A stretch of 64,000 nucleotides of DNA from a bacterium (GCA_030430495.1 JAUIKM010000033.1:1-64000), one strand, 5' to 3'. Shown: positions 1-64,000, counted from the stretch's first letter. Program-made: numbers and translations. Notes: a model not told the origin generated them from the letters alone.

Positions 1-117
1 TGCGCCTTCCTTCAGATTCCACCTCGCGATGGACACCCTTGGCGTCCGGCTCGTTCTTCCCCTTGCCGGGCGAACACGGGACTTCCACCCGCTAGACGTG
101 CGCCCTGCCGGGCGCAC
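1..117 (-). mobile_element. 5' end of a group II intron, probably class C (partial)
   Basis: Read on the minus strand from base 117, the sequence opens with GTGCGCCCGGCAGGGCGCAC, the GUGYG-type 5' end of group II introns. It continues with GTCTAGCGGGTGGAAGTCCC and, at 19-5, GAATCTGAAGGAAGG, both of which I recognise as conserved domain I sequence. The intron runs off the left edge, so its reverse transcriptase and catalytic domain V are not visible. It lies immediately after a terminator hairpin and its T-run, which is the known insertion preference of class C group II introns. The intron identity comes from remembered motifs and was not folded. Confidence 0.75.
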
Positions 118-118
118 A

Positions 119-157
119 CAAAAAAAGAGCTGCGAGCCCTGAGGGCTCGCAGCTCTT
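119..157 (-). terminator. Intrinsic terminator, also the intron insertion site
   Basis: A perfect 15-bp stem (125-139 with 143-157) with a 3-nt loop is followed on the minus strand by seven T residues (126-120) and GT. It lies downstream of the minus-strand gene ending at 293 and fits as the terminator of that gene cluster. The group II intron begins 1-2 nt after the T-run. Confidence 0.85.
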
Positions 158-292
158 GTAGTTTTTGGGCTGAAACTGAGCGTTCGAAGTCTCAATCCCA
201 GCGCTCAGGCTCTTTTACTCCGCACGCGGAACTGCGCGGCGCAGAATGCCTCATCGGGTCAGCCGACTTCCGGCTGGTCAGCGCGCATCGAC

Positions 293-1201
293 TCAGGTCA
301 CCAGGTCGGACAGCGCGCTGTCAACATCGGAGAACTCAAACTCAAAACCCGCGCGCACCAGTTTATCGGGATAGATGTGCTGGCCCGCCAGCAGAAAGTC
401 AGCGGATTCGCCCAGTGCAATTTTCAGCGCAAAAGCCGGCACCGGCAGCCACGAAGGGCGATGCAGGGCGCGGCCCAATGCCGAGCCGAATTCCGCCATG
501 CGCACGTTGCCGGGCGCAATCACATTGTACGGGCCCTCCAGGTCGCTGTCCAGCGCAAAGGTGATGGCGCGGATGACATCGTCCAGGTGAACCCAGGGAA
601 ACCACTGGCGGCCCGAAGCAAAAGGACCGCCGAGGCCCAGTTTGTAGATCGGAAGCATTTTCCTGAGCGCGCCGCCGCCCTCCTCCAGCACAATGCCGAT
701 GCGCGGTATAGACACGCGCAAACCAAGGTCGACCGCGCGTTGCGCTTCCACCTCCCAGTCGCGGCAGAGCTGCGCCAGGAAATCTTCGCCCGCGGGTGCA
801 TCCTCCCGCGTGCGCGTGTCGCCCGTGTCGCCGTAATAGCCGATGGCCGAGGCAGAGATGAGCAGGCCGGGACGCTCAGAGGCGTGTTCAATCGCGTCGA
901 CGATCAGGCGCGTGGCGGCGATGCGGCTGTTGCGCAGTTCACTTTTGACCTGCTTCGTCCAGCGCTCGTCAAAAATGCCCTTGCCCGCCAGGTGGATCAC
1001 GACGTCGCTGCCGTCGATGGCCTGCATCCAGGCGCCCGGAGCGTCGGGCGTCCACTCGACGAGTTCGATGCCGGGGCCGGCAAAGTTGCTGTTGCGCGCT
1101 ATCGAGCGCGTCAACACCAGCATTTCGTGTCCGGCCCGACGCAGTTCGGCGCAGAGACGCCGCCCGATAAATCCAGTTCCGCCGCTGATAACTACCCGCA
1201 T
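293..1201 (-). CDS. TIGR01777-type NAD(P)-dependent epimerase (YfcH-like)
   Basis: This 302-residue protein has an N-terminal Rossmann motif GGTGFIGRR (residues 7-15). It also has the SASAIGYYG segment and a [10 protein letters not shown] motif typical of TIGR01777 sugar epimerases, and a C-terminal DUF1731-like tail (LPVPAFALK...GQHIYPDKL). The physiological substrate of the family is unknown. I chose the ATG at 1201 because the Rossmann fold starts there; an in-frame extension upstream has no family resemblance and would overlap the neighbouring gene. It is the last gene of a minus-strand run with the ATPase, VWA and exported-protein genes (55 nt gap), before the terminator at 119-157. Confidence 0.88.
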
Positions 1202-1224
1202 GCCTGAACCTCCACTCCCGTTGA

Positions 1225-1254
1225 CAAACAAGAAAATCTGGTCAGGAAAAAAGC
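1225..1254. repeat. Possible copy of a short dispersed intergenic sequence
   Basis: CAAACAAGAAAATCTGGTCA followed by GGAAAAAAGC closely resembles 49543-49573 and more loosely the sequences at 40307 and 55400. All four lie between or behind genes. A/T-rich intergenic DNA could produce this by chance. Confidence 0.3.
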
Positions 1255-1256
1255 GC

Positions 1257-2801
1257 TCAGTATTCGTCGTCCGGGTCTTCGTCGGAACCGTTGCCCTCCT
1301 CGTCCCCGTCGTCGCTGTAGCTGAACATGCTGCGCAGCATATCGCTGAAACGCGATCCGCCGGCGACGCCCACCAACTGCTTGCTGAGCATGGAAAATTC
1401 GGCCAGCCCGTGCAGCACAAACTCCATCAGGAAGAGCTGCGTGAGATCGTCCGCATCGCCGTGGAAGCGCTCCACCAGCGCCCGCAGGCCGGCGACGCCC
1501 TCCAGACGCGCGCGGTACTCGTCCTCGGCCAGGTCCATCGGCAGCTCGAGTGCGGTATCGCCCGCAAACCAGCCGACGACGTCCGCATAGATATTCGAGC
1601 GCGATTTGCGTTTGTTTTTCTCCGGGTCCGGAAACAGGTCGGTAAACAAACGCCGCACGGCCTTGCCGATCAGAATGTGCGCCACCTTGGCCGCGCCCTC
1701 CTGCTCGCCTTCGTAGACCAGTTCAATTTTGCCGGTGATGGAGGGAATCACGCCGATCAGGTCGCTCATGCGCACCTGTGCGTGGGCATTGCCGGCCCGC
1801 AGCGCACGACGCTCGACGGAACTGACGAGGTTTTCATAGGCGGAGATCGTCAGACGGGCGGAAACGCCGCTCTTTTCGTCGACGTACTCGCTCTCGCGCG
1901 CGGCAAAAGCGATGTGTTCAATCAGGTTTTTGGCGTGGTCGTTGACCGCCACGATCGCGCTCTGCTCGGCCGTGATGTCGGCTTCCTGCACGGTAATCGC
2001 GCGCGAATCCTCAATGCTGCGCGGGTAGTGCGTCAGAATCTGGCTATCGATCCTGTCTTTCAGCGGCGTTACGATCGAACCGCGGTTGGTGTAGTCTTCC
2101 GGATTTGCCGTGAAAACAAACTGAATATCGAGCGGAAAACGCATGTTGAAGCCGCGGATCTGGATGTCGCCTTCCTGCAGAATGTTGAACAGCGCCACCT
2201 GGATGCGCGCCTGCAGGTCGGGCAGCTCGTTGATCACAAAGATGGCGCGGTGCGAACGCGGCACCAGACCAAAGTGGATCACGCGCTCGTCCGAGTAAGG
2301 CAGGCGCAGGTTGGCCGCTTTGATCGGGTCGACGTCGCCGATCAGGTCGGCGACGGTTACGTCCGGCGTAGCCAGTTTTTCACTGAAACGCAGGGAGCGA
2401 TGCAGCCAGACAATCGGCGTGTCGTCGCCCGCTTCCGCGATGATGTTGCGCGCCTGGCGCGAGAGCGGATGCAGCGGGTCGTCATTGATTTCCGATCCCT
2501 CCACCACGGGAATGTATTCGTCCAGCAGGTTGATCATCGCGCGCGCGATACGCGTCTTGGCCTGGCCGCGCAGGCCGAGCAGGATGATGTTGTGGCGCGA
2601 AAGGATCGCCCGTTCGATGTCCGGCAGCACGGAGTCGTCGTAGCCGACGATGCCGTGGAACACCTGCTGACCGCCGCCGAGGCGCGCGATCAGATTGGCG
2701 CGCATTTCGTCTTTGACCGAATACGATTTGTACCCGGCTTGTTTGAGTGCGCCCAGCGTCGCGATGGAGTCACGGCGGGCGATAATCGAGTGATTTGTCA
2801 T
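1257..2801 (-). CDS. AAA+ ATPase of the Mg-chelatase ChlI / MoxR type
   Basis: This 514-residue protein has a Walker A-like motif GLRGQAKT (76-83), a Walker B region FVINELPDL (188-196), a sensor-1-like FTANPEDYTNRG (230-241) and a KDRID arginine-finger-like segment near 249-253. The usual Walker B Asp-Glu is Asn-Glu here (N191-E192). I recall the same variant in ChlI-like ATPases often misnamed sigma-54 regulators, so it may be normal for this subfamily. The next gene encodes a VWA protein with an intact MIDAS, giving the ChlI/ChlD or MoxR/VWA pairing that acts in metal insertion or protein-complex remodelling. The substrate is unknown. ATG 2801 is supported by family-like N-terminal sequence. 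Confidence 0.85.
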   Translation of the reverse strand: MTNHSIIARRDSIATLGALKQAGYKSYSVKDEMRANLIARLGGGQQVFHGIVGYDDSVLPDIERAILSRHNIILLGLRGQAKTRIARAMINLLDEYIPVVEGSEINDDPLHPLSRQARNIIAEAGDDTPIVWLHRSLRFSEKLATPDVTVADLIGDVDPIKAANLRLPYSDERVIHFGLVPRSHRAIFVINELPDLQARIQVALFNILQEGDIQIRGFNMRFPLDIQFVFTANPEDYTNRGSIVTPLKDRIDSQILTHYPRSIEDSRAITVQEADITAEQSAIVAVNDHAKNLIEHIAFAARESEYVDEKSGVSARLTISAYENLVSSVERRALRAGNAHAQVRMSDLIGVIPSITGKIELVYEGEQEGAAKVAHILIGKAVRRLFTDLFPDPEKNKRKSRSNIYADVVGWFAGDTALELPMDLAEDEYRARLEGVAGLRALVERFHGDADDLTQLFLMEFVLHGLAEFSMLSKQLVGVAGGSRFSDMLRSMFSYSDDGDEEGNGSDEDPDDEY

Positions 2802-2834
2802 TGAGTTGCTTTGTGAGAATTGAGGGCCGCGGAG

Positions 2835-3932
2835 CTAGCGCGTCCGGCGACGCCGATTGCGAACGTAGTCTTCAAAGATGTACTCGCCCAGACCTTGCAG
2901 GCTCGTGTAAAAAGCGCGGCCCTGGTTGGTTTTGGTAAAGTCCCGGACGAATGCCTGCAGATAGGGATCACGCGCGACCATAAAGGTCGTGATCGGGATG
3001 CGCAGGCGGCGGCATGCTCCGGCCAGGTTGAGCGTTTTGTTGACGATCTTGCGATCGAGGCCAAAACTGTTCTGGTAGTACCTGGCGCCTTCTTTGAGGC
3101 AGGTCGGCTTGCCGTCGGTTATCATAAAAATTTGTTTGTTGGCGCTCTTGCGGCGGCGCAGGATATCCATGCCCAGCTCCAGACCCGCCACCGTATTTGT
3201 GTGGTAGGGCCCGACTTGCAGGTAGGGCAGATCCTTGATTTCCACCTGCCAGGCATCGTTGCCGAAGACGACGATATCGAGTGTATCCTTGGGATACTGC
3301 GTCGTAATCAGCTCGGCCAGCGCCATCGCCGTTTTTTTGGCGGGCGTGATGCGGTCTTCGCCGTAGAGGATCATCGAGTGCGAGATGTCGATCATCAGCA
3401 CCGTCGACGTCAAAGACTTGTGCTCGCGTTCGTTGACTTCCAGATCGTCCTCGGTCAACCGGAAGTTGTTGAGCCCGTGATTGATCTGCGCATTGCGCAG
3501 CGAATCCGTCATGTCGATCTGTTCGAGCGTGTCGCCGAACTGGTAGCCGCGGCGCTCGCTCGTGGGCTCGTCGCCCAGGCCGGCATAGGGCGTGTTGTGG
3601 TTGCCGAGCGAGCTCTTGCGCAGACTGTCGAATATCTCATCCAGCGAACGGCGGCGCACGCCGCGTTCGGCCTTCGGCGTGATGACCATGCCGTCGCCGT
3701 CTTCACTGCGCCGGATATAGCCCTTCTCTTCCAGGTCGCGAATAAAATCGCCCATGCCGTATTCGTCGCTCGTCAGATTGTACTCGCGGTCGACGACGTT
3801 GAGCCAGTGCAGCGCCTCGCCGACGTCGCCGGAGGTGTGGACCAGCAATTGCATGAAAACGTCCAGCAGCGCATCGAAGGAGACTTCGCTGAGCGGCGGC
3901 GGGACGAATTTTGTGAAGCGATATGCGGGCAT
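2835..3932 (-). CDS. VWA-domain protein, partner of the adjacent AAA+ ATPase
   Basis: This 365-residue protein carries a C-terminal von Willebrand A domain with a complete MIDAS: DISHS (182-186), a Thr in HTNT near 245-248 and D273 in ITDGKPT. The N-terminal 170 residues form a helical region typical of ChlD-like VWA proteins paired with MoxR/ChlI ATPases. There is no signal peptide or membrane segment, so it should be cytoplasmic. It lies 33 nt upstream of the ATPase gene on the same strand and 14 nt downstream of the exported-protein gene. The client of the ATPase/VWA pair is not evident; the exported protein in the same run is one candidate. Confidence 0.87.
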   Translation of the reverse strand: MPAYRFTKFVPPPLSEVSFDALLDVFMQLLVHTSGDVGEALHWLNVVDREYNLTSDEYGMGDFIRDLEEKGYIRRSEDGDGMVITPKAERGVRRRSLDEIFDSLRKSSLGNHNTPYAGLGDEPTSERRGYQFGDTLEQIDMTDSLRNAQINHGLNNFRLTEDDLEVNEREHKSLTSTVLMIDISHSMILYGEDRITPAKKTAMALAELITTQYPKDTLDIVVFGNDAWQVEIKDLPYLQVGPYHTNTVAGLELGMDILRRRKSANKQIFMITDGKPTCLKEGARYYQNSFGLDRKIVNKTLNLAGACRRLRIPITTFMVARDPYLQAFVRDFTKTNQGRAFYTSLQGLGEYIFEDYVRNRRRRTR

Positions 3933-3946
3933 GCGAGGTTCCGGAC

Positions 3947-5260
3947 TCAGGTTTTCTGCTTTTTCTTCTTGGCCGCGGGGAACAGGATGTTGTTGAGAAT
4001 CAGGCGATAACCGGGCGAATTTTTGTGCAGCGAGAGGTCGGTCGGCGGATCGCCGACCGCGTGGCGATAATCCTCGGGATCATGGCCCGCATACCATGTA
4101 AAGGTGCCGCGGCCGAACTTGCCGTGGATGTACTTGACCTGGTCCGTGCCGGCGCGCTCGCCCAGGATAGTCACCGACTTTTTGATGTACTCGCGGCGGA
4201 AAGCCGTCGTCTGCCCAAGGAAACCGCGCACCACGTTGACGTGGCATTGCGTCAGCATCGTCGGCACCGGGTCGTACTTGGCCGAGAACTCAAACAGCGT
4301 AAAGTAGTCGGTGTCCTGCGTCGCCAGCAGGTTGTTGGGATTGACGTCGATGTTCGAGTATTCGTACTGAAACGGATCCATGATCAGCTTGAAGTTCTCA
4401 AACGCAAAGGTCCGCGCAAAGTCCAGGCGTCCATTCGCGCCCGCGTCGGCAGGATCGCCGTCGTACATTTCCGCCGCGATGTCTATGCCCGCGGCCGACT
4501 GCGCGATGTCGTAGGTGTCCGTCGCGCTGCACATGGCAAACATAAAACCGCCGCTTCCAATGTAAGCGCGGATCTTTTCCACCACGGCTTTTTTCAGTTC
4601 GGAGACTTTGCGGAAACCCAGTTTGGCGGCCGTCGCTTCCAGTAGTGAAACCTGCTGAATGTACCAGGGCGCGTTGGCAAAGGACGCGTAGAACTTGCCG
4701 TACTGCCCGGTAAAATCCTCGTGGTGCAGGTGCAGCCAGTCGTATTTGGACAGCGTGTCGTTGATGACTGCCTCGTCCCAGATTTTGTCGTAGGGAATTT
4801 CGGCGTATTCCATCGCCATCGTTACTGCATCGTCCCAGGGCTGCGAGCCCGGCGGCGTGTACACGGCTATTTTGGGTTCTTTTTCGAGACGCACGACGTC
4901 GGTGTTGCTGTCCTCGCTCTGCACGTCGGCGTAGATCTGCGCCGCACCGGCGCCGGAAATTGTCTCAAAACTGACGCCGCGCAGACGGCACTCGCCGATG
5001 ATGGCGTCGGAATTGGCCATCATAAAACTGCCGCCGCGGTAGTTGAGCAGCCAGTCGACGTCCAGGTTCATCGTGAGCGCTTTGAAGGCGATGCCGTAGG
5101 CCTTCAGGTGGTCGCTCTGGGCGCGGTCCATCGGGATGAGAATTTTTTGCGCGGAGGCGAACGCCGGGCCAAACAAGAGGATTGCCAGGAAAAACAAAGC
5201 GCCAAGCGTCTTTTTGGCCGTGCAAACCGTGTGTGTGCCGATTATTCTGTCCTGTTTCAC
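3947..5260 (-). CDS. Conserved exported protein (often labelled asparagine synthetase B)
   Basis: About 437 residues with a signal peptide (LGALFFLAILLFGPAFASAQ, near residues 19-38) and then KILIPMDRAQSDHLKAYG. I recognise this as a Bacteroidota secreted family that databases often call asparagine synthetase B. I see none of the AsnB features (no N-terminal Cys nucleophile, no SGGxDS ATP site), so I do not accept that function. The GTG at 5260 has GGAG 8 nt upstream and places the signal peptide correctly; ATG 5293 is the alternative. It is the first gene of the run with the VWA and AAA+ genes and is transcribed divergently from the OmpA-family gene. Confidence 0.75.
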   Translation of the reverse strand: MKQDRIIGTHTVCTAKKTLGALFFLAILLFGPAFASAQKILIPMDRAQSDHLKAYGIAFKALTMNLDVDWLLNYRGGSFMMANSDAIIGECRLRGVSFETISGAGAAQIYADVQSEDSNTDVVRLEKEPKIAVYTPPGSQPWDDAVTMAMEYAEIPYDKIWDEAVINDTLSKYDWLHLHHEDFTGQYGKFYASFANAPWYIQQVSLLEATAAKLGFRKVSELKKAVVEKIRAYIGSGGFMFAMCSATDTYDIAQSAAGIDIAAEMYDGDPADAGANGRLDFARTFAFENFKLIMDPFQYEYSNIDVNPNNLLATQDTDYFTLFEFSAKYDPVPTMLTQCHVNVVRGFLGQTTAFRREYIKKSVTILGERAGTDQVKYIHGKFGRGTFTWYAGHDPEDYRHAVGDPPTDLSLHKNSPGYRLILNNILFPAAKKKKQKT

Positions 5261-5638
5261 TGCTGAATCTCCATTGTCTCTTTCCCGCTGCATATCCGGG
5301 CGGTGCGCCGCGGTGCGTGCTTTCGTGGGGACGAAAGACCGCGGACACGCTTGTATCGATCCGGGATGAAAGAATCGCACTGTAACTGCGACCGGCTTAC
5401 AGGTGTTCGAGCGCCGTCCAAAGCGCGGCGGTCGTTTGATACCGCGCAAAATTCGCTGAAACCAGCGGGGGCGAATGTTCGTCTGTTGCGCCGGAGCGGG
5501 CCAAAAACGGCCTCGCAGTCGTGCGTTAACGCGCGAACAAAAACAAAGTTTCCGCCGCAGGTAGCGGCAAGGGGATTTTCACCGGTCGTAAACCGGACTC
5601 CGATTCAGGCGGGGCGATTCAGTCAGGATGCAGTTTCC
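5261..5638. other. Divergent intergenic region
   Basis: This 378-base stretch separates the minus-strand exported-protein gene from the plus-strand OmpA-family gene and must hold both promoters. Open frames continue through it upstream of each chosen start but show no family-like sequence. I see no clear promoter match. Confidence 0.5.
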
Positions 5639-7738
5639 ATGGTGCGTTTTTTGAAGTCTTTTTTGTCGGCAGCCCGGGTCTGCCTCTTCATGACCTTTTT
5701 GTTTGCCATCGAGACTGCGGCGGCGCAGTCCCCGAACCAGCCGCAGGGCGAGCCCGAGGTACAGTGGGCGGCCCGCGTCGTAAAGGCGAGTTCGCAGTTG
5801 TACCGCCGCGGTCCGCATTCGGCTTTCCAGCTGCTGGGCAAACCGAATTCGCTGTCCTTCCTGCCCTACACGGGCATCGCCAATCCCTGCGCGTGGATGG
5901 CGGACAACCGCACGGACGGGCTGGAGCCGGATCTGGACACAAATGCGAGCGCCGTGCTGCGCGTCGGATTTGAGCAGGCCGTCAGTGCGCGCCAGGTTTT
6001 TGTGCTGGAGAACCTCAACCCCGGCGCGATTTCCAGCGTGCGGATCATCGGCGTCAACGGCGAACAGCAGACGGTCTACAGCGCCGAAGCCGGACAGATT
6101 CCCTTCCGATATCGCTTCCTCAACGTATTTTTTGATCCGCCGAAGTTCAAAGTCAAACAGGTCGAACTGGAAGTCAAAACCGGCAAGGTGCCGGGCTGGA
6201 ACTCGATCGACGCCATCGCGCTCGGCACGACGGCGGACTCGATCAAACCGGAAATCAACCTGCCGGACGTCGCCGAATTCGGCGATGACAAGCCGGAAAA
6301 TCTCGGCTCGCTGGTCAACTCGGAATATCCCGAGCTGCTGCCGGTGATCTCCGCCGACGGACGCACGCTTTACTTCTGCCGCCGCGGCCACCCGGACAAC
6401 ATGGGCGATGAAAAACGCGACGACATCTGGCGTTCGCGGCGCAGCAGCGGTTTCTGGTCGGAAGCGGAGCGCATGGACGCACCGCTCAACAACGACTACT
6501 CCAACTTCCTCTGCTCGATGATGCCGGACGGCAACACGATTTACGTCGGCAACGTGTACCGGCCGGACAGCGAACCGATGCCGGGCGTGTCGGTCTCCTA
6601 CCGCACGGCGGACGGCTGGTCGTACCCGCAGCGACTTGAAATCGACAACTTCCACAATCGCGGCCGCAACGTGCTTTATCAGGTCGGCAACGACGGCAAG
6701 ACGCTGCTGATGGCGCTGGAGCGCAACGAATCGTACGGCGGCATGGACATTTATGTGAGCCGTAAAAAGGACGACGAGACGTGGACGGAGCCGGTCAACC
6801 TGGGCGGCACGGTCAACACGGCGGCGGACGAAACGACGGTTTTCCTGGCGAGCGACAACCGCACGATCTATTTCTCCAGCTCGGGGCACAACGGCTACGG
6901 GCTGAACGACGTGTTCATGAGCCGTCGCCTGGACGACAGCTGGACCAACTGGACGGAGCCGGTCAATCTGGGGCCGAACATCAACACCGTCGGCTGGGAC
7001 GGCAATTTTTCGATCCCGGCGTCGGGACAGTACGCCTACTTTGTCTCCTCGCTGAACACCTACGGCAAGGAAGACATTTTCCGCGTCAAGCTGCCGCAGA
7101 GCATCCGGCCGCGTCCGGTGGTACTGGTGAGCGGCACGGTGCGGGACACGCGCAACGGACAGGCCATCAACGCGCGCATTATCTACGAAGATCTGACCAC
7201 GGGTGAGATTGTGGGCGAGGCCTACGGCGATCCATCGACGGGCGAATACCAGATCGCCCTGCCGGAGGGCGCGGTCTACGCCTTCCGCGCGCAGGCGCCC
7301 AACTACTTTGCGGTCAACCAGAACCTGGACCTGGCGGAGCTGGCGGACTACGACGAGCTGACGCGCGACCTGGAGCTGACGCCGATCGAGCGCGGCCAGA
7401 CGGTGCGTTTGAACAACATCTTCTTCGACACGGGCACGGCGGCGCTGAAGGCGTCTTCCTTCCCCGAGCTGATGCGCGTCGTCGAGCTGCTGCAGAACAA
7501 TCCAAACATGACGATCACGGTGCGCGGCCACACGGACAACGTCGGCGAATCGGGCGACAACATGGAACTTTCGCGCTCACGCGCCGGCGCTGTTGTTGAG
7601 TACCTGGTGAGTCAGGGCATCGCCGCAAACAGAATGAAGCAGGAAGGTTATGGCGAGGACAAACCGGTCAGCGCGAACGACACGGCGGAGGGGAGAGAGT
7701 TAAACCGGAGAGTGGAGTTTCATATAGATTCGGAGTGA
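5639..7738 (+). CDS. OmpA-family outer-membrane protein with PD40 beta-propeller
   Basis: A 699-residue envelope protein. It has a signal peptide ending near ETAAAQ, an N-terminal beta-rich region and about five PD40/WD40-like blades from residue 230 to 480 (for example SADGRTLYF, SDNRTIYFSS). A carboxypeptidase-regulatory-like domain follows at about 496-565 (VSGTVRDTRNGQAINARI). The C-terminal OmpA domain is at about 590-695 (IFFDTGTAAL ... RGHTDNVGESGDN ... ELNRRVEFHI), which binds peptidoglycan in this family. ATG 5639 starts the signal peptide and has AGGA upstream; the frame is open further upstream without meaningful sequence. This architecture is common in Bacteroidota, sometimes near T9SS genes. 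Confidence 0.9.
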   Translation: MVRFLKSFLSAARVCLFMTFLFAIETAAAQSPNQPQGEPEVQWAARVVKASSQLYRRGPHSAFQLLGKPNSLSFLPYTGIANPCAWMADNRTDGLEPDLDTNASAVLRVGFEQAVSARQVFVLENLNPGAISSVRIIGVNGEQQTVYSAEAGQIPFRYRFLNVFFDPPKFKVKQVELEVKTGKVPGWNSIDAIALGTTADSIKPEINLPDVAEFGDDKPENLGSLVNSEYPELLPVISADGRTLYFCRRGHPDNMGDEKRDDIWRSRRSSGFWSEAERMDAPLNNDYSNFLCSMMPDGNTIYVGNVYRPDSEPMPGVSVSYRTADGWSYPQRLEIDNFHNRGRNVLYQVGNDGKTLLMALERNESYGGMDIYVSRKKDDETWTEPVNLGGTVNTAADETTVFLASDNRTIYFSSSGHNGYGLNDVFMSRRLDDSWTNWTEPVNLGPNINTVGWDGNFSIPASGQYAYFVSSLNTYGKEDIFRVKLPQSIRPRPVVLVSGTVRDTRNGQAINARIIYEDLTTGEIVGEAYGDPSTGEYQIALPEGAVYAFRAQAPNYFAVNQNLDLAELADYDELTRDLELTPIERGQTVRLNNIFFDTGTAALKASSFPELMRVVELLQNNPNMTITVRGHTDNVGESGDNMELSRSRAGAVVEYLVSQGIAANRMKQEGYGEDKPVSANDTAEGRELNRRVEFHIDSE

Positions 7739-8448
7739 GGCTGGGGGAGCGAGAATATACAAGGTGAAGCGGCGGTGCATGGCCTGGCGCTTCGTCTGAA
7801 CGTTCCTTGCCGCTGGAACGGGCAGTTTAAGTAAGAGTGTGAGTGGGCGGTTTAGGTGGTTGAACGGAAAGGCTGAAAATTTTGGGCGCACTCCTGCGTG
7901 AATCTGGGGCCACCGAGCCCCGCGCCACCCCGCCATCCGCCTCCTGGTTATCCACCGGCCCAAACGCAACTCTCCTACCCCGCATTTCTGCGGGTCGATA
8001 GCAAATATCACACTCTGGGCTCTGATGGACAGGCCGCCACGCTGCATGCTGCGCGGCGACACCCCAAGTCTAGGCAACTGTGCGCAAATTTCAAGCGGCA
8101 AAAGTGTAAATGTAGCACCAGGTATAGGTGAACGGTCTGAAATTCACGGTAAACGGGTGCCAGACAAACTATCCATGATGACAGATCTCCGGTAGAAATT
8201 CTGAAAAGCCACTCGACAACAAGCGCCTGCGACAATCACAACCGGCGAAATGATCCAGGCAGGCAAATCGCACCCAAACCGTCGTCGCGTCAACAAGACC
8301 AAAAAAGGCAGCGCCGAAATTAACCTGCGAATCGACGAACTGGAAGAGCGCGTCCGCCGGATCTATCGCGAAATGCGGCTCAAACGCCAGGTGCCGACGC
8401 CGCAGCTTTCATTCTGTAGGAGAATTTGCAGACGCCGGGCACCTTTGC
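7739..8448. other. Intergenic region with a possible gene remnant
   Basis: 710 bases between the OmpA gene and the adenine methyltransferase. Short open frames in 7898-8235 have no recognisable sequence. At 8250-8420 one plus-strand frame reads like host coding sequence (SAEINLRIDELEERVRRIYR, coiled-coil-like, GC-rich third positions), then runs into the methyltransferase gene in antisense. It may be the truncated 5' part of a gene cut by arrival of the restriction-modification island, but I cannot name it. Confidence 0.35.
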
Positions 8449-9327
8449 TCAGACTGGGTACGTCAGAAGCAATCTATCGGCCACCTGCTCCGACTCCAAG
8501 GTTTGACCCTCCATCTGCAATCGCCGCAGCATCGAACGCCCCACACGAACAGAAATTTCGGTCTCGAATAACTTTGCCGGAATCGGCAAATCACAAATGT
8601 AATTGCCCGATTTTTTGCTGCCGTCGATACTCAAAGCCACGCGTACTCCACGTTCTTTGGCCTGTTCGATTTCGGCAAACAACTCTTCAAGACTGAACGT
8701 TTGTGCACCGTACAAAATACTCTGGCTGTGACTGTATGGCGGATCACAATAAACAGGGTCACCCGCAGTGGCACGCGCAAAGATTTCCTTGTAATCGGCA
8801 TGCAGAAAGGTGACGCCGCGCATGCGATTATGCCATTCTTCGACCCTGGCTGCAAAACTCGACACCGAAATCGGCATATGCGGTCCACAGGGCGTACTCA
8901 TGTAACCATCCGATTTGCGAAAGCGCACGATACCGCCATAGCATGCCCTGGTTAAAAACAAGAAATCGGCAGCGTTGTGCCTGGCGTTGAAGGAAGCCTT
9001 AACACTTTCATAAACATCCTTTTTGTTCTCACTTGTCAGAATGCGGCGTCTTTCCGCATACCACTCGATCAGGCAATCGGGATCGGATTGCAATTTTTGC
9101 CAGATTTCGATCAATGGTCGAAACACATCGCCGCCGACGCCCTTCTGTGGCGCCACGGTTGCCATAAGCGCTGCGCTACCTAAAAACGGCTCATAGAAAG
9201 TTTTGAATGACACCGGGAAAAAACGGGCAATTTCGGCCGCAAAACGTTGTTTGTTGCCAACCCATTTCAGCAATTGATTTTTAGGAGGAGTATGGATGGC
9301 GAACTTTCGGTCGAGGGTCAGTTGCAT
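8449..9327 (-). CDS. D12-class adenine-N6 DNA methyltransferase (Dam-like)
   Basis: This 292-residue enzyme has LLKWVGNKQRFA (19-30) and YEPFLGSAAL (45-54), the family's S-adenosylmethionine-binding segments, and the catalytic DPPY at 195-198. The order and length fit the Dam/MboIA/DpnII group that methylates adenine. ATG 9327 is chosen over TTG 9345. It is transcribed divergently from an XRE regulator and an endonuclease-like gene, the layout of a type II restriction-modification system in which this enzyme protects host DNA. The recognition site cannot be read from sequence. Lower GC and different codon use from the flanks suggest horizontal transfer. Confidence 0.9.
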   Translation of the reverse strand: MQLTLDRKFAIHTPPKNQLLKWVGNKQRFAAEIARFFPVSFKTFYEPFLGSAALMATVAPQKGVGGDVFRPLIEIWQKLQSDPDCLIEWYAERRRILTSENKKDVYESVKASFNARHNAADFLFLTRACYGGIVRFRKSDGYMSTPCGPHMPISVSSFAARVEEWHNRMRGVTFLHADYKEIFARATAGDPVYCDPPYSHSQSILYGAQTFSLEELFAEIEQAKERGVRVALSIDGSKKSGNYICDLPIPAKLFETEISVRVGRSMLRRLQMEGQTLESEQVADRLLLTYPV

Positions 9328-9360
9328 GGTATTCAGTCGGTTCAACGTTAGTGTGCCTTT

Positions 9361-9403
9361 ATCCCGATATGGGATTTCCTAGTATAGAATTTACTTTTGA
9401 ACT
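9361..9403 (+). promoter_or_regulatory. Candidate operator and promoter of the RM control gene
   Basis: Between the divergent methyltransferase and regulator genes lies ATCCC-gatat-GGGAT (9361-9375), an interrupted palindrome. TATAGAAT (9383-9390) resembles a -10 element. The GTG that best starts the regulator is at 9404, so the transcript could be leaderless or nearly so, as is common for RM controller genes. This is inference from position and symmetry only. Confidence 0.4.
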
Positions 9404-9656
9404 GTGAAAAAAAGCATTTATAGCACTGAGTATCAGTGCCCTTGTAAGGACACTCTACAGCTTGCGATTGGGCACCGGCATAACACAGAAAGATCTGGCA
9501 GATCGATTAAATGTACCGCAATCGTTTATCAGCAAAATTGAGACTGGAGAACGCAGACTTGACTTGGTTGAACTGAAAGCTATCGTTGAAGTAATGGATA
9601 CCACACTTACAGAATTCGTTAAAGAATTTGAGAAAAACATCAATGAAAGCAGATAG
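9404..9656 (+). pseudogene. XRE-family HTH regulator of the RM system, apparent frameshift
   Basis: The continuous frame encodes [20 protein letters not shown] then [20 protein letters not shown], a clear XRE/Cro-like helix-turn-helix. The same frame upstream lacks the usual family N-terminus and any ATG/GTG start. In the neighbouring frame, GTG 9404 reads [12 protein letters not shown], which is exactly the expected beginning. Removing one C from the TGCCCTT run (9437-9443) joins both into a normal protein of about 83 residues. I therefore infer a +1 frameshift; otherwise a short protein could start at TTG 9462. The 3' end overlaps the next gene by 14 nt. Role: probably the controller of the endonuclease gene. 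Confidence 0.65.
9423..9439. repeat. 17-nt interrupted palindrome
   Basis: GCACTGA-gta-TCAGTGC has perfect 7-base arms. It falls where the two reading frames of the XRE gene must join. It could be an operator or a coincidence of coding sequence. Confidence 0.4.
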
Positions 9657-9873
9657 CAAGTTTAAAAATCAGGATCTGGAATTTTGGGCGAACATTAGAT
9701 TACTGAATCAGAGGCTTGGGTATACAGTAAGAAAGTCACGCAAGAATCCAGAAGGTGGCTTTCTGGTCCCAACTGCTGAACAGATAAAAGCAGTGTTTGA
9801 GGCAGAAGGCTTATCCACCGGTCGTCTCCTTAAACTGAACAAACCAACGCCACCAGGCATGTTGATTAATTGA
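9643..9873 (+). CDS. N-terminal part of a putative restriction endonuclease (split gene)
   Basis: 76 codons beginning [20 protein letters not shown] at ATG 9643, overlapping the XRE gene by 14 nt. The stop comes at MLIN. The next gene starts four bases later in a frame shifted by one, and its N-terminus (EFRSKVLTNTVQ) reads as a natural continuation. I recall a family of roughly 300-residue proteins next to D12 methylases in which both parts form a single chain. The junction contains the near-direct repeat TTGATTAATTGATTA (9862-9876), a plausible place for an indel. It could instead be a genuine small separate subunit. Confidence 0.5.
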
Positions 9874-9877
9874 TTAC

Positions 9878-10507
9878 ATGGAGTTCCGGAGTAAAGTCCT
9901 GACAAACACTGTACAACATTTACTCATGGATAATGAGCAAGCCAAAAATCTGTTCTATACTACGAAAGGTAAATCAGACCCAAATTGCCCTCTTCCTGTG
10001 AATAAGCAGAAAGGCACGAAACGAGATTACGCTTTTCTGACAGGTTTGGTGAATATGCTCATCGAAAAACACATAGGTAATGCACCGTGTGATTACGATC
10101 CCGGGGAGTTAACAGCATTTACAGAAAACGGCCATCCCATTCGAACACTTTCAAGAAGGCTTGATGGTGCCTATCCGTCTGCAATAGACCCTCAAGCCAT
10201 TTGGGAAATAAAGGAATATTATTACACAACGACTTTTGGGAGTCGGATTGCAGATGGAGTGTACGAAACACAGTTAGATGGTTGGGAACTTCTTGAAGTC
10301 AATGAATCTATTGGCAGAGTTGTCCAGCACTATCTCATAGTTGACGGTCACTTCACTTGGTGGACCCAAGGACGGTCTTACCTATGCCGGCTAATTGATT
10401 TGCTTCACATGGGTTTGGTCACTGAAGTGCTCTTCGGCAAAGAAATTATTACGCGTTTGCCTCGAATTGTATCAGCATGGAATCAACTTTCCGGCCGCAC
10501 AGGATAG
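9878..10507 (+). CDS. Putative type II restriction endonuclease, main part
   Basis: 209 codons from ATG 9878, without a visible ribosome-binding site. The central region has D-x17-ExK spacing resembling a PD-(D/E)XK nuclease: DGAYPSAIDPQAIWEIKEYY, followed by YTTTFGSRIADGVYETQLDG and HFTWWTQGRSYLCRLIDLLH. The ExK (EIK) and upstream Asp are the candidate metal-binding residues. Next to a DNA adenine methylase and an XRE regulator, this most likely is the cleaving enzyme of a type II RM system. The assignment rests on context, a remembered family and the ExK pattern. It is probably one gene with 9643-9873, interrupted by a frameshift, so activity is doubtful. Confidence 0.6.
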   Translation: MEFRSKVLTNTVQHLLMDNEQAKNLFYTTKGKSDPNCPLPVNKQKGTKRDYAFLTGLVNMLIEKHIGNAPCDYDPGELTAFTENGHPIRTLSRRLDGAYPSAIDPQAIWEIKEYYYTTTFGSRIADGVYETQLDGWELLEVNESIGRVVQHYLIVDGHFTWWTQGRSYLCRLIDLLHMGLVTEVLFGKEIITRLPRIVSAWNQLSGRTG

Positions 10508-10636
10508 ACTGTTGAACCACGCGCCGGACGGGTTCCCGTGTTCGTGTACAACCATCAGGATCGGTCACCTGCGGCCCTCTGTCCACTCTGCCGTAAGCAA
10601 CAAGAAAGAGTCAGCCACCCAACCAGAGCGTATTAA

Positions 10637-10656
10637 CACTAATCCATATATTAGTG
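10637..10656. repeat. Inverted repeat upstream of transposase remnant
   Basis: CACTAAT-ccatat-ATTAGTG has 7-base arms and a 6-base loop, 13 nt before the transposase start. It may relate to the end of the insertion element or act as a hairpin behind the endonuclease gene; no T-run follows. Confidence 0.35.
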
Positions 10657-10668
10657 CATGACTAACCA

Positions 10669-11091
10669 ATGACAACTCAGTTCGAAAAGATAACTCCACA
10701 TCTTCTGCGACAGAGTGGCAACGTTAAAATCAGCAATTACCAACTGCTTAGCGCTGTTTTACATGTTGCCGAGCACGGTTGCAAATGGCGCGGCCTGCCG
10801 GAGCATTCTGGCAATTGGCGTACAAAATACACGCGTGTAAACCGCTGGGCCAGGAATGGCGTCTTGGATCGTGTCTTTGCAGCATTGCAAACCAGGCGCA
10901 TTGTTAACGTCAGGTTTGGAGCCGTTTCACTTGACAGTACAATTGTCCGCGTCTGTAAACTTCCCCTTCTTAGCTTCAAGGGAAATCAGAAATACTACTT
11001 AACATTTGTCCTGTTGGACAAACAGGGAAACTCTTTGAGCTGTCCAAATTTCACCGGGAGTTTACTCGTCGTTAAACTTCCGAGCGAATAG
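10669..11091 (+). pseudogene. IS5-family transposase, truncated
   Basis: The 140-codon frame contains the N-terminal DUF4096-type region of IS5-family transposases: ISNYQLLSAVLHVAEHGCKW, RGLPEHSGNWRTKYTRVNRW and the first catalytic Asp context SLDSTIVRV. After residue 105 the sequence stops resembling the family (CKLPLLSFKGNQ...) and no downstream part with the remaining DDE residues is present. It is therefore a dead remnant with its 3' half deleted. It forms the right edge of the low-GC restriction-modification island and may have helped bring the island in. Confidence 0.75.
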
Positions 11092-11311
11092 AGTGATGGT
11101 TTCTACCGCACGCACACCACAACCAGAAGGCTGCGCCCCGCATCTACCCCCACGCCACAAAAACTCAATGGCCGCACAATCGAATAAATCCTCCGATTCG
11201 GCTCCCAAACGGAAAAGCGCCCGCCAGGAAACCAGCGAGCAACCACCGCTTGCCGCCGCGATGATACACGTTGCGCGGTGCGTCAGCCACCAAAAAAAAG
11301 CGTAGTTTTGC

Positions 11312-11344
11312 ACCCGCCGGCGGAGACTCCGCGGGCTGTTTTTT
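11312..11344 (+). terminator. Possible imperfect terminator hairpin ahead of aspS
   Basis: The GC-rich CCCGCCGGCGGAGACTCCGC can fold with the following GGGC into an imperfect hairpin and is followed by TTTTTT. Just upstream, TAGTTTTG (11303-11310) matches the Bacteroidota -7 consensus TAnnTTTG, although no well-spaced TTG lies before it. The site may be a terminator of upstream transcription or part of the aspS leader. Confidence 0.35.
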
Positions 11345-11366
11345 ATCAACGAAAACATCAACGGCA

Positions 11367-13166
11367 ATGGCATTTCTGAAACGGACTCATACCTGCGGCG
11401 CGCTGCGCCCGGAACACAGCGGCGAAGAAGTAATCCTCAATGGCTGGGTACAGCGCAATCGCGACCTGGGCGGATTGATTTTCATCGATGTGCGAGATCG
11501 TTACGGACTCACCCAGGCCGTCGTCCTGCCCGACGCAGGTGAACAGCTCGTCAATGCCGCCCGCGGCCTGCACGCCGAATACGTGATTGCCCTGCGCGGC
11601 ACGGTGCGCCTGCGCGAAAACCCCAACCCCAACATCCCCACCGGGCTGATCGAGGTGCTCGTCAACGAACTGGAAGTACTCAATGCGGCCGATACGCCGC
11701 CCTTTGAAATAGAAGACAATGTGCGCGCCGGTGAAGAACTGCGCCTGCGCTATCGCTACAACGACCTGCGCCGCCCGGCCATGCAGCGCATCTTCGACAT
11801 CCGCAACCAGGTCTATCAGGCCGCTCACAAGTATTTCAACGAGCTGAATTTCCTCGAATTCGAAACGCCGGTGCTGATGAAGTCCACGCCGGAAGGCGCG
11901 CGCGACTTCCTCGTGCCCAGCCGCGTGCACCACGGCAGTTTCTACGCCCTGCCGCAGTCGCCGCAGATCTATAAACAGCTTCTGATGGTCGCCGGCATGG
12001 ACCGCTACATGCAGATCGTCAAGTGTTTCCGCGATGAAGCCCTGCGCGCCGACCGCCAGCCGGAATTCACGCAGATCGACGTCGAAATGTCATTCGTCGA
12101 TCAGGACGACGTCCTCGAAGTGACCGAAGGTTTTATCGCACAAACCTGGCGTGAAGTCGCCGGCGTCGAGCTGCCGCGCCCCTTCCCGCGCATGAGTTAC
12201 GCCGATGCCATGAGCCGCTACGGCACGGACAAACCCGACACGCGCTACGGGCTGGAGCTGACCACCGTCAGCGAGATCGTCGCGAAAAGCGGGTTTAAAG
12301 TCTTCAGCGGCGCAGTGGAAAGCGGTGGCATCGTCGCGCTGCTCAACGCCAAAGGCTGCGCGGCATACTCGCGCAAACAGATCGACGTGCTGACCGAACA
12401 CGCCAAAAAGTACGGCGCCAAAGGTCTGGCCTGGATGAAGTTTAACCCGGACGGCGTGCAGTCGCCCATCGCCAAGTTCCTCGACGACGACACCATCGCT
12501 GCGCTGCGCGAGGCCGCCGGAGCCGAAGAAGGCGACCTCCTGCTTTTCGGCGCGGGACCGGACGAAGCTACCTACACGGTGCTCGGCGCGCTGCGCAGCG
12601 AGATTGCGCGGCAAACGGGCGTCCTGGCAAAACTGGACGGGGTGTTTAATCCGCTGTTTATCACGGACTGGCCGCTGCTCGAGTACGATGAAGAAACCGG
12701 TCGTTACATCGCCAAACACCACCCGTTTACGCAGCCGCACGAGGACGACGTGGCGACGATGCTGGACAATCCCGGCGCAGCGCGCGCCGTGGCCTACGAC
12801 CTGGTGATTAACGGACACGAAGCCGCCGGCGGCAGCATCCGCATTCACCGCAAAGAAGTACAGGACAAAATGTTCAAGCTGTTGAACATCGACGAACACG
12901 AAGCACAGGAGAAATTTGGCTTCCTGCTCGACGCGCTGCGCTACGGTGCGCCTCCGCACGGCGGCATCGCCTTCGGTCTTGACCGCATGGTTATGCTGCT
13001 GGCCGGCACGGACAACATCCGCGACGTCATTGCCTTCCCCAAAACAACCAGTTTCCTCTCGCTGATGGACGGTGCGCCGTCCAACGTGTCCGAAGAGCAA
13101 TTGCGGGAACTCGGAATTCAACTGCGCACTAAAGCCGCCAAATCGACGGATGAGGACGCCGCTTAA
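11367..13166 (+). CDS. aspS: Aspartyl-tRNA synthetase
   Basis: 599 residues, normal length for bacterial AspRS. It has the N-terminal anticodon-binding OB fold (LNGWVQRNRDLGGLIFIDVR), class II motif 2 near residue 220 (FRDEALRADRQPEFTQID), the bacterial GAD insertion domain in the middle and class II motif 3 near 531 (GIAFGLDRMVMLLAG). It charges tRNA-Asp in the cytoplasm. Whether it also charges tRNA-Asn cannot be decided here; a tRNA-Asn gene is present at 48084. ATG 11367 is chosen because the family sequence starts immediately after it. The gene is GC-rich like the host and marks the right border of the foreign island. Confidence 0.97.
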   Translation: MAFLKRTHTCGALRPEHSGEEVILNGWVQRNRDLGGLIFIDVRDRYGLTQAVVLPDAGEQLVNAARGLHAEYVIALRGTVRLRENPNPNIPTGLIEVLVNELEVLNAADTPPFEIEDNVRAGEELRLRYRYNDLRRPAMQRIFDIRNQVYQAAHKYFNELNFLEFETPVLMKSTPEGARDFLVPSRVHHGSFYALPQSPQIYKQLLMVAGMDRYMQIVKCFRDEALRADRQPEFTQIDVEMSFVDQDDVLEVTEGFIAQTWREVAGVELPRPFPRMSYADAMSRYGTDKPDTRYGLELTTVSEIVAKSGFKVFSGAVESGGIVALLNAKGCAAYSRKQIDVLTEHAKKYGAKGLAWMKFNPDGVQSPIAKFLDDDTIAALREAAGAEEGDLLLFGAGPDEATYTVLGALRSEIARQTGVLAKLDGVFNPLFITDWPLLEYDEETGRYIAKHHPFTQPHEDDVATMLDNPGAARAVAYDLVINGHEAAGGSIRIHRKEVQDKMFKLLNIDEHEAQEKFGFLLDALRYGAPPHGGIAFGLDRMVMLLAGTDNIRDVIAFPKTTSFLSLMDGAPSNVSEEQLRELGIQLRTKAAKSTDEDAA

Positions 13167-13222
13167 ACACACAGCACTCCCCTGCACTAACTTTCTTTGT
13201 CTTTATCGGGTTTGAGATTCTT

Positions 13223-14056
13223 ATGACTGAACTTCGCGAACAGATGCACTCCCTGGCGGCAGACGGCGATCGTTATTCCGCCGATGAGCGTCGCAATCTT
13301 ATCCACGCTTTTCTGGATGCGCTCAACCGCGGCGAGGTGCGCTCCGCCGCGCCCGACGGGCAAGGCGGCTGGACCGTCAACACCTGGGTCAAGCAGGGCA
13401 TTCTGACCTGCTTTCGACACGGCGAACTGACGGACATGACGCAGGCCGGACACCCCTTTTACGACAAGGATACCCTGCCGCTGCGGCCGCTGGCTTTGAA
13501 CGACTCCGTGCGCCTTGTGCCGGGCGGATCGTCCATCCGCACCGGCGCTTACGTCGCGCCCGGCGTCATCTGCATGCCGCCGATGTACATCAACATCGGC
13601 GCTTACGTGGACAGCGGCAGCATGGTCGATTCACATGCGCTGGTGGGCACCTGCGCACAGATCGGTAAAAACGTACATATCAGCGCCGCCGCGCAGATCG
13701 GCGGCGTGCTTGAACCCGCCGGCGCCAGTCCGGTGATCATAGAAGACGATGCCATGATCGGCGGCAACTGCGGCGTCTACGAAGGCGTACGCGTCGGTGC
13801 GCGCGCCGTACTCGGCAGCGGCGTCATTCTCAACGCCTCCATGCCGCTCTTCGACAATATCAATCGCAACATCATTCGCGCAGATGAAGACGGCATCGTG
13901 CACGTTCCGCCGGGCGCCGTCGTCATTGCCGGTTCGCGGGCCATGCGCGGCGACTTTGCCGGGAAACACAACCTGGCCATGTACACGCCGATCATCGTCA
14001 AATACCGCGATGAAAAAACGGACGCGCGCACAGCTCTGGAGCAGGTGCTGCGCTGA
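13223..14056 (+). CDS. dapD: 2,3,4,5-tetrahydropyridine-2,6-dicarboxylate N-succinyltransferase
   Basis: 277 residues, normal for DapD. The N-terminal helical domain contains NTWVKQGILTCFR. The left-handed beta-helix of hexapeptide repeats includes PGGSSIRTGAYVAPGVICMP and GAYVDSGSMVDSHALVGTCA, characteristic of this enzyme. The C-terminus has GSRAMRGDF. It catalyses the succinyl-CoA-dependent step of lysine and diaminopimelate biosynthesis in the cytoplasm, supplying peptidoglycan. It is followed after 28 nt by an M16 peptidase gene, probably co-transcribed. Confident from motif content. Confidence 0.96.
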   Translation: MTELREQMHSLAADGDRYSADERRNLIHAFLDALNRGEVRSAAPDGQGGWTVNTWVKQGILTCFRHGELTDMTQAGHPFYDKDTLPLRPLALNDSVRLVPGGSSIRTGAYVAPGVICMPPMYINIGAYVDSGSMVDSHALVGTCAQIGKNVHISAAAQIGGVLEPAGASPVIIEDDAMIGGNCGVYEGVRVGARAVLGSGVILNASMPLFDNINRNIIRADEDGIVHVPPGAVVIAGSRAMRGDFAGKHNLAMYTPIIVKYRDEKTDARTALEQVLR

Positions 14057-14084
14057 GACGTCAAAACGAGGAACACATCAGAAC

Positions 14085-15374
14085 ATGACGACTTCCGCCA
14101 TCAAAAACGCCATGCGCGCACTGCCGTTTTCGCAGCACACGCTCGCCAACGGCCTGCGCGTGGTGATCGTGCCGCGCCGGTCCGCTTCCATCGTCAATAT
14201 CACCGTGGCTTACCGCGTGGGGTCCAAGGATGAACATCCCGACCACACCGGCTTTGCGCACCTCTTTGAACACCTGATGTTCGAGGGATCCGACAACCTG
14301 GCCAACGGATTGTTCGACCGCTACTGCACGGCCGCGGGCGGCAACAACAACGCCTTTACCACGCACGACTCCACCGTCTACTACATGGTGCTGCCCTCGC
14401 ATCAGCTGGAACTGGGGCTGTGGCTGGAAGCCGATCGCATGGCGGCCTTCGGCGTGGATCAGGCCGCGCTGCAGACGCAGCAGAACGTCGTGATCGAAGA
14501 AATTTCGCAGAACGTCGAAAACCAGCCCTACGGCAGCTTCTCGCGCGCGCTGAGTCAAACAGCTTTCCGCGCGGGCTCGCCTTACGGCTGGGACGTCTAC
14601 GGCAGCGTCGAGCACGTGCGCAACTCCACGCTGGACGACGTCAACGCCTTTTTCCGGCGTCACTACCGGCCCGACAACGCCTGCCTGGTTATCAGCGGCA
14701 ACGTCGATCCGGAGCAGGGGCTCGAACTGGCCCGCAAATACTTCGAAGCCATTCCGCGCGGCGAACAAGCGCTGCGGCGCGTATCCGAGGGTGCGCAGGA
14801 CCGCCGGACCAGCATCGAAACGCGCGTCGAGGACAACATTCCACTCGAAGGCATTTTCCGCGTTTATCACTTCGACGGATTCAGCAGCGACGACATCTAT
14901 ACGGCGAACATTCTGACGAGTATACTTTCCGACGGGCAGAGTTCGCGCCTCTACTCCGCGCTCGTCTACGAGCAAAAAATTGCTTCGGAAGTCGGCGTGT
15001 ATGTCGACGATCGCGAATTGAGTTCGCTGCTGGTGAACTATGCCATCGCCGCCGAACCGGAAATCACCGCGGCGGAGCTCGATGCCGCTCTGAGCACGGT
15101 CCTGAACGAAGTAGCTCAGAACGGTGTAGAAGAACGCGAAATGCACAAGGCGCAGAATCGCACGGCCACGCGTCTGGCGCGGACGATGCAGCGCAACTTC
15201 GGCGTAGCCAATGAGATTGCTTTCAACACGCTGTACTTTGACGACCCCGCCCGCGCGTTTGCCATGGCGGAAAAATACGCCGCGGTGACGGCCGACGACG
15301 TCCAGGCATTTGCACGGAAAGTCTGCCGCCGCGACAACAGCGTCGGCATTACCTTTGTCCCCAAATCAAGCTGA
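14085..15374 (+). CDS. M16-family zinc metallopeptidase (pitrilysin/MPP-like)
   Basis: 429 residues. The zinc-binding HxxEH motif is HLFEH at residues 59-63 within HTGFAHLFEHLMFEG. The third zinc ligand is probably E139 in NVVIEEISQN, about 76 residues later as expected. The second half (YRPDNACLVISGNV ... SDGQSSRLYSALVYE) is the inactive M16 domain. No signal peptide is evident at ATG 14085, so the enzyme may be cytoplasmic or periplasmic by another route. The family degrades peptides or processes precursors; the substrate is unknown. It follows dapD by 28 nt. Confidence 0.93.
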   Translation: MTTSAIKNAMRALPFSQHTLANGLRVVIVPRRSASIVNITVAYRVGSKDEHPDHTGFAHLFEHLMFEGSDNLANGLFDRYCTAAGGNNNAFTTHDSTVYYMVLPSHQLELGLWLEADRMAAFGVDQAALQTQQNVVIEEISQNVENQPYGSFSRALSQTAFRAGSPYGWDVYGSVEHVRNSTLDDVNAFFRRHYRPDNACLVISGNVDPEQGLELARKYFEAIPRGEQALRRVSEGAQDRRTSIETRVEDNIPLEGIFRVYHFDGFSSDDIYTANILTSILSDGQSSRLYSALVYEQKIASEVGVYVDDRELSSLLVNYAIAAEPEITAAELDAALSTVLNEVAQNGVEEREMHKAQNRTATRLARTMQRNFGVANEIAFNTLYFDDPARAFAMAEKYAAVTADDVQAFARKVCRRDNSVGITFVPKSS

Positions 15375-15542
15375 TTGGATCGATTCCGAAAAAAGCTGCG
15401 TTTTCATCTGCATCGCGGTGCAACAGGTGGCCTTGTTCTACGTTTCAGCTTGCATGTACACGATGAAAACTGGATACGGTGGATAGTTCGCGCCCGCTCT
15501 CACGGCGCGTATAGAACCGACTCCTGACAAAAGGAGATATAA

Positions 15543-16295
15543 ATGGAAAGTCAAAAAGGCATCAGTGAAGATTTCGAGAGCTGGTATCACCAGTGGAAAT
15601 CCAAGTCCGGTCACCGCCCCACCGGACACCGATCAACAAGCCGCTCGTCGGAAATGCACGGCGGTCAACGTCGTCGCCATGGCAACGATTCAAACAGCAG
15701 CAACAACAGCAGCAACGCAGGCAGTATCGTTGAAAACGCCGTCGGCACCCTGCTCGACGCCGTCAACACCGTGGTCAGGAAACATCAACGGCCGCGCCCC
15801 AGCATCAAAGAGGAAACCTATCGCAAAATGGTGCGCCGCCTGGACCTGGCCGAACGCCAGCTGGAAAAACGCCGCCGCAACGTCGTGATCTTCGGCGGCC
15901 TGGCGCTTGCTTCCATCCTCACCGGCGAAGTCGGCATTATCGTGCTGGCCTTCCTCTTTACCGGATACAAAGTCTACGCGCTGACCGAACACAAACGCAA
16001 AATTGATCATCTGGCGGCCGATTGCCGGCGCTATGAGGAAATGCACATCCCGGATGACAAGGTCCAGCGCGAAAAAGAAGTGCTGCGGCACGCCTACAAT
16101 AACAACGGCCGCGTCTACCCCGAACGCATCGCACTCGAGTCGGATTTTTCGCTCTCGGAGGTCGAACACATGCTGGCCATCTGCGTCGACAAACACATCG
16201 CATCCATCGAACTGGATGAAAACGGCCGCACTTATTACTATTTTACGAGCCTGGACAACAGCGATCCCTACGCGGATCTGCCTCCGGTCAAGTAA
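15543..16295 (+). CDS. Hypothetical membrane protein with Ser/Asn-rich linker
   Basis: 250 residues, not recognised. A strong AAGGAG lies 8 nt before ATG 15543. The N-terminus is hydrophilic with a low-complexity NDSNSSNNSSNAGS stretch (about 50-63), then an amphipathic helix. A charged helix (EETYRKMVRRLDLAERQLEK) precedes a hydrophobic hairpin (VVIFGGLALASILTGEVGII and VLAFLFTGYKVYAL). The C-terminal third (ESDFSLSEVEHMLAICVDKH) looks like a small winged-helix or oligomerisation fold. The hydrophobic pair should anchor it in the inner membrane with both ends cytoplasmic. The transaldolase-like gene follows after 53 nt. Confidence 0.7.
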   Translation: MESQKGISEDFESWYHQWKSKSGHRPTGHRSTSRSSEMHGGQRRRHGNDSNSSNNSSNAGSIVENAVGTLLDAVNTVVRKHQRPRPSIKEETYRKMVRRLDLAERQLEKRRRNVVIFGGLALASILTGEVGIIVLAFLFTGYKVYALTEHKRKIDHLAADCRRYEEMHIPDDKVQREKEVLRHAYNNNGRVYPERIALESDFSLSEVEHMLAICVDKHIASIELDENGRTYYYFTSLDNSDPYADLPPVK

Positions 16296-16348
16296 GAGCA
16301 CTCTCCCGACAACCGTGAACTGAACGAATTTTCTCCGAGGAATTTCAC

Positions 16349-17026
16349 ATGCAAATCTATGTCGATTCGGCCAATCTGGATGATATCAAACACGCCGCGT
16401 CGCTCGGTATTCTGAGCGGCGTCACTACCAACCCCTCCCTCCTGGCCAAGGAAGATCCTTCCGTCGATGTTCGCGAGCGTATCCTCGAAATTCATCGCAT
16501 TGTCGGCGGTCACTGCTCCGTGGAAGTTGTCTCAACCGACAAAGACGGCATGCTGCGCGAAGCCGATGAAATTCTCGAGTGGTTTCCGCAGGCCACCATT
16601 AAAATCCCGATGATCGCCGACGGTCTGGCCGCCACCAGCGAGCTGGCCAAACGCAATGTGCCCGTCAACATGACGCTTATCTTCAGCGCCACGCAGGCTC
16701 TGGCCGCCAACAACGCGGGCGCCGCCTATGTGAGTGTCTTCCTCGGACGCCTGGACGACATCGCAACGCCGGGCATCGACGTCATCAGCGACACGCGCGA
16801 AATCTGGGAAAAACAGGGCCTCGAATCCAAAATTCTGGCCGCCTCCCTGCGCCATCCGCTGCACCTGCTCCAGGTGGCCAAAGCGGGCGCGCACATCGCC
16901 ACGACGCCCTACAAGGTCATCATCCAGTCGCTCAAACATCCGCTCACGGACGCCGGACTGGACAAGTTCCTGGCCGACTATCACAAGATGCAGGCCGAGA
17001 TTGCCGAGCTGCGCAAGCAGGCCTGA
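16349..17026 (+). CDS. fsa: Fructose-6-phosphate aldolase / transaldolase-like protein
   Basis: 225 residues, the short length of the FSA/TalC transaldolase subfamily. It begins MQIYVDSANLDDIKHAASLG, followed by GVTTNPSLLAK (24-34). The Schiff-base lysine is K85 in TIKIPM, and a C-terminal KAGAHIATTPYKVI segment follows. It acts in the cytoplasm either as a transaldolase in the pentose phosphate pathway or as a fructose-6-phosphate aldolase; the sequence alone does not decide. TCCGAGGA precedes ATG 16349. A hairpin at 17056-17083 closes the transcription unit. Confidence 0.93.
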   Translation: MQIYVDSANLDDIKHAASLGILSGVTTNPSLLAKEDPSVDVRERILEIHRIVGGHCSVEVVSTDKDGMLREADEILEWFPQATIKIPMIADGLAATSELAKRNVPVNMTLIFSATQALAANNAGAAYVSVFLGRLDDIATPGIDVISDTREIWEKQGLESKILAASLRHPLHLLQVAKAGAHIATTPYKVIIQSLKHPLTDAGLDKFLADYHKMQAEIAELRKQA

Positions 17027-17055
17027 CGACCCGCGGTCCAACACAGAACAAATCA

Positions 17056-17083
17056 ACAAGCCCTGCCATTTGGCGGGGCTTGT
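17056..17083 (+). terminator. Hairpin terminator after the transaldolase gene
   Basis: ACAAGCCCTGCC-attt-GGCGGGGCTTGT forms a 12-bp stem with one G-T pair, 30 nt after the stop codon. Only a weak T-rich tail follows. Confidence 0.7.
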
Positions 17084-17334
17084 GCGTTTATCGACTTTGC
17101 GCGGCCCTGACATTTCAGACGCTTCGCCGTGCCGGCTTGCTTGTTCTTTTTGCTCGTCAACGGGTTGGAAACGAGGAGCACAAAAACTATCGCGCGGGGG
17201 CCGACCGCTTCCGGCTGCGCGACAAACAATATTCATCAGAAGGCACAGCCCGGTCGCTCTCTCCCGTGTGGAGAAGAGCTGAAAATTCAACGAGGGCGCA
17301 GGCCGCTCAGGCAGGTGAAAAGGGCGGAGAGAAC

Positions 17335-18078
17335 TCAGCGGCCGCCGAAGTCGAGGAATTTTTCCCAGGCCATGAAGAGTTCCCAGGTGGCGCGCACGTC
17401 GCGCAGGCAGTATTCGCAGATTTCGTCCAGGCGTCCCTCGCGGTACAGGTCGGTGACCATGCTGCCGTCCACGCCTTCTGATTTGGGCGATTTGATGCCG
17501 AAGGCGCGCGCGTAGAAATCGAAGTTGAAACGGCGCTGCGGACCGCTGCTCGCAAAGCTGTAGAATGAGAGTTCGTCGGCCAGGTCGGTGTGGTTGAAGT
17601 AGCGGAACTTGGTGCCGTCCATCAGGTTGCGGCAGGGGCGGACGCCGCAGACGGCGCTGCGCAGCATGAGAAAAGGCGCATCAAAACCGCGGCCGTTAAA
17701 GCTGATCAGGCGCGCTTTGTTGTAGCGCTCCAGCATCTTCCAGAAATTGACCAGCAGTTCCTTTTCGTTGCACTTGATCATCTTGCCGCCGTCGCTCAGC
17801 TCGCTGTCGACGGTTTCGTTGTCGCCCAGGCTCGGGTCGTTGGCCAGCGCGCCGATTTTCTCGTACTTCCACTCGTCGCCGCTGCGCAGCACCAGCGCCA
17901 GGCCGATGCAGACGATGTTGGAGGTAAAGGGAGACAGTGCAAACTCGCCTATTTTCTTCTGTCGTTCTTCGTCGTCGGCGCAGTTGCGCAGCAGATACGC
18001 CTGTTGCGCTTCGTCGAAATGTTCAAGTTCTTGTCCGGCAGTTTCAATATCAAAGACCAGGTACTCATTGACTCGCAT
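17335..18078 (-). CDS. PolB-like DEDDy 3'-5' exonuclease
   Basis: 247 residues. Exo I is FDIET (D10, E12), Exo II is ISFNGRGFDAPFL with D133, and Exo III is EYCLRDVRAT with Y223 and D227, the YxxxD form. The intact DEDDy set predicts an active 3'-5' exonuclease of the family related to the proofreading domain of DNA polymerase B. It is stand-alone with no polymerase domain. The role in repair or RNA processing is unknown. The gene is divergent from the LamG-protein gene at 18263 and has no same-strand neighbour within the next 2 kb. Confidence 0.9.
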   Translation of the reverse strand: MRVNEYLVFDIETAGQELEHFDEAQQAYLLRNCADDEERQKKIGEFALSPFTSNIVCIGLALVLRSGDEWKYEKIGALANDPSLGDNETVDSELSDGGKMIKCNEKELLVNFWKMLERYNKARLISFNGRGFDAPFLMLRSAVCGVRPCRNLMDGTKFRYFNHTDLADELSFYSFASSGPQRRFNFDFYARAFGIKSPKSEGVDGSMVTDLYREGRLDEICEYCLRDVRATWELFMAWEKFLDFGGR

Positions 18079-18262
18079 AATCCTGAAAACTCCTTACCCA
18101 CAAAATACCCGAGGTTACAGGCCCTGAGCGGCCATTCTCCCTTCGACCAGCCGTGGACTTCTGACGACTTTTCCGTAAATTGCGTTTTGGTTTTAATCCG
18201 CTGTCTTAATATAGCATTAATACCTGGTAAGACATTCCGCAGCTTTCTCCGGGAAAACCTGA

Positions 18263-19123
18263 ATGAGCACTGATTCCGCACGCCCTGTGTCCGATACGCC
18301 GGAAGGCCCGCAAACATCCACGCCAAAAATGACCAGAGACGGCAAGCCCTTTGTGATCACCCTGATTTTGGGGATCGTCGGGCTTTCGATTCTCGTGTAC
18401 GGCGCGCTGCGCGCGGAATTCATCATGACGGCGATCATCGGCGAAGATCGCATTGAAAAAATCAAGGAAGTGCGCCGTCTTGCCAAAAAAGGCATCGACA
18501 CCATTCCGGCCGTTATCACGGCGCCGGAGGTGGCCATGCAGGAAATGCCGGTTCGCGATGGGCTGCAAACCTGGTTCCGCGCCGAAGACGCCGTCGAGAG
18601 CGAAAAAGGCGGCGTAGCCTACGTACCGGACCTCAGCGGCAACGCCCATCACATCACTCAGGGCCGCCGCAGATGGCAACCCGCCCTCAAGCCGGACGGC
18701 CTCAACGGCAAACCGGTACTTTCATTCGACGGTACCGATGACTTTATGGAACTCGGCTCGTTCGGCGACTCTACGCTTGTGACAGTCGTTTGCGTCTGGC
18801 AAAAAACCAAGGAAGGCGGCGACCCCTTCCAGCGTCTCTACTCCAGCGGCTCCCAGGGAATGGACTACCAGTCCAAGGGCGTGTATTACATCCCCAAAAC
18901 CGACAACAACGGCGTCGGCGCTTCACCCGTGCAGATCACGATGAAACGCCCGCGCAAAGCCAAGGACGCCTCCAACTTCATCGTCGGACGCCTCAACGTC
19001 AAGTCCGAGCCGCCGCAGCACTTCTTTGGCGACATAGCCGAAATGATGGTGTTCAACCGCCGCATCAGCAACGAAGAGCGCGATGCCATCCGCACATACC
19101 TGACAAACAAGTACAATCTCTGA
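18263..19123 (+). CDS. Membrane-anchored LamG/concanavalin-like protein
   Basis: 286 residues. A hydrophilic N-terminus of about 30 residues precedes one transmembrane helix (FVITLILGIVGLSILVYGAL). After a linker comes a concanavalin A-like (LamG/laminin G 3) fold: LQTWFRAEDAVE, VPDLSGNAHHITQGRR, KPVLSFDGTDDFMELGSF and AEMMVFNRRISNEERDAIRT. The internal position of the hydrophobic segment suggests a type II anchor with the lectin-like domain outside the membrane. The ligand is unknown. uppP follows after 39 nt on the same strand. Confidence 0.82.
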   Translation: MSTDSARPVSDTPEGPQTSTPKMTRDGKPFVITLILGIVGLSILVYGALRAEFIMTAIIGEDRIEKIKEVRRLAKKGIDTIPAVITAPEVAMQEMPVRDGLQTWFRAEDAVESEKGGVAYVPDLSGNAHHITQGRRRWQPALKPDGLNGKPVLSFDGTDDFMELGSFGDSTLVTVVCVWQKTKEGGDPFQRLYSSGSQGMDYQSKGVYYIPKTDNNGVGASPVQITMKRPRKAKDASNFIVGRLNVKSEPPQHFFGDIAEMMVFNRRISNEERDAIRTYLTNKYNL

Positions 19124-19162
19124 GTTTAACGCTGTCGCAACGGCGACGGGAGAGCCAGACGC

Positions 19163-20005
19163 ATGTCCACGCTGGAAGCGATCATCCTCGGCATCGTGCA
19201 GGGGCTGACGGAGTTTTTACCGATCAGCAGCACGGCGCACGTCACGATTCTCGGCTCCTGGTTCGGGCTTGTGGACCACATGGGCGCGCAGGAGTGGACC
19301 GTCTTCCTGGCCGTCATTCAACTTGGCACTCTGCTCGCGGTGCTTATCTACTTTGCCGGCGACATCGCGCGCATCACCAGGGCCTTTCTGCGTGAAAACA
19401 TCTCCGACCGCCAAAAATTCAGAGAACAGAGCATCGACTCCCGCCTGGGTTGGTACGTGATTCTCGGCTCGATTCCCATCGGTTTTATCGGCCTGGCATT
19501 CAAAAAATTCATCGAAGGCGAAGCTACCAAGGATCCCTTTGTTATCGGGACCAGCCTGATTGTACTCGCGCTGGTTCTCTGGTGGGCCGAAAGAGTCGCA
19601 AGCTTCCGCAAATCGGTCAACGACATCGGCCTGCGCGAGGCGATGATCGTCGGTTTTGCTCAGTGTCTGGCGCTGATTCCGGGTTCGTCGCGCTCCGGCA
19701 CGACCATCACGGCCGGATTGTTCATTGGCATGCAACGCGAGGCAGCGGCGCGCTTTTCCTTTTTGCTCAGTATTCCGGCGGTGGCGGCCAGCGGCGGTCT
19801 CGAGTTCATCCAGGCGCTGCCGATGCTCAACGAGGGCGAGCTCTTCACGCTTGTGCTGGCCACGTTCGTCTCCGCGCTCAGCGGATATGCCGCCATAGCT
19901 TTCCTTCTGCGTTTTTTACGCAGCAACTCGACGATGCTCTTTGTATTTTACCGCATCGCAATCGGCCTGCTCGTGCTGTATCTGGCGTCGCAATCCATCA
20001 TCTGA
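19163..20005 (+). CDS. uppP: Undecaprenyl-diphosphate phosphatase
   Basis: 280 residues with the two family signatures: GIVQGLTEFLPISSTAH near the N-terminus, containing the catalytic Glu, and LIPGSSRSGTTIT near residue 172, the phosphate-binding PGxSRSG motif. Multiple membrane helices are evident. It recycles undecaprenyl pyrophosphate to the carrier lipid for peptidoglycan and other surface polymers and can give bacitracin resistance. A PPIase lipoprotein gene begins 37 nt downstream, probably in the same transcript. Confidence 0.96.
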   Translation: MSTLEAIILGIVQGLTEFLPISSTAHVTILGSWFGLVDHMGAQEWTVFLAVIQLGTLLAVLIYFAGDIARITRAFLRENISDRQKFREQSIDSRLGWYVILGSIPIGFIGLAFKKFIEGEATKDPFVIGTSLIVLALVLWWAERVASFRKSVNDIGLREAMIVGFAQCLALIPGSSRSGTTITAGLFIGMQREAAARFSFLLSIPAVAASGGLEFIQALPMLNEGELFTLVLATFVSALSGYAAIAFLLRFLRSNSTMLFVFYRIAIGLLVLYLASQSII

Positions 20006-20042
20006 CGCCGGAACGGCCTGCGCCCCTTCGCTTTTGACTACT

Positions 20043-20873
20043 ATGCCGCGACTGCAAAGCTCTTTACATACCACTCCCCGGCAAAACCATTTTGTTCGTC
20101 ATCGGGCAATCAGGGCGCTGATCCCCGTGTCCGTTCTTGTGCTGCTGATGTTGGCGTCTTGCGGCGAAGGCGAACATTCAGAGGCCGATGCATTCGGCGA
20201 TCCGCTCGACACGCTGTACAACGACAGCCTTGACGCCGCGGCGATTGACTCGCTCAACGCCTTGCAGGACTCGCTGCAGACGGCCGACAGCATCTCTCAC
20301 ACTCACCGTTTTCGGATCAACACGACCATCGGCCCGATCGACGGTGTGCTCTACGGCAAGGAAGCGCCCAAAACCGTCGGTAACTTTATTGATCTGGCGC
20401 GGCGGCGACACTTCAACCGCCTCCCATTTCACCGTGTGGCGCCCGGCTTTGTCATTCAGACCGGCAACCCGAACACGCGCCGGCGCAGCAACTGGCGCAA
20501 CTACATCGATACGGCCAGAGAAGTGTCGGAGGATCGTTTGCTGGAATGGCAGCAGGGCGGCGAGAGTTCCTTTGGCGCACCCTTTGAAGACGAGATAGAC
20601 ACGACCAGCGCATTGATGCGCCGGGGCTACCGCCGCGGCACCGTCGCCATGGCCAATCGCGGTCCGAACTCCAACGGCAGTCAGTTTTTCGTTTGTCTGC
20701 GCGACCTGCCGGAACTGCCGCCGCGCTACACCATTTTTGGCCGCGTTACCGGCGGCTTTGAGCTGATCGACAGCATCGCGGCCGCGCCGCTCATTCCGCT
20801 GCGCAGCGAGGTGGACGGCATGCCGATAGACCCGGTCGAGATCCGCTGGGTCACCGTTCGACGGACGCGATGA
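20043..20873 (+). CDS. Cyclophilin-type peptidyl-prolyl isomerase lipoprotein
   Basis: 276 residues from ATG 20043. A basic N-terminus and hydrophobic segment lead to a lipobox LASC (Cys40), so the mature protein should be a lipoprotein in the periplasm or on the outer membrane. An acidic Asp/Leu-rich linker follows. The cyclophilin domain from about residue 88 contains FRINTTIGPIDGVLYGKEAP, FHRVAPGFVIQTGNP and NSNGSQFFVCLRDLP. It should assist folding of envelope proteins. The loop between FVIQTGNP and GTVAMAN is longer than in cytosolic cyclophilins. Confidence 0.92.
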   Translation: MPRLQSSLHTTPRQNHFVRHRAIRALIPVSVLVLLMLASCGEGEHSEADAFGDPLDTLYNDSLDAAAIDSLNALQDSLQTADSISHTHRFRINTTIGPIDGVLYGKEAPKTVGNFIDLARRRHFNRLPFHRVAPGFVIQTGNPNTRRRSNWRNYIDTAREVSEDRLLEWQQGGESSFGAPFEDEIDTTSALMRRGYRRGTVAMANRGPNSNGSQFFVCLRDLPELPPRYTIFGRVTGGFELIDSIAAAPLIPLRSEVDGMPIDPVEIRWVTVRRTR

Positions 20874-20963
20874 TTCGGACTGCAGGACAAACAAGAAGGG
20901 TTTTAAAGGGCTTTTTCAGCAGGTGGAGTGCGGGCGTCGGAAGCCCGTCGGCCCGCAATCAAA

Positions 20964-21785
20964 TCAATCGTCGTCGGGTAGTTTGGCGCTAAGCGGACCG
21001 CGCAGGCCTTCGTAACCGGTCAGTTCGGCGTCGATAGCGCCGATCACCACGTGTGTGCTGACTTTGACCGGGATTTTGCGCTCATCGTCGCTGAGCCAGA
21101 TGATAATCCGCCCCTCGCTTTTGAAGAGACCGCCCTCGACGACCATGGGTTCAATAACGATGCAGCGGAACTTGCCCGCCTCTACTTCCACCGTCTGACG
21201 GCCGTGAATGTAGACCGGCAGTGCGTAGACGCTGTCTTTGTAGAAGTTGTTCAGGTGGATTGTGTCGCCTTTGTTGCCGCTTTGCAGATCCTGGGTGCGC
21301 AGGAAGTAGAAGGCGGACACGATGTCGTGCGTGAAGGGCTTGAGTTCGTACTCGCCCTTGTCGGTGACGGCCTTGCCGTTGCGCTGATCCAGCTCAGCTT
21401 TGAAGTCGCGTTTGTAGTTGCCCTCGCGGATGTGCTGCTCAAAGCGCCAGGGGAAGATGCCGTCTATATCGAGCACGGTGCGATACTGGTCGCGCACGCG
21501 GTACAGCCAGTCCAGGCTTTTGAGCGACCGGACTTCAAAGCGGATGTCGTAGCAGTTGCGGTCTTCGTAGATCAGCGGTTTGGGTGCAATCTTGAAGGCC
21601 GCCGTACCGGCGGTGATAAATTTGTAGCCGATTTTGTACTTGAGATGTTCGCCGAAACCGTAGGCCTCGTTTTCCACGTATCGGAGGGGCGGAGCTTCGC
21701 CGGCCTGCTGCGACAGGGTGACGGAGCCGGCCAACAAGGCGACAAGCGCGGACGCGAGAATCAAATATCTGTGCCTTAACTGCAT
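20964..21785 (-). CDS. DUF3108 exported protein
   Basis: 273 residues. The signal peptide is YLILASALVALLAGSVTLSQ. The mature part begins with NEAYGFGEHLKYKIGYKFIT and contains GTAAFKI, YRVRDQYRTVLDIDGIFPWR and IWLSDDERKIPVKVSTHVVI, the typical DUF3108 pattern. The family is periplasmic or outer-membrane-associated and of unknown function. ATG 21785 has AGGAG upstream. It converges with the PPIase gene. No enzymatic motif is visible. Confidence 0.88.
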   Translation of the reverse strand: MQLRHRYLILASALVALLAGSVTLSQQAGEAPPLRYVENEAYGFGEHLKYKIGYKFITAGTAAFKIAPKPLIYEDRNCYDIRFEVRSLKSLDWLYRVRDQYRTVLDIDGIFPWRFEQHIREGNYKRDFKAELDQRNGKAVTDKGEYELKPFTHDIVSAFYFLRTQDLQSGNKGDTIHLNNFYKDSVYALPVYIHGRQTVEVEAGKFRCIVIEPMVVEGGLFKSEGRIIIWLSDDERKIPVKVSTHVVIGAIDAELTGYEGLRGPLSAKLPDDD

Positions 21786-21945
21786 GCTCGGTCTCCTGTG
21801 GTACAAAGCGCGAAAACGCCGGAAAAAGCTCACTTTTACCCGGTCGTTTACGCAGTAACTATCGGCAAAGTGACGCAAAGTTTGCTCGACGCAGCGCGCG
21901 AATGGACGAACGGCATGGTTTGATCATTGGCCGGTCGTTTTGGAC

Positions 21946-23079
21946 TTATGGACGGTCAAGGCAGGACCGATAGATTTCCAGCGTTTTGGCCGCCGTCAGG
22001 CGCCGGTCGAAGTCATTCACCAGAGTTTTGGCCTGTTCGACCAGGCGGGAGCGCAGACCGGCATCACTTAGTATTCTGCCGACCTGAGCGGCAAGGGCGG
22101 CATCGTCGGCCACCGCGGCGCTGAGACCCGTTTTTTCGTGCCGGACCAGCTCGGGAATGCCGCCTGCGCGTGTCGCCACAACCGGAACTCCGGCGGCAAA
22201 AGCGTCGAGAATCGACGTACCCAGACCTTCAGTTTGTGAGCTTATCAAGAAAACATCAAGTTCGGGCAGAATCTTGTCTACATCATCGCGAAAACCGGTA
22301 AAAGTAAAGTGTCCCTTCAGTGCGGCCACATTCTCAACGGCTGCCTGTAGTTCGCTGCGTTCCGGTCCATCTCCGATTGCCACAAAGTGCGCCTTCGTGC
22401 CTTGTCTGATAAGTCTTTCGGCTGTCCTGATGAATGTCGGGTAGTCCTTGTGCGGCGCCAGCGCCGCGACGTTGCCGATGAGCGCCACATCTTCGGAAAG
22501 CCCCAACTCACGGCGCAACCGGCCGTCAGGACCGGAGGCAAAGCGCTCCAGGTCAACGCCGCTGTAGACAACTTCCAGTCGTTTATCGGCGTGCAGTGAA
22601 GATCGGACAACCTCACGTATTGCCCTGGACACACAGACAATTGCACAGACCTGTGGGTGGCGATATTTCCACTGCGTCAGAAACCCGGATTTGAGCACAA
22701 AGTCGACGCGACGGCTGACAACAATCGGTTGCCGCATGCCAAATCGCGCCGCCGCGAGCACCGCCGCGCTGTGCGCGCGCGCATCATGCGTGTGTACGCA
22801 GTCGACACCTCCCTCTGCCGCCAGGCGCGCGCAATGTCGCGCCGCCGAAAGTCCAAGAGGTCCGAAACGGCGGAAAGTTTCGCGTTTGAAATTGTGTCGG
22901 GAACAGTATTCGGCCAGTGGAGAGTTGGCAGGGCAGAGCAGCGTGGATTCCACGCCCCGCAGGCGCAGGCCCTGCAGCAGATAGGCCGCCTGCTGCTCTC
23001 CGCCGCGCCAGGAACGCGCCGTGGAGATGTGCAGGACGCGCAGCGGCGGCCGCAGATCTGGTCCTCCTTCGTCGATCAC
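21946..23079 (-). CDS. GT4-family glycosyltransferase
   Basis: 377 residues of GT-B fold. The N-terminal acceptor domain begins RVLHISTARSWRGGEQQAAY. The C-terminal nucleotide-sugar domain contains YSGVDLERF, GDGPERSEL, and SSQTEGLGTSILDAFAAGVP followed by VVATRAGGIPEL. In the usual E-x7-E motif the second Glu is Asp (EGLGTSILD). It probably adds a sugar to a surface glycan or lipid carrier. The GTG start overlaps the stop of the preceding T9SS cargo gene by four bases (GTGA), which implies translational coupling and suggests, without proof, that cargo and enzyme are made together. Confidence 0.9.
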   Translation of the reverse strand: MIDEGGPDLRPPLRVLHISTARSWRGGEQQAAYLLQGLRLRGVESTLLCPANSPLAEYCSRHNFKRETFRRFGPLGLSAARHCARLAAEGGVDCVHTHDARAHSAAVLAAARFGMRQPIVVSRRVDFVLKSGFLTQWKYRHPQVCAIVCVSRAIREVVRSSLHADKRLEVVYSGVDLERFASGPDGRLRRELGLSEDVALIGNVAALAPHKDYPTFIRTAERLIRQGTKAHFVAIGDGPERSELQAAVENVAALKGHFTFTGFRDDVDKILPELDVFLISSQTEGLGTSILDAFAAGVPVVATRAGGIPELVRHEKTGLSAAVADDAALAAQVGRILSDAGLRSRLVEQAKTLVNDFDRRLTAAKTLEIYRSCLDRP

Positions 23080-23858
23080 CGCAGCGTGAGTTTCTGGCTT
23101 TGCAGCGTGCCGTCGGGGAGCTGGACGCGCAACAGATACACGCCGGACCGCAGCCGACTCAGGTCCAGTTGTTGGCGGTCTCCTTTGCTGCGGAATTCCA
23201 ACAGCGTCTCACCCAAAATATTGACAACTTTAATCTGAGAGCCGACAGGCAGCGGTTCATTCGACACAACGAAGTCATCGGCCGGGTTTGGTGTGAACAT
23301 CAGATCCTTCGTTTGCATCGGGCTTTCACTCACCGCAGTCTCAGTGAAGTTGTACGTGATATCGACGTTGACCTCGCGAACAAATGAGTTGTCGATCAGC
23401 ACACTGGTTTCAGTCAACATGTCGACATCGGGAATATTGAAGTGGTTATTGTCGTAGATCACGGCGGATTCGATGGCCGGATCGAGGTTTTCGGGCCAGC
23501 TGATCGTGATGGTAAAACCGGAGGCGCGACTCACGTCGAGTTTGTACGACACCTTAAAATTCCTGGACTCGATGGCCCGCAGATCGCGGAAACTGTGCGT
23601 GATATCCGCAAACTCATTGCACTCACTGGGAAGGCGCATTCTGGCCCAAAGACCGGATGGCGGCAGCGGCGGCAGTTCCACTTCGTCCAGCTCGGCGTCG
23701 ATGCAGGTCGTGGCATTTTCATGAGCGCCGAACGCCACAAAACGATCGGGATGCATAGACAGACTGGATTCAAACTTCAGCATCACAACTGCGGAGTCCT
23801 GTGCTGAAAGCTGCGTGCAGGCCATGAACACCGCACATACACAGAGTAGAGTTTTCAT
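23076..23858 (-). CDS. Small secreted protein with T9SS C-terminal domain
   Basis: 260 residues. The signal peptide is MKTLLCVCAVFMACTQLSAQ. A beta-rich central domain without known similarity follows. The C-terminal 75 residues form a type A sorting domain: FTPNPADDFVVSNEPLPVGS, KVVNILGETLLEF, RSGVYLLRV and the final QSQKLTLR. Such domains direct export through the type IX system and are removed at the surface. ATG 23858 starts the signal peptide. The stop overlaps the glycosyltransferase start. The function of the mature protein is unknown. Confidence 0.87.
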   Translation of the reverse strand: MKTLLCVCAVFMACTQLSAQDSAVVMLKFESSLSMHPDRFVAFGAHENATTCIDAELDEVELPPLPPSGLWARMRLPSECNEFADITHSFRDLRAIESRNFKVSYKLDVSRASGFTITISWPENLDPAIESAVIYDNNHFNIPDVDMLTETSVLIDNSFVREVNVDITYNFTETAVSESPMQTKDLMFTPNPADDFVVSNEPLPVGSQIKVVNILGETLLEFRSKGDRQQLDLSRLRSGVYLLRVQLPDGTLQSQKLTLR

Positions 23859-23988
23859 ATTGAAGGTTCCCTTGAATTTCACTGATCGGGTTGGACGGGG
23901 ATGTCATTCCGGGAGAAATTCTCTTGAACGAACGCGGGACTCGGCCCAGAGAATTCCACGCGGACGGATGTTAATCACAAAGTCTGAG

Positions 23989-24024
23989 AAAAAAACGGGG
24001 CAACAAGCGCGTGCCTGTTGCCCC
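23989..24024 (-). terminator. Terminator of the T9SS surface-protein cluster
   Basis: GGGGCAACA (23997-24005) pairs with TGTTGCCCC (24016-24024), a 9-bp stem with a 10-nt loop. On the minus strand seven T residues follow (complement of 23995-23989). It lies 37 nt after the stop of the gene at 24061. Confidence 0.88.
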
Positions 24025-24060
24025 GGATATTCCAATCACAATCAGTCCGTTTGAGACTGA

Positions 24061-27000
24061 TTACTTCACGATCGTCATCGTACGCGTCGCCGTTTTGTCG
24101 CCGGCGCTGAGCGTGTAGATGTACGAACCGGTCGGCAGGTTTGAGCTATCGAAGTTCAGCACGTGTGCGCCTGCTTCGAACTCAGCATTGCCGAGCGTCG
24201 CCACTTCCGTTCCCAGGGCGTTGTAGATCGAGACCGTCACGAAGGATTTTTGATCCAGCGTGAAGTTGATCGCCGTGAGACCATTCGCCGGGTTCGGCGA
24301 GTTTTGCTGCAGGCTGAAGCCGGCTGCAAAGGAACCGGATTTCTCCAGCTTGATGGCGTCAACGCTTTCGTCGCCGATGATCAGCGGCTGCGCTTTGCTC
24401 GTGAAGCCGATTTCAGCGCCCGTTTGGGCGTTGTAAACCGTATAGCGGCCGTAAGCATCGTCAACAGCAACTTCAACCGGGTAGGTTGCACCGCTGATTA
24501 CGATGAACGGATCCTGAACGTCGTCAACATAACGATCGCTGCTGAAGCGAACGTCGAACATGTCGTTGAACATGACCGGCGGCAGGTTGAAACGCTGCAT
24601 GTTGACATTCAGACTGTTCGGAGCGATGTAGACTTTGCCGCTGCGCTGTGCTGCATCGTTGATGCTGACGGCTACGCTGTTATCGAGCACATAGTCGCGA
24701 ACATCAGCGCGGCTTGTAGTCGATTTAGCATTCGTGGCGTCCATCGTCAGGATACCGACACCCAGATCGTTGGGATCTGCAGCCTGGATAGCCATCCAAT
24801 ATCCAAAGCCCGGCAGCAGTTCGCTGACTTCGCGATAGCCCTGGTTCGTGACGTACTCATATACACCACCAACGCGTTCGGGAACCGGCTGACCCTGGAA
24901 CGAACGGAATTCGATCTGTTCAACATCGATAGGCACGGAGAGCGCACCGATCGTGTTCCAGCCATCTTCCACGCGAACCTGATAGCGCGTTCCCGGGCCG
25001 ACTTGCAGCACCGTAACACCGGCGATCGATTCGTCAAGAACGGCACCGTACTTCACGAAGTAACCAACACCAAAGCGCAGTTCACCATCCGGCTCCGTGC
25101 GATACAGGTCGGCCGAGTAGAATTGCGGTGCTTCAAGAGCATTGGCATAAACGTTGCGATAGAAACCGTCACCAGGACGTACCGGCAGCGACACGAGGTT
25201 CCAACCGGAGTTCAGGTTCGGGATACGTACGCGTTTCGGCGGTGTGTATTCGATCAGGAACGAGTTGATACGTGCATCTTCAATCGTGAAGGTCAGCAAC
25301 GTTTGCTCGCCAGGCACACGCGTAGCTTCGCGCATGTTCGTAGCAAAGATACCACCGTTGATCGTGTCGCGCAGGAAGAGCTGAGCGCCATCGGGGAAGT
25401 CGCGAATGTCCCAGGTCAGCGTGACCGGGTAGTTGTCCGCACCGCCGGCATTAAAACGCGCCGTATAGGCGATCGTACGATCTTCTTCGAGAGCATCGCG
25501 AACGTCGAGAGAATTCGAACGACCCGTCAGGTCGCCAAGTCCGTTCGGGACCAGATCGTTGCCATCTTCATCTTTCGGATACCAGCGAGCGCCAAAACCG
25601 CTCTGCGGGCTCTGCTGACGCGTTTCACCGAAAAGGAGGTCAACACCATCCGTGGCACGAACGCCAGTTCCGAAGATCATCGTCGTGCGCTCAATCGGAC
25701 TGTTCGAGTTTTCGATAACAAGTTCGATACCGCGGCCCGTTACGAACTGGCTACGCGTATCGGTTTCTTCGTTCGGCTCGATCGGGTTGCGGAACATAAT
25801 GAAGGTTACCTTCAGACGCACCGGCGAAACCAAAGCCGATTCACTGGTGAATGTGATGTAACCAACATAGATACCGGCGGGGCTCTCAGTCGCCACCAGT
25901 TGATCGGCATCGCAGATGATTTCCATCACGAGAGTCTCGTCGGCATCCGTCGGAATTCCGAGCGGGTTGCGGTGACCGTCGCCAAGAATGCGGTCGATGA
26001 AGTCGATCGTACCAACGCTTGCTTCGCGCGGAATCGGACGCTTCGGCAGACCGGCAGGCGTAACGAACTTCAGCCAGGGCTGATCCGACTCAACGCGGAT
26101 GTTCGTCAGACGCGTAGACGGAACCAGGTTGATAACATCAACGCGACGACGCGCTTTGTTTTCCTGTGCGCCGTGATCGGTCGCCGAGGAGTCAAGCGTG
26201 ATCGGGTTGATCAGCTGCCATTCGGCAAGGTCTGTACCGTCAACTTCTTCCACAACAGCGTTCGCGCCTTCCGTCGGAGCAAAACCGAGGATGGGCACTT
26301 CCGTCACGTTCAGGTAAATTACACCGGGACGCGTGGCTTCGTTGTTGTTGAATTCATCGTTGTTGCTGTTGTTGATACCGTCCAGACCAGCGAACTCATC
26401 CGGCAGCGGCTGAGGATCGAACTGCTTCTTAGTTACCCAGCGGTCGTTCCAGATCAGCGTATCATTTGTGATGATAAGCGGCGAGTTGTCGGAGACTGTC
26501 GCCGGTTGCGCCAAAACCTGGAAACGAATGTAGAACAACTCAGCATATTCGCGGTCGCGGCAGGTCGGATTCGGAAGACCTTCCGGCGCCGGCGACAGCG
26601 GGAGTTGGTCGGAGGTCACACCCGTGATACGGATACGACGACCTTCCGGCTCAGGAAGCGAACCGAGGCTGGCTTTATAGGTCGGATCTTCAATGTCGTC
26701 CCAATCCAGACGAAAGTTTTTCGCAAGCGAGAAAACATCATCAGAGTTAGGACCGACTTTCTGCAGACCGATTGCGCGCAGGGCGCGGCCATCGTACTGC
26801 ATTTTGATCGTAAAGCTTTTGATGGGTTCGACGGTGACGATTTCATCTACCGATTCCCAACAGTTTTTAATCAGAATTGGAACGAGAATTTCACGAGGGG
26901 GTTTGCCGTCTTCTGAGCGAGGCACCCACATGCGCAGGTCCGGGTGAACCGTGCCGTTGCCGAGGAAAGTCTCATTCTCGGAAATGAGTTTCAGAATGGG

Positions 27001-27111
27001 CAGGTCCGGATACTGTCCAAATGCGTCATCAGTGTCGAGAACAGAAAACGCGCCCGTCAGTAACAGCAGGGCCATCGCTTTCCATCCTAGCAATGAATAC
27101 TTCTTGCGCAT
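24061..27111 (-). CDS. Large T9SS-secreted surface protein
   Basis: 1,016 residues. A signal peptide (KAMALLLLTGAFSVL) is followed by a long beta-rich region. Around residue 640 the segment IPNLNSGWNLVSLPVRPGDG is a motif often found just before Bacteroidota sorting domains. The C-terminal domain reads SLQQNSPNPANGLTAINFTL, VSIYNALGTEVATLGNAEF, LPTGSYIYTLSAG and ends RTMTIVK, a type A T9SS signal. The biological role is unknown. GGAG lies upstream of ATG 27111. The codon-aligned antisense frame is open over 24163-26916, so the codons TTA, CTA and TCA are avoided there. Last gene of the cluster, closed by the terminator at 23989. Confidence 0.88.
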   Translation of the reverse strand: MRKKYSLLGWKAMALLLLTGAFSVLDTDDAFGQYPDLPILKLISENETFLGNGTVHPDLRMWVPRSEDGKPPREILVPILIKNCWESVDEIVTVEPIKSFTIKMQYDGRALRAIGLQKVGPNSDDVFSLAKNFRLDWDDIEDPTYKASLGSLPEPEGRRIRITGVTSDQLPLSPAPEGLPNPTCRDREYAELFYIRFQVLAQPATVSDNSPLIITNDTLIWNDRWVTKKQFDPQPLPDEFAGLDGINNSNNDEFNNNEATRPGVIYLNVTEVPILGFAPTEGANAVVEEVDGTDLAEWQLINPITLDSSATDHGAQENKARRRVDVINLVPSTRLTNIRVESDQPWLKFVTPAGLPKRPIPREASVGTIDFIDRILGDGHRNPLGIPTDADETLVMEIICDADQLVATESPAGIYVGYITFTSESALVSPVRLKVTFIMFRNPIEPNEETDTRSQFVTGRGIELVIENSNSPIERTTMIFGTGVRATDGVDLLFGETRQQSPQSGFGARWYPKDEDGNDLVPNGLGDLTGRSNSLDVRDALEEDRTIAYTARFNAGGADNYPVTLTWDIRDFPDGAQLFLRDTINGGIFATNMREATRVPGEQTLLTFTIEDARINSFLIEYTPPKRVRIPNLNSGWNLVSLPVRPGDGFYRNVYANALEAPQFYSADLYRTEPDGELRFGVGYFVKYGAVLDESIAGVTVLQVGPGTRYQVRVEDGWNTIGALSVPIDVEQIEFRSFQGQPVPERVGGVYEYVTNQGYREVSELLPGFGYWMAIQAADPNDLGVGILTMDATNAKSTTSRADVRDYVLDNSVAVSINDAAQRSGKVYIAPNSLNVNMQRFNLPPVMFNDMFDVRFSSDRYVDDVQDPFIVISGATYPVEVAVDDAYGRYTVYNAQTGAEIGFTSKAQPLIIGDESVDAIKLEKSGSFAAGFSLQQNSPNPANGLTAINFTLDQKSFVTVSIYNALGTEVATLGNAEFEAGAHVLNFDSSNLPTGSYIYTLSAGDKTATRTMTIVK

Positions 27112-27151
27112 AAATTTCTCCTGGATACAAAAATGGATGAATTATTAAGAT

Positions 27152-28384
27152 CTATTTACTCATGTTCAATACAATGTAATTTCCCGTTCTTGTGATCACG
27201 TGCGCCAGATACACTCCGTTTGCGACATGACCATTCGGGATTTCAACCCTGTGTTTTCCGTAGGCATAACGCTGTCTGAACACCAACTGACCTGACAGGT
27301 TATATACTGTCACTACATCAATGCCATCGTGTGCGTTGTCGTTTTCAAGTACCCATTCACCCGGTCCGTAGCTGAGAGCCACATTTGCCTCTCCACCAAA
27401 TGAAAGGTCATCTTCTACCTGCGTCGTTACTTCTTTCTGACTTTTCAGTATCAGGCTTGAGCCAAGCAATCCCGTGATACACGAGCAATCGCCTGCTTGG
27501 ATCGGGCGCAATACTAATTCAGCGGTCGTATCGACATTCAGCTGATTTCGCAACTCAATTTTCAAAAAGTCTGCGACGCTCAGCGACTCCTGCATCGAAA
27601 AGTCTGCTTGAAAGGTGGCACCGTTGCCATCTTCGGCCACTTCAATCTCACGCAGTTCAACTCCCTGGTTCAATGAAGAAATCGATTCGATTGCAAACAA
27701 ACCAACCGGTTCAATTTCGATTTCCAGGTCTACTGTGCTTTGCCGCGTTTCTTCACCGCGTTCAAATGACAGCATTGTCTCAGCGTGTTTGTCGATGCCT
27801 TTGTCAAAAAGAAGCTCTTCGACTGCGGGAAGGTCAAAACGCACAATGCGTTGATCCGATTCCCGAATTTCAGCCGTCAACTTTCCGAGTCCATCGATTT
27901 CGGCAATCTGATCCGTGGTCTTGACACCGTCCGCTTCGAGTTTCCCGAACGTAGCCCTGGGTATTTCCAGCAGAATCTCCTGTGGGCAATCGCCCAGAAT
28001 TCTGCCGACAAAACCAATGAGTTTTGTTCGCTCGGTAGTTCGCAGGAAGCGCGAAAGATTGAATCCAACTGCGCTTGCGACTCCCGGTGTGCTGAAGTTG
28101 CCTTCAGCTTCCCACTCAAGTCCTTCGGCCAAGGTGCCGATCGTCAGCAAACGATCAAACAAAACGTGCTCGGGATTGAAGGTGAGCGAGATGTCGAATC
28201 CGAGGAGACTGTCCGCAGCCGCTATCGGGTCGACCTCCACGAAGACCGCCAGAGTTCTTGTTTCAAGACAGACATCAATGGCGGCATCGCGAATGTAAAT
28301 CGTCGTCGCATTGGCTTCATTCTGTCGGTGGCACATGGCCACCGACAGAATGATTATCGCCAATATTTTCAAAGATCGATTCAC
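27152..28384 (-). CDS. Secreted protein with cohesin-like N-terminus and T9SS-like C-terminus
   Basis: 410 residues from GTG 28384, seven nt after the preceding gene, suggesting coupled translation. The signal peptide is LKILAIIILSVAMC. The segment LLGFDISLTFNPEHVLFDRL followed by IGFVGRILGDCP resembles a cohesin-type beta-sandwich. The C-terminus (VVTVYNLSGQLVFRQRYAYG ... NGVYLAHVI ... VLNMSK) is a divergent sorting domain lacking the usual NPxP-type start. Base and codon use are AT-richer than both neighbours: the codon-aligned antisense frame is repeatedly closed. It was either acquired separately or is weakly expressed. Function unknown. Confidence 0.75.
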   Translation of the reverse strand: MNRSLKILAIIILSVAMCHRQNEANATTIYIRDAAIDVCLETRTLAVFVEVDPIAAADSLLGFDISLTFNPEHVLFDRLLTIGTLAEGLEWEAEGNFSTPGVASAVGFNLSRFLRTTERTKLIGFVGRILGDCPQEILLEIPRATFGKLEADGVKTTDQIAEIDGLGKLTAEIRESDQRIVRFDLPAVEELLFDKGIDKHAETMLSFERGEETRQSTVDLEIEIEPVGLFAIESISSLNQGVELREIEVAEDGNGATFQADFSMQESLSVADFLKIELRNQLNVDTTAELVLRPIQAGDCSCITGLLGSSLILKSQKEVTTQVEDDLSFGGEANVALSYGPGEWVLENDNAHDGIDVVTVYNLSGQLVFRQRYAYGKHRVEIPNGHVANGVYLAHVITRTGNYIVLNMSK

Positions 28385-28391
28385 GTCAATC

Positions 28392-30395
28392 TCAGCGTGC
28401 TACCGAAACGCTGCCGCTCTGAACGCCGTTGGCGCCTTCGAGGCGGTAGACATAGCTGCCGTTGGCCAGTTGTTTGCCATCGGCATCCAGTCCGTTCCAT
28501 TCGATAACCTGAGTACCTTCGCTCATCGTCTGCGTTCCGAAATCCTTGACAACGTTGCCCAGGATGTCGAACACGCGCAGGCTGTAGTCGCCGGCGACCG
28601 TGATATCAAACGCAAATTCGACGCGCTCGGTGAACGGGTTCGGGTAGACGTTGGCCGTGGAGGCATCAACACCAACCGGAATCTCGATCGATCCTTTATT
28701 CACATCATTGACTTCGACGTTCTCGGCGCGCAGAACCGCACCGGCCGTGCGAACCGTGGCATAAGCCAGCACATCGCCCGTGTTGAACGTACCAGAAGCG
28801 GCAATCGAGATGATCGATTCGCCGTTGACCGCCATCACCTTGTTGCCGTTGGCTTCAACTGCTTCGATGCTCGTCACAACGCCGTCAAAGTTCATTTCAA
28901 CACCAACGGCACCGTTGATGTTACCCGTGAACGTCACCGGAACCAGATAGGTCTGATCCGCGATTTTGCGAACGTCGTTCAACTCAACACCGCTGACGAA
29001 AGGCTGATCAGCACCCGCTTTGCCGTAGGCAACCGTCGTGTCGAGGCGCCAGGGCAGAATGGGAACACGACCGGCCATGTAGTTGATGATCAAAGCGGCA
29101 TCATAGGAATTAGCTTCAAAGAACAACTGCGTCGGAATGAAGGAGTTGTCAGCCGGAATGTCGTCGAATTCGTTGGCCGAACGCGTCGGGACATCACGAC
29201 GATAACGCGGCGCGGGATCGTTGTTTTCATCACGCGTCGAGTAGAAGTAACGACCGTTGTGGTTGACGTCACCGTGATAGGCTTCGCGCTCCAGCAGCGA
29301 GTCAAGCGGTTTGAATTCAACAACCGAACGCATGATCGTCAGCGGATCCGTGACCGTAACGAATTCGTTTTGCGGTTTCAGGAAGTGCTGGTTGCCCGGC
29401 AGTTGCGACAGGTTGGCATCGCCATCGCCCCAACCGCGGATACCCTGGCGCGGCGTGGCAACAAAGCGAATCACGTTGTTATTGGCGCGCGAAGGCGACC
29501 AGGTCGACGTCAGGTCCGTGCGATTGCGGCTGTTTTCCGGCGTGTCGCGGTTCGGATCACGGTTGATGAAATCGGCCTCCGACTCGATGAACAGACCGTT
29601 CATGAAGCTCGTCGGCGCCTGGCCAAACGGATGCGACTCGATACCTACGGAGGAACCGGAGGTTTTCACTGCACCCGGGACCTGAGGATCGCCGACCGTG
29701 CTGTAGTGGAATTCGATATCGCCCTGCTCGAATTGTTTCGGTTGACCAACCGGAGCGGATTCGAACAATTTCAGCTGGAACGTGCCAACCGAGGAACGTT
29801 TGACGGAAGCGTCCGGCGAAAGCGGGTCTTCCGGATTGTTGGCATCGAAGAAGTAGTTGATGTTCAGATCGCGCCATTCAACAACAAACGTGTTCACGCC
29901 GTTTGCGCTGACCTGATTCATCACTGCGATTTCGGACTCAAGAAACAACTGATTGTTCTGGTCGCGCTGGTTGTCGCCGCGATAGTAGTGCTCACCCCAG
30001 AACGGAGCGATTACCGTATTCGGCTCAGCGTTGTTGAACAGACGCGTCGGAATGTTCGAAGCCAGCAGCGGCGGTTGATTGCCGAAGAGCACAAAACCGT
30101 TGACGTTAATCTGAATGCGCGTGTAGCGCTGACCTTCGTATTCAAATGTGAAGCCGAGGTCGACGCCGAAGCGGCCATTCCTGTAGTAGTAGCCGTTGTC
30201 CGGGTCTGCCAGACGGGTTGCAGGATCTACGAAATCCTCCACTGCCAGCGGAGTGCGAGAAAGAGGAAGGGACGTGTACTGCTCGTTCCCCATCTCGCTC
30301 GTAAAGTAGCGAAAAATCTGCGCCTGCATGGGGACTGCTGTAGCTGCGAATAGCAGCAACGCTACACCCCCCAGAAGCGAGTTACGAACCTTCAT
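28392..30395 (-). CDS. T9SS-secreted protein with dockerin/cohesin-like segments
   Basis: 667 residues from ATG 30395 with AGGAG upstream. The signal peptide is SLLGGVALLLFAATAVPMQA. The N-terminal half (VDLGFTFEYEGQRYTRIQIN ... FWGEHYYRGDNQ) is a nidogen-like beta-rich domain. A GDVNHNGRY ... YDAALIINYMAGRV segment resembles a dockerin with a long insertion. GAVGVEMNFDGVVTSIEAVE resembles a cohesin-like strand set. The C-terminus is a type A domain: VYPNPFTERVEFAFDI, YSLRVFDILGNVVKDFG, ANGSYVYRLEG. Domain names are from memory. Like its larger neighbours it avoids TTA/CTA/TCA codons. Confidence 0.82.
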   Translation of the reverse strand: MKVRNSLLGGVALLLFAATAVPMQAQIFRYFTSEMGNEQYTSLPLSRTPLAVEDFVDPATRLADPDNGYYYRNGRFGVDLGFTFEYEGQRYTRIQINVNGFVLFGNQPPLLASNIPTRLFNNAEPNTVIAPFWGEHYYRGDNQRDQNNQLFLESEIAVMNQVSANGVNTFVVEWRDLNINYFFDANNPEDPLSPDASVKRSSVGTFQLKLFESAPVGQPKQFEQGDIEFHYSTVGDPQVPGAVKTSGSSVGIESHPFGQAPTSFMNGLFIESEADFINRDPNRDTPENSRNRTDLTSTWSPSRANNNVIRFVATPRQGIRGWGDGDANLSQLPGNQHFLKPQNEFVTVTDPLTIMRSVVEFKPLDSLLEREAYHGDVNHNGRYFYSTRDENNDPAPRYRRDVPTRSANEFDDIPADNSFIPTQLFFEANSYDAALIINYMAGRVPILPWRLDTTVAYGKAGADQPFVSGVELNDVRKIADQTYLVPVTFTGNINGAVGVEMNFDGVVTSIEAVEANGNKVMAVNGESIISIAASGTFNTGDVLAYATVRTAGAVLRAENVEVNDVNKGSIEIPVGVDASTANVYPNPFTERVEFAFDITVAGDYSLRVFDILGNVVKDFGTQTMSEGTQVIEWNGLDADGKQLANGSYVYRLEGANGVQSGSVSVAR

Positions 30396-30513
30396 AAAGT
30401 CTCCTGATTCTATTGTATTTACACCTTTGTTCATGATTATTCAGGTAGCGGATAGCCGTTTCACAGTATCCCGCCGCCGGTGAGTTCCGGCGGCGGATTC
30501 CTGCAAAATTCAA

Positions 30514-33500
30514 TTAGCGTACGAGAATCATCTGGCGCGTTACGGATTGCGTTCCAACAGTCATACGGTAGACGTATACACCGTTGGAGACTTCGCGTCC
30601 CGCTTCGTTGCGACCATCCCATGCGACGCTATACTGTCCAGGAGTATAGAAGCCGTTAGCCAGGGTGGCCACTTTGTTACCGATAGCGTCAAAGACCTCG
30701 AGCATAACCGGACCGGCTTCCGCAACACGGAATGCAACAGAGGTATTGCCGTTGAACGGGTTCGGCGTGTTTTGTGCCAGGATGGACTCGCCCTCTTGGT
30801 TCGGGTCTTCCCAGACAGAGACGACAGCCGTCTCTTCTTTCACGATCTCGAAACCGCTCACGTTGCTGGTCAGGATGCGCAGGCAGACAGAGTCGCCCTC
30901 GACCGTCAGAATGACGTCGTTTTCAAGGCGATTATAGGGGACAGGCTCGCGCATGTTAATCAGGAAGCGGTTGCCTTTTGTATCACCATCGCGGATGAAC
31001 CAATCCATGCCGTCGCCGGCAGTTGCTTCCGGATCGTCGAAGACCGTACGATCCCAGCAGATTTCAATCGGATAGTTCAGACCGTTGTCCGTTCCGCCCG
31101 ACTGGAAGACGCTTGTCAGCGGCTTGTTGGACGAACGCGGAACGATGTTGCGGAGCGTACCTTCACGCAGCGGGATATCCCAGCGAGCGTCAAAGACGGT
31201 CGGCGGAACCGGAACCGGCGGAATCTCATATTCGCAGTAGTTCGAATCGAGTTTGCCAATGCCGCCGGCATCTTCATCTTTACCGGTCGTAGCATCGGCA
31301 GCCGTACCCCATTGCAGGAGTTCTTCGGCGCCAAGGCTGTTCGTAATCCGGATTTCACTGATGAAGTTCGTAGCGTCGGAAACCGCAATGCGGAATACCA
31401 GCAGTGCTACTTCGCCATCGTCATCAACCGCGCGAATGCGAACCGTGACGGAACCGTCGCTGTTGCGATCTTCTGCCGCCGGAGGCGTACCGCTGACCGT
31501 AAATTCGGATTCACCACCAGTGATCGGACCGCTGACAACCTGAGGAGCAACCGTCCAACCGGCCGGCTCGTCAACCGAAAGCGTGATGCGCTCGGCAGCC
31601 GAATTCGGGATGGCGCGTTCCAGGTCGATGTCGCGAACCGTGAAGGTTTCTTCGAATGTACCATCGAAGTCTACACACTCAACCGGCGGTGCTTGCAGCA
31701 GTTCCGGCCCGTGGTTGACTTCGTTGATTTCAAGCGTCAGCTGACGGATGTGCGTCAAACCGCACTCGTCGCGTACCAGAACGGTAACCGTTTCAGCATC
31801 GCCGCCCAGACGCGGTGCGTCTTTGACGCGCGGCGTACCGTAGAGACGACCGCTGATCGGATCGATCAACAGCCATTCCGGCGTTGCGGCGGCACTGACG
31901 ATATCATTCCAATCGCCTGCTTCCGGGTAGCACTCGTCACGCAGGATCGTACGACCTTGATCGGCAGCATAGAGAAGTTCGAAGGTCAGCGTCTGGCCGA
32001 AGTTCGGATCCAGAGCTTTGATAGCGCGCGTCGAGTCGAGCAACGCTTCGTTGTAATCTTCGTCTTCCGTTGCCGGGTCGAGCGATTCCGTCGTGATGAG
32101 CGGTTGATAGTTGATCAGCACCGGGTACGTACGCGTGTTCGTACCACCGTGACCGTCGCTCACAATAACCGTGAAGCTCGTGTCAGTGATCAGCGCCTGG
32201 TTGACCTGGTCCGGAGGAGTCAGCATGGGAAGAGCTTCCGTGTAGGGAATCTCAACGCGGATGAATCCACGATCCGTAAAGGCCAGACCGCCGTCAAGGT
32301 TGTTGTTGTCATCAACCAGGTAGTCGGCGCCAAGCCACTGCGGGCGGTTCTGATACTGGTTGTCGCGAGCGGTATCTTCCGGGTTCGGACGGATGTCAAC
32401 GATTTCATAACCGTATTTGGTACGACCGTAGCGGAAATCCCAGCCCGTCGACTCAGCGTCGCGGTCTTCGCGTTCGTCATCAGTGTTGATGTCGACCTGG
32501 AAGCGCAGGAACTGCGAGGCGTCGCGGAGAACGCTGGCGACCAGCGTGTCGCCGTCGCTTTTCTGGCAGGCGAAGTCTTCTTCTTCAAACACCGGAATGC
32601 TGTCCGTCACGATAATGCGGAAACGGTATTCCGCCGTAGCGTTGAAGCCGAGGTTCGTCGAATCCTGCTGCAGGTATTTCGCTTGATCCGTCATGTAATC
32701 GCACGCACTGAAGTACGGGCGATACAGATAGATGTATTTGGCGATTTCTTCTTCGCTGACGCCGATGGAGCGCAGCGAGTCGATCGTGCGATAGTACGGA
32801 GCCCAGTTGCGGGCGCGTACCGTCACAACTTCACCGCCGGGCACGATGTACGGGTTCGTCGGGCGACCAATCAGGTGGACCCAACCCGTAGCGCCGTGCA
32901 GCGTCGGGGAATCATCCGTGCTGTTCGGATAGATCGTTTTGGACGTCAACCAGCGAGACAGACCGCTGTTGGAAGCAACTTCCCACTCATATTCCATTTG
33001 CGTGAAGTTGTCGCCATCGAAGAGCGAACGCGGATCGATGTTGCGGTTGATATCCGTAGCGGTAATCGCGAAGATAGAGTCGCGACCCGGGTGGTTGTCG
33101 GAGTCAGCTTGCGGGTATTCAAGGTCTTCCGTCAGGAAGATTACGTCGATACCGTCGGCCGGCTCATAACCTTCGATCTGGTTTTCTTCGGTCTGGGTTT
33201 TGAAACCAGTCAGGACCGGCGGCATCGTCGAAGCGCTGATACCGAATTTCAGACCTTGAGCAATGGCTTCGTTCACACCGTCTTTCCACAGAACCGTACG
33301 CGAGATAACGCGAACTGTATCACCTACGCGCACAGGCAGCGCCGTAAAGCGCTCACCACCGTAGTGCGAGAGTTCAACGTTCGGATCCAGAGCCGGACGG
33401 TTCGAGTAACCAAAACCTGCGCCGCCGGAACGACCAGGCGTCGCTTCGTAGCGACGGCCTTTCAGAGCCGCCTGATCTTCGTTCTTCGCAGCGTCGTATT

Positions 33501-36500
33501 GCGAGGCGAAGTTTTCGCGCTGGAATTTGGCGCTGACGTTTTGCAGCAGCGAGGAACCGCCGCCGAAGTTCGAGAGACCTTCAGCAGTACGGCGATCCAG
33601 CACGTTGAAGTAACGGTTCGAAGAGTCGGGCACGAGTTCGACACGACCGCGGAATACTTCGCTCGTCGGATCGATCTGTTGCAGGCTGGCGCGGATATAG
33701 TCGCCGGTGTTTTCGTTGATTACGAAGTACACCGTCTCATGGATAGCGCGGTTGTCGTTGTTGCTGCGGTTTACATCGCCATCGTAGTTGGTGTGCGCCT
33801 CAAGGAAGAGAGGATAACCAATGGCGTGTGCACCGTGCATCTCCGTTTGCAGTTGCGCGACTTTGTCGTCGGTTTCTGCAACAAAAGGATCGCGCGTCCA
33901 GCGTTTGATGACTTTGCCGAAGGACGGCATGTCAACGTTCTCAAACTGGCGCAGACGCGGCGGAATACCAACAGCGAAGTCCTCGATACGCGCCATGCGG
34001 CGGTTGCTGTAGTCGAGCGATTTGGCGTCGGTACCTTTGTCGAAGATGTCGTACACGTGGCCCTGGAAGAGCTGAACTTCCGGAATGCTGACGTCGAAAT
34101 CGTCGGAAACCGGAATCGGCGTGTACGCATAATTCGCATTGCGCTCAAACGGACCCTGATGTTTCAGGTTCGAAGAGCCGCGAACGAATGTAAGTTGATT
34201 CGTTTCGGTTTTGCTGAAGAAGAAGGTCGATTGCAGCGTATTCGTACGTTCGATCACCGTCGTAACGTTCGCTTCGCTGTGTCCCCAGTAGTTACCCTGC
34301 ATGTTGGAGATACGGCCTGCACCGATCAGACCACGGGCCAGCGAGCCCTTGGTGTTCGGAGCGTCCGGCAAGCGGATGAGGAATCGAGCTTCATTGCTGT
34401 AAATCGCGTTCGCGCCCGTGTGGTAATCCACGTAAGGAAGCGGACCGACAATCTCACCATAGAGTACAGCACCGGCCAGATCGCTGGAAGCGGGGTTGAT
34501 GCCGCCGACCATCGGGCCGAAGATTGCGTTCTGATCGCGACCGATGTCCGACGTTGCAACGTTGCCGGTCACCAGACAGCGCGTCAGTGCAACAGACAGG
34601 TTGTAGTTGTCGGAGTAAACAGCGCCGCCCGAGAAGGCTTCGTTGTCCTGTACGCGGACGCGGTTCATGTTCACGCGGTCCGGGCGGCTCAGACGGTTAA
34701 TGTCTGATTCGTCCAGAATGTACAGTGCACCACCAAGACCGGTACCGTTCTCGAGCAGGTCGAGGCCGGCGCGCAGGCCCGGGTGAATGCGGTCGGTGAT
34801 GTTATCACCTTCCTGCGTAGAACCGCTACCCATGTTGTCCATGTCGGGGATCGCACGGTTTCCGAGGAAACGCGTCAGCGAGCGTACATCCGGCGAAATG
34901 TCGGTATTGTACGTGTAGGGATCCTGGCTGCCGCCCTGCGGATTCTCAACGACATCGCCGTCGATCAGGACGTCGAAGTCGGTGATGAAGCTGCGGTTGT
35001 TGACACGACCAACGTTAACCAGTGCAACAGCACCGCCGTTACCGTACCAAACGCGGTTGTTCAGGAATTCCGTCGCGCGAACTTCATACAGGTCGCCGTA
35101 CTGGGCGTAGATGGCGCCACCACCCTGAACATTGCCGTCCAGTGTGCTGTCCGTCGACACCGTGTTGGCCCAGAAGTGCGAGCGAATCACGTGCGAGCGA
35201 CGTTCGATCGGCGAGAAGCCGGAACGATCGTCGATGTCGACCATGACACCGCCACCGGCGTAGCCGGCCCAGTTGTCGCGGAATTCAATGCGGAAGTTGC
35301 CGCCGTAGTTGGAAGCGGTACCGATCGTACCACCGGCGCCGTTGATCCAGGTCGATTTTTTCGTGTAAACAGCGCCGCCCTGAATGGCCGCCTGGTTTTC
35401 ACGAAACTTGATGTTGAAACCGTAGTCGCGCGTTGCCAGCGAAAAGTCGGAACCACCAATGATCGGCGAAGCGACGCGCACTGCGCCGGTTTGCTCCTGG
35501 TAGATACCGCCGCCGCTACCGGCCATGTTGCGCTCGAAGTAAGTCAGAGCGTTGTCGGCCTGTTGACGGCCACCACGCACGTTCACCCAGTTTGCACCGG
35601 AGGACGCGTAGATTGCGCCACCGAGCGATTGGTTTTTCAGATCGTCGTTGAAACCGAGGTTCGTCGTATTGTCGGCAAAGCGACCGCCGACGATCAGCGA
35701 CGTAGCCGAACCGACGAACAGAGCACCGCCGCGAGCACCAAAGGTGTTGCCCGATGCCGGCTGCAGGTTCGTTGCAGTGTTGCCTTCGAACAGGATGTAA
35801 TCGGTTTCAGGCGAGCACTCGTGATTCACGCCGAGGCTGAGAATCATCTGGTTACGGCCCGCGATGTACATAGCGCCGCCGAATGCACCGTTTTTGAACG
35901 AACGGCTATCAATGGTAGCAGGTGCATCCAGAACGTCATCCGTTCCGATGGGCACATTGTTGTCGTCAAATTGTACGGCGTGATCGGAAACCAGCAGTTC
36001 GTTGTTGCGGAACGTCAGCTGACGCACGCGGCAAAGGAAGATGGCCAGACGACCATCGTCAACGAGTTGGCGCTCCATGTCCGTCAGCGGCTCCGCCGTC
36101 GGGTTGCGCAGTTCGTCGATTGCTTTGATGTTTTGCTGGATTTCCTGACCGTTCATGTGGTCGGTAATTGCCGGATTGGTACCTGCGGGATAGTTGGACA
36201 GTCCAGATACAATCGGAGCTGAGTTCGGATAAACACCGGGTGTTCCGTTGGGACCGAAGTTGTCTTCCGGAGCCTGCAGGAACTGTACAGCGCCGCCGCG
36301 ATAGCGAGCCATGTTGTCTTCGAACTTACAGGAGACCAGCCAGGTGCGGACCGAGAAAGTCGTCAGAGCACCGCCGGATCCGTTCGTAAGTTCGGCCATG
36401 CGAGCGCTCAGACCATCGTAAGGACCGGAAGGCTGACCTTGCGGAGCGTCGTAGTAAGGCTCGTTCGTCACAAAGCGGTCTACCGTCGTATCCTTGCGGA

Positions 36501-37215
36501 AATTCTGGAAGTCCACATCGCGGAAGTACGCGGCGCGAGCGCCGGGCAGAACTACAATGTGACCCCATTCACGCGAGAAGGAGTTGACCGGGTTACCGCG
36601 CATCGTGATGCGAGCGGGAACAACGTCGATATCACGACTTTCAAGACGCGACCAGGGACGCTGGTTGATGTTCGGGTCGATGTTGGCGTTTTCCAGACGA
36701 GCGAGCTTGTAGAGCATCGCGCCGCCGGGCGTCAGGTTTTGCAGACGCGAATCCGAGTTCGACAGGTCGACGCGGAAAAGAGCATTTGCTTTGTTAAAGT
36801 TGACCGTCGGCTCTGCAATGTTCGGCGACGTGTAAACGCCGGGCGCTGCAAAGTAGTCGAGGTCGGCATAGCCGGAGTAAAACGTCGGGGGATTACCCGG
36901 GATTTTGACTGTCGTCAGAGGATCAAAAGGATCATTGTAACGAGCGAAAACCCGACCGTCGGCAATCAGACGACCGCCGGCAGCCACGATAAGACGACCG
37001 TTGGGTTTGAATTCGAGAACTGCACCCGGTTCGACGAGTACCGTTCCAAAGATCCGTAACCGACCGTCAATCGTGTAGAGATGATCCTTATCAAGGATAC
37101 GGACATCTCCCGGCTGAATATCGCCGGTCAGGAGTACAGGGGTCTGCGCATGTAAGGTTGTTGAAAGCCCCGCAAGCGCTAGGAAAAGGATTACTGCACG
37201 AAACCAACGTTGCAT
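30514..37215 (-). CDS. Giant Pmp-like adhesin/surface protein with T9SS domain
   Basis: 2,233 residues from ATG 37215 (GGAGGG upstream). The signal peptide is VILFLALAGLSTTLHAQ. The first half is a parallel beta-helix with at least eleven GGA/GGG-x-Y type repeats (RGGALFV, LGGAIYA, SGGGIYQ, QGGAVYT, LGGALYI, SGGAVYS), as in chlamydial polymorphic outer-membrane proteins. The second half has Ig/cadherin-like modules (PEWLLIDPISGRLYGTPRVK; VRDECGLTHIRQLTLEINEV). The end is a type A sorting domain (LAQNTPNPFNGNTSVAFRVA ... VSNGVYVYRMTVG). An adhesive or surface-layer role is likely but unproven. TTA, CTA and TCA codons are absent from 30547 to 34707. Confidence 0.9.
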   Translation of the reverse strand: MQRWFRAVILFLALAGLSTTLHAQTPVLLTGDIQPGDVRILDKDHLYTIDGRLRIFGTVLVEPGAVLEFKPNGRLIVAAGGRLIADGRVFARYNDPFDPLTTVKIPGNPPTFYSGYADLDYFAAPGVYTSPNIAEPTVNFNKANALFRVDLSNSDSRLQNLTPGGAMLYKLARLENANIDPNINQRPWSRLESRDIDVVPARITMRGNPVNSFSREWGHIVVLPGARAAYFRDVDFQNFRKDTTVDRFVTNEPYYDAPQGQPSGPYDGLSARMAELTNGSGGALTTFSVRTWLVSCKFEDNMARYRGGAVQFLQAPEDNFGPNGTPGVYPNSAPIVSGLSNYPAGTNPAITDHMNGQEIQQNIKAIDELRNPTAEPLTDMERQLVDDGRLAIFLCRVRQLTFRNNELLVSDHAVQFDDNNVPIGTDDVLDAPATIDSRSFKNGAFGGAMYIAGRNQMILSLGVNHECSPETDYILFEGNTATNLQPASGNTFGARGGALFVGSATSLIVGGRFADNTTNLGFNDDLKNQSLGGAIYASSGANWVNVRGGRQQADNALTYFERNMAGSGGGIYQEQTGAVRVASPIIGGSDFSLATRDYGFNIKFRENQAAIQGGAVYTKKSTWINGAGGTIGTASNYGGNFRIEFRDNWAGYAGGGVMVDIDDRSGFSPIERRSHVIRSHFWANTVSTDSTLDGNVQGGGAIYAQYGDLYEVRATEFLNNRVWYGNGGAVALVNVGRVNNRSFITDFDVLIDGDVVENPQGGSQDPYTYNTDISPDVRSLTRFLGNRAIPDMDNMGSGSTQEGDNITDRIHPGLRAGLDLLENGTGLGGALYILDESDINRLSRPDRVNMNRVRVQDNEAFSGGAVYSDNYNLSVALTRCLVTGNVATSDIGRDQNAIFGPMVGGINPASSDLAGAVLYGEIVGPLPYVDYHTGANAIYSNEARFLIRLPDAPNTKGSLARGLIGAGRISNMQGNYWGHSEANVTTVIERTNTLQSTFFFSKTETNQLTFVRGSSNLKHQGPFERNANYAYTPIPVSDDFDVSIPEVQLFQGHVYDIFDKGTDAKSLDYSNRRMARIEDFAVGIPPRLRQFENVDMPSFGKVIKRWTRDPFVAETDDKVAQLQTEMHGAHAIGYPLFLEAHTNYDGDVNRSNNDNRAIHETVYFVINENTGDYIRASLQQIDPTSEVFRGRVELVPDSSNRYFNVLDRRTAEGLSNFGGGSSLLQNVSAKFQRENFASQYDAAKNEDQAALKGRRYEATPGRSGGAGFGYSNRPALDPNVELSHYGGERFTALPVRVGDTVRVISRTVLWKDGVNEAIAQGLKFGISASTMPPVLTGFKTQTEENQIEGYEPADGIDVIFLTEDLEYPQADSDNHPGRDSIFAITATDINRNIDPRSLFDGDNFTQMEYEWEVASNSGLSRWLTSKTIYPNSTDDSPTLHGATGWVHLIGRPTNPYIVPGGEVVTVRARNWAPYYRTIDSLRSIGVSEEEIAKYIYLYRPYFSACDYMTDQAKYLQQDSTNLGFNATAEYRFRIIVTDSIPVFEEEDFACQKSDGDTLVASVLRDASQFLRFQVDINTDDEREDRDAESTGWDFRYGRTKYGYEIVDIRPNPEDTARDNQYQNRPQWLGADYLVDDNNNLDGGLAFTDRGFIRVEIPYTEALPMLTPPDQVNQALITDTSFTVIVSDGHGGTNTRTYPVLINYQPLITTESLDPATEDEDYNEALLDSTRAIKALDPNFGQTLTFELLYAADQGRTILRDECYPEAGDWNDIVSAAATPEWLLIDPISGRLYGTPRVKDAPRLGGDAETVTVLVRDECGLTHIRQLTLEINEVNHGPELLQAPPVECVDFDGTFEETFTVRDIDLERAIPNSAAERITLSVDEPAGWTVAPQVVSGPITGGESEFTVSGTPPAAEDRNSDGSVTVRIRAVDDDGEVALLVFRIAVSDATNFISEIRITNSLGAEELLQWGTAADATTGKDEDAGGIGKLDSNYCEYEIPPVPVPPTVFDARWDIPLREGTLRNIVPRSSNKPLTSVFQSGGTDNGLNYPIEICWDRTVFDDPEATAGDGMDWFIRDGDTKGNRFLINMREPVPYNRLENDVILTVEGDSVCLRILTSNVSGFEIVKEETAVVSVWEDPNQEGESILAQNTPNPFNGNTSVAFRVAEAGPVMLEVFDAIGNKVATLANGFYTPGQYSVAWDGRNEAGREVSNGVYVYRMTVGTQSVTRQMILVR

Positions 37216-37340
37216 ATACCCTCCGCAGGTTTGAAAATTACTGATTCGAACTGTATGAATTTTTTCATGATTTTCAGGTTTGAGCTGTCGAAGGCGCGCA
37301 TTTCCGTAGAAAGTGCGCGCCATTGATTGTCCGTTAAGCA

Positions 37341-38072
37341 TTACTGTATCGTTTCACCGAGACGGGCTACACCGGATTTGGCTTCTCCGGCAAATTCCGA
37401 AAATTGGTTGTCAGCGATAATTTCGCGGTACAGTCGCAAAGCGCCGTCCTTGTCGCCGTCTTTTTCACGCAGCATGGCCGCGTAGAGTTGATAGCGGGAA
37501 CTGTTGCCGGTCGTCTCTGCCAGGGTTGCCGCCTGCTCGTACATTTCAGCGGCGGCGGCGAAACTGCCGGATTCGGCCTTGCAGGCGCCAAGGCCCGCGA
37601 GTGCGCCGATGCGCGTCAGAGGGGACTCCGCGCTTTTGGCACGGTTGAAGTATTCTTCAGCCTCGGAAAAGTTGCCGAGCATACGGTGGGACTGCCCGGC
37701 ATACAGAGCAGCAAGTTTTCCGGCTTCCGTGTCTCCATAGCGCTTCACAATCGTTTGAAGACCGATCGCCGCTTTGTTGCCGAATCCGGGGATGGAGTCG
37801 CCCGACAGAGCGTTGGCGTACTGGCCGTTCTGATAGTAAGGACGCACCTGGGACAGAGCTGCCGTCGCGGCTTCGCGCGATTCCTGTTGTGAGGAAAGGT
37901 ACATATCGACGCCAATCCACACGAGGAACAATACGCCGATTACCACGGCGGCCGAGATCATGTAACGCTTGACCGGATCTGATTCGGCCTCTTCCGCGAA
38001 CTGAAGCTCTTCCGCATCGAGAATTGCTTCCTGCGGTTGTGCCTCTGCTCGCTTGCTGCTGTGTTTTTTCAT
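37341..38072 (-). CDS. Membrane-anchored TPR protein (YfgM-like)
   Basis: 243 residues. An acidic cytoplasmic N-terminus precedes one transmembrane helix (YMISAAVVIGVLFLVWIGVD, about residues 37-56). The remainder holds TPR repeats (AALYAGQSHRMLGNFSEAEE, ALAGLGACKAESGSFAAAAE, YAAMLREKDGDKDGALRLYR). It resembles YfgM, a periplasmic TPR chaperone associated with the Sec translocon. It lies 125 nt upstream of the giant T9SS gene on the same strand and may be the first gene of the cluster, where a chaperone for large exported proteins would fit; that link is inferred. Confidence 0.82.
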   Translation of the reverse strand: MKKHSSKRAEAQPQEAILDAEELQFAEEAESDPVKRYMISAAVVIGVLFLVWIGVDMYLSSQQESREAATAALSQVRPYYQNGQYANALSGDSIPGFGNKAAIGLQTIVKRYGDTEAGKLAALYAGQSHRMLGNFSEAEEYFNRAKSAESPLTRIGALAGLGACKAESGSFAAAAEMYEQAATLAETTGNSSRYQLYAAMLREKDGDKDGALRLYREIIADNQFSEFAGEAKSGVARLGETIQ

Positions 38073-38182
38073 CTTTTCCGCAATGCTTGATCGGGAGCTG
38101 TCAGCGTGAATCCGATCGTTTGAGATTATCCGTAGAGGATGCCGTATTGGGAGTTTTTTCTGGAGTGGCAGCCGATTGGAAG

Positions 38183-38256
38183 CACGCCCGGAGGGACTTG
38201 AACCCCCAACCTTTGGAACCGGAATCCAACGCTCTATCCAGTTGAGCTACGGGCGT
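38183..38256 (-). tRNA. trnR: tRNA-Arg (anticodon CCG)
   Basis: A complete cloverleaf on the minus strand. The acceptor stem ACGCCCG/CGGGCGT is perfect, the D-stem is GCTC/GAGC, the anticodon arm is TTGGA-TTCCGGT-TCCAA with anticodon CCG (codon CGG), and the T-arm is GGGGG-TTCAAGT-CCCTC. The discriminator is G and CCA is not encoded. Confidence 0.95.
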
Positions 38257-38288
38257 ATAACTGCTCAGACAGCTAGCTGCACAAACTT

Positions 38289-38319
38289 CAAATATATCAC
38301 GAGAGCGGCTGAAATTCAA
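38289..38319 (-). promoter_or_regulatory. Bacteroidota-type promoter of tRNA-Arg
   Basis: On the minus strand, TTG (38317-38319), 20 nt and TATATTTG (38296-38289) match the TTG/TAnnTTTG promoter, 33 nt before the tRNA 5' end. Confidence 0.75.
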
Positions 38320-38983
38320 CACAACTCTTCGTGATCGATCAGAAGCAGAGCAGTTACCCACCCATAGTCAACCGTAGCGGGTTCCCAGCCCACTGCACAC
38401 CACGAAATACACAGATCAATTTCCGTGCCAAGAACTTTCAGGCCGCAGACAGCCTCCCCGACCACCTCCGCTGTGGAAAAAACTGTGAAAAGTGTCAGAT
38501 TTTCTGACACTGTCATTCACACTTCACACTTTTTGCGCTGACATATCTGACACTTCTCTTGTTTGCCACCGGGTTTGCCGCCTCAAACCGGTCGCAGAAT
38601 TATTTTGGCGTCAATGCGCGAATTTTCCACAATCGCGGATTCTCAGCGCGGTAAGGCTACACTGCTGCGCACGGTTTGTGATGCTGCCGCGAGATTCAAT
38701 TCGAATGGACAGATCTGCCGGGATACAATGTTCCACATACATTATATAGTGTACGCCTCCCCATGGCTGGACATCTCCAGCCTTCACAAATTTCGGGCCT
38801 TTGCTTGTGTACAGGTGATTTTTGCGCAAATTGCCGGTCCCGGCTGCTGCTCCTTTTGCAACTCACTTCGATGGCCCCGCGTAGGAGCGGCGAACGGACA
38901 AACATTCCGCGCCCTGCCGAACGGGTCGCAGTTCCGTTCCGACTTCCAACATTCTCATACTCACTCTTTCTCAGAGGCACATC
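38320..38983. other. 664-base intergenic region with repeated TCTGACAC motif
   Basis: No credible gene. GTGTCAGA-ttt-TCTGACAC (38492-38510) is a perfect 8-base inverted repeat, and the half-site TCTGACAC recurs at 38546-38553, with CTGACAT at 38538-38544. These may be operator sites. Open frames between 38492 and 39021 show no family-like sequence. Confidence 0.45.
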
Positions 38984-39367
38984 ATGCAGGTAGATCCGGA
39001 TTTTCGCTATCCAGAGTCTGAAGGCATTATCAGCATTCCGCTGTACATCATCTTGTCAGTTTTCACATGTGGCTTGTGGGGATTGGTCTGGCAGTACAAA
39101 CAATTCCAGATCCTGAACGCCTGGGAGGGCGAGGAAGAGCACAACTTCTGGATGTGGCTCCTACTTTCGATTATCACCTTTGGTTTCTACGCCGTGTACT
39201 ACGAGTACAAAATGTCCAAATCGATCAATGCCATTCAGGAAACACACGGCATGAAAGTCAACAGCGACTTGCCGCTGGTCTGTCTGCTGCTGACATTGTT
39301 CCAGATGAACTGGTTTGGGATTTCATCCGCCATTCAGCAGCATGAAATCAACAAGTTCTACAGCTGA
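38984..39367 (+). CDS. DUF4234-type small membrane protein
   Basis: 127 residues. Three hydrophobic segments are visible: IPLYIILSVFTCGLWGLVWQ, FWMWLLLSIITFGFYAVYYE and SDLPLVCLLLTLFQMNWFGI. The pattern of aromatic-rich helices with the repeated TFGFYAVYYEYK / TCGLWGLVWQYK ends matches DUF4234. Function is unknown; the family is an inner-membrane protein. The next gene starts within its last 26 bases, so the two are translationally linked. Confidence 0.82.
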   Translation: MQVDPDFRYPESEGIISIPLYIILSVFTCGLWGLVWQYKQFQILNAWEGEEEHNFWMWLLLSIITFGFYAVYYEYKMSKSINAIQETHGMKVNSDLPLVCLLLTLFQMNWFGISSAIQQHEINKFYS

Positions 39368-39767
39368 TCCAACGGGTTTCGGCAAAACGGAGATCCGGCT
39401 GGCGCGGGCATTCCTCGTGCTGCTGCTGCTGGCCGGAGCCGCCCAGTTACTCTTTGAAAGCTCGCATGATTCGATCAGCTTGCTGCCCTGCCCGTTCCAT
39501 AGTCTGACGGGCGTTCAGTGTCCGGGCTGCGGCATGACGCGCGCCTGTCTCGCGACGGGCCGGGGCGATGTCGCTGCCGCCTGGCACTATCATCCCTTTG
39601 TATTTGTACTCGTCGGCGCAGCCCTGCCGCTTGCGCTGGCGCCCGCGGCGACGGCGCGATTTCTGGCGCGCTACACGCAACGCCGCCGCAATGCCGTTGC
39701 AATCGCGGCAGCCGCGGCCCTGATCCTCTTCTGGTTGTTCAGGCTGGCTGTCGGCTGGACCGTGTAA
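39342..39767 (+). CDS. DUF2752 membrane protein
   Basis: 141 residues from ATG 39342. It has the family signature PCPFHSLTGVQCPGCGMTRA with its conserved cysteines, and hydrophobic segments LARAFLVLLLLAGAAQLLFE, FVFVLVGAALPLALAPA and AVAIAAAAALILFWLFRLAV. DUF2752 proteins are small inner-membrane proteins of unknown function that often occur beside DUF4234 or CD225-like genes. It overlaps the DUF4234 gene by 26 nt; dut follows after 45 nt. Confidence 0.88.
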   Translation: MKSTSSTADPTGFGKTEIRLARAFLVLLLLAGAAQLLFESSHDSISLLPCPFHSLTGVQCPGCGMTRACLATGRGDVAAAWHYHPFVFVLVGAALPLALAPAATARFLARYTQRRRNAVAIAAAAALILFWLFRLAVGWTV

Positions 39768-39812
39768 AACGACGTCCCCCCACTGACTCCCTAACCCGAA
39801 AGTATTCCCGAC

Positions 39813-40289
39813 ATGTCCGACTCACGACTTCAAGTCCGCATTCAGCGCCTCGGGGGCGACTGCGGCGAGACCGCTTTGCCTTTTTACGCCAGCGCCGGCG
39901 CCGCCGGCATGGACCTGCACGCCTGCATGAATGAAGACATCACGCTGCAACCGCAGGCGGTAACAATGATTCCCACCGGCCTGGCCATCGCCCTGCCGCA
40001 GGGATACGAGGCCCAGATCCGCTCGCGCAGCGGCCTGGCCGCCAAACACGGCGTCTTTGCGCTGAATTCGCCCGGTACGGTCGACAGCGATTATCGCGGC
40101 GAGATCAAAGTGATATTGGCCAACTTTAGCCAGGAGCCGTTTACTGTGCAGCCCGGCACACGCATCGCACAAATGGTTGTGGCGCGACACGAAACCGTCG
40201 AATGGCGGGTAAGCGAAACTCTGGATGAAACGGAACGCGGCGAGGGCGGCTTCGGCAGCACCGGCACAGAGGCCCACACTACAGCCTGA
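39813..40289 (+). CDS. dut: dUTP diphosphatase
   Basis: 158 residues with the trimeric dUTPase motifs: AGMDLHACM (motif 1), [13 protein letters not shown] (2), [17 protein letters not shown] (3), [12 protein letters not shown] (4) and GEGGFGSTG (5). It hydrolyses dUTP to dUMP, limiting uracil in DNA and feeding dTMP synthesis. All catalytic motifs appear intact. It converges with the histidine-kinase gene; a repeat element lies in the gap. Confidence 0.97.
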
Positions 40290-40306
40290 AACAGACAACA
40301 CAACGG

Positions 40307-40350
40307 CAAACAAAAGAAGTCAGAGAGCGCACCGAAGGTGAACGCGGTCT
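40307..40350. repeat. Intergenic repeat, copy A
   Basis: Positions 40319-40350 match 55411-55442 at 30 of 32 bases, and both are preceded by a CAAACAAAA run. Both copies lie in the gap between a plus-strand gene end and the 3' end of a minus-strand histidine-kinase gene. Confidence 0.8.
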
Positions 40351-40413
40351 GTCCGCGCGCGCTTGCGTAATACCGACGGCCGGAGAAGAGTCAAAGCTGA
40401 GCGGCAGCTAATG

Positions 40414-42069
40414 TCAGTGCTCGGCGGGCGTGCTCTCGGGCTGGCTCTGCACCAGCGGCAGTTCAAAGGCAAATGTGGCGCCGTTGCCGAGCGAACTCTT
40501 GACCCAGACGCGGCCCTTGTGGGCCTCCACGATGCGCTTGACGATCCAGAGCCCCAGGCCGGAGCTGGATTCGTTGGCCGTCGGCCGCGCGCTGAGCGTC
40601 GTACCTTTGCGGAAAGCCTTTTTGACGTCTTCCTCCGACAATCCGAGACCGTTATCCTTGACGGACACGTGAAAGCGGCTGCCCATGCGTTTGCTTGCGA
40701 CCTGTACCAGCGCGCCCTTGTGGCTGAATTTGATGGCGTTGGAGATCAGGTTGTCCAGGACTTCTTCAATTTTGGGCGCGTCGATTTCGACGTCGGGAAT
40801 GTCCGCGGCCAGGTCGATGGCAATGCGGATGTCCTTGTTCTGCGCGATGCGGTCATTGCGGCGGCAGACATCCCGCACCACTTCTGCGATGGGATAACGG
40901 CCGACGTCGAGGGTCAACGAACCGGATTCGAGCGCCAGCACACGCGATACTTCCTGGGCGAGAGAGAGGATTTTGCCGGACGTGTCGAGCAGATCCTGCA
41001 TGACTTCCTGCTGCTCCATGGCCGTAAGGTCGTAGGAACGCAGCAGTTCCACCAGCCCTTTGATGATGCCCGCCGGATTTTTGATGTCGTGCACCACCAT
41101 GGCAAAGAGGTCGTCCTTCTGCGACTGCAGCTCTTCGAGCTGGTCTTTACTCTGCAGCAGGGATTCCTGATTGCTCATGAGTTCGCGGTTGGCCTTCTGC
41201 AGACCGGCGGTACGGGCCTGCAAGGCGTCTATCTGACCGCGGAGGCTGGCAATTTCCGCGCGCAGGGCGCTGTTGATGGCCAGTAGTTCTTCACGACTGC
41301 TGGAGTTGCTTCGCATGACTGAAGCTCCTGTTGGTGTGGTTTCCTGTGCGGGCGGTTCGCGGCGCCCGTCTACGCCTGACACTTGCCTGCTTCTGCCCGT
41401 ACGCGCCTGCCGAATCAGTCCCCAGACTATCGCTCCAAGCAGCAGCACCGCACATATGGACAGCAGAAGAACGAGAAGCGAGGAGTCCGTCGCGGCCTCC
41501 ACGCCGTCGGCCGTCGTGTCCGCGGCTGCGGTGTCCACCGGCGCCGGGCGCAGGTAGGCGCTTTTCCACTGCTCCGCCAGCGAGTCACTGACCTGAAAAC
41601 GAACGGACTTCGGCTCCGTCTGCCAGTCGGCGGGCCGACCAAAAGCAAATACGCTGAAGGTATAGCTGTTTTCCGGCAGGTCCCAGTAGGCGCGCGGCGT
41701 GCGGTTGTAGTCCTGCGCCATCGGCAGGCCGTTGCCCATCTGCAGGATGGTACGGAAAAGGAAGGGATCGCGTTCGCCGCCGTTGTTGTCGCACCAGTAG
41801 TAGAAAGCAATTGTGTCGCCGCGAGCAACGATCACGTCATTCCACTTGTCGGGCGGAACGGTGAGCGTATCGCCGTTTTCGTGCACGACAATCCGCTGGA
41901 TGACAGTTTCGCGGCGCACGAGAGAATCGCCGGAAACAGAAGAGGTCGCATCCTGCGCAGGCAGCGGCAGAACGGCGCTGAGAACGACCAACAGCACCGC
42001 CACGAGCAATGGCAATCCGCCGCGGCTCGCTTCGGCATTTGAACGGCAAAAGAGCTTTTCGATCCTCAT
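40414..42069 (-). CDS. Sensor histidine kinase with periplasmic beta domain
   Basis: 551 residues from ATG 42069. The signal sequence is LLVAVLLVVLSAVLPLPAQ. A periplasmic domain of about 150 residues (VIVARGDTIAFYYWCDNNGG) resembles cupredoxin-like folds. A transmembrane helix lies at about 197-219, then a coiled coil (about 258-322). The HisKA box is VVHDIKNPAG (H327), and the ATPase domain has DNLISNAIKFS, VKDNGLGL and SSGLGLWIVKRI. All catalytic motifs are intact. No response regulator lies beside it, so the partner is elsewhere. A longer in-frame start would run into gmd and is rejected. The signal is unknown. Confidence 0.9.
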   Translation of the reverse strand: MRIEKLFCRSNAEASRGGLPLLVAVLLVVLSAVLPLPAQDATSSVSGDSLVRRETVIQRIVVHENGDTLTVPPDKWNDVIVARGDTIAFYYWCDNNGGERDPFLFRTILQMGNGLPMAQDYNRTPRAYWDLPENSYTFSVFAFGRPADWQTEPKSVRFQVSDSLAEQWKSAYLRPAPVDTAAADTTADGVEAATDSSLLVLLLSICAVLLLGAIVWGLIRQARTGRSRQVSGVDGRREPPAQETTPTGASVMRSNSSSREELLAINSALRAEIASLRGQIDALQARTAGLQKANRELMSNQESLLQSKDQLEELQSQKDDLFAMVVHDIKNPAGIIKGLVELLRSYDLTAMEQQEVMQDLLDTSGKILSLAQEVSRVLALESGSLTLDVGRYPIAEVVRDVCRRNDRIAQNKDIRIAIDLAADIPDVEIDAPKIEEVLDNLISNAIKFSHKGALVQVASKRMGSRFHVSVKDNGLGLSEEDVKKAFRKGTTLSARPTANESSSGLGLWIVKRIVEAHKGRVWVKSSLGNGATFAFELPLVQSQPESTPAEH

Positions 42070-42178
42070 GCAACCCGCATGTCGTTTTCGAAAACCCGGA
42101 AAGTCAGGCGGGGCCTGCGCGATCCGTGTGATCGGCGCATAAAACCCTCGGACTCGAACCAGGCAAAACCACTCTGGA

Positions 42179-43201
42179 TCAGATTTCGGTCTCGGTCGGG
42201 ACTTCGCCGCTGAGCTGACGGCGCAGGTTCTCGACGTCGGCATCGACCATGATGCGCACGAGTTCCTTGAACTTGACTTTCGGCTCCCAACCCAGCGACG
42301 TGCGCGCTTTGGCCGGGTCGCCGATCAGCAGGTCGACTTCGGCGGGACGGAAGTAACGTTGATCGATCTCCACGTACTCATTCCAGTCGAGGCCGGCATA
42401 GGTAAACGCCTCTTCCAGGAACTCGCGCACCGAATGTGTTTCGCCCGTGGCGATCACGTAATCTTCGGGTTTGTCCTGTTGCAGCATCATCCACATGGCC
42501 TCGACGTACTCCTTGGCGTAGCCCCAGTCGCGCTTGGCATCGAGGTTGCCGAGGAACAATTTTTTCTGCAGGCCGGCTTTGATGCGCGCCAGCGCCCGCG
42601 TGATCTTGCGCGTCACGAATGTCTCGCCGCGGCGCGGCGACTCGTGGTTGAACAGGATGCCGTTGCAGGCAAACATGTTGTAGGACTCGCGGTAGTTGAC
42701 CGTGATCCAGTAGGCGTACACTTTGGCGCAGGCGTAGGGGCTGCGCGGGTAGAACGGCGTCTCTTCGTTCTGCGGCACTTCGTGCACCTTGCCGTACATC
42801 TCGCTGGAAGAGGCCTGGTAGAACTTGGCGGGCACGCCCGTCTCGCGGATGGCGTCCAGCAAGCGCACCGTCGCCAGGCCGGAGACATCGCCGGTAAATT
42901 CCGGCAGGTCAAAGCTGACGCGCACGTGGCTCTGAGCGCCGAGATGATAAATCTCATCAGGCGCGTTCTTTTCGATCAGTCGATTGAGATTGGAAGAGTC
43001 GGAGAGGTCGCCGTAGTGCAGAAACAGTCGCGACTCCGGGTCGTGCCGGTCCGTGTACAGGTGATCAATTCTGCTGGTGTTGAACGTGGAGGCACGTCTG
43101 ATAATCCCGTGAACCTCATACCCCTTTTCCAAAAGCAACTCGGCCAGATACGAGCCGTCCTGTCCGGTAATCCCGGTTATCAGCGCCTTCTTTTTTCCCA
43201 T
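42179..43201 (-). CDS. gmd: GDP-mannose 4,6-dehydratase
   Basis: 340 residues of the extended short-chain dehydrogenase family. It has [20 protein letters not shown] (NADP binding), [34 protein letters not shown] (catalytic Ser/Glu), [10 protein letters not shown] (catalytic Tyr-Lys) and [15 protein letters not shown]. It converts GDP-mannose to GDP-4-dehydro-6-deoxymannose, precursor of GDP-fucose and related surface sugars. No fcl/rmd gene is adjacent, so the final sugar is unclear. The kinase gene follows 109 nt downstream; there is no sign of functional linkage. Confidence 0.96.
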
Positions 43202-43346
43202 CTGAGTAAATGCCCGCCTTCACAGTTGATAATGTTGGGTTTGCCGGGCGTCGAGCCCGTTTCTGTGCTGTTTGCTGCAATCCTGCAATATACCAAAGAA
43301 ATTGGATCGGGGCGTCACCGCCGGCCTTCTGTCGCATGCAGGCGCG

Positions 43347-43724
43347 TCAGCAGAACGCATTGGGGATGTGCCGCAACAGCGGTGCGCCGCTGCGGTAGTC
43401 CACCGCCACCACGTCAAAGCGGCAGGGCGCGCCGTGCAGCCGGTTTGTGTGGAGATAGCTGAGCGCCAGACGCCGGATGCGCCGTTGTTTGGACGGACTG
43501 ACCGCCTGTTCCGGCGCGCCGTAGGCGAGCGTGCGCCTGCTTTTGACTTCCACAAACACCAGGTATTCGCCATCGCGCGCAATGATGTCCAGCTCGCCGA
43601 GGCGGCCGCAGTGTACGTTGCGCGCTTCTATCTTCATTCCCCTGCTCCGCAGATGCGCGGCCGCCAGGTCTTCCGCCGCCATGCCGCGCCGCTGGCGGCT
43701 CCCGTTTGTCGCTTTCCCACTCAT
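43347..43724 (-). CDS. YraN/UPF0102 family nuclease-like protein
   Basis: 125 residues from ATG 43724 with a strong GGAGGAG. The motifs RRGMAAEDLAAAHLRSRGMK, GELDIIARDGEYLVFVEVKS and KQRRIRRLALSYL are those of the YraN family, which has a PD-(D/E)XK-like core (ELD and EVK). The function in bacteria is unknown; a Holliday-junction or DNA-repair role has been suggested for similar folds. It is divergent from ruvA, 155 nt away, a suggestive repair context. Confidence 0.93.
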   Translation of the reverse strand: MSGKATNGSRQRRGMAAEDLAAAHLRSRGMKIEARNVHCGRLGELDIIARDGEYLVFVEVKSRRTLAYGAPEQAVSPSKQRRIRRLALSYLHTNRLHGAPCRFDVVAVDYRSGAPLLRHIPNAFC

Positions 43725-43879
43725 GTACTCCTCCCGCTCAGGTTTGGCTGGATAGCTGCCGGCGAAAGCTAGGACGCGCGGACATTGTTTCACACGATAA
43801 AAGAGTATGCGCCGTATATAGCGCGTGGAGCGGGCAAAAATCCCGGTTAAACGGTCAAAAGCGGCGGCGGAGGCAAAAC

Positions 43880-44479
43880 ATGATTGCGCAATTGCGGGGC
43901 AAACTGGTCTCAAAATCGGCAACCCAGGTCGTGATCGACTGCAGCGGCGTCGGCTACCGCGTCTTTGTGCCCGTCACGACCTCCGAACAGCTGCCGGACG
44001 CCGGCGTGGAGGCAACGATCCTGACGCACATGGTGGTGCGGGAGGACGCTCTGGACATCTACGGTTTCAACGACAACCCGCAACGCGAAACCTTCCTGCT
44101 GCTGACGTCAATCCCCGGTATCGGACCCAAAATCGCACTCGGCATTCTCTCGGCGGTGCAGTTGAATGAACTGCGCGACATGATTACGGCGCAGGACAGC
44201 CTTCGCCTGCGCAAACTGCCCGGCGTCGGACCCAAAACCGCCGAGCGCATCGTACTTGAACTACGCGACAAAATCAGTCGGATTGAAGGCCTGGACGGTG
44301 CAGGCGGAGCACCGGCAGCGGGCGGAGCCCATGCCGACGAAGCGCTGGCCGCCCTGCTGGCGCTCGGCTACACGCGCAGCGCGGCTGAAAAATCGATCAA
44401 ACGAGCACAGGCCGAAGCCGGGCCCGACGCCGGCGTCGAGTTGCTCATCCGCAAAGCGCTGCGCCACGCCGCCGGCTGA
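43880..44479 (+). CDS. ruvA: Holliday junction DNA helicase subunit RuvA
   Basis: 199 residues, standard length. The N-terminal OB domain is MIAQLRGKLVSKSATQVVID. Two helix-hairpin-helix motifs are present: TSIPGIGPKIALGILSAV and RKLPGVGPKTAERIVLELRD. A flexible Ala/Gly linker leads to the C-terminal UBA-like domain III (ALAALLALGYTRSAAEKSIK) that contacts RuvB. It binds Holliday junctions for branch migration. ruvB is not in the window. ATG 43880 begins the conserved sequence. A HisA-like gene follows after 37 nt. Confidence 0.96.
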   Translation: MIAQLRGKLVSKSATQVVIDCSGVGYRVFVPVTTSEQLPDAGVEATILTHMVVREDALDIYGFNDNPQRETFLLLTSIPGIGPKIALGILSAVQLNELRDMITAQDSLRLRKLPGVGPKTAERIVLELRDKISRIEGLDGAGGAPAAGGAHADEALAALLALGYTRSAAEKSIKRAQAEAGPDAGVELLIRKALRHAAG

Positions 44480-44516
44480 CCTTCCAAAAAAAATCTTCCA
44501 TTTTCAGGTTCATGCC

Positions 44517-45275
44517 ATGCTGCTGATCATACCCTCGATGGAATTGCAGAACGGCGCCTGCGTCAACATTGTGCAGGGCGAAGCCGGTACGGAGGGCCTG
44601 TACCGGCGCTACGCCGCGGACCCCGCGCAACTCGGCGCGCTGTGGCGACGCGAGAACGCTCGCTGCCTGCACGTGACCGACCGCGACGGCTACATCGGCG
44701 GCAACTACGACGCGAATCGAGCTGCAATTGAACGGTTGTCGGACAGCATTGATATTCCCGTGACCTTGCTCAGCCGTTTCCGCGACGTGGAGACCTGTCG
44801 GCGCTGGCTGCAATCGGGCGTCTATCGAATCATCATCAATATTCTGGCGCGCACGGACCCCGACGGCGTTCGCGCGCTTATTCAGGAATTCAGCCCCAGC
44901 CGCATTGTGTTCGGCGTACTGGCCGACCGGGGCGTCGTCGATCACGGCGGCGAGCACAAATCCGAGTCCGACGAAAATTTTGGCCGCTATGTCAGGTCGC
45001 TCGGCGCGACGCGTATTTTTTATACAGACAAAAAACGCGAAGGCAGCCTGGCGGGCCCGGACATGGAAGCACTCGAACGCATAGCTCAAAGCACCGGCCT
45101 GCGCGTCACGGCGGCCGGCGGCGTGGCCGACGTGCATCAACTCTGGCGGCTGCAGGATCTCCAGCCCGCCGGCGTCGACTCCGTCGTGGTCGGGCGCGCA
45201 CTCTACGAAAACCGTTTCCCCTGCCAGCGCATCTGGCGCATGGCGGAAGCCCGATGCGAGTCAAATTCGAATTGA
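44517..45275 (+). CDS. HisA-like TIM-barrel protein with altered catalytic sites
   Basis: 252 residues clearly homologous to HisA/HisF: MLLIIPSMELQNGACVNIVQ, AARCLHVTDRDG-type strand (RCLHVTDRDGYIGG), RVTAAGGVADVHQLW and VDSVVVGRALYENRF. In HisA the general acid/base residues are an Asp in strand 1 and an Asp in strand 5. Here they appear to be Glu9 (SMEL instead of AIDL) and Leu (FGVLADRG instead of FSLDTRGG). The later Thr (FYTDKKREGS) is kept. This may be a divergent paralogue with another substrate. No other his genes are nearby. Confidence 0.8.
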   Translation: MLLIIPSMELQNGACVNIVQGEAGTEGLYRRYAADPAQLGALWRRENARCLHVTDRDGYIGGNYDANRAAIERLSDSIDIPVTLLSRFRDVETCRRWLQSGVYRIIINILARTDPDGVRALIQEFSPSRIVFGVLADRGVVDHGGEHKSESDENFGRYVRSLGATRIFYTDKKREGSLAGPDMEALERIAQSTGLRVTAAGGVADVHQLWRLQDLQPAGVDSVVVGRALYENRFPCQRIWRMAEARCESNSN

Positions 45276-45417
45276 TACCCGCAATTTGCCGTTTCAGGCA
45301 AAAGCATAAACGCCTTCGTTTTTCGGCTGCGTCCTTTTTTGTATTATTCGGTCCCCTTGAACACGTCGGTACTTCCAGCAGTAGTTTTTGCTCAACTGCG
45401 GCGCCGTTTTACGGCGG

Positions 45418-47808
45418 ATGGCAATGACATCTGAAGAGCTTCGCATACTACGTGAGTCATGCGCGGACGAGACCTCGTTCCTTCGCGCACGGAAATTGTT
45501 TGACAATGCCCGCCAAAGCGACGCCGCTTACCGAATGACATTTGAGGAGGCGCGCGACGCTCTCTGGGTGCTGCATCCGGACCTCTCGACCGACGCGCTC
45601 AACCGCCGCATGCGGGACCTCTTGCTGCCGGCCGCGGCCGGCGCCGCGCCGGATGTGAACCGCTACTTCAGCGCCGACGTTCTGCAGCTTATGCGCGAAC
45701 TGGCGCAGCACAGCCTTCCCGACGTTCCCGCTCTCGAACTGCAGATGACCCTGGAAAACGGCGAACGGCGCATGGTTGAGTGCAAACCGGCCGCACAGCC
45801 CAACGACCACGACTCTTCGCCGGACGCCGGACGACGGCTCATCCTGCGCATCGGCGAATCGAATCAGGTCGCCATGCTGGAAGCGCACCTGGACAAGTCG
45901 CGCCGCGACTTCGAGACCATTTTCCACACCTCCGCCCATGCGCTCATCCTGCTGCATCCCGTCAGCGAAGAAATCCTGGATATCAACAACTGCGCCTGTG
46001 AGCTCTTCGGCATTCCGCGCGAACGGCTGCTGGGCGTGCCGCTGCTGCACATCGCGCCCGCGGCCGACCCCGCCGCGCTGCAACTGGAAGAAGCTGAGGG
46101 ACGCTCCGGCCTGCGCTTCCGCACCGTGCAGTACAATCGCGCGGGCATCGAACTTTCACTCGAAATCAGCGCCTGCATCGTCGCTCACAACGGCAAACCC
46201 GCCGTCCTGTGCTGCGTCTACGATCGCAGCGCCGAGTCCGAACTGGTCCAGGTGCGCGGTACCTCCGCCTATTTCAAGTCTGTCTTTGACGCCGCGGGCG
46301 TCGGCCTGCTGACCATTGACCCGAACGGAATGATCTGCAACGTCAACCGCGCGGCCGAGACCATCCTGGGCTACGAAAAACACCAGCTGCACCAGGCGGA
46401 TCTGAGCGTCCTGCTGCACCCGGCCGACACGCTGATCGATCAGGCCTTTATCCGGGAGATGTCCTCCAGCGGCAAACAAATGATCCGCCTGCCGCGCCGC
46501 CTGCGCGTGGCCGACGGCAGGTTCCAGTGGTTTATCTCCTCCCTGGCGGTCGTGGCCAACCCGGAGTCGGGCGCGTTTGAGTTTCTGGTACTTTCGTTTG
46601 AAGATCTCTCCACCGGCGCCGCCTCCAACACGGACATGCGCCTGCTGCTGGAAGCCGCGCGCCGCAGCGACGTGCGCAAATCGCGCCTGCTGACGGCTCT
46701 CAACCAGGCCGTGCGCTCGCCGGTCAACGGCATCCTCGGCTTTGCCAACTACCTCCAGAATACGGACCTCGGACGCCGTGAAACGCGCGCCCTGCGCGCA
46801 ATCATGAGCAGCGCCGAGTCCATCCTGTCCACCGTCAGCAATACTACGCTCTTTGCCCAGCTCGGCGAGCTCTCGGCCGAGACGCATTTTTCACCGCTGC
46901 GCATCGACTCGGAAATCACCGAGATCTGGCGCACCTACAGCGGTCTTACCTCCGGCGGGGACACGCAGATCGTGCTCGACAACCGCGCCGAAGCCGGCAT
47001 CATCCGAACTGACAGCCAGCTCTTCAGCCGCATGCTGGCCAATGTTGTTGCCAATGCCGTGCGTTTTACGCCGCATGGAGCGGTCCACATCGATGTGCAC
47101 ACGGAAGACGCCGTCAATGCCGCCATGCTGGTGATCTCCGTCAGCGACAACGGCATGGGTTTTGGCCGCGAAACCGTTCGCACAATTTTGCACGCCGCAC
47201 CGGACGCGGCGCTGGAGTCGGGATTCGCACACTCCGGCTACGATCCGACCTTCAGTCTGCGCATCTCGCGCTATCTGGCCGAGTTCATGGAAGGCAGCTT
47301 CCTGATGGAAAGCCTCGTCGGCAGCGGCACGACCGTTACCATTCGCCTGCCGCTCGTCGACCGCATCGCCGCACTGGAGGCTCCGCCCTTTGAATTTCCC
47401 GCGGACCGCCTGCACCGCCCGCGCATTCTGTTGGTGGAAAACGACCGCCTGGGCCGCGAACTGATCTCCTATTTTGTGCGCGACCGCTATTCGGCCGACG
47501 TGGTGTCCAACGGCGCCAAGGCTATTGGCCTCTGCCGACGTTACAGTTACGACGCCGTGGTACTGGACATCCGCCTTGGCGGCACTTCGATGGACGGCGT
47601 CGACACACTGCGCAAACTGCGCGAAATCGAAGGTTACGCCACAACGCCCGCTATCGCCGTTTCCGCATTGGCCGACCAGGGCGCACGCGAGCGCTTCCTC
47701 AGCGCCGGCTTCACCGAATACATCCCCAAACCGTTCAATCGCGAGCGCCTGCTCACAACTCTCTCCTCACTCCTCACATTGCGCGGTCGCAGTCGCGACG
47801 CCACCTGA
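45418..47808 (+). CDS. PAS-containing hybrid histidine kinase lacking the phospho-acceptor His
   Basis: 796 residues, no membrane segment. Two PAS-like domains (FETIFHTSAHALILLHPVSE and FKSVFDAAGVGLLTIDPNGM) precede a HisKA-like helix where the usual SHEIRTPLN reads NQAVRSPVN: His is Gln430 and the next Glu is Ala. The ATPase domain keeps an N-box (MLANVVANAVRFT) and DNGMG but the second glycine loop is degenerate (PTFSLRISRYL). The receiver (ILLVENDRLGRELI; LDIRLGG with Asp717; PKPF) looks intact. It probably acts as a pseudokinase-receiver rather than an autokinase. ATG 45424 is an alternative start. Confidence 0.85.
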   Translation: MAMTSEELRILRESCADETSFLRARKLFDNARQSDAAYRMTFEEARDALWVLHPDLSTDALNRRMRDLLLPAAAGAAPDVNRYFSADVLQLMRELAQHSLPDVPALELQMTLENGERRMVECKPAAQPNDHDSSPDAGRRLILRIGESNQVAMLEAHLDKSRRDFETIFHTSAHALILLHPVSEEILDINNCACELFGIPRERLLGVPLLHIAPAADPAALQLEEAEGRSGLRFRTVQYNRAGIELSLEISACIVAHNGKPAVLCCVYDRSAESELVQVRGTSAYFKSVFDAAGVGLLTIDPNGMICNVNRAAETILGYEKHQLHQADLSVLLHPADTLIDQAFIREMSSSGKQMIRLPRRLRVADGRFQWFISSLAVVANPESGAFEFLVLSFEDLSTGAASNTDMRLLLEAARRSDVRKSRLLTALNQAVRSPVNGILGFANYLQNTDLGRRETRALRAIMSSAESILSTVSNTTLFAQLGELSAETHFSPLRIDSEITEIWRTYSGLTSGGDTQIVLDNRAEAGIIRTDSQLFSRMLANVVANAVRFTPHGAVHIDVHTEDAVNAAMLVISVSDNGMGFGRETVRTILHAAPDAALESGFAHSGYDPTFSLRISRYLAEFMEGSFLMESLVGSGTTVTIRLPLVDRIAALEAPPFEFPADRLHRPRILLVENDRLGRELISYFVRDRYSADVVSNGAKAIGLCRRYSYDAVVLDIRLGGTSMDGVDTLRKLREIEGYATTPAIAVSALADQGARERFLSAGFTEYIPKPFNRERLLTTLSSLLTLRGRSRDAT

Positions 47809-47863
47809 AGTCTTCCCACTTTTGTACTGACCGCCGTGCCGCCTTTGGCCGGCCGGCTCTCCC

Positions 47864-47910
47864 GAGCGCTTCGCCGTTTCTCAACGGCTTGCTTTTCCTC
47901 TTGCTGGTCA
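47864..47910. repeat. Possible dispersed intergenic sequence
   Basis: GAGCGCTTCGCC followed by CGGCTTGCTTTT recurs at 60331-60388, and a looser version lies at 17117-17160. All three follow the 3' ends of plus-strand genes. The match is in two blocks with variable spacing. Confidence 0.35.
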
Positions 47911-48054
47911 TCGCGTCAGGAATTCGACGTCGAAAAACGGGTGAAATCCAGAACAAATGCCAGGGCACACGAGCAGCAATAAACAGCGAATTTTTGCGAA
48001 GTCAGAACGGAAGAGGAAGGAATTGCGATGGCCGCAGAAGGGCTTTAAAACGAC

Positions 48055-48080
48055 AAAACCCCGCATACATGCGGGGTTTG
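48055..48080 (-). terminator. Terminator of tRNA-Asn
   Basis: AAACCCCGCAT-ac-ATGCGGGGTTT is an almost perfect palindromic hairpin directly 3' of the tRNA, followed on the minus strand by TTTTGTCGTTTT. Confidence 0.85.
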
Positions 48081-48083
48081 TTG

Positions 48084-48157
48084 CTCCGGAGGAGGGACTC
48101 GAACCCCCGACCCACTGATTAACAGTCAGTTGCTCTAACCAGCTGAGCTACTCCGGA
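48084..48157 (-). tRNA. trnN: tRNA-Asn (anticodon GTT)
   Basis: Minus-strand cloverleaf. The acceptor stem TCCGGAG/CTCCGGA is perfect, the D-arm is GCTC/GAGC, the anticodon arm is ACTGA-CTGTTAA-TCAGT with anticodon GTT, and the T-arm is GGGGG-TTCGAGT-CCCTC. The discriminator is G and CCA is not encoded. Confidence 0.96.
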
Positions 48158-48172
48158 ATCGCTAGAGAATGG

Positions 48173-48204
48173 CAAATATACGGCGTCCGCGCGCTCAATT
48201 CCAA
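48173..48204 (-). promoter_or_regulatory. Bacteroidota-type promoter of tRNA-Asn
   Basis: On the minus strand TTG (48202-48204), 21 nt and TATATTTG (48180-48173) lie 16 nt before the tRNA. The -7 octamer is identical to that of tRNA-Arg. Confidence 0.78.
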
Positions 48205-48231
48205 GCAGTTGCAAAAATTTTTTCGGCTTTT

Positions 48232-49395
48232 TTATGTGCCGCCATCCGCTGCGCCCGCATCGCCGGCGACCAGCTCAAACCCGGCATTGCGCCAGGCCGC
48301 CAGGCCGCCGCGCAGCACGCGGAGGTCGCGCCAACCGTTCTGCCTCATCAATCTGAAAGCCGGCGCGGCGCGGCGCTCCGTGGCGCAGTAGATCACCGTC
48401 GGCGCGTTTTTGTCAACCCGGCCCGAGACCTCATCCAGAAGCGAGCGGTACACCCCGGCAGCCGAAAAGCTGTATAGTTGCGCGCCCGGCAGGCGCCCGC
48501 GCGCGAACTCGTGATCTTCGCGCAGGTCCAGCAGCTGAACTACACCATTGCGCCGCAGCGTCACCAGCTCCCCAGCTTCGATGCGCGCCAGATCGTCTTC
48601 GTCCGGCGCCGCGGCGTAGGGATCCTGCACGCGGTCGATCGTGGCGCGCGGGCCGCAGAGCGGGCAGTCGGGATCGCGGGAAATTGACATGCTCAGCAGC
48701 GAGAAGTCGAGCAGGTTGAAATGCAGCATGACGCCGCGAGCGCTCCGCCCCAGATCCAGCCGCAGCTTGAGCGCTTCGGCCGCCTGCAGCAGTCCAACAA
48801 TGCCGGGCAGCACGCCCAGAACCCCGACTTCGGCGCAGTTCGGCAGTATCTCATCGGGCGGCGGCAGCGGATAGACACAGCGATAACAAGGTGTGTCAGG
48901 CGCGTCAAACACACTCACGCGCCCCTCGAAGCCGTGAATGCCGCCAAAGACAAGGGGACGACCGATCATGAAACAGGCGTCGTTCAGCACATAACGCGTC
49001 GCCGAGTTGTCGCTGCCGTCTATGATCACATCGTGATCGCGGATAAGCTGCTCGGCGTTCTCCGCCGTGACCATCGCGTTCAGACTGTCCACGCGAATGT
49101 CGGGATTGATTGAGCGCAGTCGCCGCGCCGCGCTGTCGGCTTTGTGCAAACCGAGATCGGCGTCGCCGTAGAGCACCTGACGCGCCAGATTGTGGCGCTG
49201 GACTGTGTCCGCGTCCGCTATCGTGATCCGGCCGAAACCGGCAGCGGCAAGGTAGGGCAGCGACGCGCAGCCAAGGCCGCCCGCGCCGACCTGCAGCACG
49301 CTGCTCCGGCGCAGGATTTCCTGCCCCTGCTCACCGATTTCAGGCAGAGCGATCTGGCGTGAGTAACGGCCGTCGGGCGAGTGTTGCATGCTCAT
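48232..49395 (-). CDS. ThiF/MoeB-type E1-like adenylyltransferase fused to rhodanese
   Basis: 387 residues. The E1-like domain has RYSRQIALPEIGEQGQ, the nucleotide loop VLQVGAGGLGCASLPYLAAA, DGSDNSATRY, zinc cysteines CYRC and CPLC, and the CAEVGVLGVLPG segment with the catalytic-type Cys. A C-terminal rhodanese domain (VVQLLDLREDHEFARGRLPG) carries an active-site Cys in VIYCATERR. The fusion resembles MoeZ/MOCS3-like proteins that adenylate a sulfur-carrier protein (MoaD or ThiS) and then transfer sulfur to it. No carrier-protein gene is adjacent, so the pathway (molybdopterin, thiamine or other) is undecided. Confidence 0.92.
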   Translation of the reverse strand: MSMQHSPDGRYSRQIALPEIGEQGQEILRRSSVLQVGAGGLGCASLPYLAAAGFGRITIADADTVQRHNLARQVLYGDADLGLHKADSAARRLRSINPDIRVDSLNAMVTAENAEQLIRDHDVIIDGSDNSATRYVLNDACFMIGRPLVFGGIHGFEGRVSVFDAPDTPCYRCVYPLPPPDEILPNCAEVGVLGVLPGIVGLLQAAEALKLRLDLGRSARGVMLHFNLLDFSLLSMSISRDPDCPLCGPRATIDRVQDPYAAAPDEDDLARIEAGELVTLRRNGVVQLLDLREDHEFARGRLPGAQLYSFSAAGVYRSLLDEVSGRVDKNAPTVIYCATERRAAPAFRLMRQNGWRDLRVLRGGLAAWRNAGFELVAGDAGAADGGT

Positions 49396-49542
49396 AGTCG
49401 TTGCGCCGCCTGATTATTGGGCGGCGACGGAAAGTGTCAGGGTTGTCACACACAATTTTGCGGATTCTGCGGCAGGTTTGTTGGCTGCCGACGCGTGAAC
49501 CTGTCGGCTGCACCCGGCGACGCGCGCCTTCGCTCTGCGTGG

Positions 49543-49573
49543 CAAACAAAAAATCATGTCAGGAAAAAAAGCC
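49543..49573. repeat. Possible copy of a short dispersed intergenic sequence
   Basis: CAAACAAAAAATCATGTCAG followed by GAAAAAAAGCC closely resembles 1225-1254. It overlaps the T-run of the adjacent terminator, so part of the similarity may simply reflect the A-run. Confidence 0.3.
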
Positions 49574-49599
49574 GCCTTCCCCACGAGGAAAAAGGCGGC
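49564..49599 (-). terminator. Terminator of the PNGase-F-like gene
   Basis: GCCGCCTT (49571-49578) pairs with AAGGCGGC (49592-49599). On the minus strand a run of seven T residues (49570-49564) follows, 28 nt after the stop codon at 49627. Confidence 0.88.
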
Positions 49600-49626
49600 C
49601 GTTCAAGAGTATAAGTAGGAGCGGCG

Positions 49627-52600
49627 TCAGCGACGTACCACCATAGAGTGCGTCAGGGTCGTGGCGCCGGCGCGCAGAACCACAAAGTACGCGCCGTTGG
49701 CCAGGCCCGCAGTATTGAGCGGCAGTGTGTACTCGCCGAAGCCGCGCAGGCCCTCGTCCAGATGCATGACCTCAACGCCGAGCGCATTGACGATGCTGAT
49801 GCGCGTAGCCACGTCGATCGGACTTTCCAGCGTGTAGACCAGCGCCGCCGCGTCCTCAACCGGATTGGGTTCCACGCGAATAAAGGCGTTGACCGGCGTG
49901 TCGTAGGCCGGGTTGCCGACGGAGGTCGAGGTCTGGTTGCCCATGAGCACGACGCGTTTGGTCGAAAAACGGCTGTCGTTGGAACGGATGCGCAGATCGG
50001 CCGCCACGGACGATTCGTTCGTCGGTTCAAACCTGACCGTGACCGTCATTGTCTCGCCGAAGGCCAGTTCCACGTCGCCGTTGTCCAGCGAAGGCGAAAC
50101 GGACACAATTTCAAAGCGGCGGCTGATCGACGGAATTGAGATGTCGGAAACGACCAGCCCCAGTTCGTTGGCGGGCGTGATGTCGACGGACAGTTCGCGC
50201 GTTTCGCCGACGGGCACGATGCCGAAGTCCATCGTATCCTTGCTCACGCTGATGCCGGGCTGGTTGCCGACCTGGAATTGCATGCGCGTGAAGTTGCCGA
50301 AATCGGGATCGAACGACTGCACGATCTGACCGAGGCTGGTAAACTGCAACCCGCCGGTGCCGAGCTGATCGCGCAGGAACCAGAAGTCCAGGCCGTAGCC
50401 CTCGCGGTTGACCAGCTCAAACTCGTAGCAGCCTTCCTCCAGCACAAACTCGGTCGTGTAGAGGCGGCGGTCCTGCAGGTTGCTCGCCTCACCCACGATA
50501 GTGCCGTCGGCTTTGCGCAGTGTCCAGGAGTACTGCTGCGCCGCGTTGTTGTTCGTGCGCAGGTTGACTTCAAGCTCGGGTGCAAATACCGGCACGGTTT
50601 CGAAGTGGCTGAAGTGAGCGTCGTTATTCGTGTACTCGTCGGTCGTGCCGTTGGGATTGCTGAGTTTCACCTCAAAGATGTTTTCGCCTTCCCACGTGCC
50701 CCAGTCGAAGAGCGGCAGGATGACGTCCTCGGTCGCCAGGAAGGCGAGGTCGCCGGTCCAGGTGTACGTCGCTTTGTTGCCGCCGCGCACGCCGTACTCG
50801 ATGTCGACGGAGGTCAGATTCTGCGCGCCGCCGTTTTTGATGCGAATAATCGGCGCGCCGCAGATCGGATTAAAACGGCTGTTCAGTTCCCAGTCGCTCG
50901 GTGCGATAATCTGTTCCAGCGCGGCGTCGACCTGATGATTGGGCGCGCCGTAGGAAACCAGTTGGGAGCTGACGTCCCAGTTGCCTTCGGGGTCGTTGGG
51001 CGAGTAGTGCTCGATGCCGAAGTCGAGTTCGATGGGATTTCCGGCGCTCAGGTAGGGCGTCAGGTCGTGCTCGGCCATGTCCACGATTTCACCGGGGCAC
51101 CAGCCGGCGCGGTCAAAGAGCCAGGTGCCGCCCTGCGGGTGAATGGGCGCGGAACCGCATTCTTTCCAGACGAGCCACTCAAAGGCCATTTCCCCGTCGA
51201 CCATGTAGTTGAAGTCGCGTTGACAGAACTCGCCGCACTGCGTCGGGCCGCCGAAGCCGTGACCGCTGATGATCGTGCGCAGCTTCCACATGTCGGCGTC
51301 GGGACGCGGCGCAATGGTCTGCGCCTGGGCGACTTCGTCGTCGGCCAGCGCTTTGTACGATGGGCGGCCGTCGTACAGATTGTTGACGGACACCACGTCG
51401 CGCGCCGGCGTGCCGGGGATAAATTCAAACTTGAGGTCGATGAGTTCCTGGTTGTTGTGTGCGCGCAGCCAGACGTAGTCGTGCAGCAGCGGCGCAAAGT
51501 CGGTCACGTCGTAGATCCACGTCACGCCTTCCGGCCCCAGGTCCAGGCCGATGCCGTAGGGCGTGATGTAACGGCCGATTTCGTAGCGCACAATCGGGCT
51601 GAAGTAGATCAGATTGTTGCGCGTCAGTTCGTCTTCGCTCGGCACCAGGGTCGAGTCGATTTTGTTGCCGTCGGCATCGTATGTGTAGGTGTAGACGCCG
51701 GCGGGATAGACGTAATCGATCTTGTCCGGCGTTCCCGGATGATCTTCGGCGTCGAGCGGTACCTGGCGGCCCTCGTAGTTGTTGACGAAGTAACTCAGTC
51801 TCACTTTGTCGTTGGTTTCGGTCCAGGTGCGAACGGCCGACCCCGACGTCGCGGCGGCATCGCCCGCGCCGAAGGAGATGATCGGGCGGACACTTGTGCG
51901 GCGGAAGCCCCAGGTCAGGTCAGTCGCGCGCGGCGCCAGCATTTGCGTGGAAGTGAAATTGATCACATCGTAGCCGTTCGGCGTTGCATCGCGAGCCTTG
52001 CCGTCCCGATCGTTGAAGGGATAGTGGACACGCAGCGCGGAGGCGGGCGCAGCGGCGCCTTCAATGTTCTGATGCATCAGGGTGCGGACTTCCGCCTGCG
52101 TGAGCGCCACGTCAAAGACCATGAACTCGTCGATGCCGCCGTCGTAGTTGCCGCCGCCATTGACCGCGCCGCCCAGGCGGAATTCGGCAATCGGCGCAAA
52201 GCCGCGCGTCATGCCGGTGCCGCTGTGCCACAGCTCGCCGTTCAGGTAGATTTTCATTTCGCCCGTGGAGATATCCTTCGTGAAGGCCCAGAAGTTCCAG
52301 CGACCTTCGTAATCGGCCTCGTTCGCTTGTTTCTGGATGCGATCGTACGCGCCGGTGCCGGCGTTGCCGGCGTCCCAGTAGACCTGGCCGTTGTCCCAGG
52401 GCAGGTGCACGTTGAGCACGCGGTTGCCGGCGGCGTCGCGGCCCTCAAAGGTGTAGTTGTTCTGCGGCTGGATGGCGGGGTCGCCGTACTGCCAGAACAT
52501 GATCGTGACGGCTTCGTTCAGGGTTTCAAACGCTTCGACCGGCACACTCAACCAGTCGTCGCCGTGGAACCAGGCGTGGCGCGAGGCGTCGGCCTGCAGA

Positions 52601-53454
52601 CCGGTCGGGTTGTCAAGCTGCTCGCCGTCGAGGATGACGCGAACGGTGTTTTCATAATCTTCGCTGCTTATTTCCACGTGCAGATCGCTCGTGCCGTCCC
52701 AGTTGAATGCCGTGTGGAAAAACAGTTCGTTGGCGGCGGTACTGCCGAGCGTCACGGGACTGTCGTAAACTTCCTGCCAGCCTTCGTCGATGCCGTCCGT
52801 CTGCGGTTCACCGGTCGCGGCGCGCAGGCGGACTTTGACGTGGATCTCGCGATCGGGAGTTCCGGCGGGCAGTTTGATTGCGCCGATGTTGCCGGGCTGC
52901 AGACCGGCGGCGGTCAGTTCGGCGGCAGTCCACAGGTAGATGCTGCGCGCCGTCATGCCGTCGCCCGGCAGCGTCCGGATGTCTTCCGCGCTGCGCTCGC
53001 CCGTTGAATGGTACGAGCCCGCAAAAGCTCCTTCAACTTTGGTATATGGCAACTGGCGCATCGACACGCTGGGCGTGCGCGTGAAGGCAAATTCGTCGCG
53101 CGCGGCGCCGTCGACGGTAAAACTGGGCTGCGTGAAACGCGTGGAATCCAGCGTGCCGCTGGAGTCGATAATTTCTGTGTTGGTTATGTAGTCCCACTCG
53201 CCGCAGGGAAAGCCGTCGGCGGTGGTGGCCTCGTCGCATTTGAGCGTGTAGTGCATCAGAACGCGCTCCCAGCTCTGGTCCGCCGCGGGGAACTCAAAGG
53301 TGCCGGATCGTTTGGTGATGTCATCGAAGGTCAGGGTCTGGACGATGACGGATTCAGGCCGAAACTCCGGGCCTTCGGCCAGCAGCGGCCCGGCTATCAC
53401 AGCGGCGACGACGGCCAGCGTCGCGATGCGTACAATGGTAAAGCACGATTGCAT
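49627..53454 (-). CDS. T9SS-secreted PNGase F-like protein with LamG domain
   Basis: 1,275 residues from ATG 53454 (GGAG upstream). The signal peptide is ATLAVVAAVIAGPLLA. N-terminal and C-terminal PNGase F-like domains (VLMHYTLKCDEATTADGFPC; IRTVISGHGFGGPTQCGEFC; ECGSAPIHPQGGTWLFDRAG) enclose an inserted LamG/concanavalin domain at about 270-460 (YFEGRDA-like strands, WNFWAFTKDISTGEMKIYLN, IDEFMVFDVALTQAEV). The end is a type A sorting domain (VEPNPVEDAAALVYTLESPI, LANGAYFVVLRAG). PNGase F cleaves N-linked glycans from asparagine; activity here is unproven. Codons TTA, CTA and TCA are absent over 50278-53007. Confidence 0.86.
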   Translation of the reverse strand: MQSCFTIVRIATLAVVAAVIAGPLLAEGPEFRPESVIVQTLTFDDITKRSGTFEFPAADQSWERVLMHYTLKCDEATTADGFPCGEWDYITNTEIIDSSGTLDSTRFTQPSFTVDGAARDEFAFTRTPSVSMRQLPYTKVEGAFAGSYHSTGERSAEDIRTLPGDGMTARSIYLWTAAELTAAGLQPGNIGAIKLPAGTPDREIHVKVRLRAATGEPQTDGIDEGWQEVYDSPVTLGSTAANELFFHTAFNWDGTSDLHVEISSEDYENTVRVILDGEQLDNPTGLQADASRHAWFHGDDWLSVPVEAFETLNEAVTIMFWQYGDPAIQPQNNYTFEGRDAAGNRVLNVHLPWDNGQVYWDAGNAGTGAYDRIQKQANEADYEGRWNFWAFTKDISTGEMKIYLNGELWHSGTGMTRGFAPIAEFRLGGAVNGGGNYDGGIDEFMVFDVALTQAEVRTLMHQNIEGAAAPASALRVHYPFNDRDGKARDATPNGYDVINFTSTQMLAPRATDLTWGFRRTSVRPIISFGAGDAAATSGSAVRTWTETNDKVRLSYFVNNYEGRQVPLDAEDHPGTPDKIDYVYPAGVYTYTYDADGNKIDSTLVPSEDELTRNNLIYFSPIVRYEIGRYITPYGIGLDLGPEGVTWIYDVTDFAPLLHDYVWLRAHNNQELIDLKFEFIPGTPARDVVSVNNLYDGRPSYKALADDEVAQAQTIAPRPDADMWKLRTIISGHGFGGPTQCGEFCQRDFNYMVDGEMAFEWLVWKECGSAPIHPQGGTWLFDRAGWCPGEIVDMAEHDLTPYLSAGNPIELDFGIEHYSPNDPEGNWDVSSQLVSYGAPNHQVDAALEQIIAPSDWELNSRFNPICGAPIIRIKNGGAQNLTSVDIEYGVRGGNKATYTWTGDLAFLATEDVILPLFDWGTWEGENIFEVKLSNPNGTTDEYTNNDAHFSHFETVPVFAPELEVNLRTNNNAAQQYSWTLRKADGTIVGEASNLQDRRLYTTEFVLEEGCYEFELVNREGYGLDFWFLRDQLGTGGLQFTSLGQIVQSFDPDFGNFTRMQFQVGNQPGISVSKDTMDFGIVPVGETRELSVDITPANELGLVVSDISIPSISRRFEIVSVSPSLDNGDVELAFGETMTVTVRFEPTNESSVAADLRIRSNDSRFSTKRVVLMGNQTSTSVGNPAYDTPVNAFIRVEPNPVEDAAALVYTLESPIDVATRISIVNALGVEVMHLDEGLRGFGEYTLPLNTAGLANGAYFVVLRAGATTLTHSMVVRR

Positions 53455-53835
53455 TAATAACTCCGAATTCAGGTTGAAGCAATAGTCTGTCTTGCATGGA
53501 TATGTCCAGGCCCGCTCCGCAGCGGGCCGCGCGCGCCGATGCGGCCGAACAATTGGAAGTGAAGTACGTGGTCCGGCCCGGGCCGTTCGTCGGCGCCCCG
53601 GTTCTCAATGATTCGACGGCGGCGGCATCCAACATCGGCGGACGAGAAAGTACGAAATTTTCGGCTTTGTCGGCGGCGGAAAGCCGGCCGCGGCGGACAA
53701 TGCACGACCGGCCGGAGGCAGGCGCTCAAAGCGCGCGGCCGCGGCGCGCGGCGCAGACAAATAAAAATTGTACTAAATTCCGACCAGGCAGGTCCGGCGC
53801 TGCCGGCAATTCCATCCACCCAAAGCTGAAAACAC
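53455..53835. other. Divergent intergenic region
   Basis: 381 bases between the divergent PNGase-F-like and AbgT genes. It is very GC-rich with CG-dense palindromic stretches near 53690-53750 and an AT-rich patch at 53758-53776 that may carry the AbgT promoter. No gene is visible. Confidence 0.5.
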
Positions 53836-55365
53836 ATGAGCTCCTCTTCCGCGCAGGGCGGCGGCATCACCCGTCGCCTGCTGTCATTCGTTGAAAACAC
53901 CGGCAATCGTCTGCCGGACCCGGTGACCCTGTTCGCCGCTCTCACGCTGCTCGTCATGATCATTTCCTGGATCGCCGCGGCGCAGTCGCTCAGCGTCACG
54001 CACCCCGGCACGGGCGAAGAAATCAGCGCCATCAACCTGTTTTCGACCGAAAACATTCGACGGCTGTTTGTTGAAATGCCCAAAACCTTTGCGGGCTTCC
54101 CGCCGCTCGGGCTGGTGCTCGTCGCCATGCTCGGCATCGGCGTGGCCGACAAAACCGGCCTGATTGCCACGGCGCTGAAAGGCTTCATGAGCAAGGTGCC
54201 GGCCTCGCTGGTAACGGCGGCGCTGGTGCTGGCGGGTATTATGTCCAGCCTGGCGGCTGACGCCGGCTACGTGGTGGTGATTCCACTGGGCGCGGTTCTT
54301 TTCCACCGAGTTGGACGGCACCCGATCGCGGGCCTGGCGGCGGCGTTTGCCGGCGTCTCCGGCGGATTTTCCGCCAACCTGCTGCTGACCGCGCTGGACC
54401 CGCTGCTGGCCGGATTCACGCAGTCGGCCGCACAACTGATCAACCCCGACTACGTCGTCAGCGCCACATCGAACTACTACCTGATGATCGCTCTGACACC
54501 GATCCTGACGTTGACCGGCGTGATCGTGACCGAAAAAATCGTCGAAAAACACCTGGGCGCATATACGCCGCCGGCGGACCTGGAAGAGGAAAACACGGAC
54601 ATTTCCGAGAGCGAGCGCCGCGGGCTGACGGCCGCGATTGTGGCGGGTCTGCTGACGGTGGGCGCGCTGGCGCTGCTGGTGCTGCCCGAAGGCGCGCCGC
54701 TGCGCGACGCCGCCGGCGACTTTGGTCCCTTTTATTCGAGCATCGTCGCGCTGATGCTGTTTGTCTTTTTCATTCCGGGCCTGGTCTACGGCATCGTCAC
54801 CAAACAGATCAAGCGCGACCGCGACGTGGCCGGCATGACGGCGGAGTCGATGTCGGACATGGGCGCGTACATCGTATTGGCATTTGTGGCGGCGCACTTT
54901 ATCGCGATGTTCAGCTGGTCCAACCTGGGCTCGATCGTGGCGATCAGCGGAGCCAATTTTCTGGAGAGTATCGGGTTTACGGGCATCCCGCTGCTGATCA
55001 CCTTTATTCTGGTGGCGGCGGTCATCAATATCTTTGTGGGCAGCGCCTCGGCCAAATGGGCGATCATGGCGCCGATTTTTGTGCCGATGCTGATGCAGCT
55101 GGGATATGCGCCGGAGCTGACGCAGGCGGCCTATCGCATCGGCGACTCGGTGACGAACATCCTGACGCCGCTGCTGCCCTACTTCCCGCTGATTATCATT
55201 TTTGCGCGCAAATACGATCGCGAGACGGGCATCGGCACGATTCTCTCGGCGATGACGCCCTATTCGATCGCCTTCGGTCTGGTCGGGATTGCGGTATTGA
55301 TCGTCTGGATTCTGCTCGGCCTGCCGCTGGGACCCGAGGGCCCGCTGCACTACAACCCCTCGTAA
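53836..55365 (+). CDS. AbgT-family membrane transporter
   Basis: 509 residues with about 11-13 hydrophobic segments. Recognisable family sequence: VENTGNRLPDPVTLFAALTL, GFPPLGLVLVAMLGIGVADK, AGYVVVIPLGAVLFHRVGRH, and the late GSASAKWAIMAPIFVPMLMQ with RIGDSVTNILTPLLPYFPLI, both typical AbgT re-entrant loop regions. The family imports p-aminobenzoyl-glutamate or exports sulfonamide-like antimetabolites. It converges with a hybrid-kinase gene; the gap holds repeat copy B. Confidence 0.93.
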   Translation: MSSSSAQGGGITRRLLSFVENTGNRLPDPVTLFAALTLLVMIISWIAAAQSLSVTHPGTGEEISAINLFSTENIRRLFVEMPKTFAGFPPLGLVLVAMLGIGVADKTGLIATALKGFMSKVPASLVTAALVLAGIMSSLAADAGYVVVIPLGAVLFHRVGRHPIAGLAAAFAGVSGGFSANLLLTALDPLLAGFTQSAAQLINPDYVVSATSNYYLMIALTPILTLTGVIVTEKIVEKHLGAYTPPADLEEENTDISESERRGLTAAIVAGLLTVGALALLVLPEGAPLRDAAGDFGPFYSSIVALMLFVFFIPGLVYGIVTKQIKRDRDVAGMTAESMSDMGAYIVLAFVAAHFIAMFSWSNLGSIVAISGANFLESIGFTGIPLLITFILVAAVINIFVGSASAKWAIMAPIFVPMLMQLGYAPELTQAAYRIGDSVTNILTPLLPYFPLIIIFARKYDRETGIGTILSAMTPYSIAFGLVGIAVLIVWILLGLPLGPEGPLHYNPS

Positions 55366-55399
55366 GTCTCGCTGCATCATAGACTTACGGGAGCGCTGA

Positions 55400-55442
55400 C
55401 AAACAAAAAGGTCAGAGAGCGCACCGCAGGTGAACGCGATCT
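55400..55442. repeat. Intergenic repeat, copy B
   Basis: See copy A at 40307-40350. The 32-base core at 55411-55442 differs at two positions. It ends 13 nt before the 3' end of the hybrid kinase gene. Confidence 0.8.
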
Positions 55443-55454
55443 TAAGCGCAGCGC

Positions 55455-57878
55455 TCAGATGGTGAATTCGTACTCTTCGGAGATCCAGCGCGCCAGTGTT
55501 TGCGCCAGGGCGGCCTTGCGGAGGGGTTTGGCCAGGTAGTCGTCCATGCCGGCGTCCAGGCATTTTTCGCGGTCGCCGGCCATTGCGTTGGCGGTGAGCG
55601 CCACGATCGGCACGCTTTTGCGGGAGGAGTCCAGCTTGCGGATTTCGCCCGTAGCGGCATAACCGTCGAGCACGGGCATCTGGCAGTCCATCAGAACCAG
55701 GTCGTAGCTGCTGCGGCTGACGGCCTGCACCGCCTCGCGGCCGTTGTCCGCCACATCGGTTTTGCAGCCCAGGGCGGCCAGGAGTTTGACGGCAATTTTC
55801 TGGTTGACGACGTTGTCCTCCGCCACGAGAACGTGCGGCTGACTGCTGCGGCGCGACTCGGACATGGAACGCTCCGTGACGATCGGCTGACCGCCGTCGC
55901 CGTCGGCGCCCATCACCATTGTAATGCACTCGTAGAGCGCCTGCTGACGCACGGGTTTGGTCAGGCAGCCGTGCATGCCGCTGTTGCCCGCGCGGGCTTC
56001 CATGCCGGCGCCGCCGATGGACGTGATCATAATCATTCGCGGCATGCCGTAACACGCCTCGACGGCAACCACTGATGCAATTTCCAGGCCGTCCATGTTG
56101 GGCATCATGTGATCGAGCAAGACCAGGTCAAAGGGCGTTCCGGCGGCGGCGGCATCCTCCAGCATTTTGAGCGCCTGAACACCGTTGGTGGCTTCGGCGC
56201 ATTCGACGGACCACTTGCCCAGGAAGTAATTCACCACGCGGCGATTGGTTTTGTTGTCGTCGACAATCAGCGCGCGGATGCCTTCAAAACTGCGTTTGAA
56301 CTGTTTTTCGACGGGCGTGGACGAGCCGAGGGGCAGCTCCAGCGTGAACCAGAATGTGCTGCCTTTGCCGAGCGTGCTGTTGACGCCGATGGAGCCCTCC
56401 ATTGCTTCGACCAGTTTGCCGGAGATGGCCAGGCCCAGACCTGTGCCGCCGTACTTGCGCGTGGTGGAGCCGTCGGCCTGCGTAAAAGCCTTGAAAACGC
56501 GTTCCAGATTGTGCTCGGCGATGCCGATGCCGGTGTCGTGCACCTCAAAACGCATGGCCGCACGGCCGTCGCTTTCGCGCAGCAGATCCACATTGATAAA
56601 AACTTCGCCGCCTTCGGCGGTGAACTTGACGGCGTTGCCGGTCAGGTTCATCAGAATCTGTTTGAGGCGGACGGGGTCGCCGATGACTTTGTGCGGAACG
56701 TCGGAGTGAATCAGGCAGGCGAGTTCGACGCCTTTGTTCTGGGCGCGATGTCCAAGCAGTTGAGCGACTTCCTCGACGACGTAGCGCAGGTCGAACTCAA
56801 CGGATTCGAGTTGCAGGCGCCCGGCTTCGATCCTGGAGAAGTCGAGGATTTCGTTAATGATCTCCAGCAGCGTCTCGCTGGACTTGAGCGCGATCGTCAG
56901 ACAGTCGCGTTGCTCATGGTTCAGGTCGGATTCCTGCACGAGTTCGAGCATGCCCATGACGCCGTTGAGCGGCGTGCGGATTTCGTGGCTCATATTTGCC
57001 AGGAATTCGGACTTGGCCTCGGCGGCGCGCAGTGCTTCGTCGCGCGCGCGCTGCAGTTCGGCATTTTTGGACAGGAGGTGTTCTTCCGACTCGGCCAGGT
57101 TCTGCTGCATGGTTTTGAGCGCGGCGAGCAGCTTGCCGATTTCATCGCCCGTCCGGACTTCAATCTCGGCCGTGTAGTCGCCGCGGCTGACGCTTTCGGC
57201 GATGCCGATGGCCTTGGCCACGCGGCGCGAGACCCAGTGATCAAACGCCCAGAGGTAGAGCGCGCCGCCCAGGAGCACAAGCACAATGCTGCCGATCAGC
57301 ACGTAGCGCTCGATGGCTGCGGCCTGCGCTTCGACTTTTTGCACGTCGCTGACGCCTTTGGACTGGATCAGCTCCACCAGATCGTCCATCAGGTCGGTCG
57401 GACGCCGGTCGATGCCGCGCACCGCTGCGTCCGCCCGCAGGTGCGGCGCGGGTTCCGTCGGGTCAAATTTTTGGAGCGCCTGCGTGTAGCGCTCGGCCAG
57501 GTAGGTGTGCTGGTCCAGGAATTCCGTCGCGATGCGGAGCGCTTCGGGGTGATCCTGCAGCATGTTCAGCAGGTTGGACACCAGCGCGCGCGTGCGTTCC
57601 TCTTCCTGGCGAAACTGGCGCAGATACTTGTCGAACATCTCCTGTTCGTGGCCGCGCAGCAGCACGTTTTTCCACTCCTGCACCTGCTTTTTAAAGTGGA
57701 CCTGAGCGCGCAGCACCGCGCCGATGCGCCGCGACGTCGAGTCTTTGGTTCGCGTGAGCGTCCGCGCGCTGTTGTGGTACAGACTGCGACTGAACAGGCC
57801 GACGCAGAACAGCACGCCGGCAAAGGCGGTAAACAGAATAATGGTCTTGGTCCGAACCGTCAATGCGGTGAAGGTCAT
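55455..57878 (-). CDS. Hybrid sensor histidine kinase with HAMP and two receivers
   Basis: 807 residues from ATG 57878 (GAGGAG upstream). The first transmembrane helix is [21 protein letters not shown] periplasmic four-helix region follows, then a second helix [22 protein letters not shown], HisKA ([19 protein letters not shown]) and an ATPase domain ([26 protein letters not shown]). Receiver 1 has [12 protein letters not shown] and [11 protein letters not shown]; receiver 2 has [14 protein letters not shown] and [11 protein letters not shown]. All phosphorylation residues are present. Unlike BarA or ArcB it has no HPt domain, so a separate one must complete the relay. Signal unknown. Confidence 0.93.
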
Positions 57879-58257
57879 TTCCACTCCTCGAATCAGGCCA
57901 TGCTCGCTCCGGCGGCCTGCGCCGGACTTCTGTCACAGTCGTGATTTTGGCCCGGAGTGCGCCGTGAAAGCGTATCCTTTCCTCCCGCGGCCGATGCGCC
58001 TTGTTGTCTTGTGCCGATGTCGGATCGCTCCCGGTACTCGCTGCCAATTCGTTGTATTTGCCGACATCCCGGTGCGCGCCGGAAGTTACGGTGCGAAATG
58101 CTACCGGAATTTTAAATTTCTGTGAACTACGCGCTTCGACAAGCGTACCGACACGCAATCGAATGAACGCGCGTTAACAGAATGGACTGAGAAACTCAGG
58201 CGGGCGGCGCGCCGTCACAGACCGCCGCAAGCAATGGCTGGAAAAGGAGCAATTACC
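57879..58257. other. Divergent intergenic region
   Basis: 379 bases between the divergent hybrid-kinase and aldo-keto reductase genes. Nothing gene-like is visible. TAAATTTC (58113-58120) is one base from the TAnnTTTG promoter consensus but lacks a spaced TTG. AAGGAG just before 58258 is the reductase ribosome-binding site. Confidence 0.45.
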
Positions 58258-59292
58258 ATGCGGTATAAACTGTTCGGGCGCAGCGGACTGCGCGTCTCTG
58301 AATTGTGCCTGGGCACAATGACTTTCGGCGAGGAATGGGGCTGGGGCGCCGACCAGAAAGAAAGCCGGCGAATCTTCGACGCCTTCGTCGAAGCAGGCGG
58401 CAACTTCTTCGACACGGCCAACCGCTACACGGAGGGCACGAGCGAGCGCTACCTGGGCGACTGCATTCAGTCCGACCGCGAGCGCTACGTGGTGGCCACC
58501 AAGTACACGCTGCACACGCGGCGCGACGAAGTCAACAGCAACGGCAACCACCGCAAGAACATGGTGCAGGCGCTCGACGCCAGCCTGCGCCGCCTCGGCA
58601 CGGACTACATCGACGTCTACTGGCTGCACGCCTGGGACTTCACGACGCCCGAAGACGAGGTTATGCGCGCGCTGGACGACATGGTGCGCGCCGGCAAGAT
58701 CATGTACATCGGCATTTCCGACACGCCCGCCTGGATCGTCGCGCGCTGCAACACGCTGGCCGAGCTGCGCGGCTGGACGCAATTCGTCGGCCTGCAGATA
58801 GAATACAGCCTGATCCAGCGCACGCCGGAGCGCGACCTGCTGCCGATGGCGCAGGCCTTCGACATGGCCGTGACGCCCTGGGCCGTTCTGGGCGGCGGCG
58901 TGCTGACCGGCAAGTACGGCAGCCGCGGCGACCGCGCCGGGCGGCTCGGCGAAGAAAGCAAACGCCTGAGCGACCACAACCTGGGTATCGCCCGCACGGT
59001 CGTGGACGTAGCCGCGGAAATCGGCTGCAAGCCGGCGCACGTGGCCATCAACTGGGTGCGCCGACGCCCCGGACTCATGATTCCCCTGATTGGAGCGCGC
59101 ACCGCCGCCCAGCTGCAGGACAACCTGGCGGCGCTCGAACATCAGCTCAGCGACGAACACATGCAGCGCCTCGACGATGTCAGCCGGATTGAAATGGGTT
59201 TCCCGCACGACTTCCTCAGCGGCGACAACATTCGCGACGTCCTCTTCGGCGGTACCTGGCCGCTCATCGACAATCACAGACAATCCGTATGA
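58258..59292 (+). CDS. Aldo-keto reductase
   Basis: 344 residues from ATG 58258 (AAGGAG upstream). The catalytic tetrad is visible: Asp in NFFDTANRYTEG, Tyr in the same motif, Lys in VVATKYT and His in VYWLHAWDF. C-terminal IPLIGARTAAQLQDNLAAL binds NADP(H). It is closest to the YghZ/Tas-like group of bacterial reductases acting on small aldehydes or ketones. The substrate is unknown. It is a stand-alone gene followed after 121 nt by an envelope-protein gene. Confidence 0.94.
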   Translation: MRYKLFGRSGLRVSELCLGTMTFGEEWGWGADQKESRRIFDAFVEAGGNFFDTANRYTEGTSERYLGDCIQSDRERYVVATKYTLHTRRDEVNSNGNHRKNMVQALDASLRRLGTDYIDVYWLHAWDFTTPEDEVMRALDDMVRAGKIMYIGISDTPAWIVARCNTLAELRGWTQFVGLQIEYSLIQRTPERDLLPMAQAFDMAVTPWAVLGGGVLTGKYGSRGDRAGRLGEESKRLSDHNLGIARTVVDVAAEIGCKPAHVAINWVRRRPGLMIPLIGARTAAQLQDNLAALEHQLSDEHMQRLDDVSRIEMGFPHDFLSGDNIRDVLFGGTWPLIDNHRQSV

Positions 59293-59413
59293 CCGCATGC
59301 GCCGATTGTATAGCGGCGCTCGCGGTCGACGGCGGCTTTGCCTATTTTGCGCAGGCGGTGGGATCGAGCCTCTAACTGCCCGCCGCTTTGCGCACATTAT
59401 CAGGAGTTGCCCC

Positions 59414-60301
59414 ATGCGACTTGTTACTCTTACACTGACTGTACTGACTCTGACTCTCAACTGTGTGAATTTGAACGCACATGACGACGACGACTCCTAC
59501 TGGGTCGTCGACGAAATGGAGGGCCCGTACGAAAACTTCGACAAACGCCGATCCTCGCTTTACTTCAACTACGGCCAGGCGTCCTTCGGCGCGGAGGACA
59601 TGGCGATCGTGCCGGCCGACGCCGGTCTGGCGGAGATCCAGCTGGGCTACACCAAAACCGGCTATCTGGACAACGCGCCCAACGTGGCCTATCAGTATTA
59701 TGACGGCCTGACCTTTACCTACCTCTCGTCCAACCTGGGGCAGACGGCGGCCGACGACGCGCTGGGTCTGGAGATTCTGCGGCTGAGTCCGACGCGACGC
59801 GAGGGACTCGGCTATCGCCTCGGCGAAAATCGCAACATCATTTTGTTTAACGGCGCTTCGATGAACTGGAATCGCATCAACGTGCTGTCCACGCCCTTCG
59901 GCCTGCCGATCGACTCTCTGGCGCGCGCCTCCGAACTGCGCGTCTACGCCGACGACATTCACTTCGGCATGCGCACGGAAGCGGGCATTCGCGCCGAGCT
60001 GTTTGACCAGATGGCCGTTGAAACGCGCTTTGAACGCAGCCTGATCTTCCGCCGTCACAAATTCTGGAAATGGGCCGGCAGCGTGGTGCTGGAACAGATC
60101 TCGCAGGAACTGCTGGACGACTTCCTCTTCGACGCGCTCGAAACCAACCCGGACTGGGTGCCGGTCGTAAGTTTTGTGCTGAAAAACGGTCTCTCCTACG
60201 TGTGGTACGAAATGCGCCAATCGGAGATGAACTGGCCTTTCGGCGACGAGGCTCCGCTGGCCAACGACGCCTTCAAGGTTGGCTTCGTGCTGACGCTTTA
60301 A
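59414..60301 (+). CDS. Hypothetical outer-membrane protein
   Basis: 295 residues. A signal peptide (LVTLTLTVLTLTLNCVNLNA) is followed by an acidic DDDDSYWVVDE start. The rest alternates polar and aromatic residues in strand-like units (SSLYFNYGQASFGAEDMAIV, IQLGYTKTGYLD, GLSYVWYEMRQSEMN). It ends KVGFVLTL, like the last strand of an outer-membrane beta-barrel. I do not recognise a family; a porin-like or DUF-type barrel is likely. Confidence 0.7.
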   Translation: MRLVTLTLTVLTLTLNCVNLNAHDDDDSYWVVDEMEGPYENFDKRRSSLYFNYGQASFGAEDMAIVPADAGLAEIQLGYTKTGYLDNAPNVAYQYYDGLTFTYLSSNLGQTAADDALGLEILRLSPTRREGLGYRLGENRNIILFNGASMNWNRINVLSTPFGLPIDSLARASELRVYADDIHFGMRTEAGIRAELFDQMAVETRFERSLIFRRHKFWKWAGSVVLEQISQELLDDFLFDALETNPDWVPVVSFVLKNGLSYVWYEMRQSEMNWPFGDEAPLANDAFKVGFVLTL

Positions 60302-60610
60302 CGGCACGGCCGACTTAAACAACAGCCGCCTGAGCGCTTCGCCTCCTTCGCTGCACTCGGCGGCTTGCTTTTTTCTCTTTTGTTTACCACTGAGCGCCAC
60401 GCGGCCGGCCGGCAGTTTGTCACCGATGCGTTTAACGACAGACTCAAAGGCTTGCCGCGCACCATTCGGTGATTAACAAAAGAATCAGGGAGCCTGCCGC
60501 AGCGCGGCAAAGCGACAGCCCGCGCCGCACGGTTTAACAAGGACCGCAAAGATGCGGCGCTTCCACCCGGATTTTGTACATTGCGGCCCACAGCGCCCAT
60601 CGGCGGTGCA
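60302..60610. other. 309-base intergenic region
   Basis: No gene is visible. It contains a two-block sequence (60331-60388) resembling 47864-47910, and three copies of the TTAAAC/GTTTAA hexamer (60315, 60430 and 60532). TACATTGC (60577-60584), 27 nt before the next start codon, resembles the TAnnTTTG element. Confidence 0.45.
60331..60388. repeat. Possible dispersed intergenic sequence
   Basis: GAGCGCTTCGCC (60332-60343) and CGGCTTGCTTTTTTCTCTTT (60361-60380) match the two blocks at 47864-47910 with a longer spacer. Confidence 0.35.
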
Positions 60611-61171
60611 ATGTTTCACAAGCGCAACAACGACAACGTGGCGGAGCAGGACGCAATATTAAACAACGGATCGGCAAGCCTGACGCTCGTCTGCGGGCTC
60701 CCCGGCTCGGGTAAATCCTTCCTGGCGCGGCGGCTGGCGCGGGCGCTGAATGCGGAGTACATCAGCTCCGACGCCGTCCGTATGCGCGTGCTCGAACAGC
60801 GCAGCTACAGCGCATATGAGCGCAACAACATCTACAGTTTGATGCAGAAAATGACGCGCGACGCCTTAAACAGCGGTCGCAATGTCGTTGCGGACGCAAC
60901 GTTTTATCGCCGCGCGCTGCGCGAAGAATTCCGCCGTCTGGCGGGCGACCTGAACATCGCCTTTAAACTGATTGAAGTGCGCGCCGCGCGCCCGACAATC
61001 GAACGACGCCTGAAGCGCCCGCGCCGCACGAGCGAAGCCGACCTGGCCGTGCACGATAAAATCGCCGCCGAATTCGAATCTGTTGAGTTTGACCACCTCG
61101 TGCTGCACAGCGACGACGAAACGCGCGACGACGAGCGCCTGGACGCCGCTCTGCGCTATCTGGAGAGTTAA
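60611..61171 (+). CDS. P-loop kinase-like protein (AAA_33)
   Basis: 186 residues. Walker A is GLPGSGKS (29-36). YISSDAVRMRVL and VVADATFYRRALREEFRRLA are typical of the zeta-toxin/AAA_33 nucleotide-kinase-like group. No membrane or signal sequence. The gene stops 2 nt before an aminoglycoside-phosphotransferase-like gene. In many proteobacteria these two modules form one protein with the phosphotransferase-like domain first (COG2187/COG0645); here they are separate genes in the reverse order. Substrate unknown. Confidence 0.85.
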   Translation: MFHKRNNDNVAEQDAILNNGSASLTLVCGLPGSGKSFLARRLARALNAEYISSDAVRMRVLEQRSYSAYERNNIYSLMQKMTRDALNSGRNVVADATFYRRALREEFRRLAGDLNIAFKLIEVRAARPTIERRLKRPRRTSEADLAVHDKIAAEFESVEFDHLVLHSDDETRDDERLDAALRYLES

Positions 61172-61173
61172 AC

Positions 61174-62187
61174 ATGGACACGACACAACTGGCGGCGCTG
61201 CGAACATCGCTGGAACGCAATGACGGTCAGGAAAGCGAGCTGCGCGAAACGCACATCTCATGGGTTATCCTGACGGCGACGCGTGCGTACAAAATCAAAA
61301 AGCCGATTAAACTCTCCTTCCTCGACTTCTCCGAGCAAACGCAGCGCCTGCATTTCTGCCGCCGCGAGCTGGAACTCAACCGCCGCCTGGCGCCGCAGAT
61401 CTACCTGGATGTAGCCGATGTTAAACAAACGAAAGACGGCATTGCGCTGGATGGCACGGGCGAAACAATCGACCACGCGCTGGTGATGCGTCGCATGGAC
61501 GACAGCCTGCTGTTAAACAAGATCCTGCCGCGCGTGCAGACTGCCGACATCGAAGTTATTGCGCGTCAGATTGCCGACTTTCACCGCGCCGCGCCGCGAA
61601 TATTCAAACCGGATCCGGGCGAGCGCATGAACCGTGCGATCGACAACATTCTGCAGGTGCGCGGCACAATCGAACTGGAGCTGGGCGCAGGCGCGGGGAA
61701 AATCGTCGACGACTGCTCGAGTTTCGGCCGCAGTTTTGTGGCGTCCAACCGCGACTATATCGAAGAGCGCAGCGCCCGCGGTTTTATCCGCGACGGCCAC
61801 GGCGACCTGCACTGCGGCAACATCATTATGGACCGGCCGCCGATCATTTTTGACTGCATTGAGTTCAACGATGAATATCGGCAGATCGACGTGTTAAGTG
61901 AAATCGCCTTTTTAACAATGGACCTGGAGGCGCAGGGCCGCGACGATCTGGCCGCCGCCTTTGAACGCGAATATTTGCAGCACAGCGGCATGCCGCACGG
62001 CCGCCAGGAACAGCGACTGACGACGTACTTTAAACTGTATCGCGCCAATGTGCGCGCCAAGGTAGCTGCGATCGGGTTGGGGGAGAGTGACAACTCAAAC
62101 AATGAAAGTGTTGAGCAACTGCGCAACAAACTGAACACCTACCTGCAACTGGTTAAGCGGTATCGTTTTGAGTTGTCGGAGGGATAA
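61174..62187 (+). CDS. Aminoglycoside phosphotransferase-like kinase (COG2187)
   Basis: 337 residues. The N-terminal region ETHISWVILTATRAYKIKKP with KLSFLDFSEQTQRLHFCRRE is characteristic of COG2187. The catalytic loop is GHGDLHCGNIIM (near residue 208) and the metal-binding segment IIFDCIEFND. The intact HGDLHxxN and D motifs predict kinase activity, but no substrate is known and an antibiotic-resistance role should not be assumed. It lies 2 nt after the P-loop kinase gene, so the two are certainly co-translated. Confidence 0.88.
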   Translation: MDTTQLAALRTSLERNDGQESELRETHISWVILTATRAYKIKKPIKLSFLDFSEQTQRLHFCRRELELNRRLAPQIYLDVADVKQTKDGIALDGTGETIDHALVMRRMDDSLLLNKILPRVQTADIEVIARQIADFHRAAPRIFKPDPGERMNRAIDNILQVRGTIELELGAGAGKIVDDCSSFGRSFVASNRDYIEERSARGFIRDGHGDLHCGNIIMDRPPIIFDCIEFNDEYRQIDVLSEIAFLTMDLEAQGRDDLAAAFEREYLQHSGMPHGRQEQRLTTYFKLYRANVRAKVAAIGLGESDNSNNESVEQLRNKLNTYLQLVKRYRFELSEG

Positions 62188-62274
62188 GGCGCGCATTTGG
62201 GACTTGACTCGGTCCATAAACCGAGCGTAGGTTTGCCGCAACGGCGCACTTGCTTACCCAATTCCGGAGCTTGT

Positions 62275-63090
62275 ATGAGCCTCAGCTGCAGGCATCTGCC
62301 ACAGTTACTGTTATTGATATTGCTCTGTCCGGCCTGCTCATCGTCCGTTTTCTCCAGCAACGGAGACAAAACATTTTTTTCCGATTGTTGGTGGCGCAAC
62401 TCTTCCATCAACGGCCATCTGTATGTTATTTCAATGGTGGACATTGACAATCGGAATCGGCGAATTTACCGCGTGGGAGGACGGATTTACAACAAAGAAT
62501 TAAACAAATCTGAAAATCCGTGCATGGACGGCGGCTCCGCTACCGTAAGCGATGTTTCGTTGGAGTACGAGACCGACGTTAAGGGAATGTACCACGCCGT
62601 GTACGGCAGCGACAGCGCTGTGAGCCCGCCTACCTTCGGTGCAGTTTCCACCTGGGCCTTGACCGGCAATCCGGACAGCAATGTTCCGGCATTTCATTTT
62701 ACCACATATGTTCCTCAGGAGTTAACAATCTCGGGACCAGTATTTGAGAATACGAATAAACCCGCGGCGCACAGCAGACTTCAGCCACTGACTGTCAGGT
62801 GGAATGCCGACAGCACCAACCCCTGGGGCGTCATCGTAAGATTGAGCTGTAGCGAATATCCAAATAACCGCAGGTTGGATTTCCCGGAGAGAGGGATCGA
62901 CCTTTCAATGCACGCGCCCGATACCGGTGAATACACCTTCGACGTGGAGTTTTCGAGTGAGATTCCCGTCAACAGCGTGTTGATTGTTGAGGTGATACGC
63001 GGCGTCCAGCGGATGATCGACATTGACGGCAATACGTTTTTGGCCAATGCGCTTACGTCAGACTGCGGCACGATCCGCCTGATTGATTGA
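62275..63090 (+). CDS. Hypothetical lipoprotein
   Basis: 271 residues from ATG 62275 (GGAG upstream). The hydrophobic leader LPQLLLLILLCPACSSS contains a lipobox-like CPAC, so Cys is probably lipidated. The remainder is beta-rich with scattered cysteines (SDCWWRN, NPCMDGG, RLSCSEYP, TSDCGTIRL) and no known domain. Base composition is AT-richer than its neighbours, consistent with recent arrival or low expression. A terminator follows at 63124. Confidence 0.72.
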   Translation: MSLSCRHLPQLLLLILLCPACSSSVFSSNGDKTFFSDCWWRNSSINGHLYVISMVDIDNRNRRIYRVGGRIYNKELNKSENPCMDGGSATVSDVSLEYETDVKGMYHAVYGSDSAVSPPTFGAVSTWALTGNPDSNVPAFHFTTYVPQELTISGPVFENTNKPAAHSRLQPLTVRWNADSTNPWGVIVRLSCSEYPNNRRLDFPERGIDLSMHAPDTGEYTFDVEFSSEIPVNSVLIVEVIRGVQRMIDIDGNTFLANALTSDCGTIRLID

Positions 63091-63123
63091 CATCCAGCAA
63101 GCGATACGGAGGCCTCAATACTT

Positions 63124-63158
63124 AAACAGGCGACAGATTCCTCGTCTGCCGCCTGTTT
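63124..63158 (+). terminator. Hairpin terminator between convergent genes
   Basis: AAACAGGCGACAGA pairs with TCTGCCGCCTGTTT, a 14-bp stem with one mismatch and a 7-nt loop, followed by ATTTT. It may serve both the lipoprotein gene and the convergent T9SS gene. Confidence 0.82.
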
Positions 63159-63208
63159 ATTTTAATGGTCGCCGTTTCATTGTTTCTCAATCGCACATCC
63201 GGAACCCG

Positions 63209-64000
63209 TCACTCAACCACCAACATCCGGCTCTCGCGGTAAGGCCCGGCGCTCAGAATGTAGCGATAGGTTCCCGCGGCCAGCTCGGACGTGTTCAGGC
63301 TGATGCGATGCGCGCCGGCCGCCTGAACGCCGTCGACCAGTTCCCGCACCACGCGCCCCAGTTCGTCGGTTAAACGCAGCGACACGTCTGTTTCAAAACC
63401 CAGACTGTAGACAATGTCGGTCGTCTGACCCGCGGGATTGGGGCTGTTCTGCAGCAGGTTAAACTGCATGCCCGCAGCTATCACGCCGCGGTGTTCGCGC
63501 AGACAGAACGTCGAGAGCCGTACCTGCGCGGAGTCGAGGTCGCCGCAGGCGTTGGCCACGCCGAAGTTGCTCGACGCCAGTTTAACATTGATAAACTCGG
63601 AGTCCGAAGCCACCAGCAAGACGCGCATGCGGAATTCAAGACTGAAACGTCGCTCCAGCGGTGAACCGTCGCTCGCCGCGCTTAAAACAAACTCGTCGGC
63701 TCCGCCGACGACTTCGCCGTTAAACGACCAGCCGTCGAGGCCCGCCACCGCGCGTACCGAACCGGGCTCCAGCCACAGTTCGTCCTTGCGGTAGTTGACA
63801 TTCACCGTGAATTCGCGTTGATCCAGCAGCTCCTCCAGCTCCTCGCGCAGAGCAAAATCCAGTCGGAAGACAATCTCGTCGCCGGGCAACGCGCCGCCTG
63901 CCGGCGATTCGGCAGAAAGTTCGATGTCCACGCGCGGTATCAGTCTGATGTTAACCTGCTTGCTGACGCTGCAACCGTTTTCGGTGAAACCGGTCACGGT
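63209..64000 (-). CDS. C-terminal part of a T9SS-secreted protein (partial)
   Basis: The frame is open to the right edge, so the start lies outside the window. The visible 263 residues are beta-rich and end in a type A sorting domain: NLLQNSPNPAGQTTDIVYSL, VSLRLTDELGRVVRELVDGV, LAAGTYRYILSAG and the final SRMLVVE. The upstream part (KQVNIRLIPRVDIELSAESP) looks like stacked Ig-like domains. The protein is predicted to be exported through the type IX system; the function is unknown. Confidence 0.88.
   Translation of the reverse strand, partial: TVTGFTENGCSVSKQVNIRLIPRVDIELSAESPAGGALPGDEIVFRLDFALREELEELLDQREFTVNVNYRKDELWLEPGSVRAVAGLDGWSFNGEVVGGADEFVLSAASDGSPLERRFSLEFRMRVLLVASDSEFINVKLASSNFGVANACGDLDSAQVRLSTFCLREHRGVIAAGMQFNLLQNSPNPAGQTTDIVYSLGFETDVSLRLTDELGRVVRELVDGVQAAGAHRISLNTSELAAGTYRYILSAGPYRESRMLVVE

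Follow-up and report, generated by a model that had tools for sequence, protein, structure and literature searches.

Why does one hexamer, TTAAAC (GTTTAA when read from the other strand), crowd into a few kilobases of a bacterial contig? The window, by which we mean the whole 64-kb stretch of DNA analysed, covers the opening 64 kb of a 72-kb contig in a draft MAG of 5.6 Mb (80 contigs, 95.6% complete, 0.14% contaminated). The nearest named relatives of this genome are Candidatus Kapaibacterium MAGs, with an aspartyl-tRNA synthetase identity of 68% at best. The initial annotation had reported 18 copies between 59,845 and 63,725, none in the preceding 16 kb, and about one expected from base composition alone. 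As possible causes it listed a protein-binding array, a different substitution history, and an assembly or polishing artefact.

The cluster and its surroundings

Each of these three numbers proved accurate. An exact count of 59,845-63,725 gives fourteen TTAAAC on the plus strand (60315, 60659, 60866, 60963, 61168, 61307, 61421, 61513, 62030, 62500, 63122, 63370, 63459, and 63720) and four GTTTAA (59845, 60430, 60532, and 63580). The nearest preceding copy lies at 43847, leaving 15,998 bases ahead of the cluster free of the word, and composition alone does predict about one copy. A smaller group of nine copies is found at 7700-13163, outside the 16 kb to which the claim referred.

The window as a whole alternates between site-poor and site-rich domains. 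A site-poor domain at the contig start (1..7699) is followed by the smaller site-rich domain with the nine copies (7700..13168), which includes the aspartyl-tRNA synthetase gene (11367-13166). Next comes a site-poor domain of 46.6 kb (13164..59844), the longest in the contigs segmented, where TTAAAC/GTTTAA occurs only at 19124 and 43847. Its genes include an M16 peptidase, large surface proteins with sorting tails, histidine kinases, a GDP-mannose dehydratase, ThiF/MoeB, an AbgT transporter, and an aldo/keto reductase. The site-rich stretch with the cluster occupies 59845..64000, with its 18 sites up to 63725. It contains a P-loop kinase/zeta-toxin-like gene (60611..61171, plus strand; Pfam AAA_33, E=7e-30) and three genes of the site-rich class: a phosphotransferase-like gene of the APH fold (61174..62187, plus strand; Pfam APH, E=5e-7; seven TTAA), a gene without a Pfam family (62434..63090, plus strand; three TTAA), and the 3' part of a gene on the minus strand (63209..64000, from translation) that reaches contig position 67,153. 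The translated C-terminal sequence of this last gene resembles a type IX sorting tail. Genes from 61174 onward have 3-14 TTAA each, and site-rich genes continue as far as 72,048, where the contig ends, although one segmentation calls a gap.

TTAAAC counts across the genome (below) make clear that the cluster belongs to a pattern running through the whole genome. The initial annotation had named the same density in many other regions as evidence against its reading, and this is partly so: the average site-rich gene has 2.4 copies/kb. However, few regions match the cluster itself: 3.9-kb windows with at least 18 copies occur at only four places in the 1.8 Mb sampled (0.2% of positions), so the stretch is dense even for its own genome. 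What heightens the contrast is that both of the longest site-free runs of that sample (24.7 and 16.0 kb) also fall in the window; the cluster is a dense stretch adjoining the longest site-poor domain sampled. Its 14:4 strand ratio is local, and TTAAAC is equally frequent on the two strands genome-wide (3,654 vs 3,684). More generally, 'clusters' seen in a single window call for caution, since each may be just a phase in a mosaic that spans the genome.

A TTAA-core word in about half of the transcription units

The genome contains 7,338 TTAAAC, an average of 1.31 copies/kb, versus 2,918 for the reversed control word, and 3,787 TTAAACA versus 844 for its control. Relative to base composition, over-representation is 5.4x for TTAAAC, 12.4x for TTAAACA, and 4.3x for TTAACA. 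When synonymous codons were shuffled within genes, GTTTAA/TTAAAC ranked first among all hexamers (1494 vs 554 expected) and TGTTAA/TTAACA second (1195 vs 436). Enrichment was 1.6-12x across frames and on both gene strands, except in one TTAACA frame that held just one site; between genes it was 4.4x. A G is preferred before TTAAAC and an A after it (g-TTAAAC-a); past these two positions the flanks show no added consensus, and we found no larger consensus, palindrome, or helical phasing. The only periodicity in the distances between sites is the 3-bp one of codons. The core of the word is TTAA, at 4.9/kb in site-rich versus 0.64/kb in site-poor genes, and the best forms are TTAAACA and TTAACA(A/T). 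The ratio of site-rich to site-poor genes is graded, from about 3x for bare TTAA to 22x for TTAAAC and 20x for TTAACA. One AC/CA half suffices, and two halves show no synergy (left and right together: odds 0.47). An enzyme site used in all-or-none fashion would fit the graded preference and missing synergy less well than a binding preference does.

That the mark acts at the level of DNA follows from its lack of strand preference, its presence in every frame as well as outside genes, and its effect on amino acids. Strands are near-equal within each contig. Neighbouring sites share an orientation about as often as not (1008 same vs 971 different), and sites in spacers are likewise unbiased (89 vs 102; 86 vs 67). 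The most raised dipeptides in site-rich proteins (FN, VK, KQ, LN, and FK) are those encoded by the reading frames of TTAAAC(A) and TTAACA, and the pressure for the word extends past synonymous choice to the protein level. Base composition was rejected as a cause (word density vs GC, r=-0.09). Codon usage is not sufficient either, given that TTA makes up 27% of Leu codons before AAC and 0.1% before GAA, and that convergent gaps are also enriched. The suggestion of an assembly or polishing artefact was not supported: the sites lie in intact reading frames, number thousands across every contig sampled, and fall in all frames while following codon and amino-acid logic.

Gene-level analysis covered about 1.8 of the 5.6 Mb and used genes from a simple in-house predictor; gene rates were fitted to genes of at least 600 nt. 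A mixture of two Poisson rates assigned about 48% of genes to ~0.3 sites/kb and 52% to 3.1-4.0/kb, a gain of 505-554 log units over one rate and of 56 over a gamma-Poisson mixture. The two-rate gain for TTAA itself was 635, versus 10-23 for control words (AATT, TATA, CAAATT, and others). Likewise, TTAACA outside TTAAAC tracks TTAAAC in 4-kb bins (r=0.51), with most control words near 0.

The states follow operons. Class agreed in 83% of same-operon gene pairs versus 61-66% of other neighbours, and 600-bp tiles correlated as strongly across genes that share an operon as they did inside a single gene, and less strongly across other neighbours. Site-poor coding sequence has about 0.2 hexamers/kb, but the 50 bases that follow the stop codon have 3.6/kb; site-rich genes have 3-4 hexamers/kb inside and 9/kb just past the stop. 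Gaps between site-poor genes are enriched if convergent (4.3/kb) but not if divergent (0.54/kb). Spacers within operons (up to 120 bp) held five sites in 3.7 kb for site-poor operons versus thirty-five in 3.7 kb for site-rich operons, and thus the restriction tracks the transcription unit, non-coding parts included. The result is a genome-wide two-state pattern in which a TTAA-core word marks about half of the transcription units together with convergent intergenic DNA. A local array hence does not explain the cluster, because about half the genome is dense in the word. The idea of a different substitution history comes close to what is observed, because the two classes differ mainly in TTAA-forming words and in little else.

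Class differences and related genomes

Most properties do not separate the classes. GC was 0.573 in site-rich versus 0.593 in site-poor genes, and homologues in fragments of relatives were equally frequent (42/363 vs 42/376). Protein class (secreted, membrane) showed no difference, and a codon-based expression proxy failed to separate the classes (AUC 0.48) in an organism whose codon bias is weak. Codon use is close between the classes except in TTAA-forming contexts, with a small third-position A/T shift remaining in site-rich genes. The Val codon GTT illustrates this: its share before AA is 0.43 in site-rich versus 0.06 in site-poor genes, while before AC it is 0.11 vs 0.08 and before T 0.23 vs 0.23.

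Site-poor genes include a cluster for ribosomal proteins, elongation factors, and RpoBC (C6, about 12-45 kb) and genes for EF-Tu, GroEL, DnaK, FtsZ, and an F1-type ATPase, several of them named by sequence signature only. Such gene groups are normally the most expressed. RsmB, glycosyltransferases, BamA, UppS, and the genes for surface proteins and kinases in the 46-kb block of the window are site-poor as well, and site-rich genes include AccA, SdhB, LpxC, and AspRS. Given site-poor machinery genes, yet mixed functions in both classes, expression would be a supported but unproven correlate of class.

Among the phylum genomes sampled, the pattern is nearly specific to this one: none of the other 394 approached its TTAAACA/control ratio, and the next group is near 2. 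Family genome G001 is enriched in neither TTAAAC nor TTAACA. In family genome G002, TTAACA is raised 2.7x in genes, while TTAAAC is hardly raised and is not above control. The two-rate gain for TTAA was near zero in four of five related genomes sampled and weak in G002. By derived values, TTAA in the site-poor class stands at about 0.4 of the composition expectation, and G001 and G011 are at about 0.3, so the site-rich state is probably derived. Site density agrees between homologues in G002 (rho 0.53, n=24 pairs), so the division into classes may predate the species. Site positions are not conserved, only 6/119 being identical in G002.

Candidate explanations and known systems

We tentatively favour, at a little under an even chance, the explanation that an abundant, sequence-selective DNA-binding protein, putatively nucleoid- or silencer-like, prefers the words as its sites in weakly transcribed DNA. 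The initial annotation's proposal of protein binding would survive here as the leading candidate at the scale of the genome rather than as a local array, and its interpretation as a whole is partly supported. Such a protein would be tuned to the TpA step beside AC or CA. It would occupy weakly transcribed DNA, where selection would favour sites; selection would purge them from operons with strong transcription, in which RNA polymerase would be hindered by bound protein. We are more doubtful of a full two-state 'chromatin' code, in which a putative new protein reads TTAAACA/TTAACAA and selection wrote thousands of sites despite the amino-acid cost, and equally doubtful that, under such a code, about half of the operons were written and the other half kept clean. 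Against the binding-site explanation, the H-NS family, searched as PF00816, is absent from the genome, HU-type proteins number only two, the codon-based expression proxy does not separate the classes, and the functions sampled are not cleanly split between them. Selection on thousands of protein-altering sites is demanding, and drive or a mutation process may be better suited to it.

A signal for DNA uptake or recombination, comparable to the DUS of Neisseria or the USS of Haemophilus and spread by molecular drive, with word-bearing imports favoured and accumulating where tolerated, would account for thousands of copies in random orientation, the enrichment of unconstrained convergent gaps, and the effect on protein sequence. 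G002, from a sister genus, points the same way with TTAACA as a related but different word. However, the word is just 6-7 bp without fixed extension, has two interchangeable forms, and shows a graded preference, and drive alone fails to predict that half of the units are free at equal conservation. We consider this explanation unlikely, and judge much the same of a transcription-dependent bias in mutation or repair, where weakly transcribed DNA gains TTAA(AC/CA) through a context-specific process, and transcription-coupled repair would, with similarly low probability, hold strongly transcribed units at the old level. Such a bias is consistent with the derived site-rich state suggested by the TTAA level of G001 and G011, with the unconserved positions in G002, and with the enrichment of DNA past the ends of site-poor genes. 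Against it, TTA-AAC mainly replaces CTC-AAC and CTG-AAC, which requires two different substitutions per site, and site-rich genes have just a small general AT shift elsewhere.

Maintenance of a HIP1-like word by an adenine methyltransferase together with mismatch repair is very unlikely. The word is short, iterated, and nearly genome-specific, but it is not palindromic, one half-site is enough, and its use is graded and confined to certain transcription units. That site-poor blocks are recent foreign DNA and site-rich blocks native is scarcely credible, and this explanation is already largely refuted. The window's 46-kb site-poor domain, with its accessory-looking genes, speaks for it; yet ribosomal, rpoBC, BamA, and UppS genes are site-poor, homologue frequency is equal, codon use is nearly equal, and class changes at gene ends.

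Under the favoured binding-site explanation, the closest described parallel would be Rok of Bacillus, whose words in B. subtilis, AACTA and TACTA, concentrate in Rok regions and are depleted from the core genome (PMC6212790). As in the codes of Rok, H-NS, MvaT, and Lsr2, the word here is a short AT-rich one with a TpA step that tolerates one C, is graded, and is dense in one gene set while depleted from the others. Unlike xenogeneic-silencer codes, it is enriched inside the coding sequence of ordinary native genes, about half of them, and unlike silencer targets, its site-rich genes are not clearly AT-richer and have homologues as often as the rest. HIP1 of cyanobacteria (GCGATCGC) is an octameric palindrome tied to methyltransferases (PMC4390886). 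It too is a short, highly iterated word that spreads by substitution and has a patchy distribution among related genomes, though the TTAA-core word differs in not being palindromic. Chi and KOPS are likewise short and over-represented, but the word here lacks strand or replication bias, and an orientation signal of that type was rejected on the absence of strand bias.

As far as we know, the iterated genome words described so far (uptake sequences, HIP1, and Chi) are spread without a sharp operon split. A word that is bimodal among operons, nearly neutral for codon use except in its own context, and able to alter proteins would record, in sequence, which operons an uncultured bacterium strongly transcribes or silences, and would be a lead to a new nucleoid protein, a new uptake system, or a new mutational process. 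For TTAAAC itself, our literature search returned only the Mmi1 RNA motif of fission yeast, and a stricter search was without match; the Mmi1 motif is unrelated, because the word here uses both DNA strands.

Uptake sequences in general are known to affect the proteome. The DUS of Neisseriaceae are 10-12 bp long, with dialects that differ among sister taxa (PMC3630211). The word resembles DUS in its thousands of copies, its two orientations, and the different dialect in a sister taxon. It differs from DUS and USS, each one conserved word of ~9-12 bp, in being 6-7 bp long, having two forms, and being bimodal among genes. As for the inverted pairs that DUS/USS often form at terminators, single sites of the word here are enriched past stop codons, and no inverted spacing dominates.

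Neighbouring suf genes of unlike class

At L076:15430-19054, a locus of the source MAG, neighbouring suf genes fall in different classes by density of TTAA-core words (TTAAAC, TTAACA): the first SufBD-family gene belongs to the site-poor class and its downstream neighbour to the site-rich one.

Large open frames

Contig C58 carries one uninterrupted open frame of about 15,400 amino acids (46 kb; G000:C58:78624-124829, plus strand, loci L226-L229), which is site-rich over almost its full length. The start of its translation is beta-helix-like and the C-terminal tail is sorting-like; judged from the sequence, the product resembles a secreted repeat protein of giant size. A gene of more than 2,150 amino acids on the minus strand of the window (30514-37215) encodes repeats of the Chlamydia polymorphic-membrane-protein type, and its product ends in an FlgD-like/sorting domain.

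Other words and the contig end

In the genome-wide sample, GGCGAC is spread more unevenly than TTAAAC (variance/mean of 3.4 for GGCGAC in 4-kb bins), and the distributions of the two words showed no correlation. Another word, TGACAAACAA, occurred forty-five times in this sample against 0.7 expected from base composition (an excess of about sixty-fold), and is possibly a promoter element or a repeat.

The first 127 bases of the window (1-127) recur terminally in contigs C43 and C20 and internally in C80, and the contig therefore probably ends at a mobile element or repeat.
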